Shown in pieces: positions 1 to 64,000 of a stretch of 64,000 bases of DNA. A program made the position numbers and the translations under genes. The stretch is taken from contig NZ_FOFA01000008.1 in the NCBI RefSeq assembly GCF_900110855.1, positions 130,521 to 194,520 of the forward strand. The letters are read 5' to 3'. Below the pieces are notes generated by a model. That model did no database searches. It saw only the letters and a list, made by a program, of their open reading frames with translations, and was not told the DNA's origin. How positions within the stretch are numbered: position 1 is the first letter of the stretch; each line of letters opens with the position of its first letter. Source of the stretch: Microlunatus flavus. Its GTDB lineage: Bacteria; Actinomycetota; Actinomycetes; Propionibacteriales; Propionibacteriaceae.

Positions 1-806
1 TTGACCTGCGGGTTGTCGGCGACGTCGCCGCGCATGAGGGGCACGACGTTCTGCGGCAGGATCATCGACTGCGGGTCGGCCAGCGGGACGAAGCCGTTGT
101 CGGCGATGGCGCTGTCGGTGGTGAAGTACTCGCCGAGCTGGATCTTGCCGTCGAGCATGTCCTTGGTCTTGACCGCGGGCGAGTCGTACGGCTTGAACTG
201 CTTGAGCGTCGCGCCGTAGACGCCCTTGAGACCCTCGGGGCCGTACGGGCGCTGGGCCAGCTCGGACGGGCCGCCGAGCACCATGTTCGCCGAGACGTTC
301 TTGAGGTCGGCCAGCGAGGTGAGGTTGTTCTTGGCCGAGAAGTCCTTGGTCACCACGTAGACGTCCTGGTCGGCGGCCTTGGAGATCTCGCCGATCTTGA
401 GGTTGTTCGCCTGCAGCGCCTTCGGCAGGGCCGACGCGAGCTCGTCCTGCGTGGTGGCGGTCGAGCTCTTGTCGATGTAGAGCAGCAGGTTGCCGGTGTA
501 CTCGGGCACGACCTGGATCGAGTTGTCCTCGAGGGCCTTGATGTAGACCTCGCGGGAGCCGATGTTCGGCTTCGTCGACGCGTCCAGGCCCTTGGCCTTG
601 AGCGCCTGGGCGTAGACCTCGCCGAGGACCTGGGACTCGGTGAAGTTCGCCGAGCCGACGACGATGGGGGCACCGCCGCCGCTGCTCGCACCGCCCGAGG
701 GAGGTGCTGAGCTGCCGAGGGGGTTGGCGCTGCCGCCGCCGCACGCGGCGAGGACGAGCGTCGTGATGGTCAGGCCGAGGGCGGCCAACGATCGCTTGAC
801 GGTCAT
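1..806 (-). CDS. Osmoprotectant ABC transporter substrate-binding lipoprotein (OpuCC/ProX type), 3' end outside window
   Basis: Extracytoplasmic binding protein for a quaternary-amine compatible solute (glycine betaine, choline or carnitine). The N-terminus is a lipoprotein signal with a lipobox ending LAAC (Cys22), then a Gly/Ser-rich spacer. The mature part begins IVVGSANFTESQVLGEVYAQ, which is typical of the OpuAC/ProX family, and continues with REVYIKALEDNSIQVVPEYTGN, split by family-typical residues. It is the last gene of a four-gene operon, 52 bp after the second permease. About 268 residues are visible; the C-terminus lies before base 1. The substrate cannot be decided from sequence alone. 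Confidence 0.93.
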   Translation of the reverse strand, partial: MTVKRSLAALGLTITTLVLAACGGGSANPLGSSAPPSGGASSGGGAPIVVGSANFTESQVLGEVYAQALKAKGLDASTKPNIGSREVYIKALEDNSIQVVPEYTGNLLLYIDKSSTATTQDELASALPKALQANNLKIGEISKAADQDVYVVTKDFSAKNNLTSLADLKNVSANMVLGGPSELAQRPYGPEGLKGVYGATLKQFKPYDSPAVKTKDMLDGKIQLGEYFTTDSAIADNGFVPLADPQSMILPQNVVPLMRGDVADNPQV

Positions 807-858
807 GGACTGGTCTCCGTGTCTCGGGGCAGGGTGAGTTCCCCACCGACGGGCTGGG

Positions 859-1557
859 TCACGCACGCGCGGCAACCGCGGACGCCGCGGTCTTGTTCCG
901 GGGTGAGCGGCGGGGCCGGGCCCGCCGGGCGGCCACGAGCCCGATCCCGCCGATGAGCAGGTCGAGCAGGATCGCGAGGGCGGCGACGAGCACCGCCCCG
1001 GCGAACATCTGCGGGTAGTCGCGGCTGCGCTGCCCGCTGATCAGCAGCTGACCGAGGCCTCCCCCGGCGGCGAAGGCGGCGACGGTCGCGGTCGCGACCA
1101 CCTGCAGCGTCGCGCTGCGGATGCCCGAGATGACCAGCGGCACGGCGAGCGGCCACTCCACGCGGCCCACGATCTGCCCGCCCGTCATGCCGAGCGCGCG
1201 GGCCGCGTACACGGCGTCGGGGTCGGCCCCCGCCACCCCGGCGGCGGTGGCCGTCAGGATGGCCGGCAGGGCGAGGACGGCGAGCACCAGGACCGTCGGT
1301 CCGAAGCCGGTGCTGGTCAGGAGCACGACGAGCACGAGGAGGCCGATCGACGGGATCGCCCGCGCCGCGTTGCTGATGCCGATGACGAGGAAGCCCCCGC
1401 GACCGGTGTGGCCGATGAGGATGCCGAGCGGGATGGCGATCACGGCACCGATGACGACCGCGGCCGCGGTGTAGGCCAGGTGCTGCAGGAGCAGCGTGCC
1501 CGTGCCGCCGTCGCCGCTCCACTTGCTGGCGTCGAGGAGGTAGGAGAAGTAGTTCAT
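859..1557 (-). CDS. Osmoprotectant ABC transporter permease (second permease)
   Basis: Inner-membrane permease of the osmoprotectant importer, 232 aa, beginning MNYFSYLLDASKW. It has about five or six hydrophobic segments and the BPD_transp_1 fold; the EAA-like loop falls around AARALGMTGGQIVGRVEWPLA, where it meets the ATPase. The chosen start overlaps the stop of the upstream permease by 4 bases (ATGA), as expected for translational coupling; a longer reading of the same frame would run deep into the neighbouring permease gene. The protein has a basic C-terminal tail. It would pair with the other permease as a heterodimer. Confidence 0.92.
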   Translation of the reverse strand: MNYFSYLLDASKWSGDGGTGTLLLQHLAYTAAAVVIGAVIAIPLGILIGHTGRGGFLVIGISNAARAIPSIGLLVLVVLLTSTGFGPTVLVLAVLALPAILTATAAGVAGADPDAVYAARALGMTGGQIVGRVEWPLAVPLVISGIRSATLQVVATATVAAFAAGGGLGQLLISGQRSRDYPQMFAGAVLVAALAILLDLLIGGIGLVAARRARPRRSPRNKTAASAVAARA

Positions 1558-2210
1558 GCGGTGCGCCGCCTCCGGGCCCAGGGCAGCGTGCCCCGTTGGA
1601 CGAGCAGGATGATCGCGTCGGCGATGAGCGCCAGCAGCAGCGTGAGCACGAGCGCCACGATGATCGGCGTGAAGAAGTTCCGGTTGAAGCCGGTGTCGAA
1701 GAGCTGGCCGAGCGCCCCGCCGCCGACGACGACGGCCACGCTGACCAGGGCGATGTTGGAGACGGTGACGACCCGCAGGCCCGCGAACACCACGGGCATG
1801 GCGAGCGGCAGTTCCACCTTCACCAGGCGCGCGAACCACCCGAAGCCGACCGCCGACGCCGACTGCTTGACCGCCGACGGCACCGAGCGCAACCCGTCGA
1901 CCACGCTGCGCACCAGCAGGGCGACGGAGTAGATGGTCAGGGCGACGGCGATGTTCACCGGGCTGAGGATCGAGGTGCCGAGCACGACCGGCAGCGCGAC
2001 GAACAGCGCCAGCGAGGGGATGGAGTAGACGATCCCGAGCACGGCGAGAATCGCGTTCGCGGCCCGGCCGGTCCGGTAGACGAGGAAGCCGAGCGGGATC
2101 GACAGAACGAGCGCGGCGACGACGGGCAGCACCGCGAGGACTGCGTGCTGCGCCGTGAGGTTGCCGATCATCCCGGCGTTGCGGGTGATCCAGGCCCAGT
2201 CGAGGTTCAT
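1554..2210 (-). CDS. Osmoprotectant ABC transporter permease (first permease)
   Basis: Membrane permease of 218 aa, starting MNLDWAWITRNAGMIGNLTA. Hydrophobic segments are separated by the family loop (AVGFGWFARLVKVELPLAMP region) that contacts the ATPase. The size and the N-terminal WIxRN...LTxQH pattern match OpuCB/YehW-type permeases. It overlaps the ATPase gene by 4 bases upstream and the second permease by 4 bases downstream, so all three are probably translated as a coupled unit. Confidence 0.93.
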   Translation of the reverse strand: MNLDWAWITRNAGMIGNLTAQHAVLAVLPVVAALVLSIPLGFLVYRTGRAANAILAVLGIVYSIPSLALFVALPVVLGTSILSPVNIAVALTIYSVALLVRSVVDGLRSVPSAVKQSASAVGFGWFARLVKVELPLAMPVVFAGLRVVTVSNIALVSVAVVVGGGALGQLFDTGFNRNFFTPIIVALVLTLLLALIADAIILLVQRGTLPWARRRRTA

Positions 2211-3763
2211 CCGCGCGGCTCCGGGTCGTGCGGCAGCGAGCGCGGCGTCCGGTAGAGCCCGGACCGCCGCTCCTCGGGCGCGCCCTGCTCAGCGGCCGGT
2301 CCGCGGACCGTCGTCGGCTGGTCGTCGGCCGGAGGTGCGTCGGCAGGGGGCGTCTCGTCCCGGACCGCCTCCCGGACCTGCGTGGGCTGGTCCTCCTCGC
2401 CGGCGTCGACCCGGCCGTCCCTGACGTCCGGCTCCACGACGCTCGCGCCGCCCGGCCCGAGCTCCCGCTCGACGTCCGCGTCCGCCCCGGCCGCGTCGGA
2501 CGGCTCGCCCGGCGCGTCGTCGGCCACGGCCGCCTCGTCGTCCGCGTCGCCCTCGTCGTCGCGGGTCGGCTGGTCCTGCGGGCTCCCGGAGCCGGAAGGG
2601 TCCTGGTCGTCGAGCTGGGCGTACGCGGTGGAGACCGCGGACTGCGCCTCCAGGGACTGCTCCTCGCGGGCCTCGGCGGCCTGGACCGTGATCGACTCCG
2701 GGCTCCCGCTGCGGCGGTCGCGGACCTGGTCGAGGATCTCGTCAGCGGTGACGACGCCGGCGTAGCGGCCCGTCTCCGGCTCGACGGCGACCGCGATCGC
2801 GTACGGCGAGGTGAGCGCGGAGTCGAGGGCTGCCCGCAGCGTGTCCTCCTCGCGCACGAAGGTCGCGCCGATCGGGTGCACGAGGCCGGCGCGGCTCTCG
2901 TCGACCCAGCCGACGGGACGGGCGTCGCCGTCGAGGACGAGCGTCGGCCCGTCGCCGCCGCCCGACGCCGCCTCGCGGATGACGGTGACCTCGCCGAGGT
3001 GCAGGCCGGCCGCCGGCAGGAAGGACAGGGAGCGGTAGCCGCGGTCCCGTCCGACGAACCCCTCGACGAACGCGTCGGCCGGCTCGTCGAGGAGCTGCTG
3101 CGGCGGCCCGGCCTGGGCGAGGCGACCGCCCACGCGCAGGATCGCCACCTGGTCGCCGAGCTTGATCGCCTCGTCGATGTCGTGGGTGATCAGCACGATC
3201 GTCTTGCTGATCTGGCGCTGGAGCGACAGGAAGAACTCGTGCAGGTCGGTCCGCACCACGGGGTCGACGGCCGAGAAGGGCTCGTCCATCAGCATGACCA
3301 GCGGGTCGGCGGCGAGCGCGCGGGCGACCCCGACGCGCTGCTGCTGCCCGCCCGAGAGCTGCGCGGGGAAGCGCTCGGCCATGCCGCGGTCGAGACCGAC
3401 GCTGGCGAGCAGCTCCATCGACCGCTTGCGGGTCTTGGTCTTGTCCCAGCCGAGCAGGCCCGGGACGGTGCCGATGTTCTCCACCACAGTGCGGTGCGGG
3501 AACAGCCCGCCGCTCTGGATGACGTAGCCCATCTGGCGACGCAGCGTGGTCTTGCGCTGGCTCTTGAGCGGCTTGCCGTCCCAGACGATGCGCCCGCTGG
3601 ACGGCTCGAGCATGCGGTTGATCATCCGCAGCGTCGTCGTCTTGCCGCAGCCCGAGGGACCCACGATGACCGTGATCTGGTCCGACGGGATGGTCAGGCT
3701 CAGGTCCTGGACGGCGTGCGTGCCCCCGGGGAACGTCTTGCTCACGGACTCGAACTCGATCAC
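2207..3763 (-). CDS. Osmoprotectant ABC transporter ATPase with CBS-like region and long acidic tail (OpuCA/ProV type)
   Basis: Cytoplasmic ATPase that energises betaine-type uptake. Residues 1-245 are a complete ABC domain: Walker A GPSGCGKT (35-42), signature LSGGQ (136-140), Walker B LVMLMDEP (155-162) and switch His194 in THD. About residues 275-355 resemble the CBS-type regulatory domain of the family and end in GVVTADEILDQVRDR. Residues 356-518 are an extra tail rich in Asp, Glu, Pro and Gln with no family counterpart; relatives are usually about 370-400 aa. It is the first gene of the operon, and the 4-base overlap with the permease shows the stop is real. Confidence 0.94.
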   Translation of the reverse strand: MIEFESVSKTFPGGTHAVQDLSLTIPSDQITVIVGPSGCGKTTTLRMINRMLEPSSGRIVWDGKPLKSQRKTTLRRQMGYVIQSGGLFPHRTVVENIGTVPGLLGWDKTKTRKRSMELLASVGLDRGMAERFPAQLSGGQQQRVGVARALAADPLVMLMDEPFSAVDPVVRTDLHEFFLSLQRQISKTIVLITHDIDEAIKLGDQVAILRVGGRLAQAGPPQQLLDEPADAFVEGFVGRDRGYRSLSFLPAAGLHLGEVTVIREAASGGGDGPTLVLDGDARPVGWVDESRAGLVHPIGATFVREEDTLRAALDSALTSPYAIAVAVEPETGRYAGVVTADEILDQVRDRRSGSPESITVQAAEAREEQSLEAQSAVSTAYAQLDDQDPSGSGSPQDQPTRDDEGDADDEAAVADDAPGEPSDAAGADADVERELGPGGASVVEPDVRDGRVDAGEEDQPTQVREAVRDETPPADAPPADDQPTTVRGPAAEQGAPEERRSGLYRTPRSLPHDPEPRG

Positions 3764-3979
3764 GCTGACCCCACCGAACGTCGACTCGCCCTACCCGTAC
3801 ATGTCGCCCACGACAGTAACGGGGGCCACCGACATTTCCGACTGCCTTCCTCGGCGTGGCCCCGCTCCCACGCCCCTGCTTCCCGGCGCTCGAGCGGCGG
3901 CTCCCGCGAGGGCCGCCCTCCGAAGCCGGCGGAGGAGGCTCACCCGATGGCCAGCCCCGAGGGGGGCCGGAATTCTGGT

Positions 3980-4011
3980 GATTGAGGCATCAATCCTCAG
4001 GTGATCCTCAA
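3980..4011. promoter_or_regulatory. Overlapping inverted repeats upstream of secreted-protein gene
   Basis: The 322-bp gap between the divergent osmoprotectant operon and the secreted-protein gene holds two overlapping inverted repeats. GATTGA/TCAATC lies at 3980-3985 and 3990-3995. TTGAGG-ATCA/TGAT-CCTCAA lies at 3982-4011 with one bulged C and a 9-nt spacer. The site is 75 bp before the downstream start. It could be an operator for a GntR- or TetR-like regulator, or form an RNA hairpin. No protein can be assigned to it. Confidence 0.45.
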
Positions 4012-4085
4012 GAATCAGCAGCGCAGACCCCAGGAGACGCGCAAGCGCCGGCCCAGGCCCCCGCTCGCGCCCGATGCTCGTGCCC

Positions 4086-5252
4086 ATGACCAGCCCCCGA
4101 ACCCCCCGCGTCCGCACCACCGCCCTCGCGCTCGCGGCCGGCGCCCTCGCCCTCCTGCCCACGTTCGCCGGGCTCACCGTCCCGGCCCAGGCCGCGTCGG
4201 TCGGCGACTGCCCCGTCCTGGACAGCGGCCGCGTGGTCGTGCCCGGCCACCAGGACCAGATCACCGTGACCGCACCGGCGGGCAGGACGATCGTCGGCTA
4301 CTGCCTCAAGTCGGCCGGCCTGCGCGGCACCACCGGCGCCCCGTACCAGGTCGCCCTCGACGCGCCCGTCACCAGCGTCGTGCTGAAGCACCGCGACGGC
4401 GGCAACCTCACGCACTACTCGCTCGTGTACGGCGCGGTCGCGACCCAGCCGACCACCCAGCAGCCGACCAGCCAGCCCACGCAGCAGCCGACCACGCAGC
4501 CGACCACCCCCACGACCCAGCCCACGACTCCCACGACCCCGACGACGACTCCCACGAAGACCCCGACCACCCAGCCCGAGACGCCGGACGAGCCGGAGAT
4601 CCCGAGCACGCCCGCGAACCCGCCCGTCGGCGGGCCTCGCGGCTTCGACTGGGACTGGACCTACCCGGACCCGTCGTGCTCCGGCCTAACGGTGCCCTAC
4701 CCGGGCGACATCCCCGCGGACCAGGCGAACGACGTCAACGTCCGCATCGCGACCGACGCCGGGACGCGCACCCTGAACTTCCACCGCAACGACGGCACCT
4801 GGACGGGCACCGTCGGCTTCGTCTTCGCCCAGCACCCGCAGTGGCCGGTCGACGCGCGGACCTGGACCGTCGAGTGGGTGCAGGTCGGCGGCACGAACTA
4901 CCACTGGCGCGGCGACGTCGACTGCGTCGTCGGCGACGTCGGCGCTCCCGTCGGGGTCACCAGCATCGACGGCTGGCGCACGCAGACGACCGTGCAGGTG
5001 GGCCGTTCGGCCAAGGCCGACGCGGTGACGGTCGACCAGGCCGGGGCCGACCCGGTGGTGCTGCAGAAGCGCACCGCCGCCGGTGGCTGGAGCACGGTCT
5101 CCACCGTGACCCCCGACGCGGACGGCGACGCGACCGTCCGGTTCCCCCGCGAGAAGAAGCGCGGCACCTCGGTCTACCGCCTGCGCGCGACCGGCTCGGA
5201 GTCGGCGACGGGTGCGTCCAGCGACGAGCTGCGGGTCCGCGTCACCCGCTGA
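4086..5252 (+). CDS. Secreted protein with Thr/Pro/Gln-repeat linker, function unknown
   Basis: Predicted exported protein of about 388 aa. An N-terminal signal peptide (RTPRVRTTALALAAGALALL, cleavage probably after AQA) is followed by a small globular domain with two Cys. Residues about 118-172 are a low-complexity linker of TQPT, TTPT and similar units encoded by near-identical codons. The C-terminal half has Trp/Asp-rich and beta-rich segments resembling cell-wall or adhesin domains, with Cys pairs that could form disulfides. An in-frame ATG 12 bases upstream (4074) is an alternative start; neither has a clear ribosome-binding site. I recognise no family. Confidence 0.8.
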   Translation: MTSPRTPRVRTTALALAAGALALLPTFAGLTVPAQAASVGDCPVLDSGRVVVPGHQDQITVTAPAGRTIVGYCLKSAGLRGTTGAPYQVALDAPVTSVVLKHRDGGNLTHYSLVYGAVATQPTTQQPTSQPTQQPTTQPTTPTTQPTTPTTPTTTPTKTPTTQPETPDEPEIPSTPANPPVGGPRGFDWDWTYPDPSCSGLTVPYPGDIPADQANDVNVRIATDAGTRTLNFHRNDGTWTGTVGFVFAQHPQWPVDARTWTVEWVQVGGTNYHWRGDVDCVVGDVGAPVGVTSIDGWRTQTTVQVGRSAKADAVTVDQAGADPVVLQKRTAAGGWSTVSTVTPDADGDATVRFPREKKRGTSVYRLRATGSESATGASSDELRVRVTR

Positions 5253-5272
5253 GCAGGATCGGCGGGACGCGC

Positions 5273-5686
5273 TCAGGACAGCTGGGCCCGGAGCCGGACG
5301 GCGAGCGTGCTGGCGTCGAGCGCGAGCGCGCTCGGCGCCGGCGGCCACCAGGGGACGTCGGCCGGCGTGCCGCGGGGGCGCACGTAGACGTGCTGGTGGA
5401 GGTGGTCCACACCGAGGCCGGCGACGAAGGTGTGCACCCGCTCGACGGGGAGCACGGCGGCGAGGGCGCGCGCCAGCCCGCTCGTCGTGCGCCCGAGGGC
5501 CGCGGCTTCGTCGGGGGTGAGGTCCTCGAGCCCGCCCACGTGGCGCCGCGTCTCGACGAAGGCGTACCCGGGCGGGCCGTCGGCGCGCAGCGAGGCCACC
5601 ACCAGGCGGTCCTCGTGGAGGACCGGGCCGACCAGCGGCCCGTCGCCGCGGTGCTTGGCGCAGATCGGGCAGGGCTCGGGCGTCAC
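5273..5686 (-). CDS. HIT-family nucleotide hydrolase/transferase
   Basis: Histidine-triad protein of 137 aa acting on nucleotide phosphoramidates or dinucleotides. The catalytic HxHxHxx motif is seen as HLHQHVY near residue 100, and an N-terminal CPIC...H pair is typical of zinc-containing HIT proteins. I chose the GTG start at 5686 (VTPEPCPICAK) because it places the CPIC motif at the usual distance. A longer ATG-initiated form would run through the operator and promoter of the divergent EtfD-like gene. It is convergent with the secreted-protein gene, 20 bp away. The precise substrate is unknown. Confidence 0.85.
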   Translation of the reverse strand: MTPEPCPICAKHRGDGPLVGPVLHEDRLVVASLRADGPPGYAFVETRRHVGGLEDLTPDEAAALGRTTSGLARALAAVLPVERVHTFVAGLGVDHLHQHVYVRPRGTPADVPWWPPAPSALALDASTLAVRLRAQLS

Positions 5687-5743
5687 CGGTCGATGCTCGC
5701 AGGCGACGCGACGACCGTTGCGGGCACGGAGCCCGCCCGGGAA

Positions 5744-5759
5744 GTTACTCGCGAGTAAC
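5744..5759. promoter_or_regulatory. 16-bp perfect palindrome, probable TetR-type operator for the EtfD-like gene
   Basis: GTTACTCGCGAGTAAC is a perfect 16-bp palindrome ending 8 bases before the ATG of the EtfD-like gene, with no ribosome-binding site between. The TTACTnnnnAGTAA form resembles operators of TetR-family fatty-acid regulators in actinobacteria. The downstream gene belongs to beta-oxidation electron transfer, which fits. It may also cover the promoter of the divergent HIT gene. The regulator is not encoded nearby. Confidence 0.65.
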
Positions 5760-5767
5760 ATCCCGGC

Positions 5768-8023
5768 ATGGCTGACGTGGCGGTCCAGGTGGCGCGCGTC
5801 CTCGCGCTGGCCATCTCGGTGGTCGGGGTGGCGCTCTTCGTCCGGGCGGTGCGCACGATCGTGCGGGTCGTGTCCCTCGGAGGGCCGGCGCACCGCAGCG
5901 ACTCCCCCGCCCGGCGCTGGCGCACCATGCTGGTCGAGACCCTCGGGCACACGCGGATGCTGCAGCGGCCGTGGGTCGGCGCGGCGCACTGGCTCGTCTT
6001 CGTCGCCTTCGGGGCGCTGTTCTTCACCCTCGTCACCGCGTACGGGCAGCTGTTCGACCCGCGCTTCGTGCTGCCCGTCATCGGGCACTGGAAGGCGTAC
6101 GAGTGGGCCGCCGAGCTCATCGCCTGGGCCGGACTGGCGGCGATCGCGTACCTGATCTGGGTGCGGGCCTCGCAGCGCGGCCGGGGGCGGGCGTCGCGCT
6201 TCTTCGGCTCGCACGGGGGCAAGGGCCTCTACGTCGAGCTGACCATCCTCGGGATCGTCGTCTGCGTCCTGCTGCTGCGCGCGCTCGAGGCGCAGCTGCT
6301 GGCCGGCACGACCCGCTGGGACTTCCCGCTGACCTGGTTCCTGCTGCCCGCGGGGATCGCGACGGGCACGGCCGAGAGCGCCGTCGTCCTGCTCGCCGCG
6401 CTCAAGATCGTCATCTCCATGGCCTGGTTCGTGGTGCTGGGGCTCGACACGACGATGGGCGTCGCGTGGCACCGCTTCACCGTGTGGCCGAACGTCTGGT
6501 TCAAGCGCAACGCGGACGGCGCCCCGGCCCTGGGTGCGCTGCTGCCGGTGCGCGCGGGCGGCGAGCCGGTCGACTTCGACGACCTCGACGCGCTCGACGA
6601 GGACGCGAGCCTGGGCACGGCGGCGATCGAGGACTTCACCTGGAAGGGCCTGCTCGACCTCACCTCGTGCACCGAGTGCGGCCGCTGCCAGGACGCCTGC
6701 CCGGCCTGGGCGACCGACAAGCCGCTCTCCCCCAAGCTGTTCGTGATGGGGCTGCGCGACCACGCGTACGCCAAGGCGCCCTTCCTGCTGACGCCCGAGG
6801 CCGAGCGCGACGCGCTGCCCGAGGCGCTCAAACGGGAGGCCGCGCGGCCGCTGGTCGGACCGGCCGGACCCACGGGGTACGGCGAGCCCGACCCGATCAG
6901 CGTGCAGGACGGGTCCGTCGGGCTGGCAGCCGCGGTGATCGACCCCGACGTCCTGTGGTCGTGCACCAGCTGCGGCGCCTGCGTCCAGGCCTGCCCCGTC
7001 GACATCGAGCACGTCGACCACATCGTCGACCTGCGGCGCAACCAGGTGCTCATGGAGTCGGAGTTCCCGAGCCAGCTGAACGGGATGTTCAAGGGGCTGG
7101 AGTCCAAGGGCAACCCCTGGAACGCGAGCCCACGCACGCGGATGGACTGGGCCAAGGAGCTGCCGTTCCACGTGCCGCTCGTCGGTGGCCCGCACGCCGA
7201 CGACGTCGAGGACCTGACCGGAGTCGACTACCTGTTCTGGGTGGGCTGCGCCGGGGCGTACGACGACCGCGCCAAGAAGACCACCCGGGCCGTGGCCGAG
7301 CTCCTCCAGACGGCCGGGGTCTCGTACGCGGTCCTCGGCAAGGGCGAGACCTGCACCGGCGACCCGGCCCGGCGCGCCGGCAACGAGCTGGTCTTCCAGC
7401 AGCTCGCCGCCGAGAACACCGAGACGCTGCGGGAGGCGAAGGCGACCAAGGTCGTGGCCACCTGCGCGCACTGCCTGAACTCGCTCAAGAACGAGTACCC
7501 GCAGCTCGGCCTGTCGATGGAGGTCGTGCACCACACGCAGCTGCTGAACCGGCTGGTCCGCGAGGGCCGGCTCACCCCGGTGGCGCCCGCGGAGGGCGAG
7601 AGCGAGCGGACGATCACCTACCACGACCCCTGCTACCTGGGTCGGCACAACCAAGTCTACGAGCCCCCGCGCGAGCTGCTCGGCGCGCTGCCGGGCACGA
7701 CGGTCGCGGAGATGCCGCGCAGCGGCAAGGACTCCTTCTGCTGCGGCGCCGGCGGGGCGCGGATGTGGATGGAGGAGGACCTCGGCACCCGGATCAACGC
7801 GAACCGTTCCGCGGAGGCGGTGGCGACGCTCGCCGCCGCCGGCGCGAGGGGCCCGTCAGGAGAGGCCGCCCCCGGCGCCATCGCCACGGGCTGCCCCTTC
7901 TGCCGCACGATGCTCACCGACGGGGTGGACGCGCTCGGCGGCACCGACGGCGCGGACAAGCCGGCGGTCGAGGTCCTCGACGTGGCGCAGCTCCTGCTGG
8001 AGTCGGTCCGTCGGGGACGCTGA
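5768..8023 (+). CDS. EtfD-like membrane Fe-S oxidoreductase (electron-transfer-flavoprotein:menaquinone oxidoreductase type)
   Basis: Large 751-aa membrane oxidoreductase. The N-terminal ~250 residues have about five to six hydrophobic helices like a nitrate-reductase gamma/heme-b domain. Next come two 4Fe-4S motifs, CTECGRCQDACP near residue 300 and CTSCGACVQACP near 400. The C-terminal ~300 residues carry two cysteine-rich CCG domains (CTGDPARRAGNE; DPCYLGRHN; FCCGAGGARMW). This order matches mycobacterial EtfD (Rv0338c-like), which passes electrons from acyl-CoA dehydrogenase-reduced ETF to menaquinone. It stands alone, with a palindrome at its start and a strong hairpin just after its stop. 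Confidence 0.88.
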   Translation: MADVAVQVARVLALAISVVGVALFVRAVRTIVRVVSLGGPAHRSDSPARRWRTMLVETLGHTRMLQRPWVGAAHWLVFVAFGALFFTLVTAYGQLFDPRFVLPVIGHWKAYEWAAELIAWAGLAAIAYLIWVRASQRGRGRASRFFGSHGGKGLYVELTILGIVVCVLLLRALEAQLLAGTTRWDFPLTWFLLPAGIATGTAESAVVLLAALKIVISMAWFVVLGLDTTMGVAWHRFTVWPNVWFKRNADGAPALGALLPVRAGGEPVDFDDLDALDEDASLGTAAIEDFTWKGLLDLTSCTECGRCQDACPAWATDKPLSPKLFVMGLRDHAYAKAPFLLTPEAERDALPEALKREAARPLVGPAGPTGYGEPDPISVQDGSVGLAAAVIDPDVLWSCTSCGACVQACPVDIEHVDHIVDLRRNQVLMESEFPSQLNGMFKGLESKGNPWNASPRTRMDWAKELPFHVPLVGGPHADDVEDLTGVDYLFWVGCAGAYDDRAKKTTRAVAELLQTAGVSYAVLGKGETCTGDPARRAGNELVFQQLAAENTETLREAKATKVVATCAHCLNSLKNEYPQLGLSMEVVHHTQLLNRLVREGRLTPVAPAEGESERTITYHDPCYLGRHNQVYEPPRELLGALPGTTVAEMPRSGKDSFCCGAGGARMWMEEDLGTRINANRSAEAVATLAAAGARGPSGEAAPGAIATGCPFCRTMLTDGVDALGGTDGADKPAVEVLDVAQLLLESVRRGR

Positions 8024-8041
8024 GCGCGCTCGCTGAGACGT

Positions 8042-8080
8042 CTCGCCATCTGACGACCTCAGCGGTGGTCAGATGGCGAG
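8042..8080 (+). terminator. Strong hairpin after the EtfD-like gene
   Basis: A perfect 13-bp inverted repeat (CTCGCCATCTGAC at 8042-8054 and its complement at 8068-8080) encloses a 13-nt loop that can add a short ACC/GGT stem. It starts 19 bp after the stop codon and has no U-tract, as is usual for high-GC actinobacterial terminators. Confidence 0.7.
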
Positions 8081-8202
8081 GAGTTCGCGCCGGACGCATC
8101 GCGGCAACGGGTGTCAGCGTCGCGTTGCGTCTGCGGGGACGACGCCGTCTACTGAGGAGGGTCGCCCGCCCCACGGGCGGCGAAGACCGAGCGAGGAGAA
8201 CC

Positions 8203-8373
8203 ATGAGCGAGCAGACCCAGCAGACCACCGAGCACGACCGCCACGTCGAGGAGCACACCCACGCCCACGGCGACGGCTGCGGCCACGAGACCGTGCAGCA
8301 CGACGACCACGTCGACTACGTCCACGACGGGCACCGCCACTCCGCGCACGACGACCACTACGACGAGCACTGA
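8203..8373 (+). CDS. Small His-rich metal-binding protein next to the zinc transporter
   Basis: A 56-aa cytoplasmic peptide in which roughly a quarter of residues are His and many others are Asp or Glu. It contains one Cys, in DGCGHE, and ends HDDHYDEH. An excellent ribosome-binding site (GAGGAG, 5-6 nt before ATG) shows that it is a genuine gene. Database relatives are often misannotated as zinc transporter permease, yet it has no hydrophobic segment. It lies 0.3 kb upstream of the Zur-controlled zinc uptake operon, so a role as zinc buffer or chaperone is a reasonable inference. Confidence 0.85.
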   Translation: MSEQTQQTTEHDRHVEEHTHAHGDGCGHETVQHDDHVDYVHDGHRHSAHDDHYDEH

Positions 8374-8486
8374 GCGCTCGCTCGACCGCACGCCCGCGCC
8401 GCCACGCCCTCCGGAGCGTGGCGGCGCTGCTGTTCCTGGAGCCGCGAGCCGGCCGCCGCGGGGAGACACTGACCACTCCGTGGCCC

Positions 8487-8591
8487 TTCGACGAGCTCAG
8501 GGAGCGTTCCTCCTTCGACGAGCTCAGGGAGCGTTCCTCCCTCGACGAGCTCCGGGAGCGCGGCCCTCCGACGAGCTCAGGAGCGTCCTCC
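8487..8591 (+). repeat. Four tandem copies of a ~27-bp REP-like unit
   Basis: Units begin at 8487, 8514, 8541 and 8570. Each is built on the core TCGACGAGCTCAGGGAGCG followed by a TCCTCC-type tail. The first two are identical and the last two are diverged or shortened. The core is close to the CTGAGCCTGTCGAA-type dispersed repeats of actinobacterial and other high-GC genomes; a related copy lies at 26066-26085. The array occupies the gap between the His-rich gene and the zinc operon promoter. Confidence 0.75.
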
Positions 8592-8612
8592 TGGACCGAC
8601 CGCGTACGCTTT

Positions 8613-8627
8613 TGACAATCGTTTTCA
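8613..8627. promoter_or_regulatory. Zur box upstream of znu operon
   Basis: TGACAATCGTTTTCA is a near-palindromic match to the actinobacterial Zur consensus (TGAAAATnnTTTTCA type). It lies 54 bp before the zinc lipoprotein gene, in a short AT-rich patch. The operon it precedes ends with a Zur-family gene, so this should be the zinc-repression operator. Confidence 0.85.
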
Positions 8628-8681
8628 ATTTCACTAGCGTCCACCGCGTCGTCCTGCTCCGCCGGAAGGTCCACCACCGCC

Positions 8682-9599
8682 ATGCGCCGCCTGCTCGTCC
8701 CCGCCCTGCCCGCCGCCGCCCTGCTCCTCGGGCTGACGGCCTGCTCGGGTGCGGCGGCCCCCGCCCCCGGAACCTCCGCGGCCGGCGGAACCGTCGCGGT
8801 CGTCGCGTCCACGAACGTGTACGGCGACATCGTCAAGGCGGTCGGCGGCGACGCGGTCGAGGTGACGTCGATCATCGACGACCCGAGCCAGGACCCGCAC
8901 GAGTACACGGCGAACGCGCGCACGCAGCTCGCGCTGACCAAGGCGCAGCTGGTCGTCGAGAACGGCGGGGGCTACGACGACTTCGTCGGCACGATGCTGT
9001 CGGCGACCACCGCCACGCCGCGCGTCGTGAACGTCGCCGACGTGTCCGGCTACGACCAGAAGCCTGCGCAGGGCGAGTTCAACGAGCACCTGTGGTACGA
9101 CTTCCCGACCATGGTCAAGCTCACCGACCAGCTGAGCCGGGACCTCTCGACGCTCGCGCCGGACCGGGCGCAGACGTTCAGCGCCAACGCGGCGGCCTTC
9201 ACCGCCAAGCTGGACGGGCTGGAGAAGACCGAGGCCACGCTCGCCGAGGCGCACCGCGGCGTCGGCGTCGCCATCACCGAGCCCGTCCCCCTGTACCTGC
9301 TCGACGCCTCCGGGCTCGTGGACCGCACGCCGGAGCAGTTCAGCGAGGCGGTCGAGGAGGGCAGCGACGTGCCGGCGGGGGTGCTGCAGGAGACGCTGGC
9401 GTTGTTCAGCGGCAAGAAGGTGGGCCTGCTCGCGTACAACGAGCAGACCACCGGGCCGCAGACCGAGGCGGTGCTCGCGGCCGCCAAGGCCAACGGCGTC
9501 CCCGTGGTCGGGATGACCGAGACGCTGCCCGCGGGCAAGGACTACGTCGGGTGGATGCAGGGCAACCTCGACGCGGTCGGGAGCGCGCTGCAGGGATGA
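8682..9599 (+). CDS. znuA: Zinc ABC transporter substrate-binding lipoprotein
   Basis: Extracytoplasmic zinc-binding protein, 305 aa, family 9 (ZnuA/AztC). The signal ends in lipobox LTAC (Cys21). Likely zinc ligands are His73 in DPSQDPHEYT and His136 in FNEHLWYD; further ligands lie in the C-terminal lobe. There is no long His/Asp-rich loop of the E. coli ZnuA type; the separate His-rich peptide upstream may supply that function. It is the first gene of the operon and its stop overlaps the ATPase start. Confidence 0.92.
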   Translation: MRRLLVPALPAAALLLGLTACSGAAAPAPGTSAAGGTVAVVASTNVYGDIVKAVGGDAVEVTSIIDDPSQDPHEYTANARTQLALTKAQLVVENGGGYDDFVGTMLSATTATPRVVNVADVSGYDQKPAQGEFNEHLWYDFPTMVKLTDQLSRDLSTLAPDRAQTFSANAAAFTAKLDGLEKTEATLAEAHRGVGVAITEPVPLYLLDASGLVDRTPEQFSEAVEEGSDVPAGVLQETLALFSGKKVGLLAYNEQTTGPQTEAVLAAAKANGVPVVGMTETLPAGKDYVGWMQGNLDAVGSALQG

Positions 9600-10498
9600 A
9601 CGGGGCCGGGGCAGCGGGGGACGGGCAGGTGATGATGGGCGCCATGACGTCGTCGGCACCGGGGCGGGCCGACGTGTCCGCGCCGCGGCCGGTGCTGTCG
9701 ATCAGGGACGCGGCGCTGGGCTACGGCGACCGCCTGCTGTGGTCGGGGCTGACCCTCGACGTGCCGGCGGGCGAGTTCGTGGCGATCCTCGGGCCCAACG
9801 GTTCGGGCAAGACCAGCCTGCTGCGCGCGGTCCTCGGCACGCAGCCGCTGACCAGCGGTTCGATCGAGATCCTCGGCGAACCCGTCCGGCGCGGGCACCG
9901 CTCGGTGGGCTACGTGCCCCAGCAGCACCTCGCCGACCGCGGCACCCCGCTGCGCGCGCGGGACTTCCTGGCCCTGGGCATCGACGGCGACCGTTTCGGC
10001 CTGCCGCTGCCCAGCGCCGACCGGCGCCGCCGCGTCGACGCGATGCTCGACACAGTCCACGCCCGCGCCTTCGCCCGTACGCGCATCGGCAGCCTGTCGG
10101 GCGGAGAGCAGCAGCGGCTGCGGATCGGGCAGGCGCTCATCGGCGACTCGCGGCTGCTGCTGTGCGACGAGCCGCTCATCTCGCTCGACCTCAACCAGCA
10201 ACGCGCGGTCAGCGACCTCATCGACGCCAGCCGCCGCGACCAGGGGCGCGCGGTGCTGATGATCACCCACGACGTGAACCCGGTGCTCGACATGGTCGAC
10301 CGCGTCGTCTACCTCGCCAACGGGCAGGCGCTCGTCGGTTCCGTGGACGACGTCTTCACCTCCGAGGTGCTCAGCGACCTCTACCGGACGCCGGTCGAGG
10401 TGGTTCGCGCACGCGGACGGATCATCGTGGTCGGCCTGCCCGACCACGCCCACGAGGGGCACGAGCACGCGCCCCACCACGACGGGACCGAGCACTGA
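9596..10498 (+). CDS. znuC: Zinc ABC transporter ATP-binding protein
   Basis: ATPase of the zinc importer, about 300 aa. It shows Walker A GPNGSGKT, Q-loop VPQQHLAD, signature LSGGEQQR, Walker B LLLCDEPLISLD and switch THD. The C-terminus is His-rich (EGHEHAPHHDGTEH), a common metal-sensing or buffering tail in this family. The start at 9596 gives the 4-base ATGA overlap with znuA; in-frame ATGs at 9632 and 9644 are alternatives, and 9632 has a GGCAGGTG-like ribosome-binding site. Confidence 0.93.
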   Translation: MNGAGAAGDGQVMMGAMTSSAPGRADVSAPRPVLSIRDAALGYGDRLLWSGLTLDVPAGEFVAILGPNGSGKTSLLRAVLGTQPLTSGSIEILGEPVRRGHRSVGYVPQQHLADRGTPLRARDFLALGIDGDRFGLPLPSADRRRRVDAMLDTVHARAFARTRIGSLSGGEQQRLRIGQALIGDSRLLLCDEPLISLDLNQQRAVSDLIDASRRDQGRAVLMITHDVNPVLDMVDRVVYLANGQALVGSVDDVFTSEVLSDLYRTPVEVVRARGRIIVVGLPDHAHEGHEHAPHHDGTEH

Positions 10499-11382
10499 TG
10501 CACCTCGCCGACGTCTGGTCGCAGCTGTTCTCCTTCCAGGGGTACGGCGAGCTGCTCGCGCTCGTCCGGAACTCCGTCCTCGCCGGCGCGGTCCTCGGGC
10601 TGACCGGCGGCCTGGTCGGGGTGTTCGTCATGGCGCGCGACCTGGCCTTCGCGGTGCACGCGATCAGCGAGCTGTCCTTCGCCGGCGCCGCGGCCGGGCT
10701 GCTGCTCGGCATCGGCGTCGTGCAGGGCTCGCTGGCGGGTTCGCTGGCCGCGGCGCTGCTCATCGGCGTCCTGGGCAGCCGCGCCCGCAACCGGAACTCG
10801 ATCATCGCCGTCCTCATGCCCTTCGGGCTGGGGCTCGGCATCCTCTGCCTGTCGCTCTACTCCGGCCGCGCGGCGAACAAGTTCGGCCTGCTCACCGGCC
10901 AGATCGTCGCCGTGGACAACCCGCGGCTCACCGCGCTGCTCGTCATCTGCGGCATCGTCGTCGTCGCGCTGCTGCTGGTCTGGCGCCCGCTGATGTTCGT
11001 CAGCATCGACCCGCAGGTCGCCGAGGCGCGCGGGGTGCCCGCGGTCGCGCTGTCGATCGTGTTCATGGTGCTGCTCGGGATGGCGGTCGCGGTGTCGGTG
11101 CAGATCGTCGGGTCCCTGCTGGTCCTCTCCGTGCTCGTGACGCCGGCGGCCGCGGCCCTGCGCCTGTCGGCCTCGCCCGTGCTCGTCCCCGTGCTGTCCA
11201 CCGTCTTCGCCGTCGTGTCGATGGTCGGCGGCATCCTGCTGGCGCTGGGCAGCTCGATCCCGATCAGCCCGTACGTGACGACGCTGTCCTTCCTGATCTA
11301 CGTGGTCTGCCGGATCGTGGGCGGCGTACGGGACCGACGACTCCCGCGGGCACCCCGGCTGGCCACGGAGGTGGCGTCCTGA
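10498..11382 (+). CDS. znuB: Zinc ABC transporter permease
   Basis: Family-3 (ZnuB/MntB) metal permease, 294 aa with about eight hydrophobic helices. The N-terminus MHLADVWSQLFSFQGYGELL matches actinobacterial zinc permeases. The start overlaps the ATPase stop by one base (TGATG), and its own stop overlaps the zur start the same way. Confidence 0.93.
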   Translation: MHLADVWSQLFSFQGYGELLALVRNSVLAGAVLGLTGGLVGVFVMARDLAFAVHAISELSFAGAAAGLLLGIGVVQGSLAGSLAAALLIGVLGSRARNRNSIIAVLMPFGLGLGILCLSLYSGRAANKFGLLTGQIVAVDNPRLTALLVICGIVVVALLLVWRPLMFVSIDPQVAEARGVPAVALSIVFMVLLGMAVAVSVQIVGSLLVLSVLVTPAAAALRLSASPVLVPVLSTVFAVVSMVGGILLALGSSIPISPYVTTLSFLIYVVCRIVGGVRDRRLPRAPRLATEVAS

Positions 11383-11810
11383 TGGCTCGTACGCCGCAAC
11401 GCACCACCCGGCAGCGGACCGCGGTCGGCGAGCTGCTGCGCCGGACGTCGGAGTTCCGCACGGCCGCGCAGATCCACGACGACCTGCGCCACGCGGGCGA
11501 GGACATCGGCCTGACGACCGTCTACCGGACCCTGCAGCTGATGGTCGAGGCCGAGCAGCTCGACGCGATCCGGACCGACGACGGCGAGACCGCGTACCGG
11601 CGCTGCTCCACCGGCCACCACCACCACCTCGTCTGCCGCGGCTGCGGCCGGACGGTCGAGGTCGAGGGCCCGGCCATCGAGACCTGGACCGACCAGGTCG
11701 CGGCCGAGCACGGCTTCACCGAGGTGGAGCACCAGCTGGAGATCTTCGGGCTCTGCGGAGATTGCGCGCGTCCTCAGTCCTCGCTCCGCTCGGACGCGGA
11801 TCCTGCTTGA
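11382..11810 (+). CDS. zur: Fur-family zinc uptake regulator
   Basis: Zinc-dependent repressor of 142 aa. The N-terminal winged helix contains the recognition segment LTTVYRTLQLM. The C-terminal dimerisation domain has HHHHLVCRGCG and a second CGDC pair for structural zinc. Ending a zinc transport operon that carries a Zur box identifies it as Zur rather than Fur, and implies autoregulation. About ten residues after CARPQ are non-conserved. Confidence 0.93.
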   Translation: MARTPQRTTRQRTAVGELLRRTSEFRTAAQIHDDLRHAGEDIGLTTVYRTLQLMVEAEQLDAIRTDDGETAYRRCSTGHHHHLVCRGCGRTVEVEGPAIETWTDQVAAEHGFTEVEHQLEIFGLCGDCARPQSSLRSDADPA

Positions 11811-11851
11811 ACCCTCCGCCGTGGTCGGGTCGGGGGACGGTTCAGCGCTCC

Positions 11852-12427
11852 CTACAGGTTCCCCCGCACGAAGCCGAGGTGCGAGCGGCTCGGCGTCGGG
11901 CCGCGCTGGCCCTGGTAGCGGGAGCCGTAGACGGCCGAGCCGTACGGGTGCTCGGCCGGTGAGGTGAGCCGGAAGAAGCAGAGCTGACCGATCTTCATCC
12001 CCGGCCAGAGCTTGATCGGCAGGGTGGCGACGTTGGAGAGCTCGAGCGTCACGTGGCCGGAGAAGCCCGGGTCGATGAACCCGGCCGTGGCGTGCGTGAG
12101 GAGCCCGAGCCGGCCCAGCGACGACTTGCCCTCCACCCGCGCCGCGACGTCGTCGGGCAGGGTCACGACCTCGTAGATCGAACCGAGCGCGAACTCGCCG
12201 GGGTGGAGGATGAACGGCTCGTCGCCCTCGACCTCGACCGCCCGGGTCAGCTCGGCCTGTTCCTCCGCCGGGTCGATGTGCGGGTAGCGGTGGTTCTCGA
12301 AGACGCGGAAGTAGCGGTCGAGCCGCACGTCGATGCTCGACGGCTGGACCAGGCCCTCGTCGTACGGCTCGAGCCCGATCCGTCCGGCCTCGACCTGGGC
12401 GCGGATGTCGCGGTCGCTGAGCAGCAT
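11852..12427 (-). CDS. dcd: dCTP deaminase, probably bifunctional (dUMP-forming)
   Basis: Converts dCTP towards dUMP for thymidylate synthesis. The 191-aa protein begins [12 protein letters not shown] and contains the substrate-binding motif [17 protein letters not shown] and the [16 protein letters not shown] block with catalytic Glu. The length and sequence match the actinobacterial bifunctional deaminase/dUTPase form. It is convergent with zur and sits downstream of the RDD-FHA gene on the same strand. Confidence 0.95.
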
Positions 12428-12460
12428 GGGCGCGACCCTATCCGTCGGCGCGGCCCGGTC

Positions 12461-12478
12461 CCCTCCAAGGCGGGAGGG
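12461..12478 (-). terminator. Small hairpin after the RDD-FHA gene
   Basis: CCCTCC (12461-12466) and GGAGGG (12473-12478) form a 6-bp stem with a 6-nt loop directly after the RDD-FHA stop codon, before the dcd start. It is short, so only a weak terminator call. Confidence 0.35.
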
Positions 12479-12479
12479 T

Positions 12480-13523
12480 TCAGCGGCCGTCGCGGCGGAT
12501 GCGCACCCAGTGGTCGCCGATGGAGACCACGGAACCCTCGCTCACCGGCACGGCGTGGAACGCACCGGCCCGCACGGCGGTCTGCCCGGGCGCGGTGATC
12601 GTCGAACCGTTCGTCGACCCGCGGTCGACCACGAACAGCCCGGCGTCGTCGACGCCGAGGGCCAGGTGGGTCTTGGAGACCGTGCGCGACTCGTCGGACA
12701 GCTTGACCAGCTCCGCGTCGGTCTCCCCCTCCTCCGGCTGCGGGTTGCGCCCCAGCAGCACCAGGCCGCGGACCGGGATCTCCCGCCCGTCGTCGAGCTC
12801 GGCGACCCAGCCCTGCAGGATCGTGCGACGCGCGCCCTCCGTGCCGGCGGCCCGGGTCTGCTGGTCGCCCCCGACGAGGGCGGGGTCGGCCGCGAGCGGC
12901 GCGAGCTCGGGGCCGACGGCGGGATCACCGGCCACCGGCGACGCCACGGGAGCGGGCGACGGCGCGACCTGGCCCGCCGGCTCCGGGCGGGACCCCCCGG
13001 CCGAGCCGGACGGCTGCGCGGCCGCAGGACGCCGGGTGCCCGCCGGCTTGCGCGGCGCGAGGGGGCGCTCGCGGATGACGACGGACGTGGCGGCCCGGTC
13101 GTGCCAGCCCTGGTGGCGCGGGCTGGTCAGCAGCGAGACGAGCAGGAGCAGCAGGCCGATCCCCGTCGCGCTGAGCGCGGCGAAGACGAGCCAGCGCACG
13201 AACACGCGACCCCAGCCGACCGGGCGGCCGTCGAAGAAGCCGACGAGCTGCAGCTTGACCAGCCGCATGCCCGGCGTCGCGGCCCGCGTCGCGAGCTGCT
13301 GCCAGCACACGCCGGCCCAGGCGAGCGCGACCAGCGCCCCGATGACGACGAGGGCGACGCCGGCGCCGCCCCGGCCCTGCCCCAGCCCGACGAGGACGCC
13401 GGCGACGGCGGGGATCAGCGAGTCGAGGACGTAGGCCAGGAACCGCTGGCCGAGCGGGCCGACGCGGACGCCAGGAGGCAGACCGGTGTCCCGGGCCGGC
13501 GCTGGTGGTCGTGCGGCTTCCAT
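12480..13523 (-). CDS. RDD-family membrane protein with C-terminal FHA domain
   Basis: Membrane-anchored phosphothreonine-reader of 347 aa. Residues about 20-170 form an RDD domain ([15 protein letters not shown] start) with about three or four hydrophobic helices. A Pro/Ala-rich linker follows, then an FHA domain at about 245-345 with the family landmarks GR (LLGRNP), SKTH and STNGS. The start at 13523 has a strong GGAGGGAG ribosome-binding site, unlike an ATG further upstream. A second FHA gene lies just upstream on the same strand. The pair suggests a Ser/Thr-kinase signalling output, but no kinase is in the window. Confidence 0.88.
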
Positions 13524-13616
13524 GGAGCTCCCTCCGGCAGGTCCGTCGCGGGACCGCACAGGTCGTGGGCCGCACCGTACTTCTCGGTGCGACCTGGTCG
13601 GGGGGTGAGCACCACG

Positions 13617-14864
13617 CTACTGCGGGAAGTCGATCAACACCGAAACGCCGTCCGCCAGCTCGACGGAGGTGCCCAGCTCGACCACGGCGGTCTCCCCCGA
13701 GCCCATCGCCCGCGTCGAGGAGTCCGGCAGGACGAGGAGGGTGCCGTTCGTCGAGTGGAGGTCGGTCACGCCGACGTCCCAGCCGGAGGCGAAGACCTCG
13801 AGGTGCGTACGGCTGATGTCGTGGCTCGGGCTCGTCACGGTGAGCAGCCCCGGGTCGGGCACGCGGGCCCGGTCGCGTGCGGGCGCCCGGCCGATGAGCA
13901 CGGAACCGACCACCTCCGCCGTCTCGCCGTTGCTCGCCCGCAGCACGGCGAGGACGGGCACCGGCACGCGCCGCGGCGGCTGGGTGGCGACGAGGGCGGT
14001 GCAGACGCGGCAGCGGCCCGAGCCGGGAGGGTTCGGGTGGCCCCAGGGGCAGAAGACGGCCTCCACGGTCGGCTCGGACGCCGGGGCCTCCGGGACGTCG
14101 TCCAGGGGGAGCTCCGCGACCGCCACCCAGCGGGTGTCGGCGAGCTCGTGCTCGGTGCGGGAGGTGAGGTCGGGCTGGTCGGCGGCCTGCTCCGGAGCGT
14201 CGTCCGGGACGAGGTCCGGGACGTACGCCGCGGTCGGCGCCTCGTCCCCGGCGCCGGCCACGAAGCCGGCCCCGCCGCCCTCGGTCGCGTCGCCACCCGT
14301 CGCGTCGGTCTCGCTCTCGGGCTCGGTCTCGGGCTCGGTCTCGTCGGTCTCCTCACCGCGCTGCGCGTCCGGCCCGGGCTCGCTCTGCGGCGAGGTGAGC
14401 GCGGCCTCGTCGGTCGCGTCGAGGAACACGGACGAGACGCCCACGGCGCCGACGACGAGCGGCAGCGGGAAGGAGCCCTCGGGCCGCTGCGTGGGCAGCT
14501 GCACCTGGACCTGCCGGAGCGTGCCCAGGCCGGTCTCGACCCAGGTCTGCACGCCCTCCCCCGTCGCGACCACGTCGCCGCTCTCGGCGTCGACGACCGA
14601 CACCGCGCCGCGGACGAGCGAGCGCATGCCGTCCGGGCCCCAGAAGAAGGCGGCGAAGCTCGGCATGGTGTCGATGCGGTACCAGGCGAGCCGGGCGGCG
14701 AGGTCGCCGATGGAGTCCGCGGCCACGACCTCGCCCCACAGCGTCTCGACGAGGTCGGACCAGCTCGCGTCGGCCGGCTCGAGGACGACGGCGGCCGCGG
14801 GACCGCAGAGGAGCAACCAGGGGCCGGGCGTGTAGGTGGCGCGCCAGCGTCCGAGCTGCGTCAT
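13617..14864 (-). CDS. FHA-domain protein with central zinc-ribbon-like motif
   Basis: Cytoplasmic protein of 415 aa. The N-terminal ~130 residues (MTQLGRWRATYTPGPWLLLC) form a globular domain I cannot name. The middle is highly acidic (runs of Glu, Thr and Asp). A Cys/His cluster, FCPWGHPNPPGSGRCRVC, resembles a zinc ribbon. The last ~110 residues are an FHA domain with LIGRAP, SRTH and STNGT. It is probably co-transcribed with the RDD-FHA gene 93 bp downstream. FHA proteins bind phospho-threonine peptides; the partner is unknown. Confidence 0.85.
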   Translation of the reverse strand: MTQLGRWRATYTPGPWLLLCGPAAAVVLEPADASWSDLVETLWGEVVAADSIGDLAARLAWYRIDTMPSFAAFFWGPDGMRSLVRGAVSVVDAESGDVVATGEGVQTWVETGLGTLRQVQVQLPTQRPEGSFPLPLVVGAVGVSSVFLDATDEAALTSPQSEPGPDAQRGEETDETEPETEPESETDATGGDATEGGGAGFVAGAGDEAPTAAYVPDLVPDDAPEQAADQPDLTSRTEHELADTRWVAVAELPLDDVPEAPASEPTVEAVFCPWGHPNPPGSGRCRVCTALVATQPPRRVPVPVLAVLRASNGETAEVVGSVLIGRAPARDRARVPDPGLLTVTSPSHDISRTHLEVFASGWDVGVTDLHSTNGTLLVLPDSSTRAMGSGETAVVELGTSVELADGVSVLIDFPQ

Positions 14865-14947
14865 GGCCGTCCTCCTGCGCGTGCGCCGCGTCCACCCGGG
14901 CGCGGCCGATGCGCATCGTAACCGCCGCCTGCGTAGCGTCGGGCCCC

Positions 14948-15709
14948 GTGAGGGAGCGCGCACTGGTCTTCGGCACCGTGGCGGACGCGTACGAGGAGCA
15001 CCGGCTCGGCTACCCGGACGCGGTCGCCGACCTCGTGCTCGGCTACGCGCGACCGACCGTCGCACGGGCCCTCGAGGTGGGGGCGGGGACCGGCAAGGCC
15101 ACGCGCCTCTTCGCCGGGCGCGGTCCGGCCGTCACCGCCTGCGAGCCGGACCCGGCCATGGGGGCGGTGCTCGCGCGCACGACGCGGGGGCTGCCGGTGG
15201 TCGTCGTGACGTCCACGTTCGAGGGGTTCGCGCTCGAGGGGCCGCCCTTCGACCTGCTGTACGCGGCGTCGGCCTGGCACTGGACGAAGCCGGCGACCCG
15301 CTGGGACCGGACCGCCGCGCTGGTGCGGCCGGGCGGGACGGTGGCGCTGTTCGGCAGCACGGGCACCGAGATCGCCGACCCGGCGCTGGAGGAGGCCGTG
15401 GAGCGCGTGCGCCGCACTGTGCTGCCGGACGAGTCGCTGTGGACCGAGGGCCGGTCGGCGACGGGGATGTGGTGGCCCGGCTCGGAGCTGGAGGCCGACG
15501 ACCGCTTCACCGACGTCGAGCAGCACGACCTGCCGCGCCGCCTGCGCCGTTCGAGGGCCGAGCACCTCGCGCTGCTGGGCACGCTCTCGACCTACCTCCA
15601 GCTGCCCGCCGACGTGCGGCAGCCGCTGCTGGCGCGGATCGGTGAGGAGCTGCCCGACGAGGTCGAGGTGGACGCGGCCGTGCGGCTCCACCTGGCGCGA
15701 CGCCGCTGA
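14948..15709 (+). CDS. Class I SAM-dependent methyltransferase (small-molecule type)
   Basis: A 253-aa methyltransferase with SAM motif I EVGAGTGKATRLF, the acidic motif II residue in CEPDP, and the aromatic pair in ASAWHW seen in the family of UbiE/YcgJ-like enzymes acting on small molecules. The GTG start at 14948 was preferred because the conserved region begins there; an ATG at 14909 would add 13 residues. The gene is monocistronic and divergent from the FHA gene. The substrate is unknown. Confidence 0.82.
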   Translation: MRERALVFGTVADAYEEHRLGYPDAVADLVLGYARPTVARALEVGAGTGKATRLFAGRGPAVTACEPDPAMGAVLARTTRGLPVVVVTSTFEGFALEGPPFDLLYAASAWHWTKPATRWDRTAALVRPGGTVALFGSTGTEIADPALEEAVERVRRTVLPDESLWTEGRSATGMWWPGSELEADDRFTDVEQHDLPRRLRRSRAEHLALLGTLSTYLQLPADVRQPLLARIGEELPDEVEVDAAVRLHLARRR

Positions 15710-15740
15710 GGGTCGCGACCAGACGGGGGACGGCCAGCCG

Positions 15741-16595
15741 TCAGGCCGCGGCCTCCGTCGCCGCGAACTCGCGCTTGGTCGCCTGCCACAGGTCCTCGGT
15801 CGCACCCGGGCGCCAGTAGCCCGACATCGACGTGACCGAGCGCTGCAGCGCCTGCTCCTGGCACAGGAAGCGGCGCAGGTCGCGGACCATGTAGGCGTTG
15901 CCGTGCACGAAGATGCTCAGGCAGCCGTCGGGGATCTCGGCGGCGCGGACCGCCTCGGCCAGGGCCTCGCCGTGCGGCCGCTCGCCGCGCACGACCCAGG
16001 TGACCGTCGTGCCGACCGGGCCGGGGACCGGCTGGTAGCAGTCGTCGCACTCGATCTCGATGAACACGTGCGCCCGGGCCCGGGCGTCGAGCCGCTCGAG
16101 GCTCGCCGCGATCGCGGGCAGGGCCGCCTCGTCGCCGATCAGCAGGTGCGCGTCGGCCTCGGGGTCGGGTGCGAAGGCACCGCCGGGACCGTAGAAGCCG
16201 ATCTCGGCCCCCGGCCGCACGCGGCGCGCCCACGGACCGGCGAGGCCCTCGTCGCCGTGGACGACGAAGTCGATCGCCATCACGTTGGTGGCGGCGTCGT
16301 AGCTGCGGACCGTGTACGTCCGGGTGACCGGCCAGTGCTCGGGGGCCCGCTCGGCCCGGACCCGCTCGGGGTCGAAGGGCCAGGCGTACGGCGCCCCGGC
16401 CGGCGGGAAGAGCAGCTTGACGTAGTGGTCGGTGAAGGGCAGCTCTCGCATGCACGCGAGGTCGGGGCCCGTGAAGAAGACCCGCACCATGGAGGGGCTC
16501 AGCCACTCCGACGAGACGACGGTCGCGCGGCGCACCACACGCTTGCGCTGCGGACGCGCTGCGTCCGCACGCGGCGTGCTCGTGGCTGTCTGCAT
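15741..16595 (-). CDS. Siderophore-interacting protein, FAD/NAD(P)H ferric-siderophore reductase
   Basis: Cytoplasmic reductase releasing iron from imported ferric siderophores, 284 aa. The FAD-binding N-terminal part includes the R-x-Y-[ST] motif as TRTYTVRSYD. The SIP C-terminal NAD(P)H domain includes LLIGDEAALPAIAASLE and the C-terminal GYWRPGATEDLWQ signature. The start codon abuts an iron box, so DtxR/IdeR repression is expected. There is no siderophore transporter next to it. Confidence 0.93.
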   Translation of the reverse strand: MQTATSTPRADAARPQRKRVVRRATVVSSEWLSPSMVRVFFTGPDLACMRELPFTDHYVKLLFPPAGAPYAWPFDPERVRAERAPEHWPVTRTYTVRSYDAATNVMAIDFVVHGDEGLAGPWARRVRPGAEIGFYGPGGAFAPDPEADAHLLIGDEAALPAIAASLERLDARARAHVFIEIECDDCYQPVPGPVGTTVTWVVRGERPHGEALAEAVRAAEIPDGCLSIFVHGNAYMVRDLRRFLCQEQALQRSVTSMSGYWRPGATEDLWQATKREFAATEAAA

Positions 16596-16613
16596 TCTGT
16601 AAGGCTAACCTAA
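16595..16613 (-). promoter_or_regulatory. DtxR/IdeR iron box overlapping the start of the siderophore reductase
   Basis: On the minus strand the 19-mer beginning TTAGGTTAGCCT matches the TTAGGTTAGSCTAACCTAA consensus at 16 of 19 positions. Its last base is the A of the ATG. Such overlap implies a leaderless or very short leader transcript, with repression at the transcription start. Confidence 0.82.
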
Positions 16614-16726
16614 CTCGCTCGTGCCTGCACCATGACCTGGCGCACACGCCCTCCCCGGGGAGAGGCGCCGTCCTGCGGGAGGACCGGTCGCCGACGAGGG
16701 GTGTTCGGAGCCGGGACACTGGGCGG

Positions 16727-17833
16727 ATGACCACGACGCCGCCCGACCCCGACGACGAGGGTGCCGACGCCGCCGAGGGCGGTCCGGACGGCGTGGACCG
16801 CCTGCTGCTCGCCGAGGCGGAGGCGTACGCCGACCGGCCCACCGCGGTCGTCGACGACGTCAGCGGTGCGCTGGTGGCGGGTCTGGCCGAGGTGCGCACG
16901 TTCTGCTGCGACTCGCTCGTCGACGAGCGGGTCGCCGCTGCCGCGGCGCCCGCCCTGGAGGCCGGCGGGTGGCTCGAGCCGGAGGTGTTCCGTGGAGCGC
17001 GGCTGGTGGTCGCACGGCTCCCCAAGAGCCTGGCCGCGCTCGACGAGCTGGCCGGGGCGGTCGCCGCGTACGCCGAGCCGGACGTCGTGCTGCTGGCGGG
17101 CGGGCTCGTGCGCCACCTCAACCGGAGCATGAACGAGGTCCTGGGGCAGCACTTCGGCGAGGTGCGGGCCAGCCTCGGACGGTTCAAGGCGCGCGCGCTG
17201 GTGGCCTCGGGGTCGCGCCCCTCGACCGCGTCCGCGTGGCCGCAGGAGGAGCACCACGCGGCCGAGGACCTGACGGTGCGCGCGCACGGCGGCGTGTTCG
17301 CGGGGACGGGGATCGACGTGGGCACCCGCGTGCTGCTCGGGGTGCTCGACCGGCTCCCGCAGGGTGCGGTGCGGGTGGCCGACCTGGGCAGCGGCAACGG
17401 CGTGCTCGCCGCCGCCGTCGCCCGGGCGCTGCCGCGGGCCGAGGTCCAGGGGTTCGACGTGTCGGCCGCCGCCGTCGCCTCGACGCGGGCCACGGCTGAG
17501 GCCAACGGGCTCGCGGACCGGGTGACGGCGCTGCGGGCCGACGGGCTGGGGCCGGTCGAGCCGCGCTCGCTCGACCTCGTGGTGTGCAACCCGCCGTTCC
17601 ACCGCGGGACCGCGCTGGACCGGACGACCACGCCGCGGCTGTTCGCCCAGGCGGGCGCCGCGCTCCGGCCCGGCGGGGAGCTGTGGACCGTCTGGAACAG
17701 CCACCTCCCCTACCTGCCGATGCTGCGCGCCCGGGTCGGGTCGACGTCGGTGGTCACGCAGACGCCGCGGTTCACGGTGACGCGGTCGCGGGTCCCGCAG
17801 AGCGGCGCGACCTGGGCCGCCGGCGGCGCCTGA
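16727..17833 (+). CDS. RlmG/RsmC-like rRNA guanine-N2 methyltransferase
   Basis: A 368-aa methyltransferase with two tandem MTase-like halves. The N-terminal half is degenerate, and the C-terminal half holds SAM motif I DLGSGNGVLAAAVA and the catalytic NPPFH motif near residue 287. This layout is that of RsmC/RlmG enzymes that methylate guanine N2 in rRNA. Which rRNA base is modified cannot be told. It ends before a shared hairpin with the convergent YhgE gene. Confidence 0.85.
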   Translation: MTTTPPDPDDEGADAAEGGPDGVDRLLLAEAEAYADRPTAVVDDVSGALVAGLAEVRTFCCDSLVDERVAAAAAPALEAGGWLEPEVFRGARLVVARLPKSLAALDELAGAVAAYAEPDVVLLAGGLVRHLNRSMNEVLGQHFGEVRASLGRFKARALVASGSRPSTASAWPQEEHHAAEDLTVRAHGGVFAGTGIDVGTRVLLGVLDRLPQGAVRVADLGSGNGVLAAAVARALPRAEVQGFDVSAAAVASTRATAEANGLADRVTALRADGLGPVEPRSLDLVVCNPPFHRGTALDRTTTPRLFAQAGAALRPGGELWTVWNSHLPYLPMLRARVGSTSVVTQTPRFTVTRSRVPQSGATWAAGGA

Positions 17834-17866
17834 CCCTGTCCTGCTGGACTCCCTCCCACCCCTTCT

Positions 17867-17931
17867 CCGGAAAGTGGTCGCTCCGGCGCTGCGACACGCC
17901 GTAGACGGGCCCGGGACCGACCACTTTCCGG
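17867..17931. terminator. Long-loop inverted repeat between convergent genes
   Basis: CCGGAAAGTGGTCG (17867-17880) and its complement (17918-17931) are 14-bp perfect arms around a 37-nt GC-rich loop. Imperfect pairing extends outward. The position between the convergent methyltransferase and YhgE genes fits a bidirectional terminator. Confidence 0.6.
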
Positions 17932-17959
17932 GAGAGGTGAGGGGCGGAGGAGCTGCGCG

Positions 17960-20122
17960 TCAGGGGGCGACGAGCGGCGGGTGCAGGTCCTTGACCCGGA
18001 ACCGTTGCCGCCGGCCGACCGTCACGACGGTCAGGGTGAGCGCCGCGAGGGCCATGCCGACGAGGACCGCGACGTCGCGGGCCAGGTGCGCGGCGAGGCC
18101 GCCCGACACCACCACCCGGAAGGCGTCGATGAGGTAGCTCATCGGCAGGAACGGGTGGATCGTGGCGAAGAAGCCGGGCAGGATCGCCGCCGGGTAGGTC
18201 CCGCCGGCCGCGGCCAGCTGCAGGATCAGCGCGACGAGCAGCAGGCTCGCGCCCACCGTCCCGAGGGCCGTCCGCATCAGGTGCGCGAAGGCGGAGAAGG
18301 CGATCGAGCCGAGCGTCACGACCCCGATGGCCAGGGCCGGGTGCTGCGGGTCGAGGCCGAGGGCCAGCCAGACCACGCCGAGCATCAGCCAGCCCGCGGC
18401 GACGGCGATCGCCCCGACGGGGGCCCAGCCGGCCAGGCCGAGGCGTACGGCGCTGGCCCGCCCGGCGAGCGCACGACCTGAGATCGGGCGCACGACCAGG
18501 AACGCGGAGATGCCGAACACCCACAGCGCGATCGAGAAGAACAGCGGCGCGAGGCCGCGGCCGTAGACGCCGGCCGCGTTGTCGACGGTCATCGAGACGT
18601 CGGCCGGGGACGACAGGACCTGCACCGCACGGCTCTGCTCGTCGGCGCTCGGGGACGGGATCCGGTCCTCGCCCTTCTGCAGCTGGGTCGCCAGCGTCTT
18701 GGAGCCGCTGTCGAGCTTGCCCAGGCCGGTGTGGAGGCTGGCCGCCCCGTCGGAGAGGTCGTGCAGCCCGGAGGCCAGCGACCCGGAACCGTCGCGGAGC
18801 TGGACCGCGCCGGTCGCGGCCGTCCCGATGCCGGTGTCGAGCCGCCGCGCGCCGGACTCGGCGCTGCCCAAGCCGCGGTCGAGCGTCTTCGCGCCGGAGG
18901 CCACGTCGTGGGCGCCGTCGTTCAGCCGGTCGAGGTCGCGGCTGGCCTTCCTCGCCTGAGCGGCCAGGTCGCCCGCGGACTGCACCAGCCGGTTGGCACG
19001 GTGCACCTGCGCGGCCCCCTCCTTGACGTCGCCGGCGATGACGTCGGCCTTGCCGGAGGCGTCCTCGACGCGCTGCCGGGCCCGCTGGAACGCCGGGTCG
19101 TCGGCGAGCTCCGGGTTGTCCTTCGCGAGCGAGTCGAGCGCGGCGTCGACGGTCGAGAGGTCGCTGCTGATGGACCCCGTACGCCCGGCCGCGGTCTGCG
19201 CGAGGTCGTCGAGCGCGTTCGCGGTGTCCTTGGTCTGCTGCTCCACCTTCGGCAGGTCGCGGGCGGCGACCTTCAGCACGGGCTGCACCTTGTCGTTCAG
19301 CTGCTGCGTGCCGTCGGCGACCTGCGCCGAGCCGTCGGCCAGGTCACCCGCGCCGGTGTGCAGCCGGTCGATCCCGGTGACGAGGTCCCCGGACCCCGCC
19401 TGGGCGGTCTGCAGGCCGCTCGCCAGCCGACCGGCGCCCGCGTGCAGGTCGTCGGCACCGCCCGCCGCGGTACGGGTGCCGTCGGCCAGCCGACCGGCGC
19501 CCTGGTTCGCGGAGGAAGCGCCGTCGTGCAGCCGGTCGGCCCCGTCGGCGGCGTCGGCGAGCCCGCTCCTGATCTTGGCGAGGTTCGCGAACACCGCGTC
19601 GAAGTAGCTGGCGGAGGCCGACTCGTCGACCGAGCGGGCGATGGCGTTCTGCGCGCTGTTGGTGATGCTGCCGATGACGAAGCCGTTGGCGTCGTTGCGC
19701 CGCAGCATGATCTTCGCCCGCTCCGGGTCGTCGCCCTGGCCGCTGACGAGGTCGCGCGAGAAGTCCGGCGGCACCGTGATCGCCAGGTAGTAGTCGCCCT
19801 CGCGGAGCCCGCGGTCGGCCTCGGCCGCCGTCACGTCGACGTAGTCGAAGGTGCGCTGGTCGTGCAGGTTCTCCACGAAGTCGTCGCCGGCGTGCACGTC
19901 GGTCTTGCCGTACGTCGTGCCCGCGTCCTCGTTCACCACGGCGACGGGCAGGCGGCCGAGCTTGCCGTAGGGGTCCCAGTTCGCGGCGAGGTAGATGGCG
20001 CCGTAGAGCAGCGGCACGATCAGCACGAACACCAGCGCCAGCCGCGGGAGGCGGCCCTTGAAGCGCTGCAGCTCGAAGCGGCCGAGCACAGGCAGGTGGG
20101 ACAGCGGGTTCTGCGGGGACAT
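17960..20122 (-). CDS. YhgE/Pip-family membrane protein
   Basis: A 720-aa membrane protein with one N-terminal helix (LALVFVLIVPLLYGAIYLA), a long extracytoplasmic region and about five C-terminal helices, as in the YhgE/Pip (phage infection protein) family. The extracellular part has the family-typical regular repeats of the form LxxGAxxLxxGL (about residues 200-500), which predict long coiled helices. VAVVNEDAGTTYGKTDVHAG is the conserved N-terminal block. It overlaps the ABC-like gene by one base and is under the divergent-type TetR upstream. Relatives are linked to envelope stress, lipid export or type VII secretion. Confidence 0.9.
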   Translation of the reverse strand: MSPQNPLSHLPVLGRFELQRFKGRLPRLALVFVLIVPLLYGAIYLAANWDPYGKLGRLPVAVVNEDAGTTYGKTDVHAGDDFVENLHDQRTFDYVDVTAAEADRGLREGDYYLAITVPPDFSRDLVSGQGDDPERAKIMLRRNDANGFVIGSITNSAQNAIARSVDESASASYFDAVFANLAKIRSGLADAADGADRLHDGASSANQGAGRLADGTRTAAGGADDLHAGAGRLASGLQTAQAGSGDLVTGIDRLHTGAGDLADGSAQVADGTQQLNDKVQPVLKVAARDLPKVEQQTKDTANALDDLAQTAAGRTGSISSDLSTVDAALDSLAKDNPELADDPAFQRARQRVEDASGKADVIAGDVKEGAAQVHRANRLVQSAGDLAAQARKASRDLDRLNDGAHDVASGAKTLDRGLGSAESGARRLDTGIGTAATGAVQLRDGSGSLASGLHDLSDGAASLHTGLGKLDSGSKTLATQLQKGEDRIPSPSADEQSRAVQVLSSPADVSMTVDNAAGVYGRGLAPLFFSIALWVFGISAFLVVRPISGRALAGRASAVRLGLAGWAPVGAIAVAAGWLMLGVVWLALGLDPQHPALAIGVVTLGSIAFSAFAHLMRTALGTVGASLLLVALILQLAAAGGTYPAAILPGFFATIHPFLPMSYLIDAFRVVVSGGLAAHLARDVAVLVGMALAALTLTVVTVGRRQRFRVKDLHPPLVAP

Positions 20123-20883
20123 CAGCGGTCTTCCTGGGGTGGAGCGAGGGGGACGAGCAGGGCGTCGGGGTGCGTGGCGCGGGCTTCGGTGGAGGTGGCG
20201 ACCACCGCGGGGCCGGCGGTGCCGCCGGTGCCGGTCGAGCCGCCGGCGAGCCGGACGAGCGCGTCGAGCAGGCGCCGCTGGTCGGTCAGGTCGAGGTCGG
20301 CGTCGAGGTCGTCGAGCACGACCAGCTCGGCGGGGCGGACGAGGGCGAGCGCGACGCACAGGGCGGTCACCTCGTACGCGGGGAGCTGCTCGACGAGGAG
20401 GGTGCGGTCGAGGCGCACGTCGAGGAGCTCCTCGGCCGCGACGAATGCGCGCTCGGCGGCGGCGGGCCGGACGCCGTCGAGCAGGGCGCGCTCGGCCACG
20501 GACTCCGCGACGCTGAGGCGCGCCTCCGGGACCACGAGCTCGGCCGCCCGGGCGACCGCGCTGGCGCGGCGGAGGTTCCGCAGGTCGCGCCGGCTGCGGA
20601 CGGGACGGCCGTGGTGACGCAGGAGGCCCGTCGTCCCCTGCATGCGGCCGCTGAGCGCGAGGAGCAGGCTCGAGCGGCCGGTTCCCGCGGGGCCCACGAG
20701 CAGCGTGACCCGACCGGGCTCGACGGCGAACGAGACGTCGGTGAACACCGGGCCCTCGGGCCCGACGAGCGAGAGGCCCTCGGCCTCGAGCAGCGGGGGC
20801 GGGGTGGGTCCGGGCTCGGGCTCGGGCGCGGGTACGGATGCGGGCTCGGTCTCGGTCTCGGGCTGCGGGACGGCGGCGGTCAC
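20122..20883 (-). CDS. Degenerate ABC-type ATP-binding protein partnered with YhgE
   Basis: A 253-aa protein with ABC-domain topology but altered motifs. Walker A reads GPAGTGRSS, with Arg in place of the invariant Lys. The LSGGQ signature is absent (LPAYEVTALCVALAL). Walker B is LVVLDDLDAD, with Asp for the catalytic Glu. An acidic Pro/Glu N-terminal tail precedes the domain. The GTG start overlaps the TetR stop by 4 bases and the gene overlaps YhgE by one base, so it is clearly expressed with both. It may be a non-hydrolysing structural subunit. The fold assignment is good; activity is doubtful. Confidence 0.78.
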   Translation of the reverse strand: MTAAVPQPETETEPASVPAPEPEPGPTPPPLLEAEGLSLVGPEGPVFTDVSFAVEPGRVTLLVGPAGTGRSSLLLALSGRMQGTTGLLRHHGRPVRSRRDLRNLRRASAVARAAELVVPEARLSVAESVAERALLDGVRPAAAERAFVAAEELLDVRLDRTLLVEQLPAYEVTALCVALALVRPAELVVLDDLDADLDLTDQRRLLDALVRLAGGSTGTGGTAGPAVVATSTEARATHPDALLVPLAPPQEDR

Positions 20884-21494
20884 GCGAGCATCCCCTCGAG
20901 GACGTGGGCGAAGAGCGCCTCGGCGAGCGGTCGGGGCATCGCCTCGGGCGCCGCGGCGCCCTCGACGCTGAGCGACTGCACGCAGGTGAGCAGCAGGGCC
21001 GCGGCGACCTCGAGGTCGAGGCCCTCGCGGAACGGCAGCTGTTCGGCGGCGCTGCGCAACGCCTCGGCCAGCTGGGCGCGCTGGGTCGTCCGCAGCGCGC
21101 CGTACACGTCGGCGAGCTCGGGCTGCTGCGTCGCGACGGTCCGGAACTCGGCGAGCAGCACCGGCCACCGTTCGCCGCGCAGCACGCTGTCGGCCAGGGC
21201 GTGGGCCATCGCGCGGGTGCGGGTCGCCGCGGGCGCCGAGGAGGCGGCGCCGAGCGTCTCGGCCACGGCCGCGACCACCGTCTCGGCGAAGTAGTCCTGC
21301 ACGGCGGCGACGAAGAGCTCCGGCTTGCCGCCGAAGTTCGAGTAGACGGCGCCCTTGGTGTAGCCCGCACGGGCGGCCACCTGGGCGACCGAGGTGCCGG
21401 CGTACCCGTGCTCGGCGAACTCGACGCCGGCCGCGCTGACGATCTGCTCGCGGACGTCGGCGCGCAGCGGGCGGACCCGGGGTGTGACGGTCAT
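20880..21494 (-). CDS. TetR-family repressor of the YhgE operon
   Basis: A 204-aa regulator with an N-terminal helix-turn-helix (VAARAGYTKGAVYSNFGGKPEL) and a variable ligand domain. It is the first gene of a three-gene operon (tetR, ABC-like, YhgE) joined by 4- and 1-base overlaps. Two palindromic sites directly upstream suggest autoregulation. The inducer is unknown. Confidence 0.9.
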   Translation of the reverse strand: MTVTPRVRPLRADVREQIVSAAGVEFAEHGYAGTSVAQVAARAGYTKGAVYSNFGGKPELFVAAVQDYFAETVVAAVAETLGAASSAPAATRTRAMAHALADSVLRGERWPVLLAEFRTVATQQPELADVYGALRTTQRAQLAEALRSAAEQLPFREGLDLEVAAALLLTCVQSLSVEGAAAPEAMPRPLAEALFAHVLEGMLA

Positions 21495-21506
21495 GGCGCT
21501 CCTTCC

Positions 21507-21551
21507 GATACCCAGAGTATCGAGAGGATCCGTTTCAGTACCACTGGTATC
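21507..21551. promoter_or_regulatory. Two TetR-type operators upstream of the YhgE operon
   Basis: GATACCCAGAGTATC (21507-21521) and GTACCACTGGTATC (21538-21551) are two related palindromes of the form RTACCnnnGGTAY. They lie 13-57 bp before the tetR start in an AT-richer promoter zone. Dimer pairs on both would allow tight autorepression. Confidence 0.7.
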
Positions 21552-21576
21552 GAGTGATCTCGCGCACCCCCGACGC

Positions 21577-21633
21577 CGAGCGGTAGGTTGCCGCGTCTCC
21601 CGCGCCCGAAAAGGCGCCGCAACCTACCGTTCG
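21577..21633. terminator. Inverted repeat downstream of ACC deaminase gene
   Basis: Arms at 21577-21595 and 21615-21633 pair at 17 of 19 positions around a 19-nt loop containing GAAAA. It lies downstream of the acdS stop and upstream of the tetR promoter, so a terminator for acdS is likely. Confidence 0.55.
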
Positions 21634-21697
21634 ACGGCAGGTCGAGGGGTGCGGAGCGGCGGTCGGGGTGCGGCGCTGCCGGGCGGGGTGGAGCGGT

Positions 21698-22720
21698 TCA
21701 GCCCGGGAAGAGGCTCGCGTACGCGTTGAGCGCCGGCTGGCCGCCGAGGTGGGCGTAGAGGACGGTCGAGTCGCGGCCGATCTCGCCGGAGGAGACGAGG
21801 TCGATCAGGCCGGCCATGGACTTCCCCTCGTAGACGGGGTCGATGATCATGGCCTCGAGGCGGCCGCTGAGCTTCATGGCCTCGATCGTCGAGTCGACGG
21901 GGACGCCGTACTCGTCGCCGGCCCAGCCCTCGAGCACGGTGATCTCGTCGTCGCGCAGCACCCGCTCGAGCCCGATCAGGTCGGCGGTGTGGCGCGCGAT
22001 GCGCCCGACCTGGTCGCGGGTCTTGTCGATCGTCGCGCTGGCGTCGATGCCGAGCACGCGGCGCGGCCGGCCGCCGGCGTCCTCGAGCGCCGCGAACCCG
22101 GCGATCATCCCGGCGTGCGTCGAGCCGGTGACCGTGCAGACGACGATCGTGTCGAAGAAGACGTCGAGCTCACGTTCCTGCTGCTCGACCTCGTACGCCC
22201 AGCCCGCGAACCCGAGCCCGCCGAGCGGGTGCTCCGAGGCGCCGGCCGGGATGCCGTACGGGGTGCCGCCGGCCTCCTCGACCTCGCGGAGCGCGTCGGT
22301 CCAGGACTGGCGGAGGCCGATGTCGAAGCCCGCGGCGTCGAGGCGGGAGTCGGCGCCCATGACGCGGGAGAGCAGGAGGTTGCCGACGTCGGTGTAGCCG
22401 GGCTCGTCCCAGTTGACCCAGTGCTCCTGCACGAGGCGGCACCCGAGGCCGAGGTGCGCGGCGACGGCGGCGACCTGGCGGGTGTGGTTCGACTGGTATC
22501 CGCCGATGGAGACGAGCGTGTCGGCGCCCGAGGCGAGCACGTCGGGGACGATGTACTCGAGCTTGCGGGTCTTGTTGCCCCCGTACGCGAGCCCGCTGCT
22601 GACGTCCTCGCGCTTGGCCCAGACCTGCGCGCCGCCGAGGTGCTCCGTCAGCCGCCGCAGCGGGTGGACGGGGCTCGGCCCGAAGGTCAGCGGGTAGCGC
22701 GCGAAGTCGGCGAGGCTCAT
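21698..22720 (-). CDS. acdS: 1-Aminocyclopropane-1-carboxylate deaminase
   Basis: PLP enzyme of 340 aa that would cleave ACC, the plant ethylene precursor, to 2-oxobutyrate and ammonia. It carries the PLP lysine in [10 protein letters not shown], the SN pair in [10 protein letters not shown], and the DPVYEGKSM block. The Tyr-Glu pair there separates true ACC deaminases from D-cysteine desulfhydrase relatives. The start at [17 protein letters not shown] matches family N-termini; an ATG 18 bases upstream is less likely. A complex palindromic element lies 40 bp upstream. Presence fits a soil or plant-associated life. Confidence 0.9.
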
Positions 22721-22757
22721 GGCCGCACTCTGCCCCACTGGCTGGTCACGTCTGTCA

Positions 22758-22868
22758 CAGGTTTTTCACGTTCACGTGAAAAACCAGCACTGACCGCAGC
22801 AGATCTGCTGCGGTCAGTACGAGGTTCGTACGGTCTCCGCGGAGCTTCACGTGAACGTGAAGAACCTG
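22758..22868. repeat. 111-bp nested palindromic element
   Basis: Outer arms of 23 nt (22758-22780 and 22846-22868) are complementary at 22 of 23 positions. Each arm contains TTCACGTGAA (22771-22780 and 22846-22855), and each end can also fold on itself (22760-22785; 22845-22862). Inside lie a 30-bp perfect palindrome (22789-22818, centred on AGATCT), GTACG/CGTAC (22817-22831) and CTCCGCGGAG (22835-22844). It sits between the stop of the PNPOx gene and the start of acdS, both on the minus strand. It may act as a terminator, an attenuator, paired operators or a small mobile repeat. Confidence 0.85.
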
Positions 22869-22911
22869 AGGCCACCGTGACCGGGGCTGCACCCCCGGCA
22901 GGAACCGCGAC

Positions 22912-23394
22912 CTAGAGGTCGAGCTTCTTGACCTCGGTGCCCTCGTACGGCTCGCCGGTGGCCTTGGCCTTCACGAAGCTGAAGATCGTCGCCACGCGGC
23001 CGCCGGGGGTGTCCCAGTACTCCGCGGACTCGCTGTCGACGTGCAGCAGGGCCACGTTCGCGTCCTCGGGGCCCTGCGGGAGCCAGGCCTCGACGCCGGC
23101 GTTCCAGAGCTGCTTCTTCTTGGCGACGTCGTCGACGACCGTGGCGGTGCCGCTGATCGAGACCCAGGTGTCGGCCGAGCTCAGCGCGACGCCGACGTGC
23201 GGGTTGGCGGCGACGTTGCGCACGATGTTGGAGTCGCGCTCGGTGAAGAAGTAGAGCGAGCCGTCGGCCTCGACGGCCTGCTGCGCCATCGGCCGGGCGG
23301 CGAAGGCGCCGTCCTCCTCGACCGTGGTGAGCATGGCGATCTTGATGTCCTTGGTCAGGTCGACCAGCTTGGCGATCTCGTCCGGGGTGGCCAT
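22912..23394 (-). CDS. Pyridoxamine 5'-phosphate oxidase-like protein (general stress protein 26 type)
   Basis: A 160-aa split-barrel flavin-binding protein of the PNPOx-like family. The N-terminal MATPDEIAKLVDLTKDIKIAM and the central GSLYFFTERDSNIVRNVAANP segment resemble Bacillus general stress protein 26 and related F420/FMN proteins. It is not the vitamin B6 biosynthetic PdxH, which is longer. It is monocistronic, with a good AGAGGAATGCCGCC-type leader. The cellular substrate is unknown. Confidence 0.85.
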   Translation of the reverse strand: MATPDEIAKLVDLTKDIKIAMLTTVEEDGAFAARPMAQQAVEADGSLYFFTERDSNIVRNVAANPHVGVALSSADTWVSISGTATVVDDVAKKKQLWNAGVEAWLPQGPEDANVALLHVDSESAEYWDTPGGRVATIFSFVKAKATGEPYEGTEVKKLDL

Positions 23395-23492
23395 GGCGGC
23401 ATTCCTCTCGTCGGTCCTGCGGGAAGTTCGTCATCGACGCTACCCACCGCCCCGGCGCCACCGGTCGCCCAGGTGCCGCCTAGCCTCGCGGC

Positions 23493-24497
23493 GTGCGACT
23501 CCTGGTGCTGGGCGGCGGCGGTTTCCTCGGCTACCACGTCGTGACGGCGGCGCTGGCCGCCGGGCACGAGGTGACCGTGCTCAGCCGCTCGGGCACGGCC
23601 CCGGTCGAGGGCGTCGACGTGGTCACGGGCGACCGGCAGGGGGACCTGTCGGGCCTGCGCGGCCGGGAGTGGGACGCGGCGTTCGACACGTTCAACGACA
23701 CCGACGACGGCGCCCCCGCGATCGCCGCGACGGCGGGTCTGCTGGCGGGCTCGGTCGGCACGTACGGCTACGTCTCCGGCATGAGCGTGTACGCCCCCAC
23801 CGGTCCGGACGTGCCGGACGAGACCGCGCCTGTGCGGACGGCCGGGCTCGAGACCGACCGCCTCCAGGAACGTTCGCTGGCCAAGCTCGCGGGCGAGGCC
23901 GCCGTGCGCGAGCGGTTCGGGGAGCAGTCGTTCTTCCCCCGGGTCGGGATCATGGTCGGCCCGCGCTCGACGCGCTACACCTACTGGCCCGTCCGGATCG
24001 CCGGCGCGGTCAACGGCTCCCTGGGGCAGACCGTCCTCGTCGCCGGCGACCTGGACCGGCCGGTGCAGTACTCCGACGCCCGCAGCATCGCCGCCTGGTG
24101 CGTACGGATGCTCGCCGAGGGTCGGGGCGGCACCTACAACACGGTCGGCCCGGGCCGTCCGGACACGCTGCGCGCGGTGCTCGACGCGTGCGCGGTCGCG
24201 GCGGGCGCGGGCTCGCTCGACGACCTCGACACGGTCGTCGCACCGGAGGACCTGATGCGGCGCAAGCTCCTCGGGATCGACGAGGAGGAGCGGCCGCTCT
24301 GGTTCCCGGAGGACCAGATCCCGCAGCTCGCGATCGACTCGTCCAAGGCCCTCGCGGCGGGGCTGACGTTCTCGACGCCGCTCGAGCTCGCCACCGACAC
24401 GCTGGCCTGGGCGCGCGACGCCGACGAGGCGGCGCTCACCGACGGAACCTTCGCCCGCCTGGAACCCGCGCTGGTCGACCTCGTCGGCCGGCACTGA
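23493..24497 (+). CDS. NAD-dependent epimerase/dehydratase family protein
   Basis: A 334-aa extended short-chain dehydrogenase-like protein starting with GTG. The nucleotide motif is LGGGGFLGYHV near the N-terminus, and the region GTYGYVSGMSVYAP holds the Ser-Tyr part, although a canonical YxxxK is not obvious. The C-terminal part resembles isoflavone-reductase/RNA-binding CSP41-like epimerases. The substrate is unknown; the fold assignment is firm. Confidence 0.8.
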   Translation: MRLLVLGGGGFLGYHVVTAALAAGHEVTVLSRSGTAPVEGVDVVTGDRQGDLSGLRGREWDAAFDTFNDTDDGAPAIAATAGLLAGSVGTYGYVSGMSVYAPTGPDVPDETAPVRTAGLETDRLQERSLAKLAGEAAVRERFGEQSFFPRVGIMVGPRSTRYTYWPVRIAGAVNGSLGQTVLVAGDLDRPVQYSDARSIAAWCVRMLAEGRGGTYNTVGPGRPDTLRAVLDACAVAAGAGSLDDLDTVVAPEDLMRRKLLGIDEEERPLWFPEDQIPQLAIDSSKALAAGLTFSTPLELATDTLAWARDADEAALTDGTFARLEPALVDLVGRH

Positions 24498-24543
24498 GGA
24501 GATCGGAGGCGATCCGACCGCGTCCACCCGGCCCGATCTCCTC
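24496..24543. terminator. Inverted repeat between convergent genes
   Basis: GAGGAGATCGG (24496-24506) and its complement (24533-24543) form an 11-bp stem around a 26-nt loop. It overlaps the stop codon of the epimerase gene and precedes the stop of the convergent small gene, so a bidirectional terminator is likely. Confidence 0.6.
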
Positions 24544-24555
24544 CGACGGGTGGGC

Positions 24556-24804
24556 TCAGTCCTCGCGGACGATGAACAGCCGGTAGATCCGGGCGTCCAG
24601 CGACGTGGGCGACGTCGGCGTGATGTCGGTCGCGACCCGCGCGTCGTAGTAGTCGACGCAGGAGGAGACGATCCGGTAGCCCTGGCGGTCGAGGTACGCG
24701 AACACCGCCGACCAGCCCTCCAGCGGCTCGTGGTCGGGCACCTTGGCCGTCCACACGTGGCGGTCCAGGTCGAACCCGACGATCAGCATCCCGTTGCTCG
24801 GCAC
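24556..24804 (-). CDS. Conserved-looking hypothetical small protein
   Basis: An 82-aa protein beginning VPSNGMLIVGFDLDRHVWTA. It has alternating beta-type hydrophobic residues and a central WSAVFAYLDRQGYRIVSSCVDYYDA segment, followed by a basic RIYRLFIVRED end. The GTG at 24804 and the ATG at 24789 are both possible starts. No domain is recognised; the balanced composition and the convergent terminator support a real gene. Confidence 0.6.
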   Translation of the reverse strand: MPSNGMLIVGFDLDRHVWTAKVPDHEPLEGWSAVFAYLDRQGYRIVSSCVDYYDARVATDITPTSPTSLDARIYRLFIVRED

Positions 24805-24838
24805 GCGCCCATCCTGCCGCCCGTGCCTGAGCGCCGCG

Positions 24839-26095
24839 TCAGGCCGGTCCGGCTCCGGCGGCACCAGGGTCGTCCGGGGCCGGGCGGTCGTTCAGGTGCG
24901 CGGCGAGCTCGCCGGGCTCGTCGTTCGCGCCGCCGCGACGGAGGCGCCACGACCGCCGCCGCGGCGGTGGGCCCCCGCGGGCCAGGACGAGGAGCTCGGC
25001 GAGCGACAGCACCCTCGTCCGCGACCGACGCCGCCGCAGACCGGTGACGAGCTGGCGCTGGCAGCCCGGGTTCACGGTGACGAGCAGGTCGAGGTCGAGC
25101 GCCTCGATCGCGTCGAGCTTGGGCGCGAGGACGCGGCGGCTGTCGCGCGGGCGCAGCAGCGAGTACGACCCCGCCGACCCGCAGCACGACGCCGCCCCCG
25201 GCACCTCGACGTAGTCGGCCACCTCGGCGACGAGCGCCCGCGGCTCCTCCCACACCCCGAGCCCGTTGCGCAGGTGGCAGGAGTCCTGCAGCCCGACGCG
25301 GGCTCGGCGGCCGTCGACGAGGACCTCGCCGAGCGGCTCGTCCCGCGGGTGGGCCGCGAGGTAGACCGACAGCTCCTGCACGCGGTCGCCGAGCACGTGG
25401 GCCAGGTGGCCCGCGCAGCCGCCGGCCGTCGTGACGATCGTGCCGGGCAGCCGCTCCCCCAGCGCCTCGGCGAGCGCCACGCCGGTCGCGCTGTCGCCGT
25501 TGTGGGCGTGCAGCGCGCCGCAGCAGCCCTGGTCGGACGGGCACTCCAGCTCGGGGCGCAGCGCCAGCGCGGCCCGGCTCACCCGCGGGAACAGCCCGCG
25601 CTCGAAGCACCCGAGCATGAGGCTCGCGCGCTCCGTCCGGTCCTCCGCAGCGCCCACGGGCGACGCCTCGGTGCGCCCGTGCGGCACGAGCCTCCCCGCG
25701 GTCTCGATGAGCTTCGGGTGCTCGACGGCCTCCCGCAGCGCGGCGGCCACGGGCGGCACGTGCACCCCGCGCCACTGGTGGTCGCGCCAGTGCTCGAGCA
25801 GCTGGCCGTACTGAACGCCGGCGGGGCAGACGGGCTCGCAGGCGCGGCAGCCGAGGCAGAAGGACGCCTCGTGCTGCAGCGTGGGGTCGTCCTCGTCGAG
25901 CTCGCCGGTCTCCAGCATCCGCATCAGCCCGATCCGCCCGCGCGGGGAGGACTTCTCCTCCTTGGTCAGCGCGTACGTCGGGCACGCCGGCAGGCAGAAG
26001 CCGCACGAGATGCAGCGGTCGAGCAGCTCGGCGGGGAAGATCCCGCGACCCTCGGGCTCGGGCCCTTCGACAGGCTCAGGGAGCGCGGGGGTCAC
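24839..26095 (-). CDS. glcF: Glycolate oxidase Fe-S subunit
   Basis: A 418-aa iron-sulfur subunit passing electrons from glycolate or a related 2-hydroxyacid oxidase to the respiratory chain. Two 4Fe-4S motifs (CISCGFCLPACP and CLGCRACEPVCP) are followed by two CCG domains (GCCGALHAHNGD; SCCGSAGSYS). The gene overlaps glcD by 4 bases. The first residues, ALPEPVEG, are encoded by a REP-like repeat, so the native start may have been altered. The C-terminus is Arg/Pro-rich and unconserved. Confidence 0.9.
   Translation of the reverse strand: MTPALPEPVEGPEPEGRGIFPAELLDRCISCGFCLPACPTYALTKEEKSSPRGRIGLMRMLETGELDEDDPTLQHEASFCLGCRACEPVCPAGVQYGQLLEHWRDHQWRGVHVPPVAAALREAVEHPKLIETAGRLVPHGRTEASPVGAAEDRTERASLMLGCFERGLFPRVSRAALALRPELECPSDQGCCGALHAHNGDSATGVALAEALGERLPGTIVTTAGGCAGHLAHVLGDRVQELSVYLAAHPRDEPLGEVLVDGRRARVGLQDSCHLRNGLGVWEEPRALVAEVADYVEVPGAASCCGSAGSYSLLRPRDSRRVLAPKLDAIEALDLDLLVTVNPGCQRQLVTGLRRRRSRTRVLSLAELLVLARGGPPPRRRSWRLRRGGANDEPGELAAHLNDRPAPDDPGAAGAGPA
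26066..26085 (+). repeat. REP-like repeat within the 5' end of glcF
   Basis: TTCGACAGGCTCAGGGAGCG matches the tandem units at 8487 in 18 of 20 bases. Read on the minus strand it encodes the LPEPVEG peptide at the GlcF N-terminus. Confidence 0.7.
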
Positions 26096-27513
26096 GAGCC
26101 GAGCTTGCCCGGGTTGAGGATCCCGGCCGGGTCGAAGGCGGTCTTGATGCGGCGCAGCAGGGCGAGCTGGTCGTCTCCGAGGCGGGCCCGCAGGTAGGGC
26201 AGCTTGGCCGCCCCGACGCCGTGCTCGCCCGTGATGGTCCCGTCGAGGTCGATCGCCGCGGCGAAGATCTCGGCGAACGCCGCGTGCGTCCGCCCGACCG
26301 CCGCCTCGTCGTGGACGTCGAGCACGGCCGTGGGGTGCAGGTTCCCGTCGCCGGCGTGACCGAACGTCCCGACGGTCAGGTCGTGGCGCCGGGCGACGTC
26401 GGCGATCCGGTCGACCATCTCCGGCAGCCGGGGCCGTGGAACCGTCACGTCCTCGAGCACCAGCAGCGAGTCCACCCGCGAGAGCGCGGGCAGGGTGCAG
26501 CGCCGCGCGCTGAGCAGGGCCTCCGACTCGGCGACCTCGCGGGCCAGGGTGACGTCGAGCGCCCCCTCGGCGGTGCAGAGCTCACCCATGCGGGCGAGGT
26601 TCCGGGCGACGACGTCGGGCTCGCCGTCGTCGCCGAACAGCAGCAGCGCCCCCGCGTCCGTCCGCAGCCCGAGGTGCGCGAAGTCCTCGACCGCCGCGAT
26701 GCAGGTCGCGTCCAGGAACTCCAGCGTCGCGGGCACCACGCCCGCCCCGAGGACGGCCGACACGGCCCGGCTCGCGGTGGCGAGGTCGTCGAAGTACGCG
26801 ACGCCGGTGCTCGCGGTCGCCGGCATCGGCAGCAGCGCCAGGGTCACCTCGGTGATCACGCCGAGCGTGCCTTCCGAGCCCGTGAGCAGCCGGGTCAGGT
26901 CGTAGCCGGCCACGTCCTTCCACAGCCGGCCGCCGGTCCGGATGATCTCTCCGGTCGGCAGCACGACCTCCAGGCCGAGGACGTAGTTGCGGGTGACGCC
27001 GTACTTCAGCCCCCGCAGCCCGCCCGCGCAGGTCGCGACGTTGCCGCCGACGGTCGAGACCGTCCGGCTGCCGGGGTCCGGCGCGAAGAGCAGGCCCTGC
27101 TCCCCCGCCGCGGCAGCGACCTCCGCCGTCGTCGCGCCCGCCTGGGCCACGACGAGGAGCTCGTCGCGGCTGACCTCGAGCACCCGGTCGAGGCGGGTCA
27201 GCACCAGCACGACACCCCCGCGGAGCGGAACGGTGCCGGCGGAGAGGTTCGACCCGGCGCCGCGCGGCACGACGGGCACGCCCGCCGCCGACGCGATCCG
27301 CAGCACCTCGGCGACCTCGGCCGTGCTGCCCGGGAAGACCACGACGTCCGGCCGCCCGGAGAAGAGCGGCGTGGCGTCGTGGCCGAAGGGCGCGACGTCG
27401 CCGGCGGTCCAGCGCACGTGGTCGCGGCCGACGACGGCCGCGAGGTCCGCGACCAGCCCGCGCGGCGGCCCACCCGGGCGCACCGCGTCCAGCAGCTGCC
27501 TCGCCCTCGCCAC
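26092..27513 (-). CDS. glcD: Glycolate oxidase FAD subunit
   Basis: FAD-linked 2-hydroxyacid dehydrogenase of 473 aa. The PCMH FAD-binding domain includes PRGAGSNLSAGTVP and the DPGSRTVSTVGGNVATCAGG block. The C-terminal FAD-oxidase domain has GTFGHAGDGNLHP and DLDGTITGEHGVG, both diagnostic of GlcD. The GTG at 27513 is 9 nt after a GACGGAG ribosome-binding site, and a GTG at 27522 is too close to it. GlcE is missing, as in many actinobacteria, so GlcD-GlcF may suffice. Lactate or another hydroxyacid is an alternative substrate. Confidence 0.9.
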   Translation of the reverse strand: MARARQLLDAVRPGGPPRGLVADLAAVVGRDHVRWTAGDVAPFGHDATPLFSGRPDVVVFPGSTAEVAEVLRIASAAGVPVVPRGAGSNLSAGTVPLRGGVVLVLTRLDRVLEVSRDELLVVAQAGATTAEVAAAAGEQGLLFAPDPGSRTVSTVGGNVATCAGGLRGLKYGVTRNYVLGLEVVLPTGEIIRTGGRLWKDVAGYDLTRLLTGSEGTLGVITEVTLALLPMPATASTGVAYFDDLATASRAVSAVLGAGVVPATLEFLDATCIAAVEDFAHLGLRTDAGALLLFGDDGEPDVVARNLARMGELCTAEGALDVTLAREVAESEALLSARRCTLPALSRVDSLLVLEDVTVPRPRLPEMVDRIADVARRHDLTVGTFGHAGDGNLHPTAVLDVHDEAAVGRTHAAFAEIFAAAIDLDGTITGEHGVGAAKLPYLRARLGDDQLALLRRIKTAFDPAGILNPGKLGS

Positions 27514-27661
27514 ACCGACCACCTCCGTCTGACGGCCTCGGCGCCGGCCGCGGCGTCCGCGCCGACCTCGGCAGCGTACGCACCCGCCCCCGGGCGGCAG
27601 CGGTCCACGGGCACGCGGCAGAGTGTCCGGCGTCGGAGTCGGAACCTGCGAAGGAGCACCC

Positions 27662-27988
27662 GTGATCTTCATCGTCGTCAAGTGGCCCGTCCGTCCCGAG
27701 TTCGCCGACGACTGGCGCTCGATCGTCGACGACTTCACCGAGGGCACCCGGGGCGAGCCCGGGAACCTCTTCTTCGACTGGTCGCGCAGCGCCGACGACC
27801 CGAACGAGTGGGTGCTCGTCGAGGGGTTCCGCGACGGCGAGGCCGGCGGGGAGCACGTGAAGAGCGACCACTTCAAGAAGGCGGTCGACATGCTGCCCGA
27901 CTACGTCAGCGCCACGCCCAAGATCATCAGCGAGACCATCGACGCGACCGGGTGGAACGAGATGGCCGAGATCCGTCCCCGGGGGTGA
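27662..27988 (+). CDS. Antibiotic biosynthesis monooxygenase (ABM/YgiN) domain protein
   Basis: A 108-aa dimeric ferredoxin-like-fold protein with N-terminal IFIVVKWPV, central GNLFFDWSRSADDPNEWVLVEGFRD and HVKSDHFKKAV segments typical of putative quinol monooxygenases. GTG start with an AAGGAG ribosome-binding site 5 nt away. It is divergent from glcD. Its last 62 bases overlap the convergent membrane-protein gene. Confidence 0.85.
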   Translation: MIFIVVKWPVRPEFADDWRSIVDDFTEGTRGEPGNLFFDWSRSADDPNEWVLVEGFRDGEAGGEHVKSDHFKKAVDMLPDYVSATPKIISETIDATGWNEMAEIRPRG

Positions 27989-28469
27989 CCCCCGGGCTCG
28001 GGCCCGGTCGGCCGTCGGCGTGCCAGGCCTCGGTGGCCCGCTGCCGGCGGCCCTGCTCGTCCGCGGCCATCCGCCCGCGCCAGCGGCGGTGCCGCGCGAT
28101 CCCGACGGCGAGCGTCGTCCCGGCTCCGCCGAACGGCAGCACGACGAACGCGGCGTCGAGCCACTTCACGGGCGTCAGCAGGCGGTCGCGGCTGGAGTCG
28201 GCGGGATCGGCGTACACCGTCCGGGCGACCGGCCGCGGCGGTGCCGGCCGGTGGCTGTCGAGTGAGCGCTCCTCACCGGCGACCGTGTAGTAGACGATGC
28301 CGCCCTCGTCGGTGCCCCGCACCCGCTGACCGGTCCAGTAGACGACCGAGGGCGACTGCACGACGACGAGCAGGCACAGCACGCCGAACACCGCGAGCAC
28401 GACCGCACCGATCCGGTACGGCCGTAGGAAGCCGTCCGGCTCGGGCCGGTCCCGACGGAACGCACGCAC
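27927..28469 (-). CDS. Two-helix membrane protein of unknown function
   Basis: A 180-aa protein with a first hydrophobic helix at about 20-42 (GAVVLAVFGVLCLLVVV) and a second at about 105-127. Between them is an extracytoplasmic segment with VYWTGQRVRGTDEGGIVYYTVAG, and the cytoplasmic tail is Arg-rich. The 3' end overlaps the ABM gene antisense; only the basic tail lies there, so the true stop could differ if the gene has drifted. No family is named with confidence. Confidence 0.6.
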   Translation of the reverse strand: MRAFRRDRPEPDGFLRPYRIGAVVLAVFGVLCLLVVVQSPSVVYWTGQRVRGTDEGGIVYYTVAGEERSLDSHRPAPPRPVARTVYADPADSSRDRLLTPVKWLDAAFVVLPFGGAGTTLAVGIARHRRWRGRMAADEQGRRQRATEAWHADGRPGPSPGVTPGDGSRPSRSTRSRRWSR

Positions 28470-28552
28470 CCGGCCATGGTCGTCCGGCCCGCGGAGCGTG
28501 GCAAGCCGCGCGGGCGGTGGTGGCGGGAGCCCCGGCCCGGCAGAGTGTCGGT

Positions 28553-29023
28553 GTGCAGGAACGACCGCGGGTGCTCTTCGTGGGCGACGACGCCAGCTCG
28601 CCCGACATCGCGGCGAGCATGCTGCGCCGGCTGGTCGGGGACCGCGTCGAGATCCGCACGGCCGGCGCCCAGCGGCCCGACCCCGGTGGCCGCGGCGACG
28701 ACATCCTCGTGCAGATGGGCCTCAACCCGGCGAGCGAGGAGCGCCTCAGCGCTCAGGCCCTCAATGTCGCCGACCACGTCGTCGTCCTCGGCACCCACCT
28801 CGACGTCGCGCGGGTGGCGGGGCGCACGTACGAGGAGTGGGACGTCGAGCAGGACGACCTGGCCGGCCGGGTCCGCCGGCTGGCCGTCGACCTGCTGGGC
28901 GGGACCGAGGACGAGCCGTTCCGCCGCTCGCGGGTCCGTCGCGTCCTCGCCTGGGCCCGCCGCAGGCGCGTCGTCGTGGCGCTCGCGCGCGGGCTGCGCC
29001 GGCTGCGGTCGCGGACGCCCTGA
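28553..29023 (+). CDS. Low-molecular-weight phosphatase-fold protein lacking the catalytic Cys and Arg
   Basis: A 156-aa protein whose N-terminus VLFVGDDASSPDIAASMLRRL aligns by eye with the LMW-PTP/arsenate-reductase P-loop (VLFVCxxNxxRSxMAxxLLR), but Gly replaces the Cys nucleophile and Ser or Asp the loop Arg. The ADHVVVLG segment and the later EEWDVEQDD block correspond to the family's acid loop region. The C-terminus is strongly basic. It is likely a non-catalytic homologue. The GTG start is in the only frame giving this alignment. Confidence 0.7.
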   Translation: MQERPRVLFVGDDASSPDIAASMLRRLVGDRVEIRTAGAQRPDPGGRGDDILVQMGLNPASEERLSAQALNVADHVVVLGTHLDVARVAGRTYEEWDVEQDDLAGRVRRLAVDLLGGTEDEPFRRSRVRRVLAWARRRRVVVALARGLRRLRSRTP

Positions 29024-29039
29024 GCGACGCCGCGCGCGG

Positions 29040-29240
29040 TCAGCGCTTGCGCTGCTTGCGCTCCTTGCGGCGCGCGCGGCGACCGAGGTTCTCGACCTGG
29101 CCGAGCCCCCTGGTCAGCCGGGTCTGGCCGGTGCGCTTCTCGATCGAGCGCCGGATGGTCCGCACCAGCACGGTGGCGAGCGGGACGGCGACGGCGAGGA
29201 TCAGCCACTGGCGCAGCCGCGCGGTGAAGAACACCCACAT
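29040..29240 (-). CDS. Small basic single-helix membrane protein
   Basis: A 66-aa protein, MWVFFTARLRQWLILAVAVPL..., with one hydrophobic helix followed by a very basic tail ending KERKQRKR. It is convergent with the phosphatase-like gene 16 bp away. Similar short proteins are common in actinobacteria without assigned function. The clean topology supports translation. Confidence 0.6.
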   Translation of the reverse strand: MWVFFTARLRQWLILAVAVPLATVLVRTIRRSIEKRTGQTRLTRGLGQVENLGRRARRKERKQRKR

Positions 29241-29689
29241 GTCGGGCTCCTGCTCGGGTTCGGTGGACCGGCCGCGTCGGGGCGGCGGAGCCGGGACCCG
29301 CGAACCTACTAGCCGCCAGCCCTTCGGCGCGCCCGAGTCAGGACGCTGGGCGGCCTGGCCGCGCTCGTCACCCCGGGTGGGTCAGCGAGGTGCAAGCCGT
29401 TCCGTCTCGCGGTGCGCCAGCCTGCCGGGGGGTCGGGCAGCTACCCGTACGAGGTTGGGCTCGTCGGGCCGGCGTGCCGTCGGCCGTGCACGCGCGAGAC
29501 GGAACGGTCGGCCTCCGCTGTGCTCTTCGGACAACGCGAGACCTGGAGTCCCGGGCTGGTACCCGCCGCTGGAGCTCTTGTCCGTGCATTCCTGCGGGTC
29601 CGTCCAGGCGGATGCGGCCCGGGCGGTCGGCCGAAGAGCCCCGGGCGAGCCGTACGAGGTCAGGGGGCGGAGCCGGCCTGCCCTCCGGC
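29241..29689. other. 449-bp non-coding stretch with a 15-bp inverted repeat
   Basis: I see no convincing gene here. A perfect 15-bp inverted repeat, CCGTTCCGTCTCGCG at 29397-29411 and its complement at 29493-29507, is separated by 81 bp. It may be a decayed insertion end or a long hairpin. Confidence 0.5.
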
Positions 29690-30340
29690 TCAGTGGAGCA
29701 GGGTCAGCAGGCCCTCGACCCCGCGCCGGAACGCCTCGCGGGCCTGGTCGACGCCGTCGAGGTGCGCGCCGCTCATGACGCCGTCGCGCATCATCACGAA
29801 GTGCTGCGCGGCGTCCTCCGGGCGGCCCCGTCGTGGTGAGTCGGCGAAGACCTCGGAGAACAGCCCGGTGAGCGCGGTGCGGTACCAGTCCCGGTGCGCG
29901 AGCACGAGCTGCCGGACCGGGTCCCGCGGGTCGGCGTACTCGGCGGCGGCCTTGAGGAAGGCGCACCCCCGGAACTCGGGCCGAACGAGGTCGTCGGCGA
30001 CTGCGGCGCCGATCAGGCGGACCGCGTCGGCCGGTGACGACGATCCCGCGACGGCCGCGTGCACGGCGGCAACGGTCTGGGCGTCCACCCCGCGCAGGTA
30101 CGCCAGCACGAGGTCCTCCTTCGAGGGGAAGTGGCGGTAGAACGTGGCCCGGGTCGCGGGCGCCTCGGCGAGGATCCGCTCGACCCCGACGGCCCGGATC
30201 CCCTCGTCGTAGAACAACCGGCTGGCCGTACGCAGGAGCCGCTCTCTGGCCTCGGACCGCCGCTCGCCGCCGGACACCTGGCTGCCGGTGTCCGCGTCCC
30301 CAGAGGCCGGCGTGGCGACTGCACTGACCAGGCTCGGCAT
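29690..30340 (-). CDS. TetR-family repressor
   Basis: A 216-aa regulator with helix-turn-helix LAEAPATRATFYRHFPSKEDL and a C-terminal domain containing GCAFLKAAAEYAD, a segment typical of TetR proteins controlling efflux or stress genes. The first ~25 residues are a non-conserved Ser/Ala extension, so the start may be further in. It is divergent from the DUF308-like membrane gene, with two matching palindromes between them. Confidence 0.9.
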   Translation of the reverse strand: MPSLVSAVATPASGDADTGSQVSGGERRSEARERLLRTASRLFYDEGIRAVGVERILAEAPATRATFYRHFPSKEDLVLAYLRGVDAQTVAAVHAAVAGSSSPADAVRLIGAAVADDLVRPEFRGCAFLKAAAEYADPRDPVRQLVLAHRDWYRTALTGLFSEVFADSPRRGRPEDAAQHFVMMRDGVMSGAHLDGVDQAREAFRRGVEGLLTLLH

Positions 30341-30357
30341 GGGACCAGCTTACTAGA

Positions 30358-30430
30358 AAGAACGGTCGTTCTTGCGGAACCGCCCTCCCGGTGCCATGCT
30401 CAGACCGACAGGGAGAACGACCGTTCTCCC
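30358..30430. promoter_or_regulatory. Two palindromic TetR operators in a divergent promoter
   Basis: AAGAACGGTCGTTCTT (30358-30373) and GGGAGAACGACCGTTCTCCC (30411-30430) are perfect palindromes sharing the core AGAACGnnCGTTCT. One lies near each divergent start, so the TetR protein probably represses both itself and the membrane-protein gene. Confidence 0.8.
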
Positions 30431-30482
30431 TCCTCGGTCGGCGACGCCGCGTCGACGACCCGACCCCCACGGAGGACGTTCC

Positions 30483-31052
30483 ATGACGACCGTCGACACC
30501 CCTCGACCGACCCGTCCGGTCGAGGCGTCCCTGCGCTCGCTCTACCTCGCGCGGTTCGCGTTCGCGGTCGTGTGGGCGCTGGTGCTGGCCCTGACCGCGT
30601 CACGCCTCGGCCCGTGGGCCGGGGCCCTGCTGCTGCTCTACCCGCTGGTCGACCTCGTGGCCGCGGTCGTGGACCACCGCGCCTCGCGAGCGACCAGGCC
30701 CACCCGGGCGCTGGTCGTGAACATGGCGCTGAGCCTGCTCGCGGTCCTCGCCCTGGCGTACGCCGTCACCTCGGGCCTGCGGGCCGTGCTCGTCGTCTGG
30801 GGTGCCTGGGCGATCACGGCGGGAGTGGTGCAGCTGGTCGTCGCCCTGGGCCGACGCACGTCCCTGGGCGGGCAGTGGCCGATGATCCTGAGCGGGGGCA
30901 TCTCCGTGCTCGCCGGTGCCGCCTTCGTCGCGCAGTCCGGCACCTCGGCCGCGTCGCTGACGAGCCTCGCCGGCTACGCCACCCTCGGCGGGATCTTCTT
31001 CCTCGTCTCCGCGCTGCGCCTGCACCGGGTCCGGGGCAACGGTTCCCGCTGA
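30483..31052 (+). CDS. DUF308/HdeD-like multi-pass membrane protein
   Basis: A 189-aa integral membrane protein with about six helices arranged as three pairs, for example FAFAVVWALVLALTASRLG and MALSLLAVLALAYAVTSGLRAVL. This resembles HdeD/DUF308 proteins. GGAGGACGTTCC precedes the ATG. It is probably the target of the divergent TetR. The function is unknown. Confidence 0.78.
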   Translation: MTTVDTPRPTRPVEASLRSLYLARFAFAVVWALVLALTASRLGPWAGALLLLYPLVDLVAAVVDHRASRATRPTRALVVNMALSLLAVLALAYAVTSGLRAVLVVWGAWAITAGVVQLVVALGRRTSLGGQWPMILSGGISVLAGAAFVAQSGTSAASLTSLAGYATLGGIFFLVSALRLHRVRGNGSR

Positions 31053-31113
31053 CCGCGCGCGGCCGCCGGCCCACCGTCCGCCCCGCGCCCCGTCCCGTCG
31101 AGCGAGGACGGGC

Positions 31114-31548
31114 TCACCGGTGCGGGTCCTCGTCCGCCGCGACGAGCCGCCGGTGGAGGTCGTCGACGTGCCGGGCGATGTCGTCGCGGACGAGGGCCAT
31201 GCGTTCTGGCCCGTCGATGCCGCGCAGCGACGGTTCGTCGATCTCCCAGACCTCGTAGCGGGGTCCGTCGAGCGGCTGGACCTCGGCTTCGCCAACCGTG
31301 ACGACCAGGTCGGCGGCCTGCTGCAGCGCGGGGGTGAGCTGGCGGGGCCGCTGGTCGCCGATGTCGACGCCGACGTCGGCCAAGGACGCGACCGACAGCG
31401 CGTTCAGGGTCGTGCCGGCCTTCGTTCCCGCCGAGGCGACCTGCCACCGGGCGGGCTCGGGGTCCTGGTCGGCGAGGGCGCGGAACAGGCCGGCGGCCAT
31501 CTGGGACTTGCCGCCGTTCTTCACGCAGACGAACAGGACGCTGGTCAT
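31114..31548 (-). CDS. arsC: Arsenate reductase, LMW-phosphatase type
   Basis: Reduces arsenate to arsenite, probably with mycothiol in this lineage. The 144-aa protein has the P-loop FVCVKNGGKSQMAAGL; a Lys replaces the usual Arg in the CX5R motif, as is common in actinobacterial enzymes of this class. The acid loop is in YEVWEIDEPS. The start overlaps the Acr3 stop by 4 bases. It is the last gene of the arsM-acr3-arsC group. Confidence 0.9.
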   Translation of the reverse strand: MTSVLFVCVKNGGKSQMAAGLFRALADQDPEPARWQVASAGTKAGTTLNALSVASLADVGVDIGDQRPRQLTPALQQAADLVVTVGEAEVQPLDGPRYEVWEIDEPSLRGIDGPERMALVRDDIARHVDDLHRRLVAADEDPHR

Positions 31549-32648
31549 GGGTGGATCTCCTGGTGGTTGGTGTCGCCCGGGAAGTGGCGTCGTGCCCACA
31601 GGGCCACGTGCACCAGCCCGACCAGGGCCGGCACCTCGATGAGCGGTCCGACGACGCCGGCGAGGGCCTGGCCGGAGGTGACGCCGAAGGTCGCGATGGC
31701 GACGGCGATCGCGAGCTCGAAGTTGTTGCCGGCGGCGGTGAAGGCGAGCGTGGTGGTGCGCGGGTAGCCGAGGTGCAGGGCTCGGCCGAGGACCATGCCC
31801 GCGCTGAAGACGACCGCGAAGTAGACGAGCAGCGGCAGCGCGATCCGGACGACGTCGAGCGGGCGCTCCGTGATGGTGCGGCCTTGCAGGGCGAAGAGCA
31901 CGACGACGGTGAGCAGCAGGCCGTAGAGGGCCCAGGGGCCGATCCGCGGCAGCACCGTCGACTCGTACCAGTCGCGCCCCCGCGTGCGCTCGCCGACCGT
32001 GCGGGTGAGGAACCCCGCCACGAGCGGGATGCCGAGGAAGACCAGCACGCTGGCCGTGATCGCGCCGGCCGAGAACCCCGCCGTCGTGGTCGGCAGCCCG
32101 AGCCAGGCCGGGAGCACCTGGAGGTAGAACCAGCCGAGCGCGCCGAACGCGAGCACCTGGAACACCGAGTTGATCGCGACGAGCACGGCTGCGGCCTCGC
32201 GGTCGCCGCAGGCGAGGTCGTTCCAGATCAGCACCATGGCGATGCAGCGGGCCAGGCCGACGACGATCAGCCCGGTGCGGTACTCGGGCAGGTCGGGCAG
32301 GAACAGCCAGGCCAGGGCGAACATGAACGCTGGCGGCACCAGCCAGTTGAGGGCGAGCGAGGCCACCATCAGGCGCCGGTCGCGCAGCACCGTGCCGGTG
32401 TCGGTGTAGCGGACCTTGGCCAGCACCGGGTACATCATCACGAGGAGCCCGATCGCGATGGGCAGCGACACCGACCCGACCTTCACGGCGTCGAGCGCGG
32501 CGGCGAGGCCCGGGACGAGACGGCCCAGCAGCAGCCCGAGGGCCATCGCGGCGAGGATCCAGGCCGGCAGCCACCGGTCCAGCACCGACAGACGCCGCAG
32601 CACCGGACCGCTGTCGGTCGCCGGGATGTCGTGGACGAGGTCACTCAC
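31545..32648 (-). CDS. acr3: Arsenite efflux permease, ACR3 family
   Basis: A 367-aa inner-membrane arsenite extruder with about ten helices. The conserved Cys of Acr3 lies in GLARCIAMVLIWNDLACGD, and TLAFTAAGNNFELAIAVAIA is another family block. GTG start at 32648 (VSDLVHD). It overlaps arsC by 4 bases. Confidence 0.93.
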   Translation of the reverse strand: MSDLVHDIPATDSGPVLRRLSVLDRWLPAWILAAMALGLLLGRLVPGLAAALDAVKVGSVSLPIAIGLLVMMYPVLAKVRYTDTGTVLRDRRLMVASLALNWLVPPAFMFALAWLFLPDLPEYRTGLIVVGLARCIAMVLIWNDLACGDREAAAVLVAINSVFQVLAFGALGWFYLQVLPAWLGLPTTTAGFSAGAITASVLVFLGIPLVAGFLTRTVGERTRGRDWYESTVLPRIGPWALYGLLLTVVVLFALQGRTITERPLDVVRIALPLLVYFAVVFSAGMVLGRALHLGYPRTTTLAFTAAGNNFELAIAVAIATFGVTSGQALAGVVGPLIEVPALVGLVHVALWARRHFPGDTNHQEIHP

Positions 32649-32680
32649 GCGTGCAGGCCCTTCGGGGACGGAGGTCGTGG

Positions 32681-33448
32681 TCAGCGCGACGCAGCGGGCT
32701 TGGTGGCCTGGACGACGGCGGCGTGCATCTGGGGCTCGGCCTGGTGGGTGAAGCGGACCGACGCGTCGACGAAGCCGGCGGCGGCGAGCCCGTCGAGGTA
32801 CTCCTGCCGTGACAGGGCGCCGGCGATGCAGCCGGAGAACGAGCCCCGGGCCGCGCGGTCCGCCGTGCTCAGGTGGTCCTCGGCCACGACGTCGCTGATG
32901 CCGATGCGTCCGCCCGGTGCGAGCACGCGGAACATCTCGGCCAGCACGCGGGGCTTGTCGCCCGACAGGTTCACCACGCAGTTGGAGATGACGACGTCGA
33001 CCGACGCATCGGGCAGGGGCAGGTCCTCGATCTCGCCTTGGAGGAACTCGACGTTCGTCGCGCCGGCCCTCGCGGCGTTGGCGCGGGCCAGCTCGAGCAT
33101 CTCCGGGGTCATGTCGACGCCGTACGCGTAGCCGGTCGGGCCGACCCGACGCGCCGACAGCAGCACGTCGATGCCGCCGCCCGAGCCCAGGTCGAGCACG
33201 CGCTCCCCCTCGCGCAGCTCGGCCACGGCCACGGGGTTGCCGCAGCCCAGGCTGGCCAGCACGGCCTCCTCGGGGAGCCCGCCGGTGTCGTCGCGGCCGT
33301 AGCGGGCGGCGCCGAAGACCTCGCCGTTGCCGTCGAACGCCTCGGCCGCCGGACCGCAGCAGGAACCGGAGGCCTCCGAGCGCACCGCGACCGCGGCTGC
33401 GGCGTACCGGGTCCGCACCTGTTCCTGGATCTCCTCGACCGAAGCCAT
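32681..33448 (-). CDS. arsM: Arsenite S-adenosylmethionine methyltransferase
   Basis: Methylates arsenite to volatile or less toxic forms. The 255-aa protein has an N-terminal SGSCCGP Cys pair, SAM motif I DLGSGGGIDVLL, and the As(III)-binding cysteines in SNCVVNLSGDK and FSGCIAGAL, as in ArsM. It is the first gene of the minus-strand arsenic operon, divergent from arsR. Confidence 0.93.
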   Translation of the reverse strand: MASVEEIQEQVRTRYAAAAVAVRSEASGSCCGPAAEAFDGNGEVFGAARYGRDDTGGLPEEAVLASLGCGNPVAVAELREGERVLDLGSGGGIDVLLSARRVGPTGYAYGVDMTPEMLELARANAARAGATNVEFLQGEIEDLPLPDASVDVVISNCVVNLSGDKPRVLAEMFRVLAPGGRIGISDVVAEDHLSTADRAARGSFSGCIAGALSRQEYLDGLAAAGFVDASVRFTHQAEPQMHAAVVQATKPAASR

Positions 33449-33465
33449 CACCGACCACCCTTTCG

Positions 33466-33481
33466 ATCGACGTCCGTCGAT
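33466..33481. promoter_or_regulatory. ArsR-type palindromic operator between arsM and arsR
   Basis: ATCGACGTCCGTCGAT is a 16-bp palindrome (7-bp arms, 2-nt centre). Two further half-sites CATCGACG follow at 33490-33506. The cluster lies between the divergent arsM and arsR starts and should control both. Confidence 0.72.
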
Positions 33482-33538
33482 GCGACCGAGCATCGACGAT
33501 CCATCGACGCCTGTCAATCCGTGTGCCAGACTCGACGG

Positions 33539-33901
33539 GTGCCGACCACCGCCCGCGAGCTGACGGTCCTCGACGCGGCGTGCTGCGGCGACGGTGCTGC
33601 CCGGCCCATGGAGCTGGCCGAGGCCGAGCGTCTCGCGGGACTGCTCAAGGCGGTGGCCGACCCGGCCCGCCTGCGGCTGCTCTCCCTCGTCGCCCGCAGC
33701 GCCGACGGCGAGGCCTGCATCTGCGACCTGACCGCGCCGGTCGGCCTGTCCCAGCCCACGGTCTCGCACCACATGCGCGTCCTCGTCGAGGCCGGCCTGC
33801 TGGCGCGCGAGCAGCGCGGCCGGTGGGCCTACTACCGCCTCGTCCCCGGTGCGAGCGAGACCGTGGCCGCCGCGTTCCTCGACTCGTTCCGTCCCCGCTG
33901 A
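33539..33901 (+). CDS. arsR: ArsR-family arsenic-responsive repressor
   Basis: A 120-aa winged-helix repressor. The CxC metalloid site is EACICDLT, preceding the recognition helix VGLSQPTVSHHMRVL. An N-terminal AACCGDG Cys pair could add metal ligands. GTG start. It represses the divergent arsM-acr3-arsC operon. Confidence 0.92.
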   Translation: MPTTARELTVLDAACCGDGAARPMELAEAERLAGLLKAVADPARLRLLSLVARSADGEACICDLTAPVGLSQPTVSHHMRVLVEAGLLAREQRGRWAYYRLVPGASETVAAAFLDSFRPR

Positions 33902-34847
33902 CGACCAGCCCCCCGCCCCACCTGCGTCCCAGCGGGACCGCATCCCGCGCAGTGCGTCGCTGACCTCGGCCGTCACCACCGCTGCCGCCGGCCGACACTC
34001 CGCACCGAAGCACACCGCGCGCCCCCGCTCGCGACGGACCTCGGGTCGCGTCTGGGGCCTGCTGGCCTGGGCCGCGGGGATCGTCGCCGTCATCCCCATC
34101 GCGTGGATGATCTTGACCTCGCTGCACACCGAGACCTCCGCCGCCACCAACCCGCCCTTGGTCGCGGCGCGCCTCACGCTCGAGGGCTACCGCAACTTCT
34201 TCAGCAGCGACGCGCACCCGTGGCCGGCGCTGATCAACTCGTTGACGGCCTCGGTGGTCTCGACCCTCCTCGTCCTCGTCCTGTCGATCCCGGCCGCGTA
34301 CGCCCTGTCGATCAAGCCGGTCGAGAAGTGGACGGACGTCTTGTTCTTCTTCCTCTCCACCAAGTTCCTGCCGATCGTCGCCGGCCTGCTGCCGCTCTAC
34401 CTGTTCGCGATCAGGACCGGCACCCTGGACGACATCGGGCTGCTCATCGTGCTCTACACCTCGATGAACCTGCCGATCGCCGTGTGGATGATGCAGTCCT
34501 TCCTCGCCGAGGTGCCCCGCGAGATGCTGGAGGCCGCCGCCCTCGACGGGGCCGGTCTGATCAACACCCTGACCCGGGTGATCGCGCCCATCGCCCTTCC
34601 CGGGGTCGCGGCGACCAGCCTGATCTGCTTCATCTTCAGCTGGAACGAGTTGATGCTGGCGCGAACCCTCACCGCCACCGTCGCGGGCACCGCCCCGGTG
34701 TTCCTGACCAGCTTCATCACCAGCCAGGGACTGTTCATCGCGCAGCTGTGCGCCGCCTCGCTGGTGATCTCTCTCCCCGTGCTGGCTGCCGGCTTCGCGG
34801 CACAGGACAAGCTGGTCCAGGGCTTGTCCCTGGGCGCGGTCAAGTGA
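33849..34847 (+). CDS. Orphan carbohydrate ABC permease (MalG/SmoH type), probably 5'-damaged
   Basis: Inner-membrane permease of a polyol/sugar importer. The body from about residue 68 (VWGLLAWAAGIVAVIPIAWM) to the end has six helices and the EAA loop EAAALDGAGLINTLTRVIAP, and is intact. The only in-frame start before the first helix is a GTG inside arsR (33849), giving a ~65-residue Arg/Pro/Ser-rich leader unlike any permease. No second permease, ATPase or binding protein is adjacent. Most likely the end of a sugar operon left by a deletion or rearrangement next to the arsenic locus. Confidence 0.7.
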   Translation: MRARPWPPRSSTRSVPADDQPPAPPASQRDRIPRSASLTSAVTTAAAGRHSAPKHTARPRSRRTSGRVWGLLAWAAGIVAVIPIAWMILTSLHTETSAATNPPLVAARLTLEGYRNFFSSDAHPWPALINSLTASVVSTLLVLVLSIPAAYALSIKPVEKWTDVLFFFLSTKFLPIVAGLLPLYLFAIRTGTLDDIGLLIVLYTSMNLPIAVWMMQSFLAEVPREMLEAAALDGAGLINTLTRVIAPIALPGVAATSLICFIFSWNELMLARTLTATVAGTAPVFLTSFITSQGLFIAQLCAASLVISLPVLAAGFAAQDKLVQGLSLGAVK

Positions 34848-35154
34848 GGACGTCCTGGCCGGGTCTCTCGAGCCACCGGGCCGGCCGGCCCCGGCCGCGG
34901 CCTGGGCCGATCGGTCTGAGAGCCAGCCCGGCCACGACCTGGCGAGCCAGGACGCATCCTGCGTCCGACCGGACGGCGGTGGACGAACCGGGGCCCGGCT
35001 GGGCTGCTCTCCTCGTTGCTGTCCGACCTGCAGGCTTCCGCGCGCGTCTCACCGGCGCCGAGACGCTCGGGCTGCCGGACCAGCGCCGTCGAATGGTGAT
35101 CGCCCCGTTCGCAGGACGTCGCCACGACGCGCCCGGCGCCCGGATGGCTCCGGT
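34848..35154. other. 307-bp non-coding stretch
   Basis: Between the orphan permease and the DUF1345 gene stop I see no gene. GC-rich runs such as CCGGGCCGGCCGG could form hairpins but show no clear long repeat. Confidence 0.4.
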
Positions 35155-35796
35155 TCAGCCCTGGGCGAGGTTGGTGACGAGGTTGATGGCGACGGCGATG
35201 AGGACGGTGCCGAAGAAGTAGGAGAGGAGCGCGTGCGGCAGCGCGCTGCGGCGCATGTCGCTGCTCGTCGGCTCGATGTCGGCGACGGCGAAGGACATGC
35301 CCACGGTGAACGCGAGGAAGGCGAAGTCGCTGTAGCGCGGCGAGGTCGCCTGCTGGAAGTCCAGGCCGTCCTCGGACTGGTCGACGAAGTACAGCCGGGC
35401 GTACTTGAGCGCGTAGACCGTGTTCACCAGCGCCCAGGCGACCATCGTGGCGAGGACGCCGAGGATGATCAGCGCGACCGAGGCCGCGTCCGGGTCCTGG
35501 CTGCTCGACTGCGTCAGCGCGACGACCACCGCCACGACGCTGGCGAGGCACGCGACGACGACGGCGTCGTCGGTCACGCGGGAGGACGACTCCTCCCGGG
35601 CCACGCGCTCGGTCCCGTCCCGGTCCATGGGCCAGCACAGGCGCCAGACCCACACCAGCGCGAGGGTGCCCGCCGCGCACCAGCCCGCCAGCGGCCCGAG
35701 GCGCGCGTCAGCGACGAGGCCGGCGACGAGACCCACCACTGTCCCGACCGCCACGCAGACGAGGGCGCGGCGTGCTGACAGGATCCGACCGGACAA
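35155..35796 (-). CDS. DUF1345-family membrane protein
   Basis: A 213-aa integral membrane protein with about five helices. The block VYALKYARLYFV followed by a charged loop and YSDFAFLAFTVGMSFAVADI is the DUF1345 signature. The cellular role of the family is unknown. It is monocistronic and precedes the dehydrogenase cluster on the same strand but 72 bp from it. Confidence 0.88.
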   Translation of the reverse strand: MSGRILSARRALVCVAVGTVVGLVAGLVADARLGPLAGWCAAGTLALVWVWRLCWPMDRDGTERVAREESSSRVTDDAVVVACLASVVAVVVALTQSSSQDPDAASVALIILGVLATMVAWALVNTVYALKYARLYFVDQSEDGLDFQQATSPRYSDFAFLAFTVGMSFAVADIEPTSSDMRRSALPHALLSYFFGTVLIAVAINLVTNLAQG

Positions 35797-35868
35797 GGGG
35801 CCTCCTCGGGTGCGGCGTCACCGCGAGGGCCCGGCCCCGTCCCAAGACGCGGCCGGGCCCGTCGACGG

Positions 35869-37044
35869 CTATGAACCGGGCTGGAAGACGGCGCGTACGC
35901 AGCCGTCCTGCTTCTCCTTGAACATCCGGTAGCCCTTGGGCCCCTCGTCCAGCGGCATCACGTGGGTGGCGAGGTGCTCGGTGGTGAGCTCGCCGTCGGC
36001 GATGTGCTGCAGGATCCGTGGGATGTAGCGGTGCCCGTGCTGCTGGGCGCCGCGGACGGTCATGCCCTTGTTCATGATCGCCCCGAAGGGGAACTTGTCG
36101 ACGACCCCGCCGAACACCCCGAGCGCGAACAGGCTGCCGCCCTTGCGGCAGGCGTAGATCGCCTCCCGGAGCGCGGTCGGGCGGTCCGACTGCAGCCGCA
36201 GCTGCTGCTTGAGCTGGTCGTAGAGGTACGCGGGTCCGGTGCTGTGGGCCTCCATCCCCACGGCCTCGATGCAGACGTCCGGCCCCCGGCCGCCGGTGCG
36301 CTCCTTCAGCTCGGCGATCACGCTGTCGGAGGTGTAGTCAAGCGTCTCCGCGCCGATGTGCTGGCGCACCTGCTCCAGGCGCTCGGGCAGCCGGTCGATG
36401 ACCACGACCTGCTCGGCCCCGAGCAGCATGGCCGCGCGCGCGGCCATCTGCCCGACCCCGCCGGCGCCCCAGACCGCGACCGTGTCGCCAGGGGTGATGC
36501 CGGCCAGGTCGGCGCCCGTCCAGCCGGTGGGCGCCGCGTCGGAGGCGAAGAGCGCCGCGGTGTCCGACACGCCGTCCGGGACGGTGAACGCGCCGTGGTC
36601 GGCGTACGGGACCCGGACGTACTCGGCGTGGCTCCCGGCGAAGCCGCCGAGCGCGTGGCTGTAGGCGAAGCACCCGCCGATCGCCGAGCCCCACAGGGTC
36701 TCGGTCAGGGCCGGGTTGGGGTTGCCGTTGTCGCAGAGCGAGTACTGCTCGTGGCGGCAGTACCAGCACTCCCCGCAGGCGATGAACGAGCAGACGGTGA
36801 CGCGGTCGCCCACCTTGTGCTTCTGCACGGCCTTGCCGACCTCGACCACCTCGCCCATGAACTCGTGGCCGAGCACGTCGCCCGCCCGCATGGCCGGGAT
36901 GTAGCCGCCGAGCAGGTGCAGGTCGGAGCCGCAGGTGGTGGTCAGCCGCACCTTGAGGATGACGTCGCGGTCGTTGAGGATCGTCGGGTCGTCGACCGTC
37001 TCGACCGCGGTCTCGTTGACCCCCCGCCAGGTCAGTGCCTTCAC
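35869..37044 (-). CDS. Zinc-dependent MDR alcohol/formaldehyde dehydrogenase-like protein
   Basis: A 391-aa medium-chain dehydrogenase. Catalytic zinc site in CGSDLH and GHEFMGEVVEVG; structural zinc cysteines in ACGECWYCRHEQYSLC; nucleotide motif GAGGVGQ. The length and the C-terminal GMTVRGAQQHGHRYIPRIL region match glutathione-independent formaldehyde dehydrogenase-like enzymes. The GTG start overlaps the upstream small gene by 4 bases, and that gene in turn overlaps the DJ-1 gene. Likely role: reduction or oxidation of a reactive aldehyde. Confidence 0.9.
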   Translation of the reverse strand: MKALTWRGVNETAVETVDDPTILNDRDVILKVRLTTTCGSDLHLLGGYIPAMRAGDVLGHEFMGEVVEVGKAVQKHKVGDRVTVCSFIACGECWYCRHEQYSLCDNGNPNPALTETLWGSAIGGCFAYSHALGGFAGSHAEYVRVPYADHGAFTVPDGVSDTAALFASDAAPTGWTGADLAGITPGDTVAVWGAGGVGQMAARAAMLLGAEQVVVIDRLPERLEQVRQHIGAETLDYTSDSVIAELKERTGGRGPDVCIEAVGMEAHSTGPAYLYDQLKQQLRLQSDRPTALREAIYACRKGGSLFALGVFGGVVDKFPFGAIMNKGMTVRGAQQHGHRYIPRILQHIADGELTTEHLATHVMPLDEGPKGYRMFKEKQDGCVRAVFQPGS

Positions 37045-37525
37045 AGCAGTCCCTCCCCCGCGGCCCGCTTGGTGGCCGCCTCGACGATGGCTCCGGTCGG
37101 CGTGGGCGAGCGGCGCCCGTGCGGCGTCGGGTCGACGCGCAGCACCTCGCCGACCTCGATCAGCTGCTTGGCCTCCCGCAGCGCGGACCGGACGCGCTGA
37201 CGCGGGTCGTGGCCCGAGATCCGCGCGGCCGCCGAGGCGACCCCGGTGGGTTCGGGGGTCTTCAGCCGGGCCCGCAGCTCGCTGCCCTTGTCGCCCGGGG
37301 CCGGGCGCACCTCCACCTCGACGAGCTCGCCGAGGTCGGCGAGCGGGCCGGGCACCCGGTTGTCGGGCATGACCTCCTCGGGGCTGCGGTTCACGGTGAC
37401 CGCGCGCCACCGTGAGCGCGCCTCGCCCCCGGAACCGCCCCCTCCCGCGCCCTGGCGCTGCAGCCGCCGGACGAGCACGACGGCCCCGCCGCCGACCGCC
37501 AGCGCCACGCCGAGGCCACGGGGCG

Positions 37526-37529
<4 letters not shown>
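37041..37529 (-). CDS. Small protein of unknown function in the dehydrogenase operon
   Basis: A 162-aa protein with one N-terminal hydrophobic segment (GLGVALAVGGGAVVLVRRL), a Gly-rich spacer and a charged soluble domain containing VTVNRSPEEVMPDNRVPGPLA. That block resembles the polyketide-cyclase-like or DUF2892-associated proteins seen with stress dehydrogenases. It overlaps both neighbours by 4 bases (GTGA), which strongly supports a coding role. The function is not assigned. Confidence 0.7.
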
Positions 37530-38095
<566 letters not shown>

Positions 38096-38132
38096 CAGTC
38101 CTCCTCCGTGCTTCGTCCGTGTTCGCGAGTCG

Positions 38133-39287
38133 TCATACGGAAGCCATCGCCGGCTTCAGCACGACCTTCGTCCAGCCGTCGTCGCGGGCGTCGAAATGGG
38201 TGTACGCGTCGGGTGCGCCGTCCAGCGGCAGCTGGTGGCTGACGATGAAGGACGGCTCGGCCTTGCCGGCCGCGATCAGGTCGCGCAGCGCCCGGTTGTA
38301 CCTCTTGATCGGCGCCTGGCCGCTGCCCATGTGCTGGCCCTTGAACCAGAACAGCCCGAAGTCGAAGGCCACCTGGCCCTTCTTGGCGAGGGCGTCGGCG
38401 GCTCCGGGGTCCTGCGGCACGAAGACGCCGACCATACCGATCGTGCCGGTGAACCGCACCGACCTCACCAGCTTGTTGAGGGTGTCGTTCGCGTGCTCGT
38501 TGCCCGAGGGGTCGTGCGCCTGGTAGCCCACGCACTCGCAGCCGTTGTCCGCGCCGAGCCCCATGGTCTGCTCCAGGACCGCCTCGACCGGGTCGACCTT
38601 GGAGTCGTCGATCGCGATGGCGCCGATCGACTCGGCCAGCCGCAGCCGGTCGGGGTGCCGGTCGACGACCATCACCTTGCTGGCCCCGCGGATCGTGGCC
38701 GACAGCGCGGCCATCAGCCCCACCGGTCCGGCGCCGTAGATGACGGTCTGGTCGCCGGGCGAGACGCCGGCCATCTCGGTGGCGTGGTAGCCGGTCGGGA
38801 AGATGTCGGCCAGCATCACGTAGTCGTTCTCCCGCTCGACCGAGTCCTCGCCGAGGCGCAGGCAGTTGAAGTCGCCCCACGGGACGCGCAGCAGCTCCGC
38901 CTGGCCGCCCGCCCACGGACCCATGTCCGCGAACCCGTACGCGGCGCCCGCCATGGCCGGGTCGGGCTGCGCGGTGAGGCAGTAGTTCGTCAGCCCGCGC
39001 TCGCAGTTCTTGCAGTGGCCGCAGGCGACGTTGAACGGGATCACCACCCGGTCGCCGACGCGCACCTTGTCCACCCCCGACCCGACCTCGACCACCTCGC
39101 CGAGGTTCTCGTGGCCGAACCAGCGGCCGGTCTCGAAATCGGTCCGACCCTCGTACATGTGCAGGTCGGACCCGCAGATGTTCGCGGCCGTGATGCGCAC
39201 CAGCACGTCCGTCGGGCGCTCGATCTTCGCGTCCGGGACGTCCTTGACGCTCACCTGCCGCGGTCCGTCGTACACCACTGCCTTCAT
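38133..39287 (-). CDS. Glutathione-independent formaldehyde dehydrogenase-like MDR protein
   Basis: A 384-aa zinc MDR enzyme, MKAVVYDGPRQVSVKDVPDA. Zinc ligands in CGSDLHMYEG and GHENLGEVVEVG; structural cysteines in CGHCKNCERGLTNYC; nucleotide motif GAGPVGLMAA. It resembles Pseudomonas FdhA-type enzymes that oxidise formaldehyde with tightly bound NAD, and is frequent beside DJ-1 proteins. First gene of the four-gene minus-strand cluster; the LuxR-type regulator is divergent. Confidence 0.9.
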   Translation of the reverse strand: MKAVVYDGPRQVSVKDVPDAKIERPTDVLVRITAANICGSDLHMYEGRTDFETGRWFGHENLGEVVEVGSGVDKVRVGDRVVIPFNVACGHCKNCERGLTNYCLTAQPDPAMAGAAYGFADMGPWAGGQAELLRVPWGDFNCLRLGEDSVERENDYVMLADIFPTGYHATEMAGVSPGDQTVIYGAGPVGLMAALSATIRGASKVMVVDRHPDRLRLAESIGAIAIDDSKVDPVEAVLEQTMGLGADNGCECVGYQAHDPSGNEHANDTLNKLVRSVRFTGTIGMVGVFVPQDPGAADALAKKGQVAFDFGLFWFKGQHMGSGQAPIKRYNRALRDLIAAGKAEPSFIVSHQLPLDGAPDAYTHFDARDDGWTKVVLKPAMASV

Positions 39288-39453
39288 CGCTTCTCCTGTC
39301 CATGCGTGGTTCTGGTGGCCTCGGGTACTGGCAGTGCGTCCGAAGCGCTGCGGCTTCACCAGGGGCCAGCCAACTCCCGAACGGCACCGCAGCACATCGG
39401 CAGAACGACCGACACCGGGTCAGCCGGCGCCGCCGGTGGAGGAGGCGCAGGAC

Positions 39454-40461
39454 GTGCCAGGACCAGCAGAAGCAGCCGCCGTCGCGACCGAGGTGGCGCG
39501 GATCGCCGCGACGCCCGACGAGCCGACGCAGCGCGCCGCTGCGCTCCTCGAGGCCCTTCAGCGGTTCCTGCCCTTCGACGCGGCCTGGCTGGCGTTGCGG
39601 GACGACAAGCGCGCCGGGCACGAGTCGCTGGTGAGCAGCGGGTGGGACCACCGCACGGCCACCTACCTGGACGGGCCGGTGCTGGTCGAGGAGATCGAGC
39701 AGCTCGGCATGACCCGGTCCCCCACCCCGCTCCGGGTCGCCGACTTCCCCGTGCCGGCGAACGAGCTGCGGTCCTGGGCGGAGTGCCTGCTGCCCGCCGG
39801 CCTGCAGGAGGGCCTGGGCATGTGCCTGTTCGCCCCGGACGGGCGCCACCTCGGGTTCCTGGGCCTGTTCACGGCCAGCCCGGCCGTCCCGTCGGACGCC
39901 GCCCGGGACCTGCTGGCCGCTCTCGGACCGACGCTGGGCCACGCGTTCGACCCGTTGCGCTCCGCGGTGGCGGCAGCCTGGCTGGTGCGGTCGGCGACCG
40001 CGGCCGTGGCCCTCACCCGCGCCGGACGCGTGCTGGCGGTGCCGGGGCTGGACGACCACCCGGCCCTGCGTGAGGGATCACCCGTGCTGGCGGTGGCCCG
40101 AGCGCTGCTCGAGGGACCGCAGACGTCGTTCCTGCTCCCCGCGCCGCTCGAACCCGGCGGCTACCTGACCGTCACCGTGCTCGACGTGCCCGACGACGTG
40201 CCCTTCCACCTCACCGCCGTCGTGGTGCTCTCGCCCTGCGGTGACCTGCACGGCCTCACGCGCCGAGAGCTCGAGGTGCTCGGGCTGCTGGTCACGGGCG
40301 GTCACAACAACGCGATCGCGCACCTCCTCAACGTCACTCAGCGCACCGTCGCCACCCACGTCGAGCACATCCTGCTCAAGCTCGACGCCGACAGCCGGGC
40401 GCTCGCCGCCCTCCGCGCCGAGCGACGAGGGCTGTACGTACCTCCTGGCCTCGTGCCGTGA
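39454..40461 (+). CDS. LuxR-type transcriptional regulator with GAF-like sensor region
   Basis: A 335-aa regulator. The N-terminal ~250 residues resemble a GAF-like sensor (RFLPFDAAWLALRDD...). The C-terminal ~60 residues are a LuxR helix-turn-helix: LTRRELEVLGLLVTGGHNNAIAHLLNVTQRTVATHVEHIL. The GTG at 39454 has GGAGGAGG 9 nt upstream; a GTG at 39436 is less well placed. It is divergent from the dehydrogenase/DJ-1 cluster and is its probable controller. Confidence 0.85.
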   Translation: MPGPAEAAAVATEVARIAATPDEPTQRAAALLEALQRFLPFDAAWLALRDDKRAGHESLVSSGWDHRTATYLDGPVLVEEIEQLGMTRSPTPLRVADFPVPANELRSWAECLLPAGLQEGLGMCLFAPDGRHLGFLGLFTASPAVPSDAARDLLAALGPTLGHAFDPLRSAVAAAWLVRSATAAVALTRAGRVLAVPGLDDHPALREGSPVLAVARALLEGPQTSFLLPAPLEPGGYLTVTVLDVPDDVPFHLTAVVVLSPCGDLHGLTRRELEVLGLLVTGGHNNAIAHLLNVTQRTVATHVEHILLKLDADSRALAALRAERRGLYVPPGLVP

Positions 40462-40579
40462 GCGTCCGTACGTCTCGCCGGGCTCTCTGAATCTGGACCG
40501 ACCGGCACGCCTTGGTCGCTGCTCGCGGCCACCCCGTCGCCATCACCGAGCGCTGGGAGACGGTGGCCGCGTGGCGTGG

Positions 40580-41155
40580 TCAGTCGGCGGACCATCCGGC
40601 GCGGAGGATCTCGAACGCCTGGTGGAGGACCTGCTGGTGGTCGGGGTAGTCACGGGCGAGGTCGACCGCGTCGAGGACGAAGCGCGCCAGTGTGGCCGCC
40701 GAGGTCCGACCAGCCTCTGAACCGGCCATGATCGCGTCGGTCAGGGCGACCTCGCGGAGCCGCAGCAGCCGGCGTTGGTGCTCACGCAACGCCGGCGTGC
40801 GGTTGACCATGTCGACGAACACCTCGAGCTCGTGGTCGTCGTAGCCGCGGTGCGTCAGCTCGTTCACGAGGTGCGTCTCCAAGGCGTCCAGGACGCTCTG
40901 CCCCGGGGGCCGTTCGCGTACCGCCGCGACGAGGTCGGCCTGCTGCTGCGGGTCCTCGTCGAAGACCAGCGACTCCTTGGTCGGGAAGTGGGCGAAGACG
41001 GTCGTGGGCGAGACGTCGGCGGCGTCGGCGATCTCCTTGACCGTCACCTGCTCGAACCCGCGCTCGAGGAAGAGGCGGGTCGCGGCATCGGAGATCGACG
41101 TGCGCGTCCGCGCCTTCTTGCGTTCCCGCCGCCCGGTCAGCCCTTCCGCGCTCAT
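40580..41155 (-). CDS. TetR-family repressor
   Basis: A 191-aa regulator with helix-turn-helix KEIADAADVSPTTVFAHFPTKESL and a C-terminal domain similar to MftR-like/TetR_17 proteins. It is divergent from the FAD monooxygenase, with an inverted repeat between them. It probably represses that monooxygenase. Confidence 0.9.
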   Translation of the reverse strand: MSAEGLTGRRERKKARTRTSISDAATRLFLERGFEQVTVKEIADAADVSPTTVFAHFPTKESLVFDEDPQQQADLVAAVRERPPGQSVLDALETHLVNELTHRGYDDHELEVFVDMVNRTPALREHQRRLLRLREVALTDAIMAGSEAGRTSAATLARFVLDAVDLARDYPDHQQVLHQAFEILRAGWSAD

Positions 41156-41180
41156 GCCGGAACGATAGCCATTCTCCTGG

Positions 41181-41208
41181 TTGACACCGAGACTGGTGTG
41201 ACTACAGT
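41181..41208 (+). promoter_or_regulatory. Promoter with TetR-like inverted repeat for the monooxygenase
   Basis: TTGACA (41181-41186) and TACAGT (41203-41208), spaced 16 bp, form a promoter directed to the monooxygenase gene. ACACC/GGTGT (41184-41199) is an inverted repeat within the spacer, where a repressor would block polymerase. Confidence 0.6.
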
Positions 41209-41280
41209 TTAGGAGCAAGTACACCGAACGGCCTGCGCATCTCGCTACGGCGTCGGTGCTCGAGAGCGAGGACGTCCGCC

Positions 41281-42453
41281 ATGATCCGCAGCACGACCCG
41301 ACCCGACCACTCACCCGCACCGCACGCAGCCCGGATCGCCGTCGTCGGTGCAGGGCCCGGCGGTCTCGTCGCCGCCCGCATCCTGCAGCGCCGCGGCCTC
41401 GAGGTCACCGTCTACGACAGCGACCCCGGGCCCGACAGCCGGGACCAGGGCGGCAGCCTCGACCTGCGGGTCGAGGACGGGCAGCGGGCGCTCGCCGAGG
41501 CGGGGCTCCTCGACCGGTTCTTCGAGCTCGCCCGACCCGAGGGCCAGCAGATGCGCCAGCTCGACCCGTTCGACGGTCACGTCGTCGTGGATCTCGTGCC
41601 CGAGCCGGATGAGCGGGAGAAGCCCGAGATCGACCGGGCCCAGCTCCGGACGCTGCTGCTGGACTCGGTCGAGGACGGCACCGTGCGCTGGGGCCACCGC
41701 CTCGACGCGGTCAGCACGACCAGCCCCGGCGCCAGGACCCGCACCCTGCGCTTCACGAACGGGTCGACGGCCGAGTGCGACCTCGTCGTCGGGGCCGACG
41801 GCGCGTTCTCCCGCGTCCGCCGAGCGGTGTCGGAGGCTGAGCCGCACTACACCGGCGTGCTGTTCCTGGAGGCCTGGTTCGACGACGTCACCCGGCGCCA
41901 CCCGTGGCTCGACGAGCTCGTCGGAGGCGGTGCGGCCAGCAGCGGCGACGGCCGACGAGGCATGTTCGCCCAACGCAGCTCCGGGGGCCACGTCCGCACC
42001 TACGTCATGCTCGGCGAGCCCGAGGACTGGCTCACCCGCCACGGGCTCACCGCCGGCGACACCGACGGGGTGCGCGCCGCGCTGCTGAACCATTTCGCCG
42101 GGTGGCACGAGAGCCTGACCCGGATGCTCACCGACAACGACGGACCCTTCGTCCCGCGGCCCGTCTACGCGCTTCCGGTCGACCACCGCTGGACGCACTC
42201 CGGCTCGCTCACCCTCCTCGGCGACGCCGCCCACCTGATGCCGCCGGTCGGGGTCGGCGTCAACCTGGCCATGCTCGACGCCTGCGAGCTCGCCCAGGCC
42301 CTCGCCGACCACGACACCCTCGACGCCGCCGTCCGTGCGTACGAAGCGACCATGTGGCCACGCTCCGCCGAGATGTCCGCACTCGTCGGTGGCATGGCCA
42401 CCGACCTCCTCGACGGCGCTGCGCCGCCGGTCGAGGTCACCCAGCACGCCTGA
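41281..42453 (+). CDS. FAD-dependent monooxygenase (TetX/PHBH-like)
   Basis: A 390-aa class A flavoprotein monooxygenase. The dinucleotide motif is IAVVGAGPGGLVAARIL, the DG motif lies in LVVGADGAFSRVR, and the third FAD motif in LTLLGDAAHLMPPVGVGVNLAMLDA. Close in layout to TetX-type enzymes that inactivate tetracyclines, but substrate calls within this family are unsafe. Divergent TetR control suggests induction by a xenobiotic or antibiotic-like compound. Confidence 0.88.
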   Translation: MIRSTTRPDHSPAPHAARIAVVGAGPGGLVAARILQRRGLEVTVYDSDPGPDSRDQGGSLDLRVEDGQRALAEAGLLDRFFELARPEGQQMRQLDPFDGHVVVDLVPEPDEREKPEIDRAQLRTLLLDSVEDGTVRWGHRLDAVSTTSPGARTRTLRFTNGSTAECDLVVGADGAFSRVRRAVSEAEPHYTGVLFLEAWFDDVTRRHPWLDELVGGGAASSGDGRRGMFAQRSSGGHVRTYVMLGEPEDWLTRHGLTAGDTDGVRAALLNHFAGWHESLTRMLTDNDGPFVPRPVYALPVDHRWTHSGSLTLLGDAAHLMPPVGVGVNLAMLDACELAQALADHDTLDAAVRAYEATMWPRSAEMSALVGGMATDLLDGAAPPVEVTQHA

Positions 42454-42556
42454 CCGCGCGGCGAGGCTGCGTCCTCCCGAGCAGCGCTCGACCGCCGTCG
42501 CACAAGAGCGCGACCGTCAGAACCCAAAGCATCGTGAGCGTCCTACCGTGACCTGC

Positions 42557-43294
42557 ATGGCCCGGCCGCAGCTCGACTCCTGGCTCTTGTGCGCGACTCC
42601 GCGCTCGGGCAGCACGTTGCTCTGCGGGCTGCTGGAGTCGTCGGGGGTGGCGGGTCGTCCCGCGTCGTACTTCAACCGGCGCGGGCTGCACGACTACTCC
42701 ACCAGCTGGCAGGTCTCCGAGGGCGCCGGTGGGCGGATCAGTGCGGCGTACGTGCGGGCAGCCCGGACGGCCGGCAGCACCCCGAACGGCGTCTTCGGGG
42801 GCCGGCTGATGGCCGAGTCGCGACCTGAGCTGATCGCCGACCTCACCACCGAGGACGACCGGCCCGCACCGAGCGACCTGGAGCTGTTGCGCCTGCACTT
42901 CGGTCGGATCCGCTTCGTCCACCTGCGCCGCCTCGACGTGGTGGCTCAGGCCGTCTCCTGGGCGAAGTCGCTCCAGACGCACTTCTGGCATCCCGGCGAG
43001 CAGGTCGAGCCCGGCGCGGAGGCTCCGCACTACGACGAGGAGCTGCTCGGGCGTCTGGTCGAGACGGTCGAGCAGTTCGAGGCCGGCTGGAACCGGTGGT
43101 TCACCGAGCAGCGGATCACCCCGTTCGAGGTGACCTACGAGCAGCTCGCCGCCGACCCGCTCTTCGTGGCGCACGAGGTGCTCGACTTCCTCGACCTGGA
43201 GCTCGACGAGGGACGCCGGCTCGTCGTCAGGGACCGGCAGCAGGCCGACCACGTCAACGCCCGGTGGATCGAGACCTTCAAGTCCCGCTCCTGA
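42557..43294 (+). CDS. Stf0-type sulfotransferase
   Basis: A 245-aa PAPS-dependent sulfotransferase. The 5'-phosphosulfate-binding loop is TPRSGSTLLCGLL, and RFVHLRRLDVVAQAVSWAKS is the 3'-phosphate-binding region of Stf0, the mycobacterial trehalose sulfotransferase family. FEVTYEQLAADP is a third family block. ATG at 42557; a GTG nine bases upstream is possible. The acceptor, perhaps a glycolipid sugar, is unknown. Confidence 0.88.
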   Translation: MARPQLDSWLLCATPRSGSTLLCGLLESSGVAGRPASYFNRRGLHDYSTSWQVSEGAGGRISAAYVRAARTAGSTPNGVFGGRLMAESRPELIADLTTEDDRPAPSDLELLRLHFGRIRFVHLRRLDVVAQAVSWAKSLQTHFWHPGEQVEPGAEAPHYDEELLGRLVETVEQFEAGWNRWFTEQRITPFEVTYEQLAADPLFVAHEVLDFLDLELDEGRRLVVRDRQQADHVNARWIETFKSRS

Positions 43295-43445
43295 GGTCGC
43301 GCGTCGCGCTGCGGGCCCTCGTGCGGACTTCGCCGGTCGACCGGCTCGCGGTCAGCGGCGGACCGATGGCTGCGTCCTCGCACGGCGCGCTCGAGGCCGC
43401 TCGATCCGGACGGTCGCCTCGGCGGCTGGCCGGTCCCGAGGAGCC

Positions 43446-44045
43446 CTACGAGCTCGAGCGCGGCCGTACCGGCGTCGCGATGGCGTCGATCGCGGCGTCG
43501 GCGATGCGGTTCAGCGTCGATGTGTCGACCCCTCCCCGAGCAAGCGCCTCGAGGCCGCGATGGGTGGTGACGACGAGCTGGCCGAGCACCGCGGGGTCGG
43601 CGTCCGGGTCGACGTGCCCGGCGCGTTGAGCCTGCTCGACCAGCCGGCGACAGCTGTCGAACAACATCTCGAAGGTCGCGAGCGACCGGGCCGCGACGAC
43701 CTCGTCCTCCGACGCCAGCTCGGCCGTGCCCTTGGCCAGCAGGCACGCGAGCTGCCCGGGCCTGTCCTCCGACGACCGGAGCCAGTCGCGAAGCCGCTGC
43801 AGCGCCTCGTCCTCGGGACCCTCGACCCGGGCTGCCACGTGGGCGCCCGCTGCTGAGCAGTACGCGTCGAACACCCGGTGGAACAGCGCCTCCTTGTCAC
43901 CGAACGCGCCGTAGAGGCTGCCCTTGCTCAGCCCCGTCACCCGCGAGAGATCCTCCACCGAGGTGCCGTGGTACCCGGTCTCGCTGAACTGCCGGAGGGC
44001 GGTGCCGACGACCTCGTCCTCGTCGAACTTCCGTGGTCGAGCCAT
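43446..44045 (-). CDS. TetR-family repressor
   Basis: A 199-aa regulator, MARPRKFDEDEVVGTALRQFSETGYHG, with helix-turn-helix SRVTGLSKGSLYGAFGDKEAL. This is the AcrR-like subgroup often paired with oxidoreductases. It is divergent from the short-chain dehydrogenase, with two palindromes in between. Confidence 0.92.
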   Translation of the reverse strand: MARPRKFDEDEVVGTALRQFSETGYHGTSVEDLSRVTGLSKGSLYGAFGDKEALFHRVFDAYCSAAGAHVAARVEGPEDEALQRLRDWLRSSEDRPGQLACLLAKGTAELASEDEVVAARSLATFEMLFDSCRRLVEQAQRAGHVDPDADPAVLGQLVVTTHRGLEALARGGVDTSTLNRIADAAIDAIATPVRPRSSS

Positions 44046-44065
44046 GCCTCGATCCTACGTGGTAC

Positions 44066-44109
44066 TGGACGATCGTTCCAGAACTGGCCTATTGTGGAAC
44101 GTACGTTCA
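44066..44109. promoter_or_regulatory. Two TetR operators between regulator and SDR
   Basis: TGGACGATCGTTCCA (44066-44080) and TGGAACGTACGTTCA (44095-44109) share the form TGGAACGnnCGTTCCA with one or two mismatches. The inner GAACGTACGTTC is a perfect 12-bp palindrome. Both lie in the divergent promoter. Confidence 0.78.
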
Positions 44110-44179
44110 GAACGCGTCTGGTCAGGCCGCGCTAGACGGACGAAACACCGCACACCTCCTCGAGCTCAAGGAGACCCCC

Positions 44180-44944
44180 ATGGGTCAGTTCGACTCCAAG
44201 ACGATCCTCATCACCGGTGGCGCCACCGGGATCGGGTTCGCCACCGCGCAACGCTTCGTCGAGGAAGGCGGAACGGTCTACCTCACGGGACGTCGAGAGG
44301 CGGAGCTGGCCGCGGCCGTGGCTCAGCTCGGACCACGCGCGACGGGGCTCCAGGGGGACGTCTCCAACCCCGTCGACCTCGACGAGACCTTCGACGTGGT
44401 GCGACGGCAGAGCGGCTCGCTGGACGTCCTCTTCGTCAACGCCGGCGGTGGCGACGGTCTGGCCACGATCGAGCAGTTCGATCCTGACGGCTTCGACGCG
44501 ACGTTCGGGCGCAACGTCAAGGGCGCCGCGCTGACCGTGCAGGAGGCGCTGCCCCTGATGACCACGTCAGGTTCCATCGTGATCACGGGCTCGACCAGCG
44601 CCGCGGTCGGTCACGCCGGTTTCGGGACCTACTCGGCCAGCAAGGCGGCCATCCGTCAGTACGCGCGGGTCTGGGCGGCCGAGCTCGCACCCCGGGGGAT
44701 CCGCGTCAACACCGTCGTTCCCGGCCCCACCGACACACCTGGCCTGCGCGGCATCGCCAAGGGCGACCCCGAGCAGGAGAAGGCGCTGCTCGTCAGCATG
44801 GGGGCGGACACTGCTCTGGGCCGGGTCGGAGACCCGCGCGAGATCGCCGACGTCGTGCTGTTCCTTGCCTCCGAGCGGGCCAGCTTCGTCACCGGCGCGG
44901 AGTTCCTGGTCGACGGAGGACAGGTCGAGACCCGCACCGCCTGA
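44180..44944 (+). CDS. Short-chain dehydrogenase/reductase
   Basis: A 254-aa classical SDR: cofactor motif TGGATGIG, NAG in FVNAGGGDG, catalytic Ser in ITGSTSA and YSASK. The GR pair after the cofactor motif (LTGRREAE) suggests NADPH preference. AAGGAG precedes the ATG. The divergent TetR with matching operators indicates inducible expression. The substrate is unknown. Confidence 0.92.
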   Translation: MGQFDSKTILITGGATGIGFATAQRFVEEGGTVYLTGRREAELAAAVAQLGPRATGLQGDVSNPVDLDETFDVVRRQSGSLDVLFVNAGGGDGLATIEQFDPDGFDATFGRNVKGAALTVQEALPLMTTSGSIVITGSTSAAVGHAGFGTYSASKAAIRQYARVWAAELAPRGIRVNTVVPGPTDTPGLRGIAKGDPEQEKALLVSMGADTALGRVGDPREIADVVLFLASERASFVTGAEFLVDGGQVETRTA

Positions 44945-45247
44945 CCCCAGCGCGGACGACCGGGGTCCGGCGGCGACCCTCGGCCGATGACGAGGCTGAG
45001 CAGTGCGGGCGTACCGCTCCGCCGGCGGCTTCGACGGTGGCATCCCCTTGTCGGCGGCGCCGAGGCCGCTCGGTCGTCGACGCCGTCGGACGCCCGGTAC
45101 CCCTCGCTTCGAGCTACGGAGCCAGGAGGAGACGGCCACCGAGGGCGGACCTCGAGGAACGAAAGACTCTTCGGCCGGTTGCTGGGGGGATTCGGCGAAT
45201 TGAGCCGTGCTGGGCTCCGCCGGCTCACCGCTGCTGCGTGAGGACGG
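44945..45247. other. 303-bp non-coding stretch after the SDR gene
   Basis: No supportable gene. The open frames here have no ribosome-binding site and no recognisable domain. The hairpin cluster starting at 45248 follows directly. Confidence 0.45.
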
Positions 45248-45395
45248 CCTCGGACCCGCTGTCCCCCGAGGAGCAGCGGGTCCGAGGTGGTGCCCGGTCG
45301 GCGCGTCCCCCGACGCGCACGCTCGACCGGTCCTCTCGGCTGGCCGGGACCTGCGACTCGCCGTCCCCCGAGGAGCGGCGCCGACAGGGCAGGTC
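45248..45395 (-). terminator. Cluster of three hairpins, two with the same 12-nt loop
   Basis: Hairpin 1 has perfect 14-bp arms (CCTCGGACCCGCTG at 45248-45261; complement 45274-45287). Hairpin 2 is GCGCGTC-CCCC-GACGCGC (45301-45318). Hairpin 3 has an inner CGCCG/CGGCG stem (45359-45380) and outer GACCTGC/GCAGGTC (45348-45354; 45389-45395). Hairpins 1 and 3 share the identical loop TCCCCCGAGGAG. The cluster begins 4 bp after the stop of the minus-strand secreted protein and probably terminates it. Confidence 0.7.
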
Positions 45396-45399
45396 CGGC

Positions 45400-46038
45400 T
45401 CAGCTGTTCTGGGCCTCCCAGGTGAAGCCGATCGCGGCGGTGCCGCCCTGGGTGGTGTTCGGCGCGTCGGTCTTGACCGTGTACGTCAGCTGGTAGGTCC
45501 GCGTCTCGGCCGCAGCACCGGTCGCAACACCGGCGGTGGCCCAGCTGCCCACCCCGGTGGAGTAGCCGGTCGCGCTGCTGCCGAAATCGGCGAGGGTGCC
45601 GGAGTAGACGCTCGACCCCGACGGGAGGGCGGTGAAGTTCGCGCAGCCACCCGCGGTGGAGCCGCCGGTGCCCTGGGTGACGGTCAGGTCGATGTTGTCG
45701 GCCAGCGCCTTCGTCGACGCCGCGCCGGTGCCGTACAGCTTGACGTTGGCGGGCAGGGTACCGGTGGAGGAGACCACGATGCAGCGGCTGCCGGTCGAGC
45801 CGGGCTTCAGGTTCGCGGCGGTGAAGGCGGCGGTGTTCGCGTCGTCGTCGGTCAGGGCGACGGTGCCGGTGGCCCAGTTGCTCGTCGGGTTGACCGTGGT
45901 CGCCGAGTAGGCCGAGTAGGACGACTGGGCCACGACGAGGCCGGACACGGCCAGCGCGGTCGGCACCGCGACCAGGGACACGATCGTGGCGACCTTGCGC
46001 GACGGGCGGCGGGCGGCGGTGGTGGCGACTGCGGACAT
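45400..46038 (-). CDS. Camelysin/TasA-like secreted protein with SipW-type signal
   Basis: A 212-aa exported protein. The signal helix (IVSLVAVPTALAVSGLVVA) is followed by SSYSAYSATTVNPTSNWATGTVALTDDD. This is the conserved start of camelysin/TasA-like proteins, which are processed by a SipW-like peptidase and often assemble into fibres. One Cys pair (SRCIVV and GGCANF) could form a disulfide. The ATG at 46038 has GAGGAG 6 nt upstream. No SipW-like peptidase is nearby. Confidence 0.82.
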   Translation of the reverse strand: MSAVATTAARRPSRKVATIVSLVAVPTALAVSGLVVAQSSYSAYSATTVNPTSNWATGTVALTDDDANTAAFTAANLKPGSTGSRCIVVSSTGTLPANVKLYGTGAASTKALADNIDLTVTQGTGGSTAGGCANFTALPSGSSVYSGTLADFGSSATGYSTGVGSWATAGVATGAAAETRTYQLTYTVKTDAPNTTQGGTAAIGFTWEAQNS

Positions 46039-46383
46039 CGGGGGCTCCTCGGAGTGGTGGTGGTGCTCGAGTGGTGTCGTTCGAGCCAGCCCCCGCTTGC
46101 TCCCCGAACCCTGGTGGCCCGGTGAGAAGAACTCTGCCGAGACCGCCTCAAGACCGGCCACCGACAAGTGACAACGGTGTCCAAGGACAACCGCAAGATT
46201 GAACCATCAACTGTCGGCGCCTCAAGGAAGGCTCTGGAACGCCGCTCTGCTGGCCTCTGGGGCTCCTCGCAAGGGACTTCGCGCGCCCTGTCCCGGGCAG
46301 GACTCGCCTGCAGAACCGATCGGTGGCAGGGACCTGGCCTGCGCACGCCCGGGTGGGCCGACGAGGAGATAGGTCAGACGCTG

Positions 46384-46428
46384 TGGAGCGGACGACGGGA
46401 ATCGAACCCGCATATTCAGCTTGGGAAG
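46384..46428 (-). other. 3' fragment of tRNA-Gly(CCC): probable attachment site of an integrated element
   Basis: Read on the minus strand this holds an anticodon loop TTCCCAA (anticodon CCC), the 3' anticodon strand GCTG, a T-arm GGGTTCGATTCCC, acceptor strand CGTCCGC and an encoded CCA. The 5' half (GCGGACG acceptor strand and D arm) is absent: the sequence to the right up to 46470 has nothing matching. Loss of similarity exactly at the anticodon loop is typical of a tyrosine-recombinase attachment site. In this orientation the element lies to the right and the chromosome to the left. Confidence 0.82.
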
Positions 46429-47878
46429 ACACCGAGGAGGACTGGGAGTAGCGCGGCTGAGCGTGAATCAGGGCGTTTCGTACCCCTTCAGGACCCCTCT
46501 CAGCGGCGGTGCTGGGCCCGTGGGGGCCCGGACGGCCTGTTCGCCCGGCGGAATCGAACAGCCGGGCCGGGCCCTAAGCCTCGAGCTGTATCAGGTGGGG
46601 CTGTTCGCGGCGAGTCTTGTATGTACGGGTCCGCCTGAGTGTCCTCTCACGCCAGGGTCGCAGTGCGGGCCGAACGCGAACGCGTGTCGATCGACCGACA
46701 GGCGTTCCTTCGGCGAACGCGGGCAAGCACCAAGATCAAGGGCAACGTCGCCACCACAACGCCGTTAACGGCGAGGGGCATAACCCAACTCGGTCCGCGG
46801 GAACCGGAATTGAGCCCGTAGAAGACCAAGTGGCACGCCGGGCCGACGAGCCTCGCGGCCGTCATCCCACGACTCAGGCCAATGCCGCTGCTGCGCTAGC
46901 GACCCCCGGATGCGTTGCAGCCGCACGTCACATCTCCTGCCGCTTACCGGCCCATGACCAGCAAACTTCCGCTGAGTGTCGTCTGGGCCGCTGGACGGCT
47001 GGATACCGGCATCGCGCTGTTACGGCCGCAGTGAGTTGCTCAGACCACCAGGTGCGCCGGTCTGCCCTGCCGGCACCGAGCCGCACCTGAGGCCACGCCT
47101 GTGCGGGACGGGATGTCTTGATCATCCAGAACCCCTTCGGGTGACCCGGGAAGATCTTCAACAACGGCTCCGAGCAATCGAGGCACTCGTACCGCACGCT
47201 CCCACCCTTGAGTTGAGTTCCGCCTGGTCCATCGTGACCAGCCGGCCACAGTCCCCCGCAGTTCGCCTCAAGGTGCTCAGCTTCGACCGGCGGAGAGTCT
47301 CTTGGCATGACTGTCGAGAGCAACTCACAAGCCGTGATCGGCGAACGGGCCACATTGACGCCAACTCGGTAGGCTCATGGCCCACTAACTCGAGCGCGCA
47401 AGCACTCCATCTCGGCGACTCAATGGGACTTCTCCGCTCCAAGAGCTCCCCCGCGTGAAGCCTTGGCTCGCGCTGGACGACCGACTCCCATCGCCGATTA
47501 AGCCCGGCGGCGCAGGCTTCGGGGCCATAGGCATCGAGCCCCGTTGCCCGCAGCTTCTTCACGTCGCCCAAGATCGAGGGAGCGTGCCCGTATGCATCGT
47601 CGCCTTGCTGAGCCTCAATGCCGCCCCGAAAGTAAACGCGACCCTGAAGCAGGCGTCACCCTCAAGCGCGGCTCTTGAAGCGGGACCAGATCCGAGATTC
47701 AATACCCACGACCAAGTCGCAGTAGAGGCCCGTCTCGAAGGGCGCAGATCGAGAGTTAGAACCAGTCTGTCAGCCCGATCAGCAATAGAGCGATGTCACT
47801 TTGGCTAACGGCCGGCAGGCAGCGCGCCCTAGGCAGAGCCCTGTACTGCCTTCCAAACTCAGCGCTGCCGCGGAGAAG
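46429..47878. other. 1.45-kb sparse, compositionally distinct stretch next to the attachment site
   Basis: Lower GC and more even third-codon-position use than the left part of the window. Several overlapping open frames of 60-160 codons exist on both strands but none has a ribosome-binding site, recognisable domain or consistent codon bias. The minus-strand frame at 46928-47353 contains a VRYECLDCSEPLL segment that could be a zinc-ribbon remnant. I see no integrase. Probably decayed island-end sequence. Confidence 0.5.
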
Positions 47879-48334
47879 TCACCTCTTCTTGCCTCGCTTG
47901 CGTTTCTGCTTGTTACCTCGACGTGCGACGCGATTGCCTTCAGCCATCGGCTTAGGAGCTGGCACGAGCGGGAGAGGCGGAGGGCGATGAATGATCTTAT
48001 TGACGCTCATCGGGTTGGTGGAGTAAACGCCGTAGTTGATGCCGTATAACGCTGTTTCGCCCACCAGCTCCGTACCGCTACTGTCGATATTGAGGAGCCC
48101 GATGGAATCAGCGGGCATCGCGCCGTCCTCCACAGTCAGTTCTACTGTTCCCATGTAGCAGTCCTGAAGAACGATCGCAGCAGGAGCCCCGCCGTACTGT
48201 TGGTTCACGTACTCGCGTCGGAGTTCCTGCCGACACCGACAATTCCCCCCCAGGTAGGCACGACCGTCGGCGTCCTCAGTAGACGTGTCGCTCGGCGCGC
48301 CGCAGCGAGGGCAAGTCCACTCTGGGTCGCTCAC
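47879..48334 (-). CDS. Hypothetical island protein with N-terminal zinc-ribbon motif
   Basis: A 151-aa protein. The N-terminus SDPEWTCPRCGAPS and the following CRCRQ give a plausible zinc knuckle. The centre is beta-like (QDCYMGTVELTVEDGAMPADSIGLL), and the tail is very basic, ending KQKRKRGKKR. Its start overlaps the stop of the upstream membrane protein by 4 bases. The base composition is lower in GC than the core genes, consistent with transfer. The function is unknown. Confidence 0.65.
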   Translation of the reverse strand: MSDPEWTCPRCGAPSDTSTEDADGRAYLGGNCRCRQELRREYVNQQYGGAPAAIVLQDCYMGTVELTVEDGAMPADSIGLLNIDSSGTELVGETALYGINYGVYSTNPMSVNKIIHRPPPLPLVPAPKPMAEGNRVARRGNKQKRKRGKKR

Positions 48335-48681
48335 TGGTCGGACCGTCGCTCGCGCGGCTTGTGCCTGAGTCTGCCAATAGTGTTGTCCACTGCGCCGTCT
48401 TCGAAGGCATGGTCAGCCGTCGTGTCTATCTCGCCTATAGCGTTGCCCTGGGCGTCGGAACCAAACGTCCACGTCGCTGGCCGAGCCGGCTCGGCCGCAT
48501 CCGGCTCGGCGCCTCCCTTCCCACGGAGAAGGGCGACACCTACGGCGAGCCCGGCGACCGCAAGGGCTGCAAGAAGTATCGCTGTGATTTTGGGATAGTC
48601 CCTCGCGACCGCAAGTAGAGTACCAGCCCCGCTGACTAAACCTATGATTAAGGAACCAAGCGCTACAACCCGTTGATTCAT
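48331..48681 (-). CDS. Hypothetical two-helix membrane protein, partner of the zinc-ribbon protein
   Basis: A 116-aa protein with hydrophobic segments at about 5-27 and 32-51 (ALGSLIIGLVSGAGTLLAV; AILLAALAVAGLAVGVALL), then a soluble tail with GSDAQGNAIGEIDTTADHAFEDGAVDNTIG. AGAAGGG lies 6 nt before the ATG. It is coupled by a 4-base overlap to the downstream zinc-ribbon gene. The tail's short beta-like repeats (NAIGEI, NTIGRL) echo parts of the partner protein (DSIGLL). Confidence 0.65.
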   Translation of the reverse strand: MNQRVVALGSLIIGLVSGAGTLLAVARDYPKITAILLAALAVAGLAVGVALLRGKGGAEPDAAEPARPATWTFGSDAQGNAIGEIDTTADHAFEDGAVDNTIGRLRHKPRERRSDQ

Positions 48682-49204
48682 CGTGAACCCTTCTGCTCTT
48701 TTACCATCTGAAGATATTATTGCGTGCTGCAAAGCCTAGACTAGGTAAGCACTCAACAAGTCAGGCTGAGATTACCTACCAAGTATCGGCAGTCTCTGAT
48801 GACGATGACAGCAGCACCTGCCGCCCTCATCGAGCCCTACGGGTTCGACAAATAGTAACGACACCGCTTCGAGCGACCCTTAAGAGGACGCCGCGGGCCG
48901 TTGGTCCGCGAACCCTCCTACTAATGCACCAACGCCCGGTCGTGCGGCAGCTAAGCGGTCGACGGTTGCAGGACGCCCGCGACATGCTCGACGAGTTCAT
49001 CAGGGCGAACGCGCCGCTCAACCGGTGGGCAAGGACCGAAGCCACCACGGCCCGACCGTCAAGTTCACCACCGCCTCCAGCCGCGCCCGCAACGCTTGCT
49101 GGTGCTTAGGCCGATCCAACGACTTCTCGGTGGCACCCAGCTCGGGTCGAGCTCGTAGATCCGCCACAGCAGGCGGGTTGATCGTCGCGGCGCTCCGGTG
49201 CCGC
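48682..49204. other. 523-bp non-coding stretch, AT-rich in its first part
   Basis: About 48680-48800 is the most AT-rich part of the window and probably holds the promoter of the two-gene operon. The remaining open frames (for example 48720-49109) lack a ribosome-binding site and recognisable similarity. I see no gene here. Confidence 0.45.
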
Positions 49205-49630
49205 TCAGCCCAGGCGCTGAGCGAAGTGGAAGGACGTGATGTCCAGCCGCTCACGCAGGTAGAAGCGATGGGCGGCGTGCCGCTGCACGCCCGAGTCGAG
49301 GTCGAGGACGTGGCAGCCCTCGCTGAGCGCGCGCGCCCGCAGCTCACCGAGGAGGACCGCACCCACGCCGTTCGACCGGGCGGCTGTCGTGGTGCACAGG
49401 TCGTCGACGTAGAGCTTGCGCAGGGCGCTCGTGTTGACGACGACTCGCCATCCGGCGACTCCGAGGCACCGGTCGGCGTCGAAGACTGCGGTGAACCGAA
49501 GGCCTTGCGGTGCGCCGTCGCGCAGCACCTGCTGCAGGCTCGCGGCCGTCAGGTGCGGCCGGAGCTCCTGCAGCACCGGTAGTGCCGAGCCCCATCGGGC
49601 GTCTCCCGCCGGCAGGTCGACGATCTCCAT
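49205..49630 (-). CDS. GNAT-family N-acetyltransferase
   Basis: A 141-aa GNAT protein. The acetyl-CoA-binding region is LYVDDLCTTTAARSNGVGAVLLGELRARA, a variant of the R/Q-x-x-G-x-G/A loop. The C-terminal HRFYLRERLDITSFHFAQ is typical of this family. ATG at 49630 (MEIVDLPAGD); a GTG at 49642 would add four residues. It is divergent from the CGNR gene. The substrate is unknown. Confidence 0.83.
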   Translation of the reverse strand: MEIVDLPAGDARWGSALPVLQELRPHLTAASLQQVLRDGAPQGLRFTAVFDADRCLGVAGWRVVVNTSALRKLYVDDLCTTTAARSNGVGAVLLGELRARALSEGCHVLDLDSGVQRHAAHRFYLRERLDITSFHFAQRLG

Positions 49631-49690
49631 CTGCGTTGCCACCTCGTCAGCACCATTAGGGTCTTCGGCGCTGACGCTAGCATCACCCAC

Positions 49691-50215
49691 GTGGGTGTGT
49701 TGTCCGAGTACAGCGACGAGGGGCTGCTGCTTGCTGTGGCGCTCGCCAACGCCGGCAGCGCCTGCCGACGGGGCGACGTCGCGCAGCCCGGCCTGCCGAT
49801 CAATGGCGTCGTCGTCCGCACCGAGGGGGCCGAGGAGCTCGCTCTCGCCGCAGCGCAGGTCCGCGAGATCCTCGCCGCGCCGACCCCTGGCCGTGCGGCG
49901 GAGCTGATCAACCGCTTGCTGGTGGCCCAGCAGGCGCGACCCGAGCTCGCGCCTGACCAGGACGGGCGGTGGCGCCTCCACCTGCACCCGAGGGGCGCGA
50001 GTGCGGCTGCGCTGGACCTGGTCAAGGCCGCGACTGGTCTCGCTGTCCTTGTCGACGAGGGGCGCTGGGGCACGATCCGGGCCTGCGGCGCCGAGCGCTG
50101 CGACGACCTCTTCCTGGACCAGTCCCGCAACCTGATCCGACGCTACTGCAGCAGGGTCTGCGCGAACCGCGTGAACGCCGCGCTGCATCGTCGACGAGCG
50201 GCGTCCGAGCCGTAG
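49691..50215 (+). CDS. CGNR zinc-finger regulator with ABATE domain
   Basis: A 174-aa DNA-binding-type protein. The N-terminal ABATE-like domain (ALANAGSACRRGDVAQPG...) is followed by a C-terminal treble-clef CGNR finger: IRACGAERCDDLFLDQSRN then YCSRVCANRVNAALHRRR. GTG start. Such proteins are usually stress-linked transcription factors controlling a neighbouring enzyme, so the divergent GNAT gene may be its target. Confidence 0.88.
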   Translation: MGVLSEYSDEGLLLAVALANAGSACRRGDVAQPGLPINGVVVRTEGAEELALAAAQVREILAAPTPGRAAELINRLLVAQQARPELAPDQDGRWRLHLHPRGASAAALDLVKAATGLAVLVDEGRWGTIRACGAERCDDLFLDQSRNLIRRYCSRVCANRVNAALHRRRAASEP

Positions 50216-50370
50216 ACCGTACGCATCAGGTGGCGGGCCATCGCGCGGCAGCCAACCTCGACGGTCGACGGAGTGGTGACGGGCGGCAGCCCGCCGAGCA
50301 GTGACGCGCACGCTCGACGCGCGATGCACCATCGGGCACAGCTACCTGGCTGGTGTCCCGAGCGATGCGA

Positions 50371-50859
50371 CTAGTCCGCGAGCAACCCGTCCTGCACCAG
50401 GCGGGGCACAAGGAGGTCGCGCAGAGCTGGAGCCAGGACGTCAGGAGCCCGGAGCCCCACGGCACTGATCCAACGCAGGTCGGCCAGCTCGGCGCCCAGT
50501 CGGGGCGGGCTGGTGAGATCGCAGCGGTAGACCGTGAGGCGCATCGGTATTGCCTCCAGGGCTGCAGGCGCGCTGAGCACGAGGTAGGGCTGCGCGTCGA
50601 CAGGCGCTGCGGAAAGCTCTTCGTCCAGCTCACGAGCCAGGGTCTGCTGATGGGACTCGCCAGCCTCAGGCTTGCCGCCCGGCAGGTAGAAGACGTGGGC
50701 TGCGACGGCCTTGCTGACCGTCAGCAGCCGCCGGTCCACCAGGATCGCCGCCGCCACCACATCCAGGACCACGGAGTCCGCGACGGCCAGGGGGTCCGGC
50801 GCGCGACCCAGATGGATAGGCGTGCTGCCGTACTTGACGTGGTCCTCGCGACCGCTCAC
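50371..50859 (-). CDS. NUDIX hydrolase
   Basis: A 162-aa nucleotide pyrophosphohydrolase. The Nudix box is GGKPEAGESHQQTLARELDEEL, split here as GGKPEAGE and RELDEEL, with Ser in place of the usual following Gly-type residue. The N-terminal ~30 residues are not conserved. The GTG start overlaps the upstream DUF1579-like gene by 4 bases. Possible roles are oxidised-dNTP clean-up or ADP-ribose-type hydrolysis; the substrate is not predictable. Confidence 0.85.
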   Translation of the reverse strand: MSGREDHVKYGSTPIHLGRAPDPLAVADSVVLDVVAAAILVDRRLLTVSKAVAAHVFYLPGGKPEAGESHQQTLARELDEELSAAPVDAQPYLVLSAPAALEAIPMRLTVYRCDLTSPPRLGAELADLRWISAVGLRAPDVLAPALRDLLVPRLVQDGLLAD

Positions 50860-51335
50860 CCGCCCGAGCCCGGCGCGGGCTCGGCAGGGATCGCGACGAA
50901 GGTCGCATCCAGCACGGATTCCCAGGTCTGGCCGTCCGGCCGGCGGAAGTCGCGGGACCAGGTCCATCCGGTGGACGTGGGTCGGACGGTGAGTCTGCTG
51001 CTCCCCCGGGTCGTCGTGCGCTCCAGGACGAGACCGGACGGCTGCCAGGTGCCGCGGGCGGGGGGATCGGCGGGGAAGCCGGCGGTGTCGAAGCCGTAGT
51101 AGAGCACCTCGTCCGTCGCCGGATCGACCATCCACACGACGACCAGCTCGAAGGACACTGCTGCGTCGCGCCACTGGGTGTAGCGCTGGACGACGAGTTC
51201 CCCTCCCACCTCCGGCACCGCCTTGACCGTGCTCGCAGCAGTTCCACCGCTCGCCCAGACGCTCGGATGCATGCGTTCGACCCCGGTGAAGGATCCCAGC
51301 AGGAAGGCGAGGCGATCGGCGGTCGACGTAGGCAT
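50856..51335 (-). CDS. DUF1579-like small beta-barrel protein
   Basis: A 159-aa soluble protein, with FLLGSFTGVERMHPSVWASGG near the start, alternating beta strands and the WTWSRDFRRPDGQTWESVLDATFV end. This is the layout of DUF1579/heme-binding-like lipocalin-type domains. AAGGAGTCTG precedes the ATG. Its promoter holds a 14-bp palindrome, and a MarR gene lies upstream. Co-translated with the NUDIX gene. The function is unknown. Confidence 0.75.
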   Translation of the reverse strand: MPTSTADRLAFLLGSFTGVERMHPSVWASGGTAASTVKAVPEVGGELVVQRYTQWRDAAVSFELVVVWMVDPATDEVLYYGFDTAGFPADPPARGTWQPSGLVLERTTTRGSSRLTVRPTSTGWTWSRDFRRPDGQTWESVLDATFVAIPAEPAPGSGG

Positions 51336-51343
51336 CAGACTCC

Positions 51344-51357
51344 TTGGTACATACCAA
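51344..51357. promoter_or_regulatory. 14-bp palindrome upstream of the DUF1579-like/NUDIX operon
   Basis: TTGGTACATACCAA (6-bp arms, 2-nt centre) covers the region just before the ribosome-binding site. The adjacent MarR gene is the obvious candidate binder, although HxlR-type proteins use similar sites. Confidence 0.6.
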
Positions 51358-51464
51358 CTATCGAGAGACGCTACCACTGGTCTCGTGCCGCACCCTTCCC
51401 TCTGGCGAACGCGAAGGCCGAGAAGGACGCTGGGCTAAATGATGGATGGAGAGCTGGGACCCGC

Positions 51465-51923
51465 TCAGAGGGTGCGCGCATGGACCAGAAGGGCGCGGAG
51501 GGTCGCATGGAGCTGCAGGCGGGTCTCCTCCGGCAGCATGGCCAGAAGCTCGTCGTCGACTCCTTGCGTGATCTGCCGTGCCCGCTCCAACGCGTCCTTG
51601 CCAAGCGGCGACATCTGCACCAAGCGACGTCGCCGGTCCTGCGGGTCAACCGACCGGGTGACGCGGCGCCGCTCGAGCATCTCCTCCACCTGCGCCGTGA
51701 CGTCGCTGGGGTCCAGTCCGAGGCGACGCGCCAGCTCGGTGTGCGGAAGCGGGCCCGACTGCTCGAGCACCGCCAGCGCAGCCATATCGAGCATCGTGAG
51801 GCCCTGGTCCGCGAGCCGCGCCGTGAGCCGTCGTCGCCCGTGTCGGCCGAGCTGCGACAAGAGGTAGACGGTGTGGTCGGCGAGCGGCGGATCGGCTGTT
51901 CTCACGGGCGCCACCTCCCGCAC
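51465..51923 (-). CDS. MarR-family transcriptional regulator
   Basis: A 152-aa winged-helix regulator. Recognition region LARRLGLDPSDVTAQVEEMLERR and the wing DPQDRRRRLVQMSPLG are diagnostic. An alternative GTG start six codons in would remove a non-conserved leader. On the same strand as, and 129 bp upstream of, the DUF1579-like/NUDIX pair, whose promoter holds a palindrome. Confidence 0.92.
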   Translation of the reverse strand: MREVAPVRTADPPLADHTVYLLSQLGRHGRRRLTARLADQGLTMLDMAALAVLEQSGPLPHTELARRLGLDPSDVTAQVEEMLERRRVTRSVDPQDRRRRLVQMSPLGKDALERARQITQGVDDELLAMLPEETRLQLHATLRALLVHARTL

Positions 51924-51995
51924 CCTACCGATCCGCGTCCTGTCGCCGGCCCGGTCGCTGTGCGACTCAAGATGCCGCCCTGCGAGCCGCGCCCG

Positions 51996-52655
51996 CTACC
52001 CCTCGGTGTTCGGCTGCGCGCGCGAGGACCCGTCAGCGGAACGACCCACGACACGAGCGAGGTCGGCCCTGAGCCCCGACAGCAGCCAGTCGAGGCCGCG
52101 GAGGAACAGGCGCTCCTCGTCCGGGGCCGGGTCGCCGGGTGCCGTGCGGGCCGCTACCGCGGCCAGGGTCCACCGCGCGCATGCCTCGAAGACCTCCTTA
52201 GCCTCGCCGGCCGACACCCCCAGCCGGGCCAGGGCCTCGATCTGCGAACGAGCCAGCCGCCCGCGCGACAGGTCGTCCTGATAGCGGTCCTGGCCCGCGG
52301 TCGCCTGGACCAGACCAGCCAGCCCGGGGTGTGCTGCGTAGAAGTCGCGAAGCCGCAGGCTTCCTGAGCGCGTGAGCTCGATCCAGGCCTCGACCGAGGT
52401 CACGTCCTCGTAGGCGGCCTGATCGGCCGCGAACGACGTGAACGCGTCGCGGGCAAGGAGTCGCAGCAAGGCGGCCTTGTCGCGTACGTGATGGTAGAGC
52501 GTCGGGGTGCGTACTCCGAGCCGCTCGGCCACAGCAGCCATCGTCAGACCAGCCACTCCGCGCTCGGCGACGACCTCCAGCGCCTGCGCCACGACGTCGG
52601 CGACGGAGATGCCCACAGACGCATGCGAGGAGCCGGTGCGCGCTTGTCCTGCCAC
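51996..52655 (-). CDS. TetR-family repressor
   Basis: A 219-aa TetR protein with helix-turn-helix VAERLGVRTPTLYHHVRDKAALL and a C-terminal domain of the WHG/TetR_C type (ARWTLAAVAARTAPGDPAPDEERLFLRGLDWLL). Divergent from the acetyltransferase-fusion gene; a large inverted repeat covers the shared promoter. Confidence 0.92.
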   Translation of the reverse strand: MAGQARTGSSHASVGISVADVVAQALEVVAERGVAGLTMAAVAERLGVRTPTLYHHVRDKAALLRLLARDAFTSFAADQAAYEDVTSVEAWIELTRSGSLRLRDFYAAHPGLAGLVQATAGQDRYQDDLSRGRLARSQIEALARLGVSAGEAKEVFEACARWTLAAVAARTAPGDPAPDEERLFLRGLDWLLSGLRADLARVVGRSADGSSRAQPNTEG

Positions 52656-52675
52656 CTTCCTCCTCTGCTGGTGCT

Positions 52676-52704
52676 ACGTTCGTCTAACCCTATTAGACGA
52701 ACGT
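52676..52704. promoter_or_regulatory. TetR operator with perfect 12-bp arms
   Basis: ACGTTCGTCTAA (52676-52687) and its exact complement (52693-52704) flank CCCTA. It sits 14 bp from the acetyltransferase start and 20 bp from the TetR start, so one bound dimer would block both. The TTAGACGAACG half-site is typical of TetR operators. Confidence 0.85.
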
Positions 52705-52718
52705 GGTGAGGAGCGCGG

Positions 52719-53783
52719 ATGCCCGAGGAACCGCCGGTTCGAGGTGCGATCTCCGTCAAGTTCCCCGTAAGGACGGCACGCCTCGATCTGCGTCCGCACC
52801 GGGAGGACGACCTCGACGACCTGCTGCGGTTCCACTCCGACCCGGAGGTCGTGCGCTACATCCCTTGGCCGGTGCGGGACCTCGAACAGACACGCGCCGC
52901 CTTGCAGGTGAAGATCGCTCGTGGGACCGAGGCACGACCGGGCGAGTGGTTGATGCTTGCCATCGAGCTGCGTGAGACAGGGTCCGTGATCGGAGAGGTT
53001 CTGCTGCGGTGGGCCGACGAGGGCAACCGTCAGGGCGAGTTGGGCTTCGCTCTGGCCCGCGAGCACCAGGGTCAAGGGCTCGCAGCCGAGGCGGCGCAGG
53101 CGGTCCTCAGGGTCGGGTTCCAGGACCTCGACCTGCACCGGATCACCGCCGTCTGCGTCGCGGAGAACACGGCGTCGGCGCGGCTGCTCTACCGGCTCGG
53201 CTTCCTGCAGGAGGCCCACTTGCGCGAGAGCGCGTTCTTCAAGGGCCGGTGGGCCGATCAGCTCCTCTTCGGCCTGCTCGAGGAGGAGTGGCGGGCCGGG
53301 GAGGCTCCGGCCACGACTTCCCCCTCGAGCACGGCGGACCGGGCCGAGATCGTAGAACTTGTCGGCACCTTCTTCCGTGCCTTCACCTCGGGTGACGGGG
53401 CGCACGGGCGGATCGCGCAGTTGCACGAGCGCTTCCTCCCGCAGGCCGTCGTGGTGAGGACCTGCGGCGAGGAGCCCGCCGTGCTCGGAGTTGACCAGTT
53501 CCTGGCACCACGGGAACGGCTGCTGAGCGACGGCAGCCTCGTCGACTTCCAGGAGTGGCCGGTTCAAGGTCGCCTCGAGATCTTCGGCGATGTCGCGCAC
53601 TGGTTCGGCAGCTACACAAAGGTGGGGATCCAGGCAGGCGCGCGGGTGGACGGGGCGGGGATGAAGAGCCTTCAGCTCGTCCGTACGGGAGCGGGTTGGC
53701 GGATCAGCGCCGCCGCCTGGGACGACGAGCGCGACGACCTGTCGGTCCGCGGTGCCGCGGCGGGCCTGCCGAGGTGGGGCTGA
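52719..53783 (+). CDS. Fusion of GNAT acetyltransferase and NTF2-like (SnoaL/DUF4440-type) domain
   Basis: A 354-aa protein. Residues about 15-190 are a RimJ-type GNAT domain (TARLDLRPHREDDLDDLLRF; FALAREHQGQGLAAEAAQA). After a Ser/Thr linker, residues about 205-345 resemble an NTF2-like fold (ELVGTFFRAFTSGDGAHGR; LHERFLPQAVVV; the WRISAAAWDDER end). Both parts are in one frame with no internal start that looks used. It overlaps the phosphatase start by one base and is controlled by the divergent TetR. The substrate is unknown. Confidence 0.85.
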   Translation: MPEEPPVRGAISVKFPVRTARLDLRPHREDDLDDLLRFHSDPEVVRYIPWPVRDLEQTRAALQVKIARGTEARPGEWLMLAIELRETGSVIGEVLLRWADEGNRQGELGFALAREHQGQGLAAEAAQAVLRVGFQDLDLHRITAVCVAENTASARLLYRLGFLQEAHLRESAFFKGRWADQLLFGLLEEEWRAGEAPATTSPSSTADRAEIVELVGTFFRAFTSGDGAHGRIAQLHERFLPQAVVVRTCGEEPAVLGVDQFLAPRERLLSDGSLVDFQEWPVQGRLEIFGDVAHWFGSYTKVGIQAGARVDGAGMKSLQLVRTGAGWRISAAAWDDERDDLSVRGAAAGLPRWG

Positions 53784-54562
53784 TGGACCCGGCACCTGTG
53801 GGTGACGTCACGCCCTTCCTCGACCTCGACGGGTGCTTCAACTTCCGCGACCTTGGTGGTCACCGGACCGAGGACGGCCGGGAGGTAGTCCACGGGCGTC
53901 TGTACCGAGCCGACGCTCTCCACCGCCTCACCCCGGCGGGAAGAACCGCATACGAACGGCTACGGATCGTCACTGTCATCGACCTCCGCACCGCCGACGA
54001 GGTGAACAGGCAGCGGTGGGCGCCCTCCGCGCACTGGGCTGGCCGCTGGCTCCATCGCCCCTTGCGTACCGCGGTCCCGGACTGGACGAGCATCTCGCCC
54101 TCGCGCGCGGCTGACCCCGCGCTCGCGGTCGAGCACTATCAAGAGACCGTTCTCGCCGGAGCCCGGATCTTGGCCGACGTCGTGGCCGAGCTGGCCGACC
54201 CGCGGGCATTGCCAGCCGTCTTCCACTGCGCCGCAGGCAAGGATCGAACGGGAATCGTGGCGGCGTTCTTGCTCCGGCTCCTCGGTGTCAGCATCGCGGA
54301 CGTGGCCGAGGACTACGCGCTGAGCGAGCAGGCCACTGCCCGCTGGGAGGGCTCCGTCGCCGCGGGCCTCGAGGACGACACGCAGACGAGCTGGTCCTTC
54401 GTGCCTGCGGCCCTGATGACCGCAGATCCGTGGGTGATGCGCGCACTGCTCGAGTGGGTGGAGGCCGCACACGGGACTGTTGCCGAGCTGCTCCATCAGA
54501 ACGGCCTGACGCCCAACGTCCCTGCCCTCCTCCGGCATCAGCTGCTGGGGGAGGCGGGGTGA
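53783..54562 (+). CDS. Protein-tyrosine/serine phosphatase (PtpB-like)
   Basis: A 259-aa phosphatase of the Y_phosphatase3 type. The N-terminal block FNFRDLGGHRTEDGR and the catalytic CX5R loop HCAAGKDRTGIVAAFLL match mycobacterial PtpB and related phosphatases. Translationally coupled (TGATG) to the acetyltransferase fusion. The partner could be a lipid phosphate or a phosphoprotein. Confidence 0.92.
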   Translation: MDPAPVGDVTPFLDLDGCFNFRDLGGHRTEDGREVVHGRLYRADALHRLTPAGRTAYERLRIVTVIDLRTADEVNRQRWAPSAHWAGRWLHRPLRTAVPDWTSISPSRAADPALAVEHYQETVLAGARILADVVAELADPRALPAVFHCAAGKDRTGIVAAFLLRLLGVSIADVAEDYALSEQATARWEGSVAAGLEDDTQTSWSFVPAALMTADPWVMRALLEWVEAAHGTVAELLHQNGLTPNVPALLRHQLLGEAG

Positions 54563-54719
54563 AGGACTCGGCTGCGCCCGGAGTTGCACAAGTGCCGGCA
54601 CTCGCTCTACGAGTGCGTTCCTCGGCGAGCTCAGCCGATCCAGACGCTTTGGTCCGTCGCCTGATTCGCCAGTACGTCGAGAAGAGGGCAAGAGATTCGG
54701 TTGCGATGCATGAGCTCTG

Positions 54720-55142
54720 TCAATCTCCCCGGCCTGGTTCGGCAGCATCTACGCCAATGACGCTGCCCTTCTCGTCGGTCTGATAGCGGCCCTTGGAAAG
54801 GTCGAGCAGCACCAGAGCGTTGTCGAAGGGGTCGCTCACCACGGCGAGCCGGCCCACCGCGATGTCCGTTGGCGGGTGAAGGACTGCGCCACCCGCCGCC
54901 TGAACGGCGACGATCGCCTCGTCGACAGAGGAGACCAGCCAATTGGGCGCGTATTTCTGGCTGGTTGTAAGGACGAGCTCGGTCTCGCTGTCCGGCAGCC
55001 GTAAACCTGCTTGACCAAGGTCGTCGTTGCGCCACAGCAGCTGGTGACCGAGTTGGTCAGCGTAGAACTCAAGACCCCGGTCGAGGTTGGGTACCGGCAC
55101 CGTGACTGCGTCGACCGACCGAAGAACGGGAGGAATACTCAT
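54720..55142 (-). CDS. VOC-family (glyoxalase/bleomycin-resistance-like) protein
   Basis: A 140-aa vicinal-oxygen-chelate domain: VDAVTVPVPNLDRGLEFYADQLGHQLLW at the N-terminus and VVSDPFDNALVLLDLSKGRY at the C-terminus. The usual first His ligand is replaced (VTVPV), so metal binding is uncertain. Start MSIPPVLRS at 55142. Convergent with the phosphatase gene. The substrate is unknown. Confidence 0.85.
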   Translation of the reverse strand: MSIPPVLRSVDAVTVPVPNLDRGLEFYADQLGHQLLWRNDDLGQAGLRLPDSETELVLTTSQKYAPNWLVSSVDEAIVAVQAAGGAVLHPPTDIAVGRLAVVSDPFDNALVLLDLSKGRYQTDEKGSVIGVDAAEPGRGD

Positions 55143-55544
55143 AGTGCATCTTGCCTCGCTCCCAGGAGCGCCAGAGTGATTCCGCCCCTCGTCAGACCCT
55201 TCCGCGACTGTCACCACCTCGCATCGCTCGCTACATCTCGACCCTCGTGCGAATACGCGATCAAGCTGGTAGGCCACCCGACCGGCTCTGGAGCCACGGC
55301 GGCGCTGCTCGGCAAGGCTCAGGACCGCGGCGCCAGCAGGAACCGCAGGCACCACGATCGTTGTGATGGCCGGGGCCGTCCTCGTCACCAAGGTGCGCGG
55401 AGCTCGTCAAACGAAAGGTCAGATGACCCGCGGCGCCGAGAGGAGCAGGGGAGGCTCCGACGAATCTGGCGCAAGTGTCGGATCGAGTCCTTGCCGTTCG
55501 TAGATGAGGTGAGTCGTCGAGGAGACGGCACCGAGCCGAGGGGC
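55143..55544. other. 402-bp intergenic region between divergent VOC and RibD-C genes
   Basis: I see no gene here. TGTCGG at 55476-55481, followed by CGTT/CGTA tracts around 55495-55502, loosely resembles an ECF42 -35/-10 pair and lies 65 bp before the RibD-C gene. Confidence 0.4.
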
Positions 55545-56174
55545 ATGACTGTGAAGTTGACGACCACGACCCAAGTCACCGTCGACGGGGTGATGCAGGG
55601 GAACGGCGGAACGACCGAGCATGACCGGACAGCGGGTTTTGAGCGCGGTGGATGGGCGCGAGGAGTAGGAGCGAGCGAGACGAATGAGTTCATCAAGGCG
55701 ACCTACCAACGCGCTGACGCCTTCCTGTTCGGACGGCGGACCTACGAGATGTTCGCCAACTCGTGGGGTGCCATGACGCCCGAGGATGTGCCGGGTTGGG
55801 AGCCCGTTCGGCAGGCGCTGCAGGATCGGCCCAAGTATGTCGCGTCGACCACGCTCGTAGATCCGGCTTGGCACGGCACCACTGTCTTGTCCGGCCATCT
55901 CGCCGATGCGGTGCGCCTTCTGAAGGATCGGTCGACCGGTGAGCTGCAGGTACACGGCAGCGGCGTGTTGGTTCAGTGGTTGCTGCAGGCAGACCTGGTT
56001 GACGAGATGACGTTGATCACGGTGCCTGTCGTTCTGGGCCAGGGCAATCGCGTGTTCCCGGAAGCAGGGCCGGACCGTGCGCTCGATCTGATCGAGTCGC
56101 ACGTCGATTCTGAAGGTGTCACCATCCAAGTCTTCCGTTTCGGTGGCCGCCCCCGCTACTTCGACCCCAGCTGA
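55545..56174 (+). CDS. Dihydrofolate reductase/RibD C-terminal-like protein
   Basis: A 209-aa protein of the RibD_C family, beginning MTVKLTTTTQVTVDGVMQG. It contains FLFGRRTYEMFANSW and the ELQVHGSGVLVQWLLQADLVDEMTLITVPVVLGQGNRVF block, split across its NADPH-binding half. Despite the DHFR fold it is not expected to be FolA. It directly precedes the DGPF-ECF sigma pair, and such RibD-C proteins are frequent members of ECF42 loci. Confidence 0.9.
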   Translation: MTVKLTTTTQVTVDGVMQGNGGTTEHDRTAGFERGGWARGVGASETNEFIKATYQRADAFLFGRRTYEMFANSWGAMTPEDVPGWEPVRQALQDRPKYVASTTLVDPAWHGTTVLSGHLADAVRLLKDRSTGELQVHGSGVLVQWLLQADLVDEMTLITVPVVLGQGNRVFPEAGPDRALDLIESHVDSEGVTIQVFRFGGRPRYFDPS

Positions 56175-56223
56175 GTTTCAAACTACTTCAACCCGCCGCA
56201 CGGACGACTGAGGAGCTGGTTCC

Positions 56224-56553
56224 GTGGAATTCCTACTCTCTGTGATCGACGACCAGAATAGCGTCGGAAAGGAGGACACCCGGAAGTCCGTCGACGTGTT
56301 CAATGAGCAGTTGCAGGCCGACGGTTACTGGGTCTTCGCCGGCGGCCTCGCGCTTCCTGAGGTGGCCACGGTCGTCGACGACCGCCATGGCGAAATGTTG
56401 GTCACCGATGGGCCTTTCGTGGAGTCGAAGGAGTACCTCGCTGGGTTCTGGGTGGTGGAGGCCGCAGGCTTCGACGTCGCTCTCAGGCTGGCCGCCGCCG
56501 GGTCGAGAGCCTGCGCTCGGAGGGTCGAGATCCGGCCCTTCGTTCTCGAGTGA
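56224..56553 (+). CDS. YCII/DGPF-domain protein
   Basis: A 109-aa protein with the DGPF motif in VTDGPFVESKEYLAGFWVVEA. GTG start with an AGGAG site upstream. These proteins are the conserved targets and partners of ECF42 sigma factors. The start of the sigma-factor gene overlaps its stop by 4 bases (GTGA), so the two are coupled. The biochemical activity of the family is not settled. Confidence 0.92.
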   Translation: MEFLLSVIDDQNSVGKEDTRKSVDVFNEQLQADGYWVFAGGLALPEVATVVDDRHGEMLVTDGPFVESKEYLAGFWVVEAAGFDVALRLAAAGSRACARRVEIRPFVLE

Positions 56554-57803
56554 ACGCGTCCGACACCCAAGACGCGATCGCGCGCGTCCACCGAGGCGAG
56601 TGGGGCCGCTTGGTCGCCTCGCTGGCCGCACGCTTCGGCGATCTGAACGTTGCTGAAGAGGCGGCCGCCGAAGCATTCGCGATCGCCGTCGAGCGGTGGC
56701 CCTCCACCGGGCTGCCGCCCAACCCCGGCGCCTGGTTGGCCACCACAGCCACTCGGAAGGCGATCGACCACATACGGCGGGAACGCAACCGCGAGCAGAA
56801 GCACAGGGCGGCTCAGATGACCAGCGGCCACACCGACCCCGCCCAGGGTTGGGACGTCATACGGGATGACCGGCTCCGGCTGATCTTCACCTGCTGCCAC
56901 CCGGCGCTACCGATGGACGCGCGCGTGGCGCTGACGTTGCGCCTCGTCAGTGGGCTGACCGTGGCCGAGATCGCGCGAGCCTTCCTGGTCAGCGAAGCTG
57001 CCATGGCGCAGCGGATCACCCGTGCCAAGACCAAGATCAAAACCGCTCGCATCCCTTACCGCGTGCCTGTAGCGAGAGACCTTCCCGCACGGGTCTCTGG
57101 CGTGCTCGCCGTGCTGTTCCTCGTGTTCAACGAGGGGTACCTGCCCACCTCGGCCGACAACGACGCAGTTCGCCCCGACCTGAGCGAAGAGGCGATCCGG
57201 CTCACGCGCCTGACGCGTGCACTTCTGCCCTGTGATGACGAGGTGGCCGGACTGCTCGCGCTGATGTTGCTGTCGGAGGCGCGTCGCCCGGCCCGCGTTT
57301 CGAGCGCGGGGGTGCTCGTCGCGCTCGGTGAGCAGGACCGCGGCGCCTGGGACAAAGATCTGGTGGCCGAGGGGCACCAGTTGGTGCGACTGTGCTTGAA
57401 GGCCGCGGCGGCTGGGGCGACTCCTGGTCGCTATCAGATCCTGGCGGCGATCAACGCCGTCCACACATCCGCCCGCGATATCCGTCAAACCGACTGGTCG
57501 CAGATCCTTGCCCTATACAACCAGCTCGTCAACGTCGACGCCTCGCCGGTGGTCGCCCTCAATCGCACCGTCGCTCTTGCGGAGGTCGAGGGGCCGAGGG
57601 TTGCGTTGGCGGCTGCAGATCGCCTGCAGGGCACCTTGACCGGATATCACGCGTTCCACGCCACTCGCGCGGATCTGCTCCGCCGACTAGGACGCGATGA
57701 AGAGGCACGTGACGCATATGAAGCAGCCATCAAGGTGGCTGGCAACACAGCTGAGATCGCCCTCCTGGAGCAGCGCAGGGACCAGCTTGAGTCGGTCGTC
57801 TGA
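56550..57803 (+). CDS. ECF42-type RNA polymerase sigma factor with C-terminal TPR-like extension
   Basis: A 417-aa sigma factor. Region 2 is in residues about 10-80 (AEEAAAEAFAIAVERWPSTGLPPNPGAWLATTATRKAIDHIRR). Region 4 is near 130-180 (VSGLTVAEIARAFLVSEAAMAQRITRAKTKI). The ~220-residue C-terminal extension has FLVFNEGY and helical repeats ending DEEARDAYEAAIKVAG. This extension and the DGPF partner define ECF42, which lacks a classical anti-sigma factor. Confidence 0.92.
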   Translation: MNASDTQDAIARVHRGEWGRLVASLAARFGDLNVAEEAAAEAFAIAVERWPSTGLPPNPGAWLATTATRKAIDHIRRERNREQKHRAAQMTSGHTDPAQGWDVIRDDRLRLIFTCCHPALPMDARVALTLRLVSGLTVAEIARAFLVSEAAMAQRITRAKTKIKTARIPYRVPVARDLPARVSGVLAVLFLVFNEGYLPTSADNDAVRPDLSEEAIRLTRLTRALLPCDDEVAGLLALMLLSEARRPARVSSAGVLVALGEQDRGAWDKDLVAEGHQLVRLCLKAAAAGATPGRYQILAAINAVHTSARDIRQTDWSQILALYNQLVNVDASPVVALNRTVALAEVEGPRVALAAADRLQGTLTGYHAFHATRADLLRRLGRDEEARDAYEAAIKVAGNTAEIALLEQRRDQLESVV

Positions 57804-58014
57804 CGTTGGGCTAACGGCAGCGCGGGCGCCCTCGAGATCGATCGTGCGGCGAAGGCCAGGCCTGACGCTGTCGGAGGGACCCACGCCGCGGGTGACCTGT
57901 TACCCGCGCGCCTCGATGCCGTGGCGCTGCTGCGGATGAGTTCGGCCAGGCGTAGTCGTCCAAGTGTTGCGGCGTCACGATGGGGCGCCGTACCTGGAGC
58001 AGGAGGAGCAGGAC

Positions 58015-58839
58015 GTGAGTTCAGTGGCACGGCGGATGTTCGAACTGGTCGAGCCGATCGGCATGATCCCCTACTCGTCCCAGGAGCCTACGGACGCGCT
58101 GTTCGCTCTTGGTTTCACCAACTACTGGGACACATACGTCGCCGGACGGGCTGCACCGCTGGGCCTCGCCACCGCCGATGTCGTGCACGCACTCTTCTAC
58201 AACTTCGCCCCGGGCGAAGTCGCTCGCCACATCCCGAAGGTGTGGCGGACCACGACCCCCGAAGCAGCGACTGCCGCTCGTCGATCGGGCTGCGCCAAGG
58301 CGCTGCGGCGAATACTGGGCGACGAGGTCAGCTCGCCCGCCTTCGGCCGCGCGGCGCTGCTGTTGGCCAAGGCTGCGACCAGTGCCCCGGTCGAGGGGCG
58401 ACCGATGTACGCCGCCCTGCGCGCGCTACCGGTTCCCGTCGAGGCGGAGGATCGCCTCTTCCACGCCGCTTCCTTGCTGCGTGAACACCGCGGCGACGGG
58501 CACATCGTGGCCTTGATGCTCGAGGGGGTCGGCGGCCTGGAGGCCCACGCGCTGCTCGCCCTGGACATGAACCTGCCGGCCGAGAAGTTCGGGCGACTTC
58601 ACCACCTCCCAGCGCGCCACATCGCCGCCGTCCTCGACGGGCTGCGCGGCCGGGGGCTCATCGGAGAAGATGGCTGGCTCAGCGAGGCCGGTCGTGCGGT
58701 CAGACGTCGCGTCGAAGCGCTCACCGACGATCTGGCGGCGAGGCCCTACGAAAGTCTTGACGCGGACGAGCTCGATGAGCTCGAGACCACTCTTCAGCCG
58801 CTCGCCACGCTCCTGATCGCCGCTCAAGACCTGAACTGA
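58015..58839 (+). CDS. SCO6745-family helical protein
   Basis: A 274-aa soluble protein. VARRMFELVEPIGMIPYSSQEPT and the LGFTNYWDTYVAGRAAPLG block are the family's conserved N-terminus, and the C-terminal ~100 residues look like a winged helix (LRGRGLIGEDGWLSEAGRAVRR). The GTG at 58015 follows AGGAGGAG by 7 nt, so I prefer it to an ATG-like start further upstream. The function is unknown; a regulatory role is possible. Confidence 0.82.
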   Translation: MSSVARRMFELVEPIGMIPYSSQEPTDALFALGFTNYWDTYVAGRAAPLGLATADVVHALFYNFAPGEVARHIPKVWRTTTPEAATAARRSGCAKALRRILGDEVSSPAFGRAALLLAKAATSAPVEGRPMYAALRALPVPVEAEDRLFHAASLLREHRGDGHIVALMLEGVGGLEAHALLALDMNLPAEKFGRLHHLPARHIAAVLDGLRGRGLIGEDGWLSEAGRAVRRRVEALTDDLAARPYESLDADELDELETTLQPLATLLIAAQDLN

Positions 58840-59117
58840 CGCCACGCAGGACACGTTCCACGTGCCCTGGCAGAGGTGGGTCTGCCTGCGGGCTCGCTTC
58901 TTGACGAAGTCGCAGTGCGTGGCTCGTCGAGTCGCTGAGGCAGCGTCGAGGGGAGACTAGGGGCGACGTGGTCGCGGTCGGGTCCATCCGAGATCCCTCC
59001 AGGCAGCCGCTTGCAGCCGGATGAGCGCGCCCCTATCGCCTGTGGTGGGCAGACACGGAGCAACCGGAAAATGGCCGGAAACCGTCGCTCGGAACTTTCC
59101 TGCCATATCGTCGTACG

Positions 59118-60113
59118 GTGAGCCTCGACCGCGTCAGCATCATCGTGCTTGAGCCCGTCTCGATGTTCGAGCTCGGAGTTGCCGTGGAGGTTTTCGGCAT
59201 CGATCGCACCGCTGATGGGGTGCCGCCAGTCGACTTCCGCGTGTGCTCGCCGACCCCTGGCGTGCCACTCCGCGTGAAGGACGTAGGCACGACGAGCGTG
59301 ACAGCGGATCACAGCCTCGACGGCGTACCCGATGCCGACCTTGTCATCGTCTGCGGCACTCCGCCTCGTCCTGCCTCGGACTATCCGCAGGACGTGCTCG
59401 CGACGCTTGCTGCGGCGTACGAGAGCGGGAGCATCTTGCTCAGCATGTGCGCCGGCGCTTTCGCGCTCGGGGCCGCCGGGCTCTTGGACGGACGTCGGTC
59501 CACGACCCACTGGATGCATGCCGACGAGCTCCAGGAGAGCTACCCGCTGACCGACGTTCGGGCCAAGGGGCTGTTCGTGGAGGATGAGCGGATCGTGACC
59601 AGCGCCGGCACCGCAGGATCGATCGACGCATCGCTCCACCTGGTGCGACGGGAGTGGGGAGCGGCGGTCGCCAACACGATCGCCCGCCGCATGGTCGTGC
59701 CACCTCAGCGAGACGGGGGACAGCTCCAGTTCGTCGAGGCGCCAATTCCTGGCGCGAGCTCGGAGAGCCTGGCTCCCTTGTTGACCTGGGTCATCACCCA
59801 CCTGGAGGAGGAGCACACTGCCGTGTCCCTGGCGCGGCGCGCGGTCATGAGCGAGCGAACGTTCGCCCGTCGGTTCATCGCCGAGACGGGTACGACTCCG
59901 CACAAGTGGGTGACGCAGCAGCGCGTCCTCGCGGCGAGGCGCCTGCTCGAGGAGAGCGACCTGAGCGTGGATCAGATCTCGTCGCGGGTCGGCTTCAACT
60001 CCGCGGTGGTGCTGCGCGAGAACCTCCGCCGTGTCGTCGGACTTGCTCCCAAGGCTTACCGACGACGCTTCGCGACACTCGTGGCCGACGATGCCGCGAG
60101 GCTGGTCTCCTAG
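59118..60113 (+). CDS. GlxA-family transcriptional regulator (DJ-1-like domain plus AraC HTH)
   Basis: A 331-aa regulator. Residues about 5-180 are a DJ-1/PfpI-like domain retaining the nucleophile-elbow Cys (SILLSMCAGAFALGAAGLLDGRR). Residues about 220-320 are an AraC helix-turn-helix (SLARRAVMSERTFARRFIAETGTTPHKWV; ISSRVGFNSAVVLRENLRRVVG). GTG start. No adjacent target is evident; its own upstream 278-bp gap may hold the site. Confidence 0.93.
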   Translation: MSLDRVSIIVLEPVSMFELGVAVEVFGIDRTADGVPPVDFRVCSPTPGVPLRVKDVGTTSVTADHSLDGVPDADLVIVCGTPPRPASDYPQDVLATLAAAYESGSILLSMCAGAFALGAAGLLDGRRSTTHWMHADELQESYPLTDVRAKGLFVEDERIVTSAGTAGSIDASLHLVRREWGAAVANTIARRMVVPPQRDGGQLQFVEAPIPGASSESLAPLLTWVITHLEEEHTAVSLARRAVMSERTFARRFIAETGTTPHKWVTQQRVLAARRLLEESDLSVDQISSRVGFNSAVVLRENLRRVVGLAPKAYRRRFATLVADDAARLVS

Positions 60114-60589
60114 ACTGCCGCGGTGCCGGATCTGGGAGTCGAGCGCGTTGGCAGGTGCTGAACGGCTTGGTTGACGACGTGCTGGGAAAGCTCCGCCGGC
60201 GGTGGGTTCTGCGGCCCTGATGCCACAAGACAAGTTATTGATGTGGTCACGTCTGGTCCGAGCGCGGAGCAAGCAAACGAGCGCACGGCCGGCGTCCGAC
60301 ATCGAAGGGCGTGGCCTCCGCGCCGACGATCCCACGCAGGTGGGCCAGCTTCGCGTCCAGCCGAAGAGTGCCGCGAGGTCGCGCGGTCTCCCCGCCGAGG
60401 ACGGGTCAAGACGCCTCGACTCGCGCCGGGAGGCAGGAGCGTGCAGCTGCTCCTGCGACACCGACAGCTGCGGCCGCCCGCTCCGTCCAGCAGTACCTCT
60501 CGGCACCACAGCTCCGGTCAGCCGCCATCGGCGCAGGACCGCTGCCCCGATGGAACGGCCGTAAGCGGACAGCGCACCCTTGCCAGCGC
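60114..60589. other. 476-bp non-coding stretch between convergent genes
   Basis: No gene is supportable. The open frames have skewed Arg/Pro/Ser composition typical of non-coding high-GC DNA. It separates the GlxA-type gene from the stop of the binding-protein gene. Confidence 0.45.
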
Positions 60590-62377
60590 TCAGCCGCCCT
60601 GCTTGCCAGCGGACAGCCAGACGTTTGCCGGGTCGAACCCCTGCAGGGACGGTAGGAAGACCGCGTTGTTGACCTGTGTGGCCTTGTAGTTCGCCGTGTT
60701 CTCGTTGGTGATCGGGTAGAACGGCGCGTCGGCCATGACCGCCCGATCCGCCTGGGCCCAGAGCGCTGCGGCCTCGTCTTGCGTCTTGGCGACCGTGGCT
60801 GAGTGGATCAGCTTGTTGGTGTCGGGGTTGTCGTAGAAGCCGTAGTTGCTGCCGATCGGCGGGAAGGAGGGTTGGCCGCTGAAGAGTGGGCCGAAGAACG
60901 AGACCGCTGCATTCCCGTACCAGTCCGCGCTCCAGCCACCGACGGCGATGTCCCACACCCCGCGTCGCGCGACGGACTCCTCGTTCAGGTACTTGGTGAA
61001 GAAGTCGGCGTTGGGCGCCGGCACGCCCTCGGCCTTGAGACCGAGTTCGTCGAGCTGTTGCTGCACGCTCTGGAACACCTTGGTCGAGCCCTGCGACGCG
61101 TTGCGGTACAGGATCTTGACCGTGGCGCCGTCCTTGCCCGACGCTGCGAGCATCTGCATGGCCTTGGCGCGATCGTAGGGATAGAGGTCGAAGTTCTGCT
61201 CGCCGCCGACGACGTTGGCCGGCAGCACCTTCGTGAGGGTGGTGTTCAGGAGGTTGCCGCCGAGGACCTGGGTGAGGTTCGCCCGGTTGATGCCGGTCGA
61301 GATCGCCTTGCGGAACGCTGCGTCTTTCATCGCGCTGCCGTTGCCCGGGGACAGGATGTTGTAGATCAGGTAGGGGTTCGAGGAGGAGCCCTGGCCGATG
61401 TTGAGGTTCGGATCCTTGCGTGCGACGAGGCCGGGGACTGCGGTGGGCGGCGGGAAGGTGTCGAACTCGAGGTCGGCTGCTTCGGTGCCGGTCTGGAGCT
61501 GCTGCTGGATGCTTTCTTGCGTGCCCGTCTCGGTGACCTTGATCGAGTCGACGTATGCCTTGCGGATCGGGTCGCTCGCCTCGGACCAGACAGGGTTGCG
61601 TGAGAGCGACATCGTCTTGGTCGCGGTGTACTCGGTGACGTAGTAGGGCCCGTCGGAGACGAGGTTCTTGAGGTTGTTGCCGAAGTCGGTGCCCGGCGTC
61701 GCGTCGAGATACTCCACGGGCGCTGGGTTGAAGGAGTTCATCGTCAGCATGTCCTGGAAGTAGGACGCTGGGTGAACCAGCTTGTAGACCACGGTCTTGT
61801 CGTCGAGAGCCTGCACGCCTTCGATGTTGTTGCGCTGGACGTAGTCCCTGATGGCGGCGGGGTCACCTTTGATCTTGGCGAAGCCGTCGCAGAAGTTTCT
61901 GAAGCCCACGATCAGGTCTTGGTAGTCCGGTAGGCCTCCATAGGGTTGGACCGGGTTGCAGGTCCGCTTGAGGCCGATCACGGCGTCGCCGGCAGTCACA
62001 GCGCGCGCGGGGCTCGTGTTCCACATCGCGTCGCCCTTCAGCTTCACCGTGACGGTGAGGCCGTCGGTGCTGGTCGAGGGCGCACCGTCGGCGAGGTCTG
62101 GTTGCGAAGTCGTGTTCCTGGCCGGGTCGGCGGGATAGGAGTAGAGACCCCGGTTCCAAAGGCGCAAGATCATCGCCCCAGCCGTGTAGTAGACGGCTTG
62201 CGGGTCCATGTAGTCGACGTCGCCGACGCCCAGCATGTTGAGCGTGCCGCCCTTCATGGGCGTTCCCCCGCTGCCACGGACAGACGCCGGCGTGTTCGTG
62301 CCACCGCCGCATGCGCTGGCCATCAGCGTGAGCGAGACCGCCGCAGCACCGACCAGCAAACGAGTCTTGGCTCGCAT
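60590..62377 (-). CDS. Family-5 (oligopeptide/nickel type) ABC substrate-binding lipoprotein
   Basis: A 595-aa extracytoplasmic binding protein. Lipobox MASAC (Cys23); the family landmark GGTLNMLGVGDVDYMDPQAVY follows. The MWNTSPARAVTAGDAVIGLKR segment and the C-terminal WDIAVGGWSADWYGNAAVSFF complete the SBP_bac_5 pattern. The usual four membrane and ATPase partners are not adjacent; upstream is a divergent FG-GAP gene, so it is an orphan here. The ligand is probably a peptide but undetermined. Confidence 0.92.
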   Translation of the reverse strand: MRAKTRLLVGAAAVSLTLMASACGGGTNTPASVRGSGGTPMKGGTLNMLGVGDVDYMDPQAVYYTAGAMILRLWNRGLYSYPADPARNTTSQPDLADGAPSTSTDGLTVTVKLKGDAMWNTSPARAVTAGDAVIGLKRTCNPVQPYGGLPDYQDLIVGFRNFCDGFAKIKGDPAAIRDYVQRNNIEGVQALDDKTVVYKLVHPASYFQDMLTMNSFNPAPVEYLDATPGTDFGNNLKNLVSDGPYYVTEYTATKTMSLSRNPVWSEASDPIRKAYVDSIKVTETGTQESIQQQLQTGTEAADLEFDTFPPPTAVPGLVARKDPNLNIGQGSSSNPYLIYNILSPGNGSAMKDAAFRKAISTGINRANLTQVLGGNLLNTTLTKVLPANVVGGEQNFDLYPYDRAKAMQMLAASGKDGATVKILYRNASQGSTKVFQSVQQQLDELGLKAEGVPAPNADFFTKYLNEESVARRGVWDIAVGGWSADWYGNAAVSFFGPLFSGQPSFPPIGSNYGFYDNPDTNKLIHSATVAKTQDEAAALWAQADRAVMADAPFYPITNENTANYKATQVNNAVFLPSLQGFDPANVWLSAGKQGG

Positions 62378-62591
62378 CCACGTCCTCCTGAAAACTCACG
62401 CATTATCGACAAAAGCAGTGCGAAGGCAGATCGCACGGGGCGAACGTAGGCGTCACCGACTCCTTGTGGCGCCAAGTTCACTGCCACAATCGGCGGATAT
62501 CCCGCCAGCCCGAAACCAGCGCAGCCTGCCCGCGGAGCTCGTACGGCACGCTGAACACGGATCTATTGATAAAGGTGTTCCGGAGGTCGTC

Positions 62592-64000
62592 GTGGCACGA
62601 GGTCGTTGGGGTGCACTGGTCGCGCTGAGTCTGGTGGCGACCGGGTTGGCGGTGCCGGCACACGCCGCCGCGGTGAAGCCGGCCTTGCCGTACGACTTCA
62701 ACGGCGACGGCTACCCCGAGCTGGCTGTTGGAGTGCCGAGCATGCAGGTCGGCTCGGTCAAGGAGGCCGGCGGAGTCGTCGTGCTGCCCGCGTCGAAGAA
62801 AGGGCTTTCGTCGAGCGAGAAGATCATCACTCAGTCCACGCGGGGGGTTCCGGGTGCCTCGGAACGCGGCGACGCGTTCGGGTCCGCGGTGGCGAGTGCC
62901 GACTTCGACGCCGACGGCTACGCCGACCTCGCGGTCGGGGCGCCCGGTGAAGAGGTTGACGACCACGCGGGTGCCGGAGCAGTGACGGTGGTGTACGGGT
63001 CGAAGGACGGCCTCTCCCCCGCGACCCGCTCGACCAGGTTCACCGTCGACGGCTCGGGCGCCCTGGGTACGTCGCTGGTCGCCGCCGATCTGACCGGCGA
63101 TGGCTATCCCGATCTCGCGATGGGCTCGCCACGCGAGGACTACCAGGATCGTGGCGGCGACTACGGACCGAGCGGGGCCGTGCACGTCTACCGCGGCGGA
63201 CCAGTCGGCCTCACCACGGCCGGGGCGCTGAGCGAGCACGGGTCACGAGCCACGTCGGGGTTCGACGTCGGCTTCGGGGCCCTGCTGGCAGCGGGCGCGC
63301 TGGACGCGGACGACAGATCCGACCTGGTCGTCGGATCCGAGGGGGCACGCTTCGTCGACGACGGCTACCCGGGTTCCGTCAGCATCTGCCCAGGCCGCAC
63401 CTTGGGTTCCGAAGGCTGCAAGCAGGCGTACCAGAACGCCAAGCTCGCGAACATGACCGCACTCACCGTCGGCGGAGTCACCGGGGCCACATCACCGGAC
63501 ATCGTCGTCGGGTCGCCGTTGTACTCGGAGGAGGACACCGGGCGGGTCCTGCTGTTCCAGGTCTCGGTGAGCGACCCGACCAGGATCGCCGCACCGCTGG
63601 AGATCACCCAGGCCAGCAAGGGTGTGCCGGGAAAGGATGAGATCGACGCCTTCGGCGCGGGGCTCGCGCTCGGTGACATCGACCACGACGGCTACCTCGA
63701 CATGGCGGTCGGCGCTCCGCGAGAAGACGGCGACGAGGGTCGCGTCACCATCGTGCGTGGCGCCCCAGGTGGGTACGCGACGTCCGGCAACTACATCATC
63801 GACCAGGACAGCAAGGGGGTCGCCGGAAAGTCGGAGAAAGGCGACGCCTTCGGTGCCGCAGTGAGCCTGGTCGACCACAACCGCGACGGCGCCCTCGACC
63901 TGGTCGTCGGTCAGCCTGGCGAGAACAGCAACGCGGGCGCCGCCACAGTCGTGCCTGGGTCGGGCGACAAGTTCGCCACCAGCGGTTCGAAAGGCTTCAG
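62592..64000 (+). CDS. Secreted FG-GAP (integrin alpha-like) repeat protein, 3' end outside window
   Basis: Exported beta-propeller protein; 469 codons visible and still open. GTG start after GGAGGTCGTC. The signal peptide ends near VPAHAAA. At least six calcium-binding FG-GAP units of the form DxNxDGxxDLxVGxP are seen (for example DFNGDGYPELAVG, DFDADGYADLAVGAP, DIDHDGYLDMAVGAP). Such proteins act at the cell surface in adhesion or polysaccharide binding. Divergent from the orphan binding-protein gene. Confidence 0.92.
   Translation, partial: MARGRWGALVALSLVATGLAVPAHAAAVKPALPYDFNGDGYPELAVGVPSMQVGSVKEAGGVVVLPASKKGLSSSEKIITQSTRGVPGASERGDAFGSAVASADFDADGYADLAVGAPGEEVDDHAGAGAVTVVYGSKDGLSPATRSTRFTVDGSGALGTSLVAADLTGDGYPDLAMGSPREDYQDRGGDYGPSGAVHVYRGGPVGLTTAGALSEHGSRATSGFDVGFGALLAAGALDADDRSDLVVGSEGARFVDDGYPGSVSICPGRTLGSEGCKQAYQNAKLANMTALTVGGVTGATSPDIVVGSPLYSEEDTGRVLLFQVSVSDPTRIAAPLEITQASKGVPGKDEIDAFGAGLALGDIDHDGYLDMAVGAPREDGDEGRVTIVRGAPGGYATSGNYIIDQDSKGVAGKSEKGDAFGAAVSLVDHNRDGALDLVVGQPGENSNAGAATVVPGSGDKFATSGSKGF

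Follow-up and report, generated by a model that had tools for sequence, protein, structure and literature searches.

A 46.5 kb genomic island very probably integrated downstream of tRNA-Gly(CCC) in Microlunatus flavus

Introduction

Actinophage attachment cores of 30–45 bp that span the 3′ half of a tRNA gene rebuild the tRNA, and mycobacteriophages commonly have their attachment site at the anticodon loop, as described in the part of PMC10865867 available to us; tRNA-Gly(CCC) is the target of four phages, whose cores measure 42/44 and 47 bp (Table 2 of that source). AICEs, in the available portion of PMC3218068, are defined by Int, Rep, and Tra functions and integrate in tRNA 3′ ends.

Here we describe an island in Microlunatus flavus (assembly of 4.79 Mb in 26 contigs) whose left part lies in a stretch of 64,000 nucleotides (G000:C10:130521-194520), referred to as the window; relative coordinates continue the window numbering beyond its right end. 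The island shares with the P. freudenreichii phages B22 and E1 and the Gordonia phages BritBrat and Spooky the use of tRNA-Gly(CCC), a similar core length, and a rebuilt tRNA, and its site is at the anticodon loop as in the mycobacteriophages (PMC10865867, in part). Unlike these four phages, as far as that part describes them, it has 46 kb of metabolic and regulatory cargo and no virion genes were found in it. Island and AICEs both have a tyrosine integrase adjacent to an attachment site in a tRNA 3′ end and an excisionase-like neighbor, but the Rep and Tra modules that the available portion of PMC3218068 gives for AICEs were not found among the 58 island open reading frames (ORFs). tRNA-dependent lysogeny also places attB inside a tRNA gene, but with a core of ~10 bp and without rebuilding the tRNA (PMC10865867, same part), whereas the island has a 45-bp core and an intact tRNA. 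The element-borne tRNA of such systems has no counterpart here, as an intact tRNA-Gly(CCC) lies beside the integrase and no other tRNA is present in the window or in the neighboring loci L005-L007.

Results

The fragment at the left end of the island (Table 1) is a 45-nucleotide sequence corresponding to bases 30-74 of tRNA-Gly(CCC), and it includes the last base of the 5′ anticodon stem followed by the anticodon loop, the T arm, the acceptor 3′ strand, and CCA. The first-pass annotation, made from the window alone, had read it as just such a 3′ part, and the exact match bears this out. ARAGORN predicts no complete tRNA within the 64,000-nucleotide window, and Rfam at gathering scores gives no match there. 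Searching the genome with the fragment gave a single further strong match, which shares its contig and strand and lies 46.5 kb to the right, and ARAGORN identifies this as an intact tRNA-Gly(CCC); two weaker matches are tRNA-Gly(GCC) and tRNA-Gly(TCC), and no second intact tRNA-Gly(CCC) was found in this genome. The likeness between fragment and intact gene runs ~14 bases past the CCA, giving 95% over 59 bases overall, and to the left of the fragment 10 of 11 bases following the first three agree with the right inner end of the island. An ungapped scan of 109,480 bases on both strands recovers the two copies at 45/45 and a next best place at only 26/45, and a chance match can therefore be excluded.

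Table 1. Coordinates of the island, its attachment sites, and associated features (window numbering; relative positions lie beyond position 64,000)
Feature	Position	Strand	Remarks
Further 17.1 kb, absent from this site in congener G003	29253..46383	.	blastn blocks; host-like GC
tRNA-Gly(CCC) 3′ fragment, island-distal attachment site, 45-bp core	46384..46428	-	45/45 with the intact tRNA beyond the window
Integrated island, left part	46429..64000	.	between the two cores; continues to relative 92877
Three short blocks, candidate integrase arm sites	46487..46588	+	repeated at relative 92740-92856 in the same order and orientation
Excisionase-like HTH_17 gene, 100 aa	relative 91333-91635	+	PF12728
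Tyrosine integrase, 446 aa	relative 91632-92972 (L006:13152-14492)	+	PF00589 and PF14659
Intact tRNA-Gly(CCC)	relative 92878-92951 (G000:C10:223398-223471; L006:14398-14471)	-	ARAGORN

The genome contains six PF00589 matches, one of which (C10:222674-223195) belongs to the integrase adjoining the intact tRNA. The integrase gene overlaps the end of the HTH_17 gene by a few bases and points toward the tRNA, which is on the opposite strand. Motifs at residues 202-206, 238-244, 309-313, and 334-346 carry what we take to be the usual catalytic residues of tyrosine recombinases (R, K, HxxR, H, and Y). The first-pass annotation had proposed that the element extends rightward, toward an intact tRNA-Gly(CCC) with an identical 3′ segment and an adjoining integrase; all of these were found, outside the window. 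The three short blocks shared by the two island ends are candidate arm-type integrase sites, judging from the sequence. Of 586 random pairs of island pieces, 12 reached their summed match score and 7 reached that of the best block alone, in a test that imposed no requirement of order or position. The longest exact match between the ends is 13 bases, a length reached by 3 of 370 random pairs.

Counting one core, the island is 46,494 bp long. Its GC content is 0.690, against 0.739 and 0.744 outside it, in keeping with the fall to the right noted in the first-pass annotation; in 5-kb bins it is 0.66-0.68 up to ~71.4 kb and 0.71-0.72 thereafter. The coding fraction (0.603 vs 0.874 and 0.849 in the outer flanks) and the codon score per codon (0.184 vs 0.353 and 0.358) also deviate, although both derive from a purpose-made gene caller that was trained mostly on the flanks and favors them. 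With the same caller ~40% of the island falls outside called genes, and some stretches are gene-poor.

The cargo was surveyed with Pfam on the 58 ORFs, some of them overlapping or alternative and short of an exhaustive six-frame set. Matches include five RibD_C, three GNAT, two YCII, and a NUDIX domain; sigma factors, two with DUF6596 and one with SnoaL_2; and regulators of the MarR, TetR (two), LysR, ArsR-like, HTH_67, AraC-type, and GntR-aminotransferase kinds. There are also matches to tyrosine phosphatase, glyoxalase-fold, solute-binding, FG-GAP, isochorismatase, GrpB, NIPSNAP, DUF3224, aminotransferase, EamA, and IS110 transposase, and a DHDPS-like gene is divided between two frames. Taken together, these genes look like the metabolic and regulatory complement of an ordinary chromosome. 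No transfer, replication, or virion domains are among the Pfam matches of these ORFs: FtsK, RepAM, Prim-Pol, and relaxase are absent (RepSA being sought only as far as Pfam covers it), so that of the AICE set of Int, Rep (RepSA, RepAM, or Prim-Pol), and Tra (FtsK-like) only Int is present, and there are no virion, lysis, or packaging domains such as a prophage would carry.

Two similar modules composed of RibD_C, YCII, and a DUF6596 sigma factor are present within the island, at 55011-57803 and at relative 75217-78552 (L005, L006), and presumably resemble the ECF42 sigma groups. A role in defense was considered for 10 selected island proteins, none of which has a PADLOC match. A plasmid origin of the left end (45.0-49.5 kb) was likewise set aside, since the four plasmid records that matched did so solely at the tRNA-like core in three cases and at the GNAT gene in the other.

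Congener G003 has no island: there, gene g29 is followed by one intact tRNA-Gly(CCC) and then by g88. L040:13645-17628 of this genome aligns by blastn to 92878-96977, and a 46-base stretch at the tRNA (L040:13644-13689) matches the fragment as well. Similarity to the left flank begins again at 29252, such that 63.6 kb is absent in G003, comprising the island and a further 17.1 kb. The first-pass annotation had anticipated an empty site in a related genome, joined at about the position of the fragment; such an unoccupied site was found, and because these 17.1 kb are also missing from it, variable DNA extends to the left past the fragment.

Nine congener loci with tRNA-Gly(CCC) were compared, two tRNA-Gly(TCC) loci being dropped and L041 being an extension of the G003 locus. 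Genes g88-g90 on the 5′ side of the tRNA are kept in eight of the nine, and the left-flank genes on its 3′ side in three (two of the nine loci span just 2.6 and 3.4 kb on that side). None of the nine has any of the island genes g49-g87 at ≥40% identity over half their length; the dropped tRNA-Gly(TCC) locus of G007 has four island-gene matches at 41-50%. The first reading would have been undermined by conservation of the 46.4-64 kb genes in core order in relatives, and over 49.2-64.0 kb in 19 congeners (15 candidates scored per genome) the matches are scattered and mostly to single genes. The gene-order search covered two stretches, 49,205-63,990 and relative 65,014-78,480, amounting to 28.3 of the 46.5 kb, and found no run in island order among these candidates. 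Congeners with any match at E up to 1e-20 number 16/19 for the first stretch and 13/19 for the second, again with dispersed and mostly single genes.

Partial matches to the fragment starting at query base 31 or later are present in 17 of 57 genomes (own included), 24 matches in all, and by our count 18 of these start at 36-41, within the anticodon region. BLAST starts are inexact, one match is only 26 bases long, and some are on other contigs or near other tRNA-Gly genes.

The 17.1 kb to the left of the fragment differs little from the host, with a GC content of 0.7225 and a codon score of 0.334 over 29-46 kb. No attachment core lies at or near 29.25 kb (the 26/45 place being the best other in the 109 kb scanned), and a search of 26-49 kb for a remnant integrase gave nothing better than E = 1.7 except the antisense-tRNA tail, i.e. 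the fragment itself. Of the 19 genes called in the segment, the ten that were scanned encode, among others, an SBF-family transporter, a low-molecular-weight phosphatase-type protein, dehydrogenases, and regulators, and parts of the segment match other places in congeners, G003 among them. The SBF-family transporter gene adjoins that for the phosphatase-type protein (31114-32648), a pair that we take to suggest an arsenic resistance operon.

A similar geometry recurs in other genera. Relatives of the integrase were collected at 78 named loci, and a tRNA within 800 bp is Gly(CCC) at 54, Val(TAC) at four, and Gly(TCC) at one, with none at 19; the count is biased, both because these loci are the best of a capped list and because the six search patterns included antisense tRNA, the latter raising the number of tRNAs. 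At 27 of the 54 Gly(CCC) loci a second core (≥36/45) is present in the fetched flank. In a protein-only sample of 30 loci from the order (E up to 1e-60, 44 of 391 genomes, four candidates scored per genome, flanks of ~1.5 kb or less), Gly(CCC) is found at four (own included), Gly(TCC) at two, and Trp, Lys, and Arg at one each, while the remaining 21 lack a tRNA within 800 bp. The sister elements measure ~1.6-11.1 kb core to core, as viewed in flanks of ~10 kb, and the island is far longer. Integrases of genomes G054 and G033 also lie beside tRNA-Gly(CCC), with a second core 17.7 and 5.1 kb away, respectively, and these elements carry DUF3631 (PF12307; L106:16762-18369 and L108:4337-5782), which is the RepAM replication domain of AICEs (PMC3218068, available portion). 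Phage records with integrase relatives number 1459, and none reaches 60% identity; of those listed, an unannotated fecal phage ranks first at 40%, and the other 11 are mycobacteriophages at 33-34%.

The integrase reading frame continues through the attachment core and the tRNA antisense strand. In the integrated form the core is followed by 16 final residues, read from the tRNA antisense and adjoining flank; on the circle, seven mostly acidic residues would follow it instead. Of the 59 named loci that have a tRNA no more than 800 bp away, only L128 has an integrase frame that runs on, and in the other 58 it ends short of the tRNA; read-through is thus not supported as a conserved trait and looks incidental. 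By eye, an antisense-tRNA tail is present only in the query and P0002 among the 120 homologues listed of 4463, many of the 120 being from short contigs.

Discussion

A direct repeat at the two ends formed by the 45-bp cores, an integrase beside the intact tRNA, an unoccupied site in G003, and a deviating composition with no shared gene order among the candidates scored over 28.3 kb in 19 congeners are all present, as the proposal that the fragment marks one end of a genomic island would have it. We are highly confident that these 46.5 kb are an integrative genomic island that entered the chromosome downstream of tRNA-Gly(CCC). Its tyrosine integrase would have acted on two copies of the 45-bp core, one carried by a circular form (attP) and the other lying in the 3′ half of the tRNA gene of the host (attB), such that the incoming core restored a complete tRNA at the integrase end and the displaced host 3′ half stayed at the far end as the fragment. 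Excision would use the same integrase together with the small HTH_17 protein. We infer a circular form and present-day mobility from these features; the route of the island into the cell can likewise only be surmised, because no transfer genes were found. Since published actinophage cores rebuild the tRNA and AICEs integrate in tRNA 3′ ends, the mechanism, a usual way for bacteria to acquire blocks of genes, is already known, and the island is one more case of it.

Fragments of tRNA genes can arise by other kinds of recombination, and the fragment could in principle be a chance or non-mobile duplication. The exact 45-bp core with an integrase beside its other copy, the blocks common to both island ends, the unoccupied site in G003, and the partial copies that begin at similar positions elsewhere among the genomes leave this with a negligible probability. 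The history of the locus may nonetheless be more involved. The island may be composite, because it is far longer than its sister elements, has gene-poor stretches, and changes in GC near 71.4 kb. In a tentative extension of the preferred explanation, to which we give an appreciable if minor chance, insertions are stacked: 29.25-46.38 kb would be an older element with a decayed outer site, and 46.38-92.9 kb a younger and perhaps mosaic one. The whole of 29,253-92,877 is missing from this site in G003, the sequence bordering the fragment on its left is similar to the island's right inner end and by eye unlike the G003 flank, and the GC step within the island is also consistent with it; but no core is evident near 29.25 kb, no integrase likeness better than E = 1.7 accompanies the left segment apart from the fragment, its composition is host-like, and loss or rearrangement in G003 would also account for the 17 kb.

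It is somewhat unlikely that the element is instead a defective prophage or a decayed AICE that lost its virion or transfer genes. The relatives of its integrase in phage records, although below 60% identity, the DUF3631 genes in the elements that occupy this tRNA in G054 and G033, and the large fraction of the island without called genes, as scored by a caller that favors the flanks, would agree with such decay. Against it, neither FtsK, RepAM, Prim-Pol, and relaxase nor virion domains were seen in the 58 ORFs, and the cargo resembles that of an ordinary chromosome.

For the integrated island itself, the passage of the integrase frame through the core raises the idea that the integrase senses its own integration state, with the swap of tails upon integration switching the recombinase. 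If the integrated and circular forms differ in stability or activity, integration would act as such a switch through the tail; we regard the idea as highly doubtful. In mycobacteriophage BPs, the attachment site reportedly lies in the repressor gene. Its integration-dependent immunity (PMC4557955, available part) is similar in that an attachment site within a coding frame allows integration to change a protein end, but in BPs the repressor frame is affected, whereas in the island it is that of the integrase and the effect is hypothetical. In the literature on integration and protein ends we found no direct report of integration altering the end of an integrase, and we do not claim that there is none; PMC8074189, considered as a lead, is off the point in the part available.

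From half a tRNA gene in raw sequence it was thus possible to foresee both an intact partner and an integrase, which lie 46 kb away and beyond the window. The elements at a tRNA-Gly(CCC) site that is reused across actinomycetes gain a large member, an island in which no transfer genes were detected.
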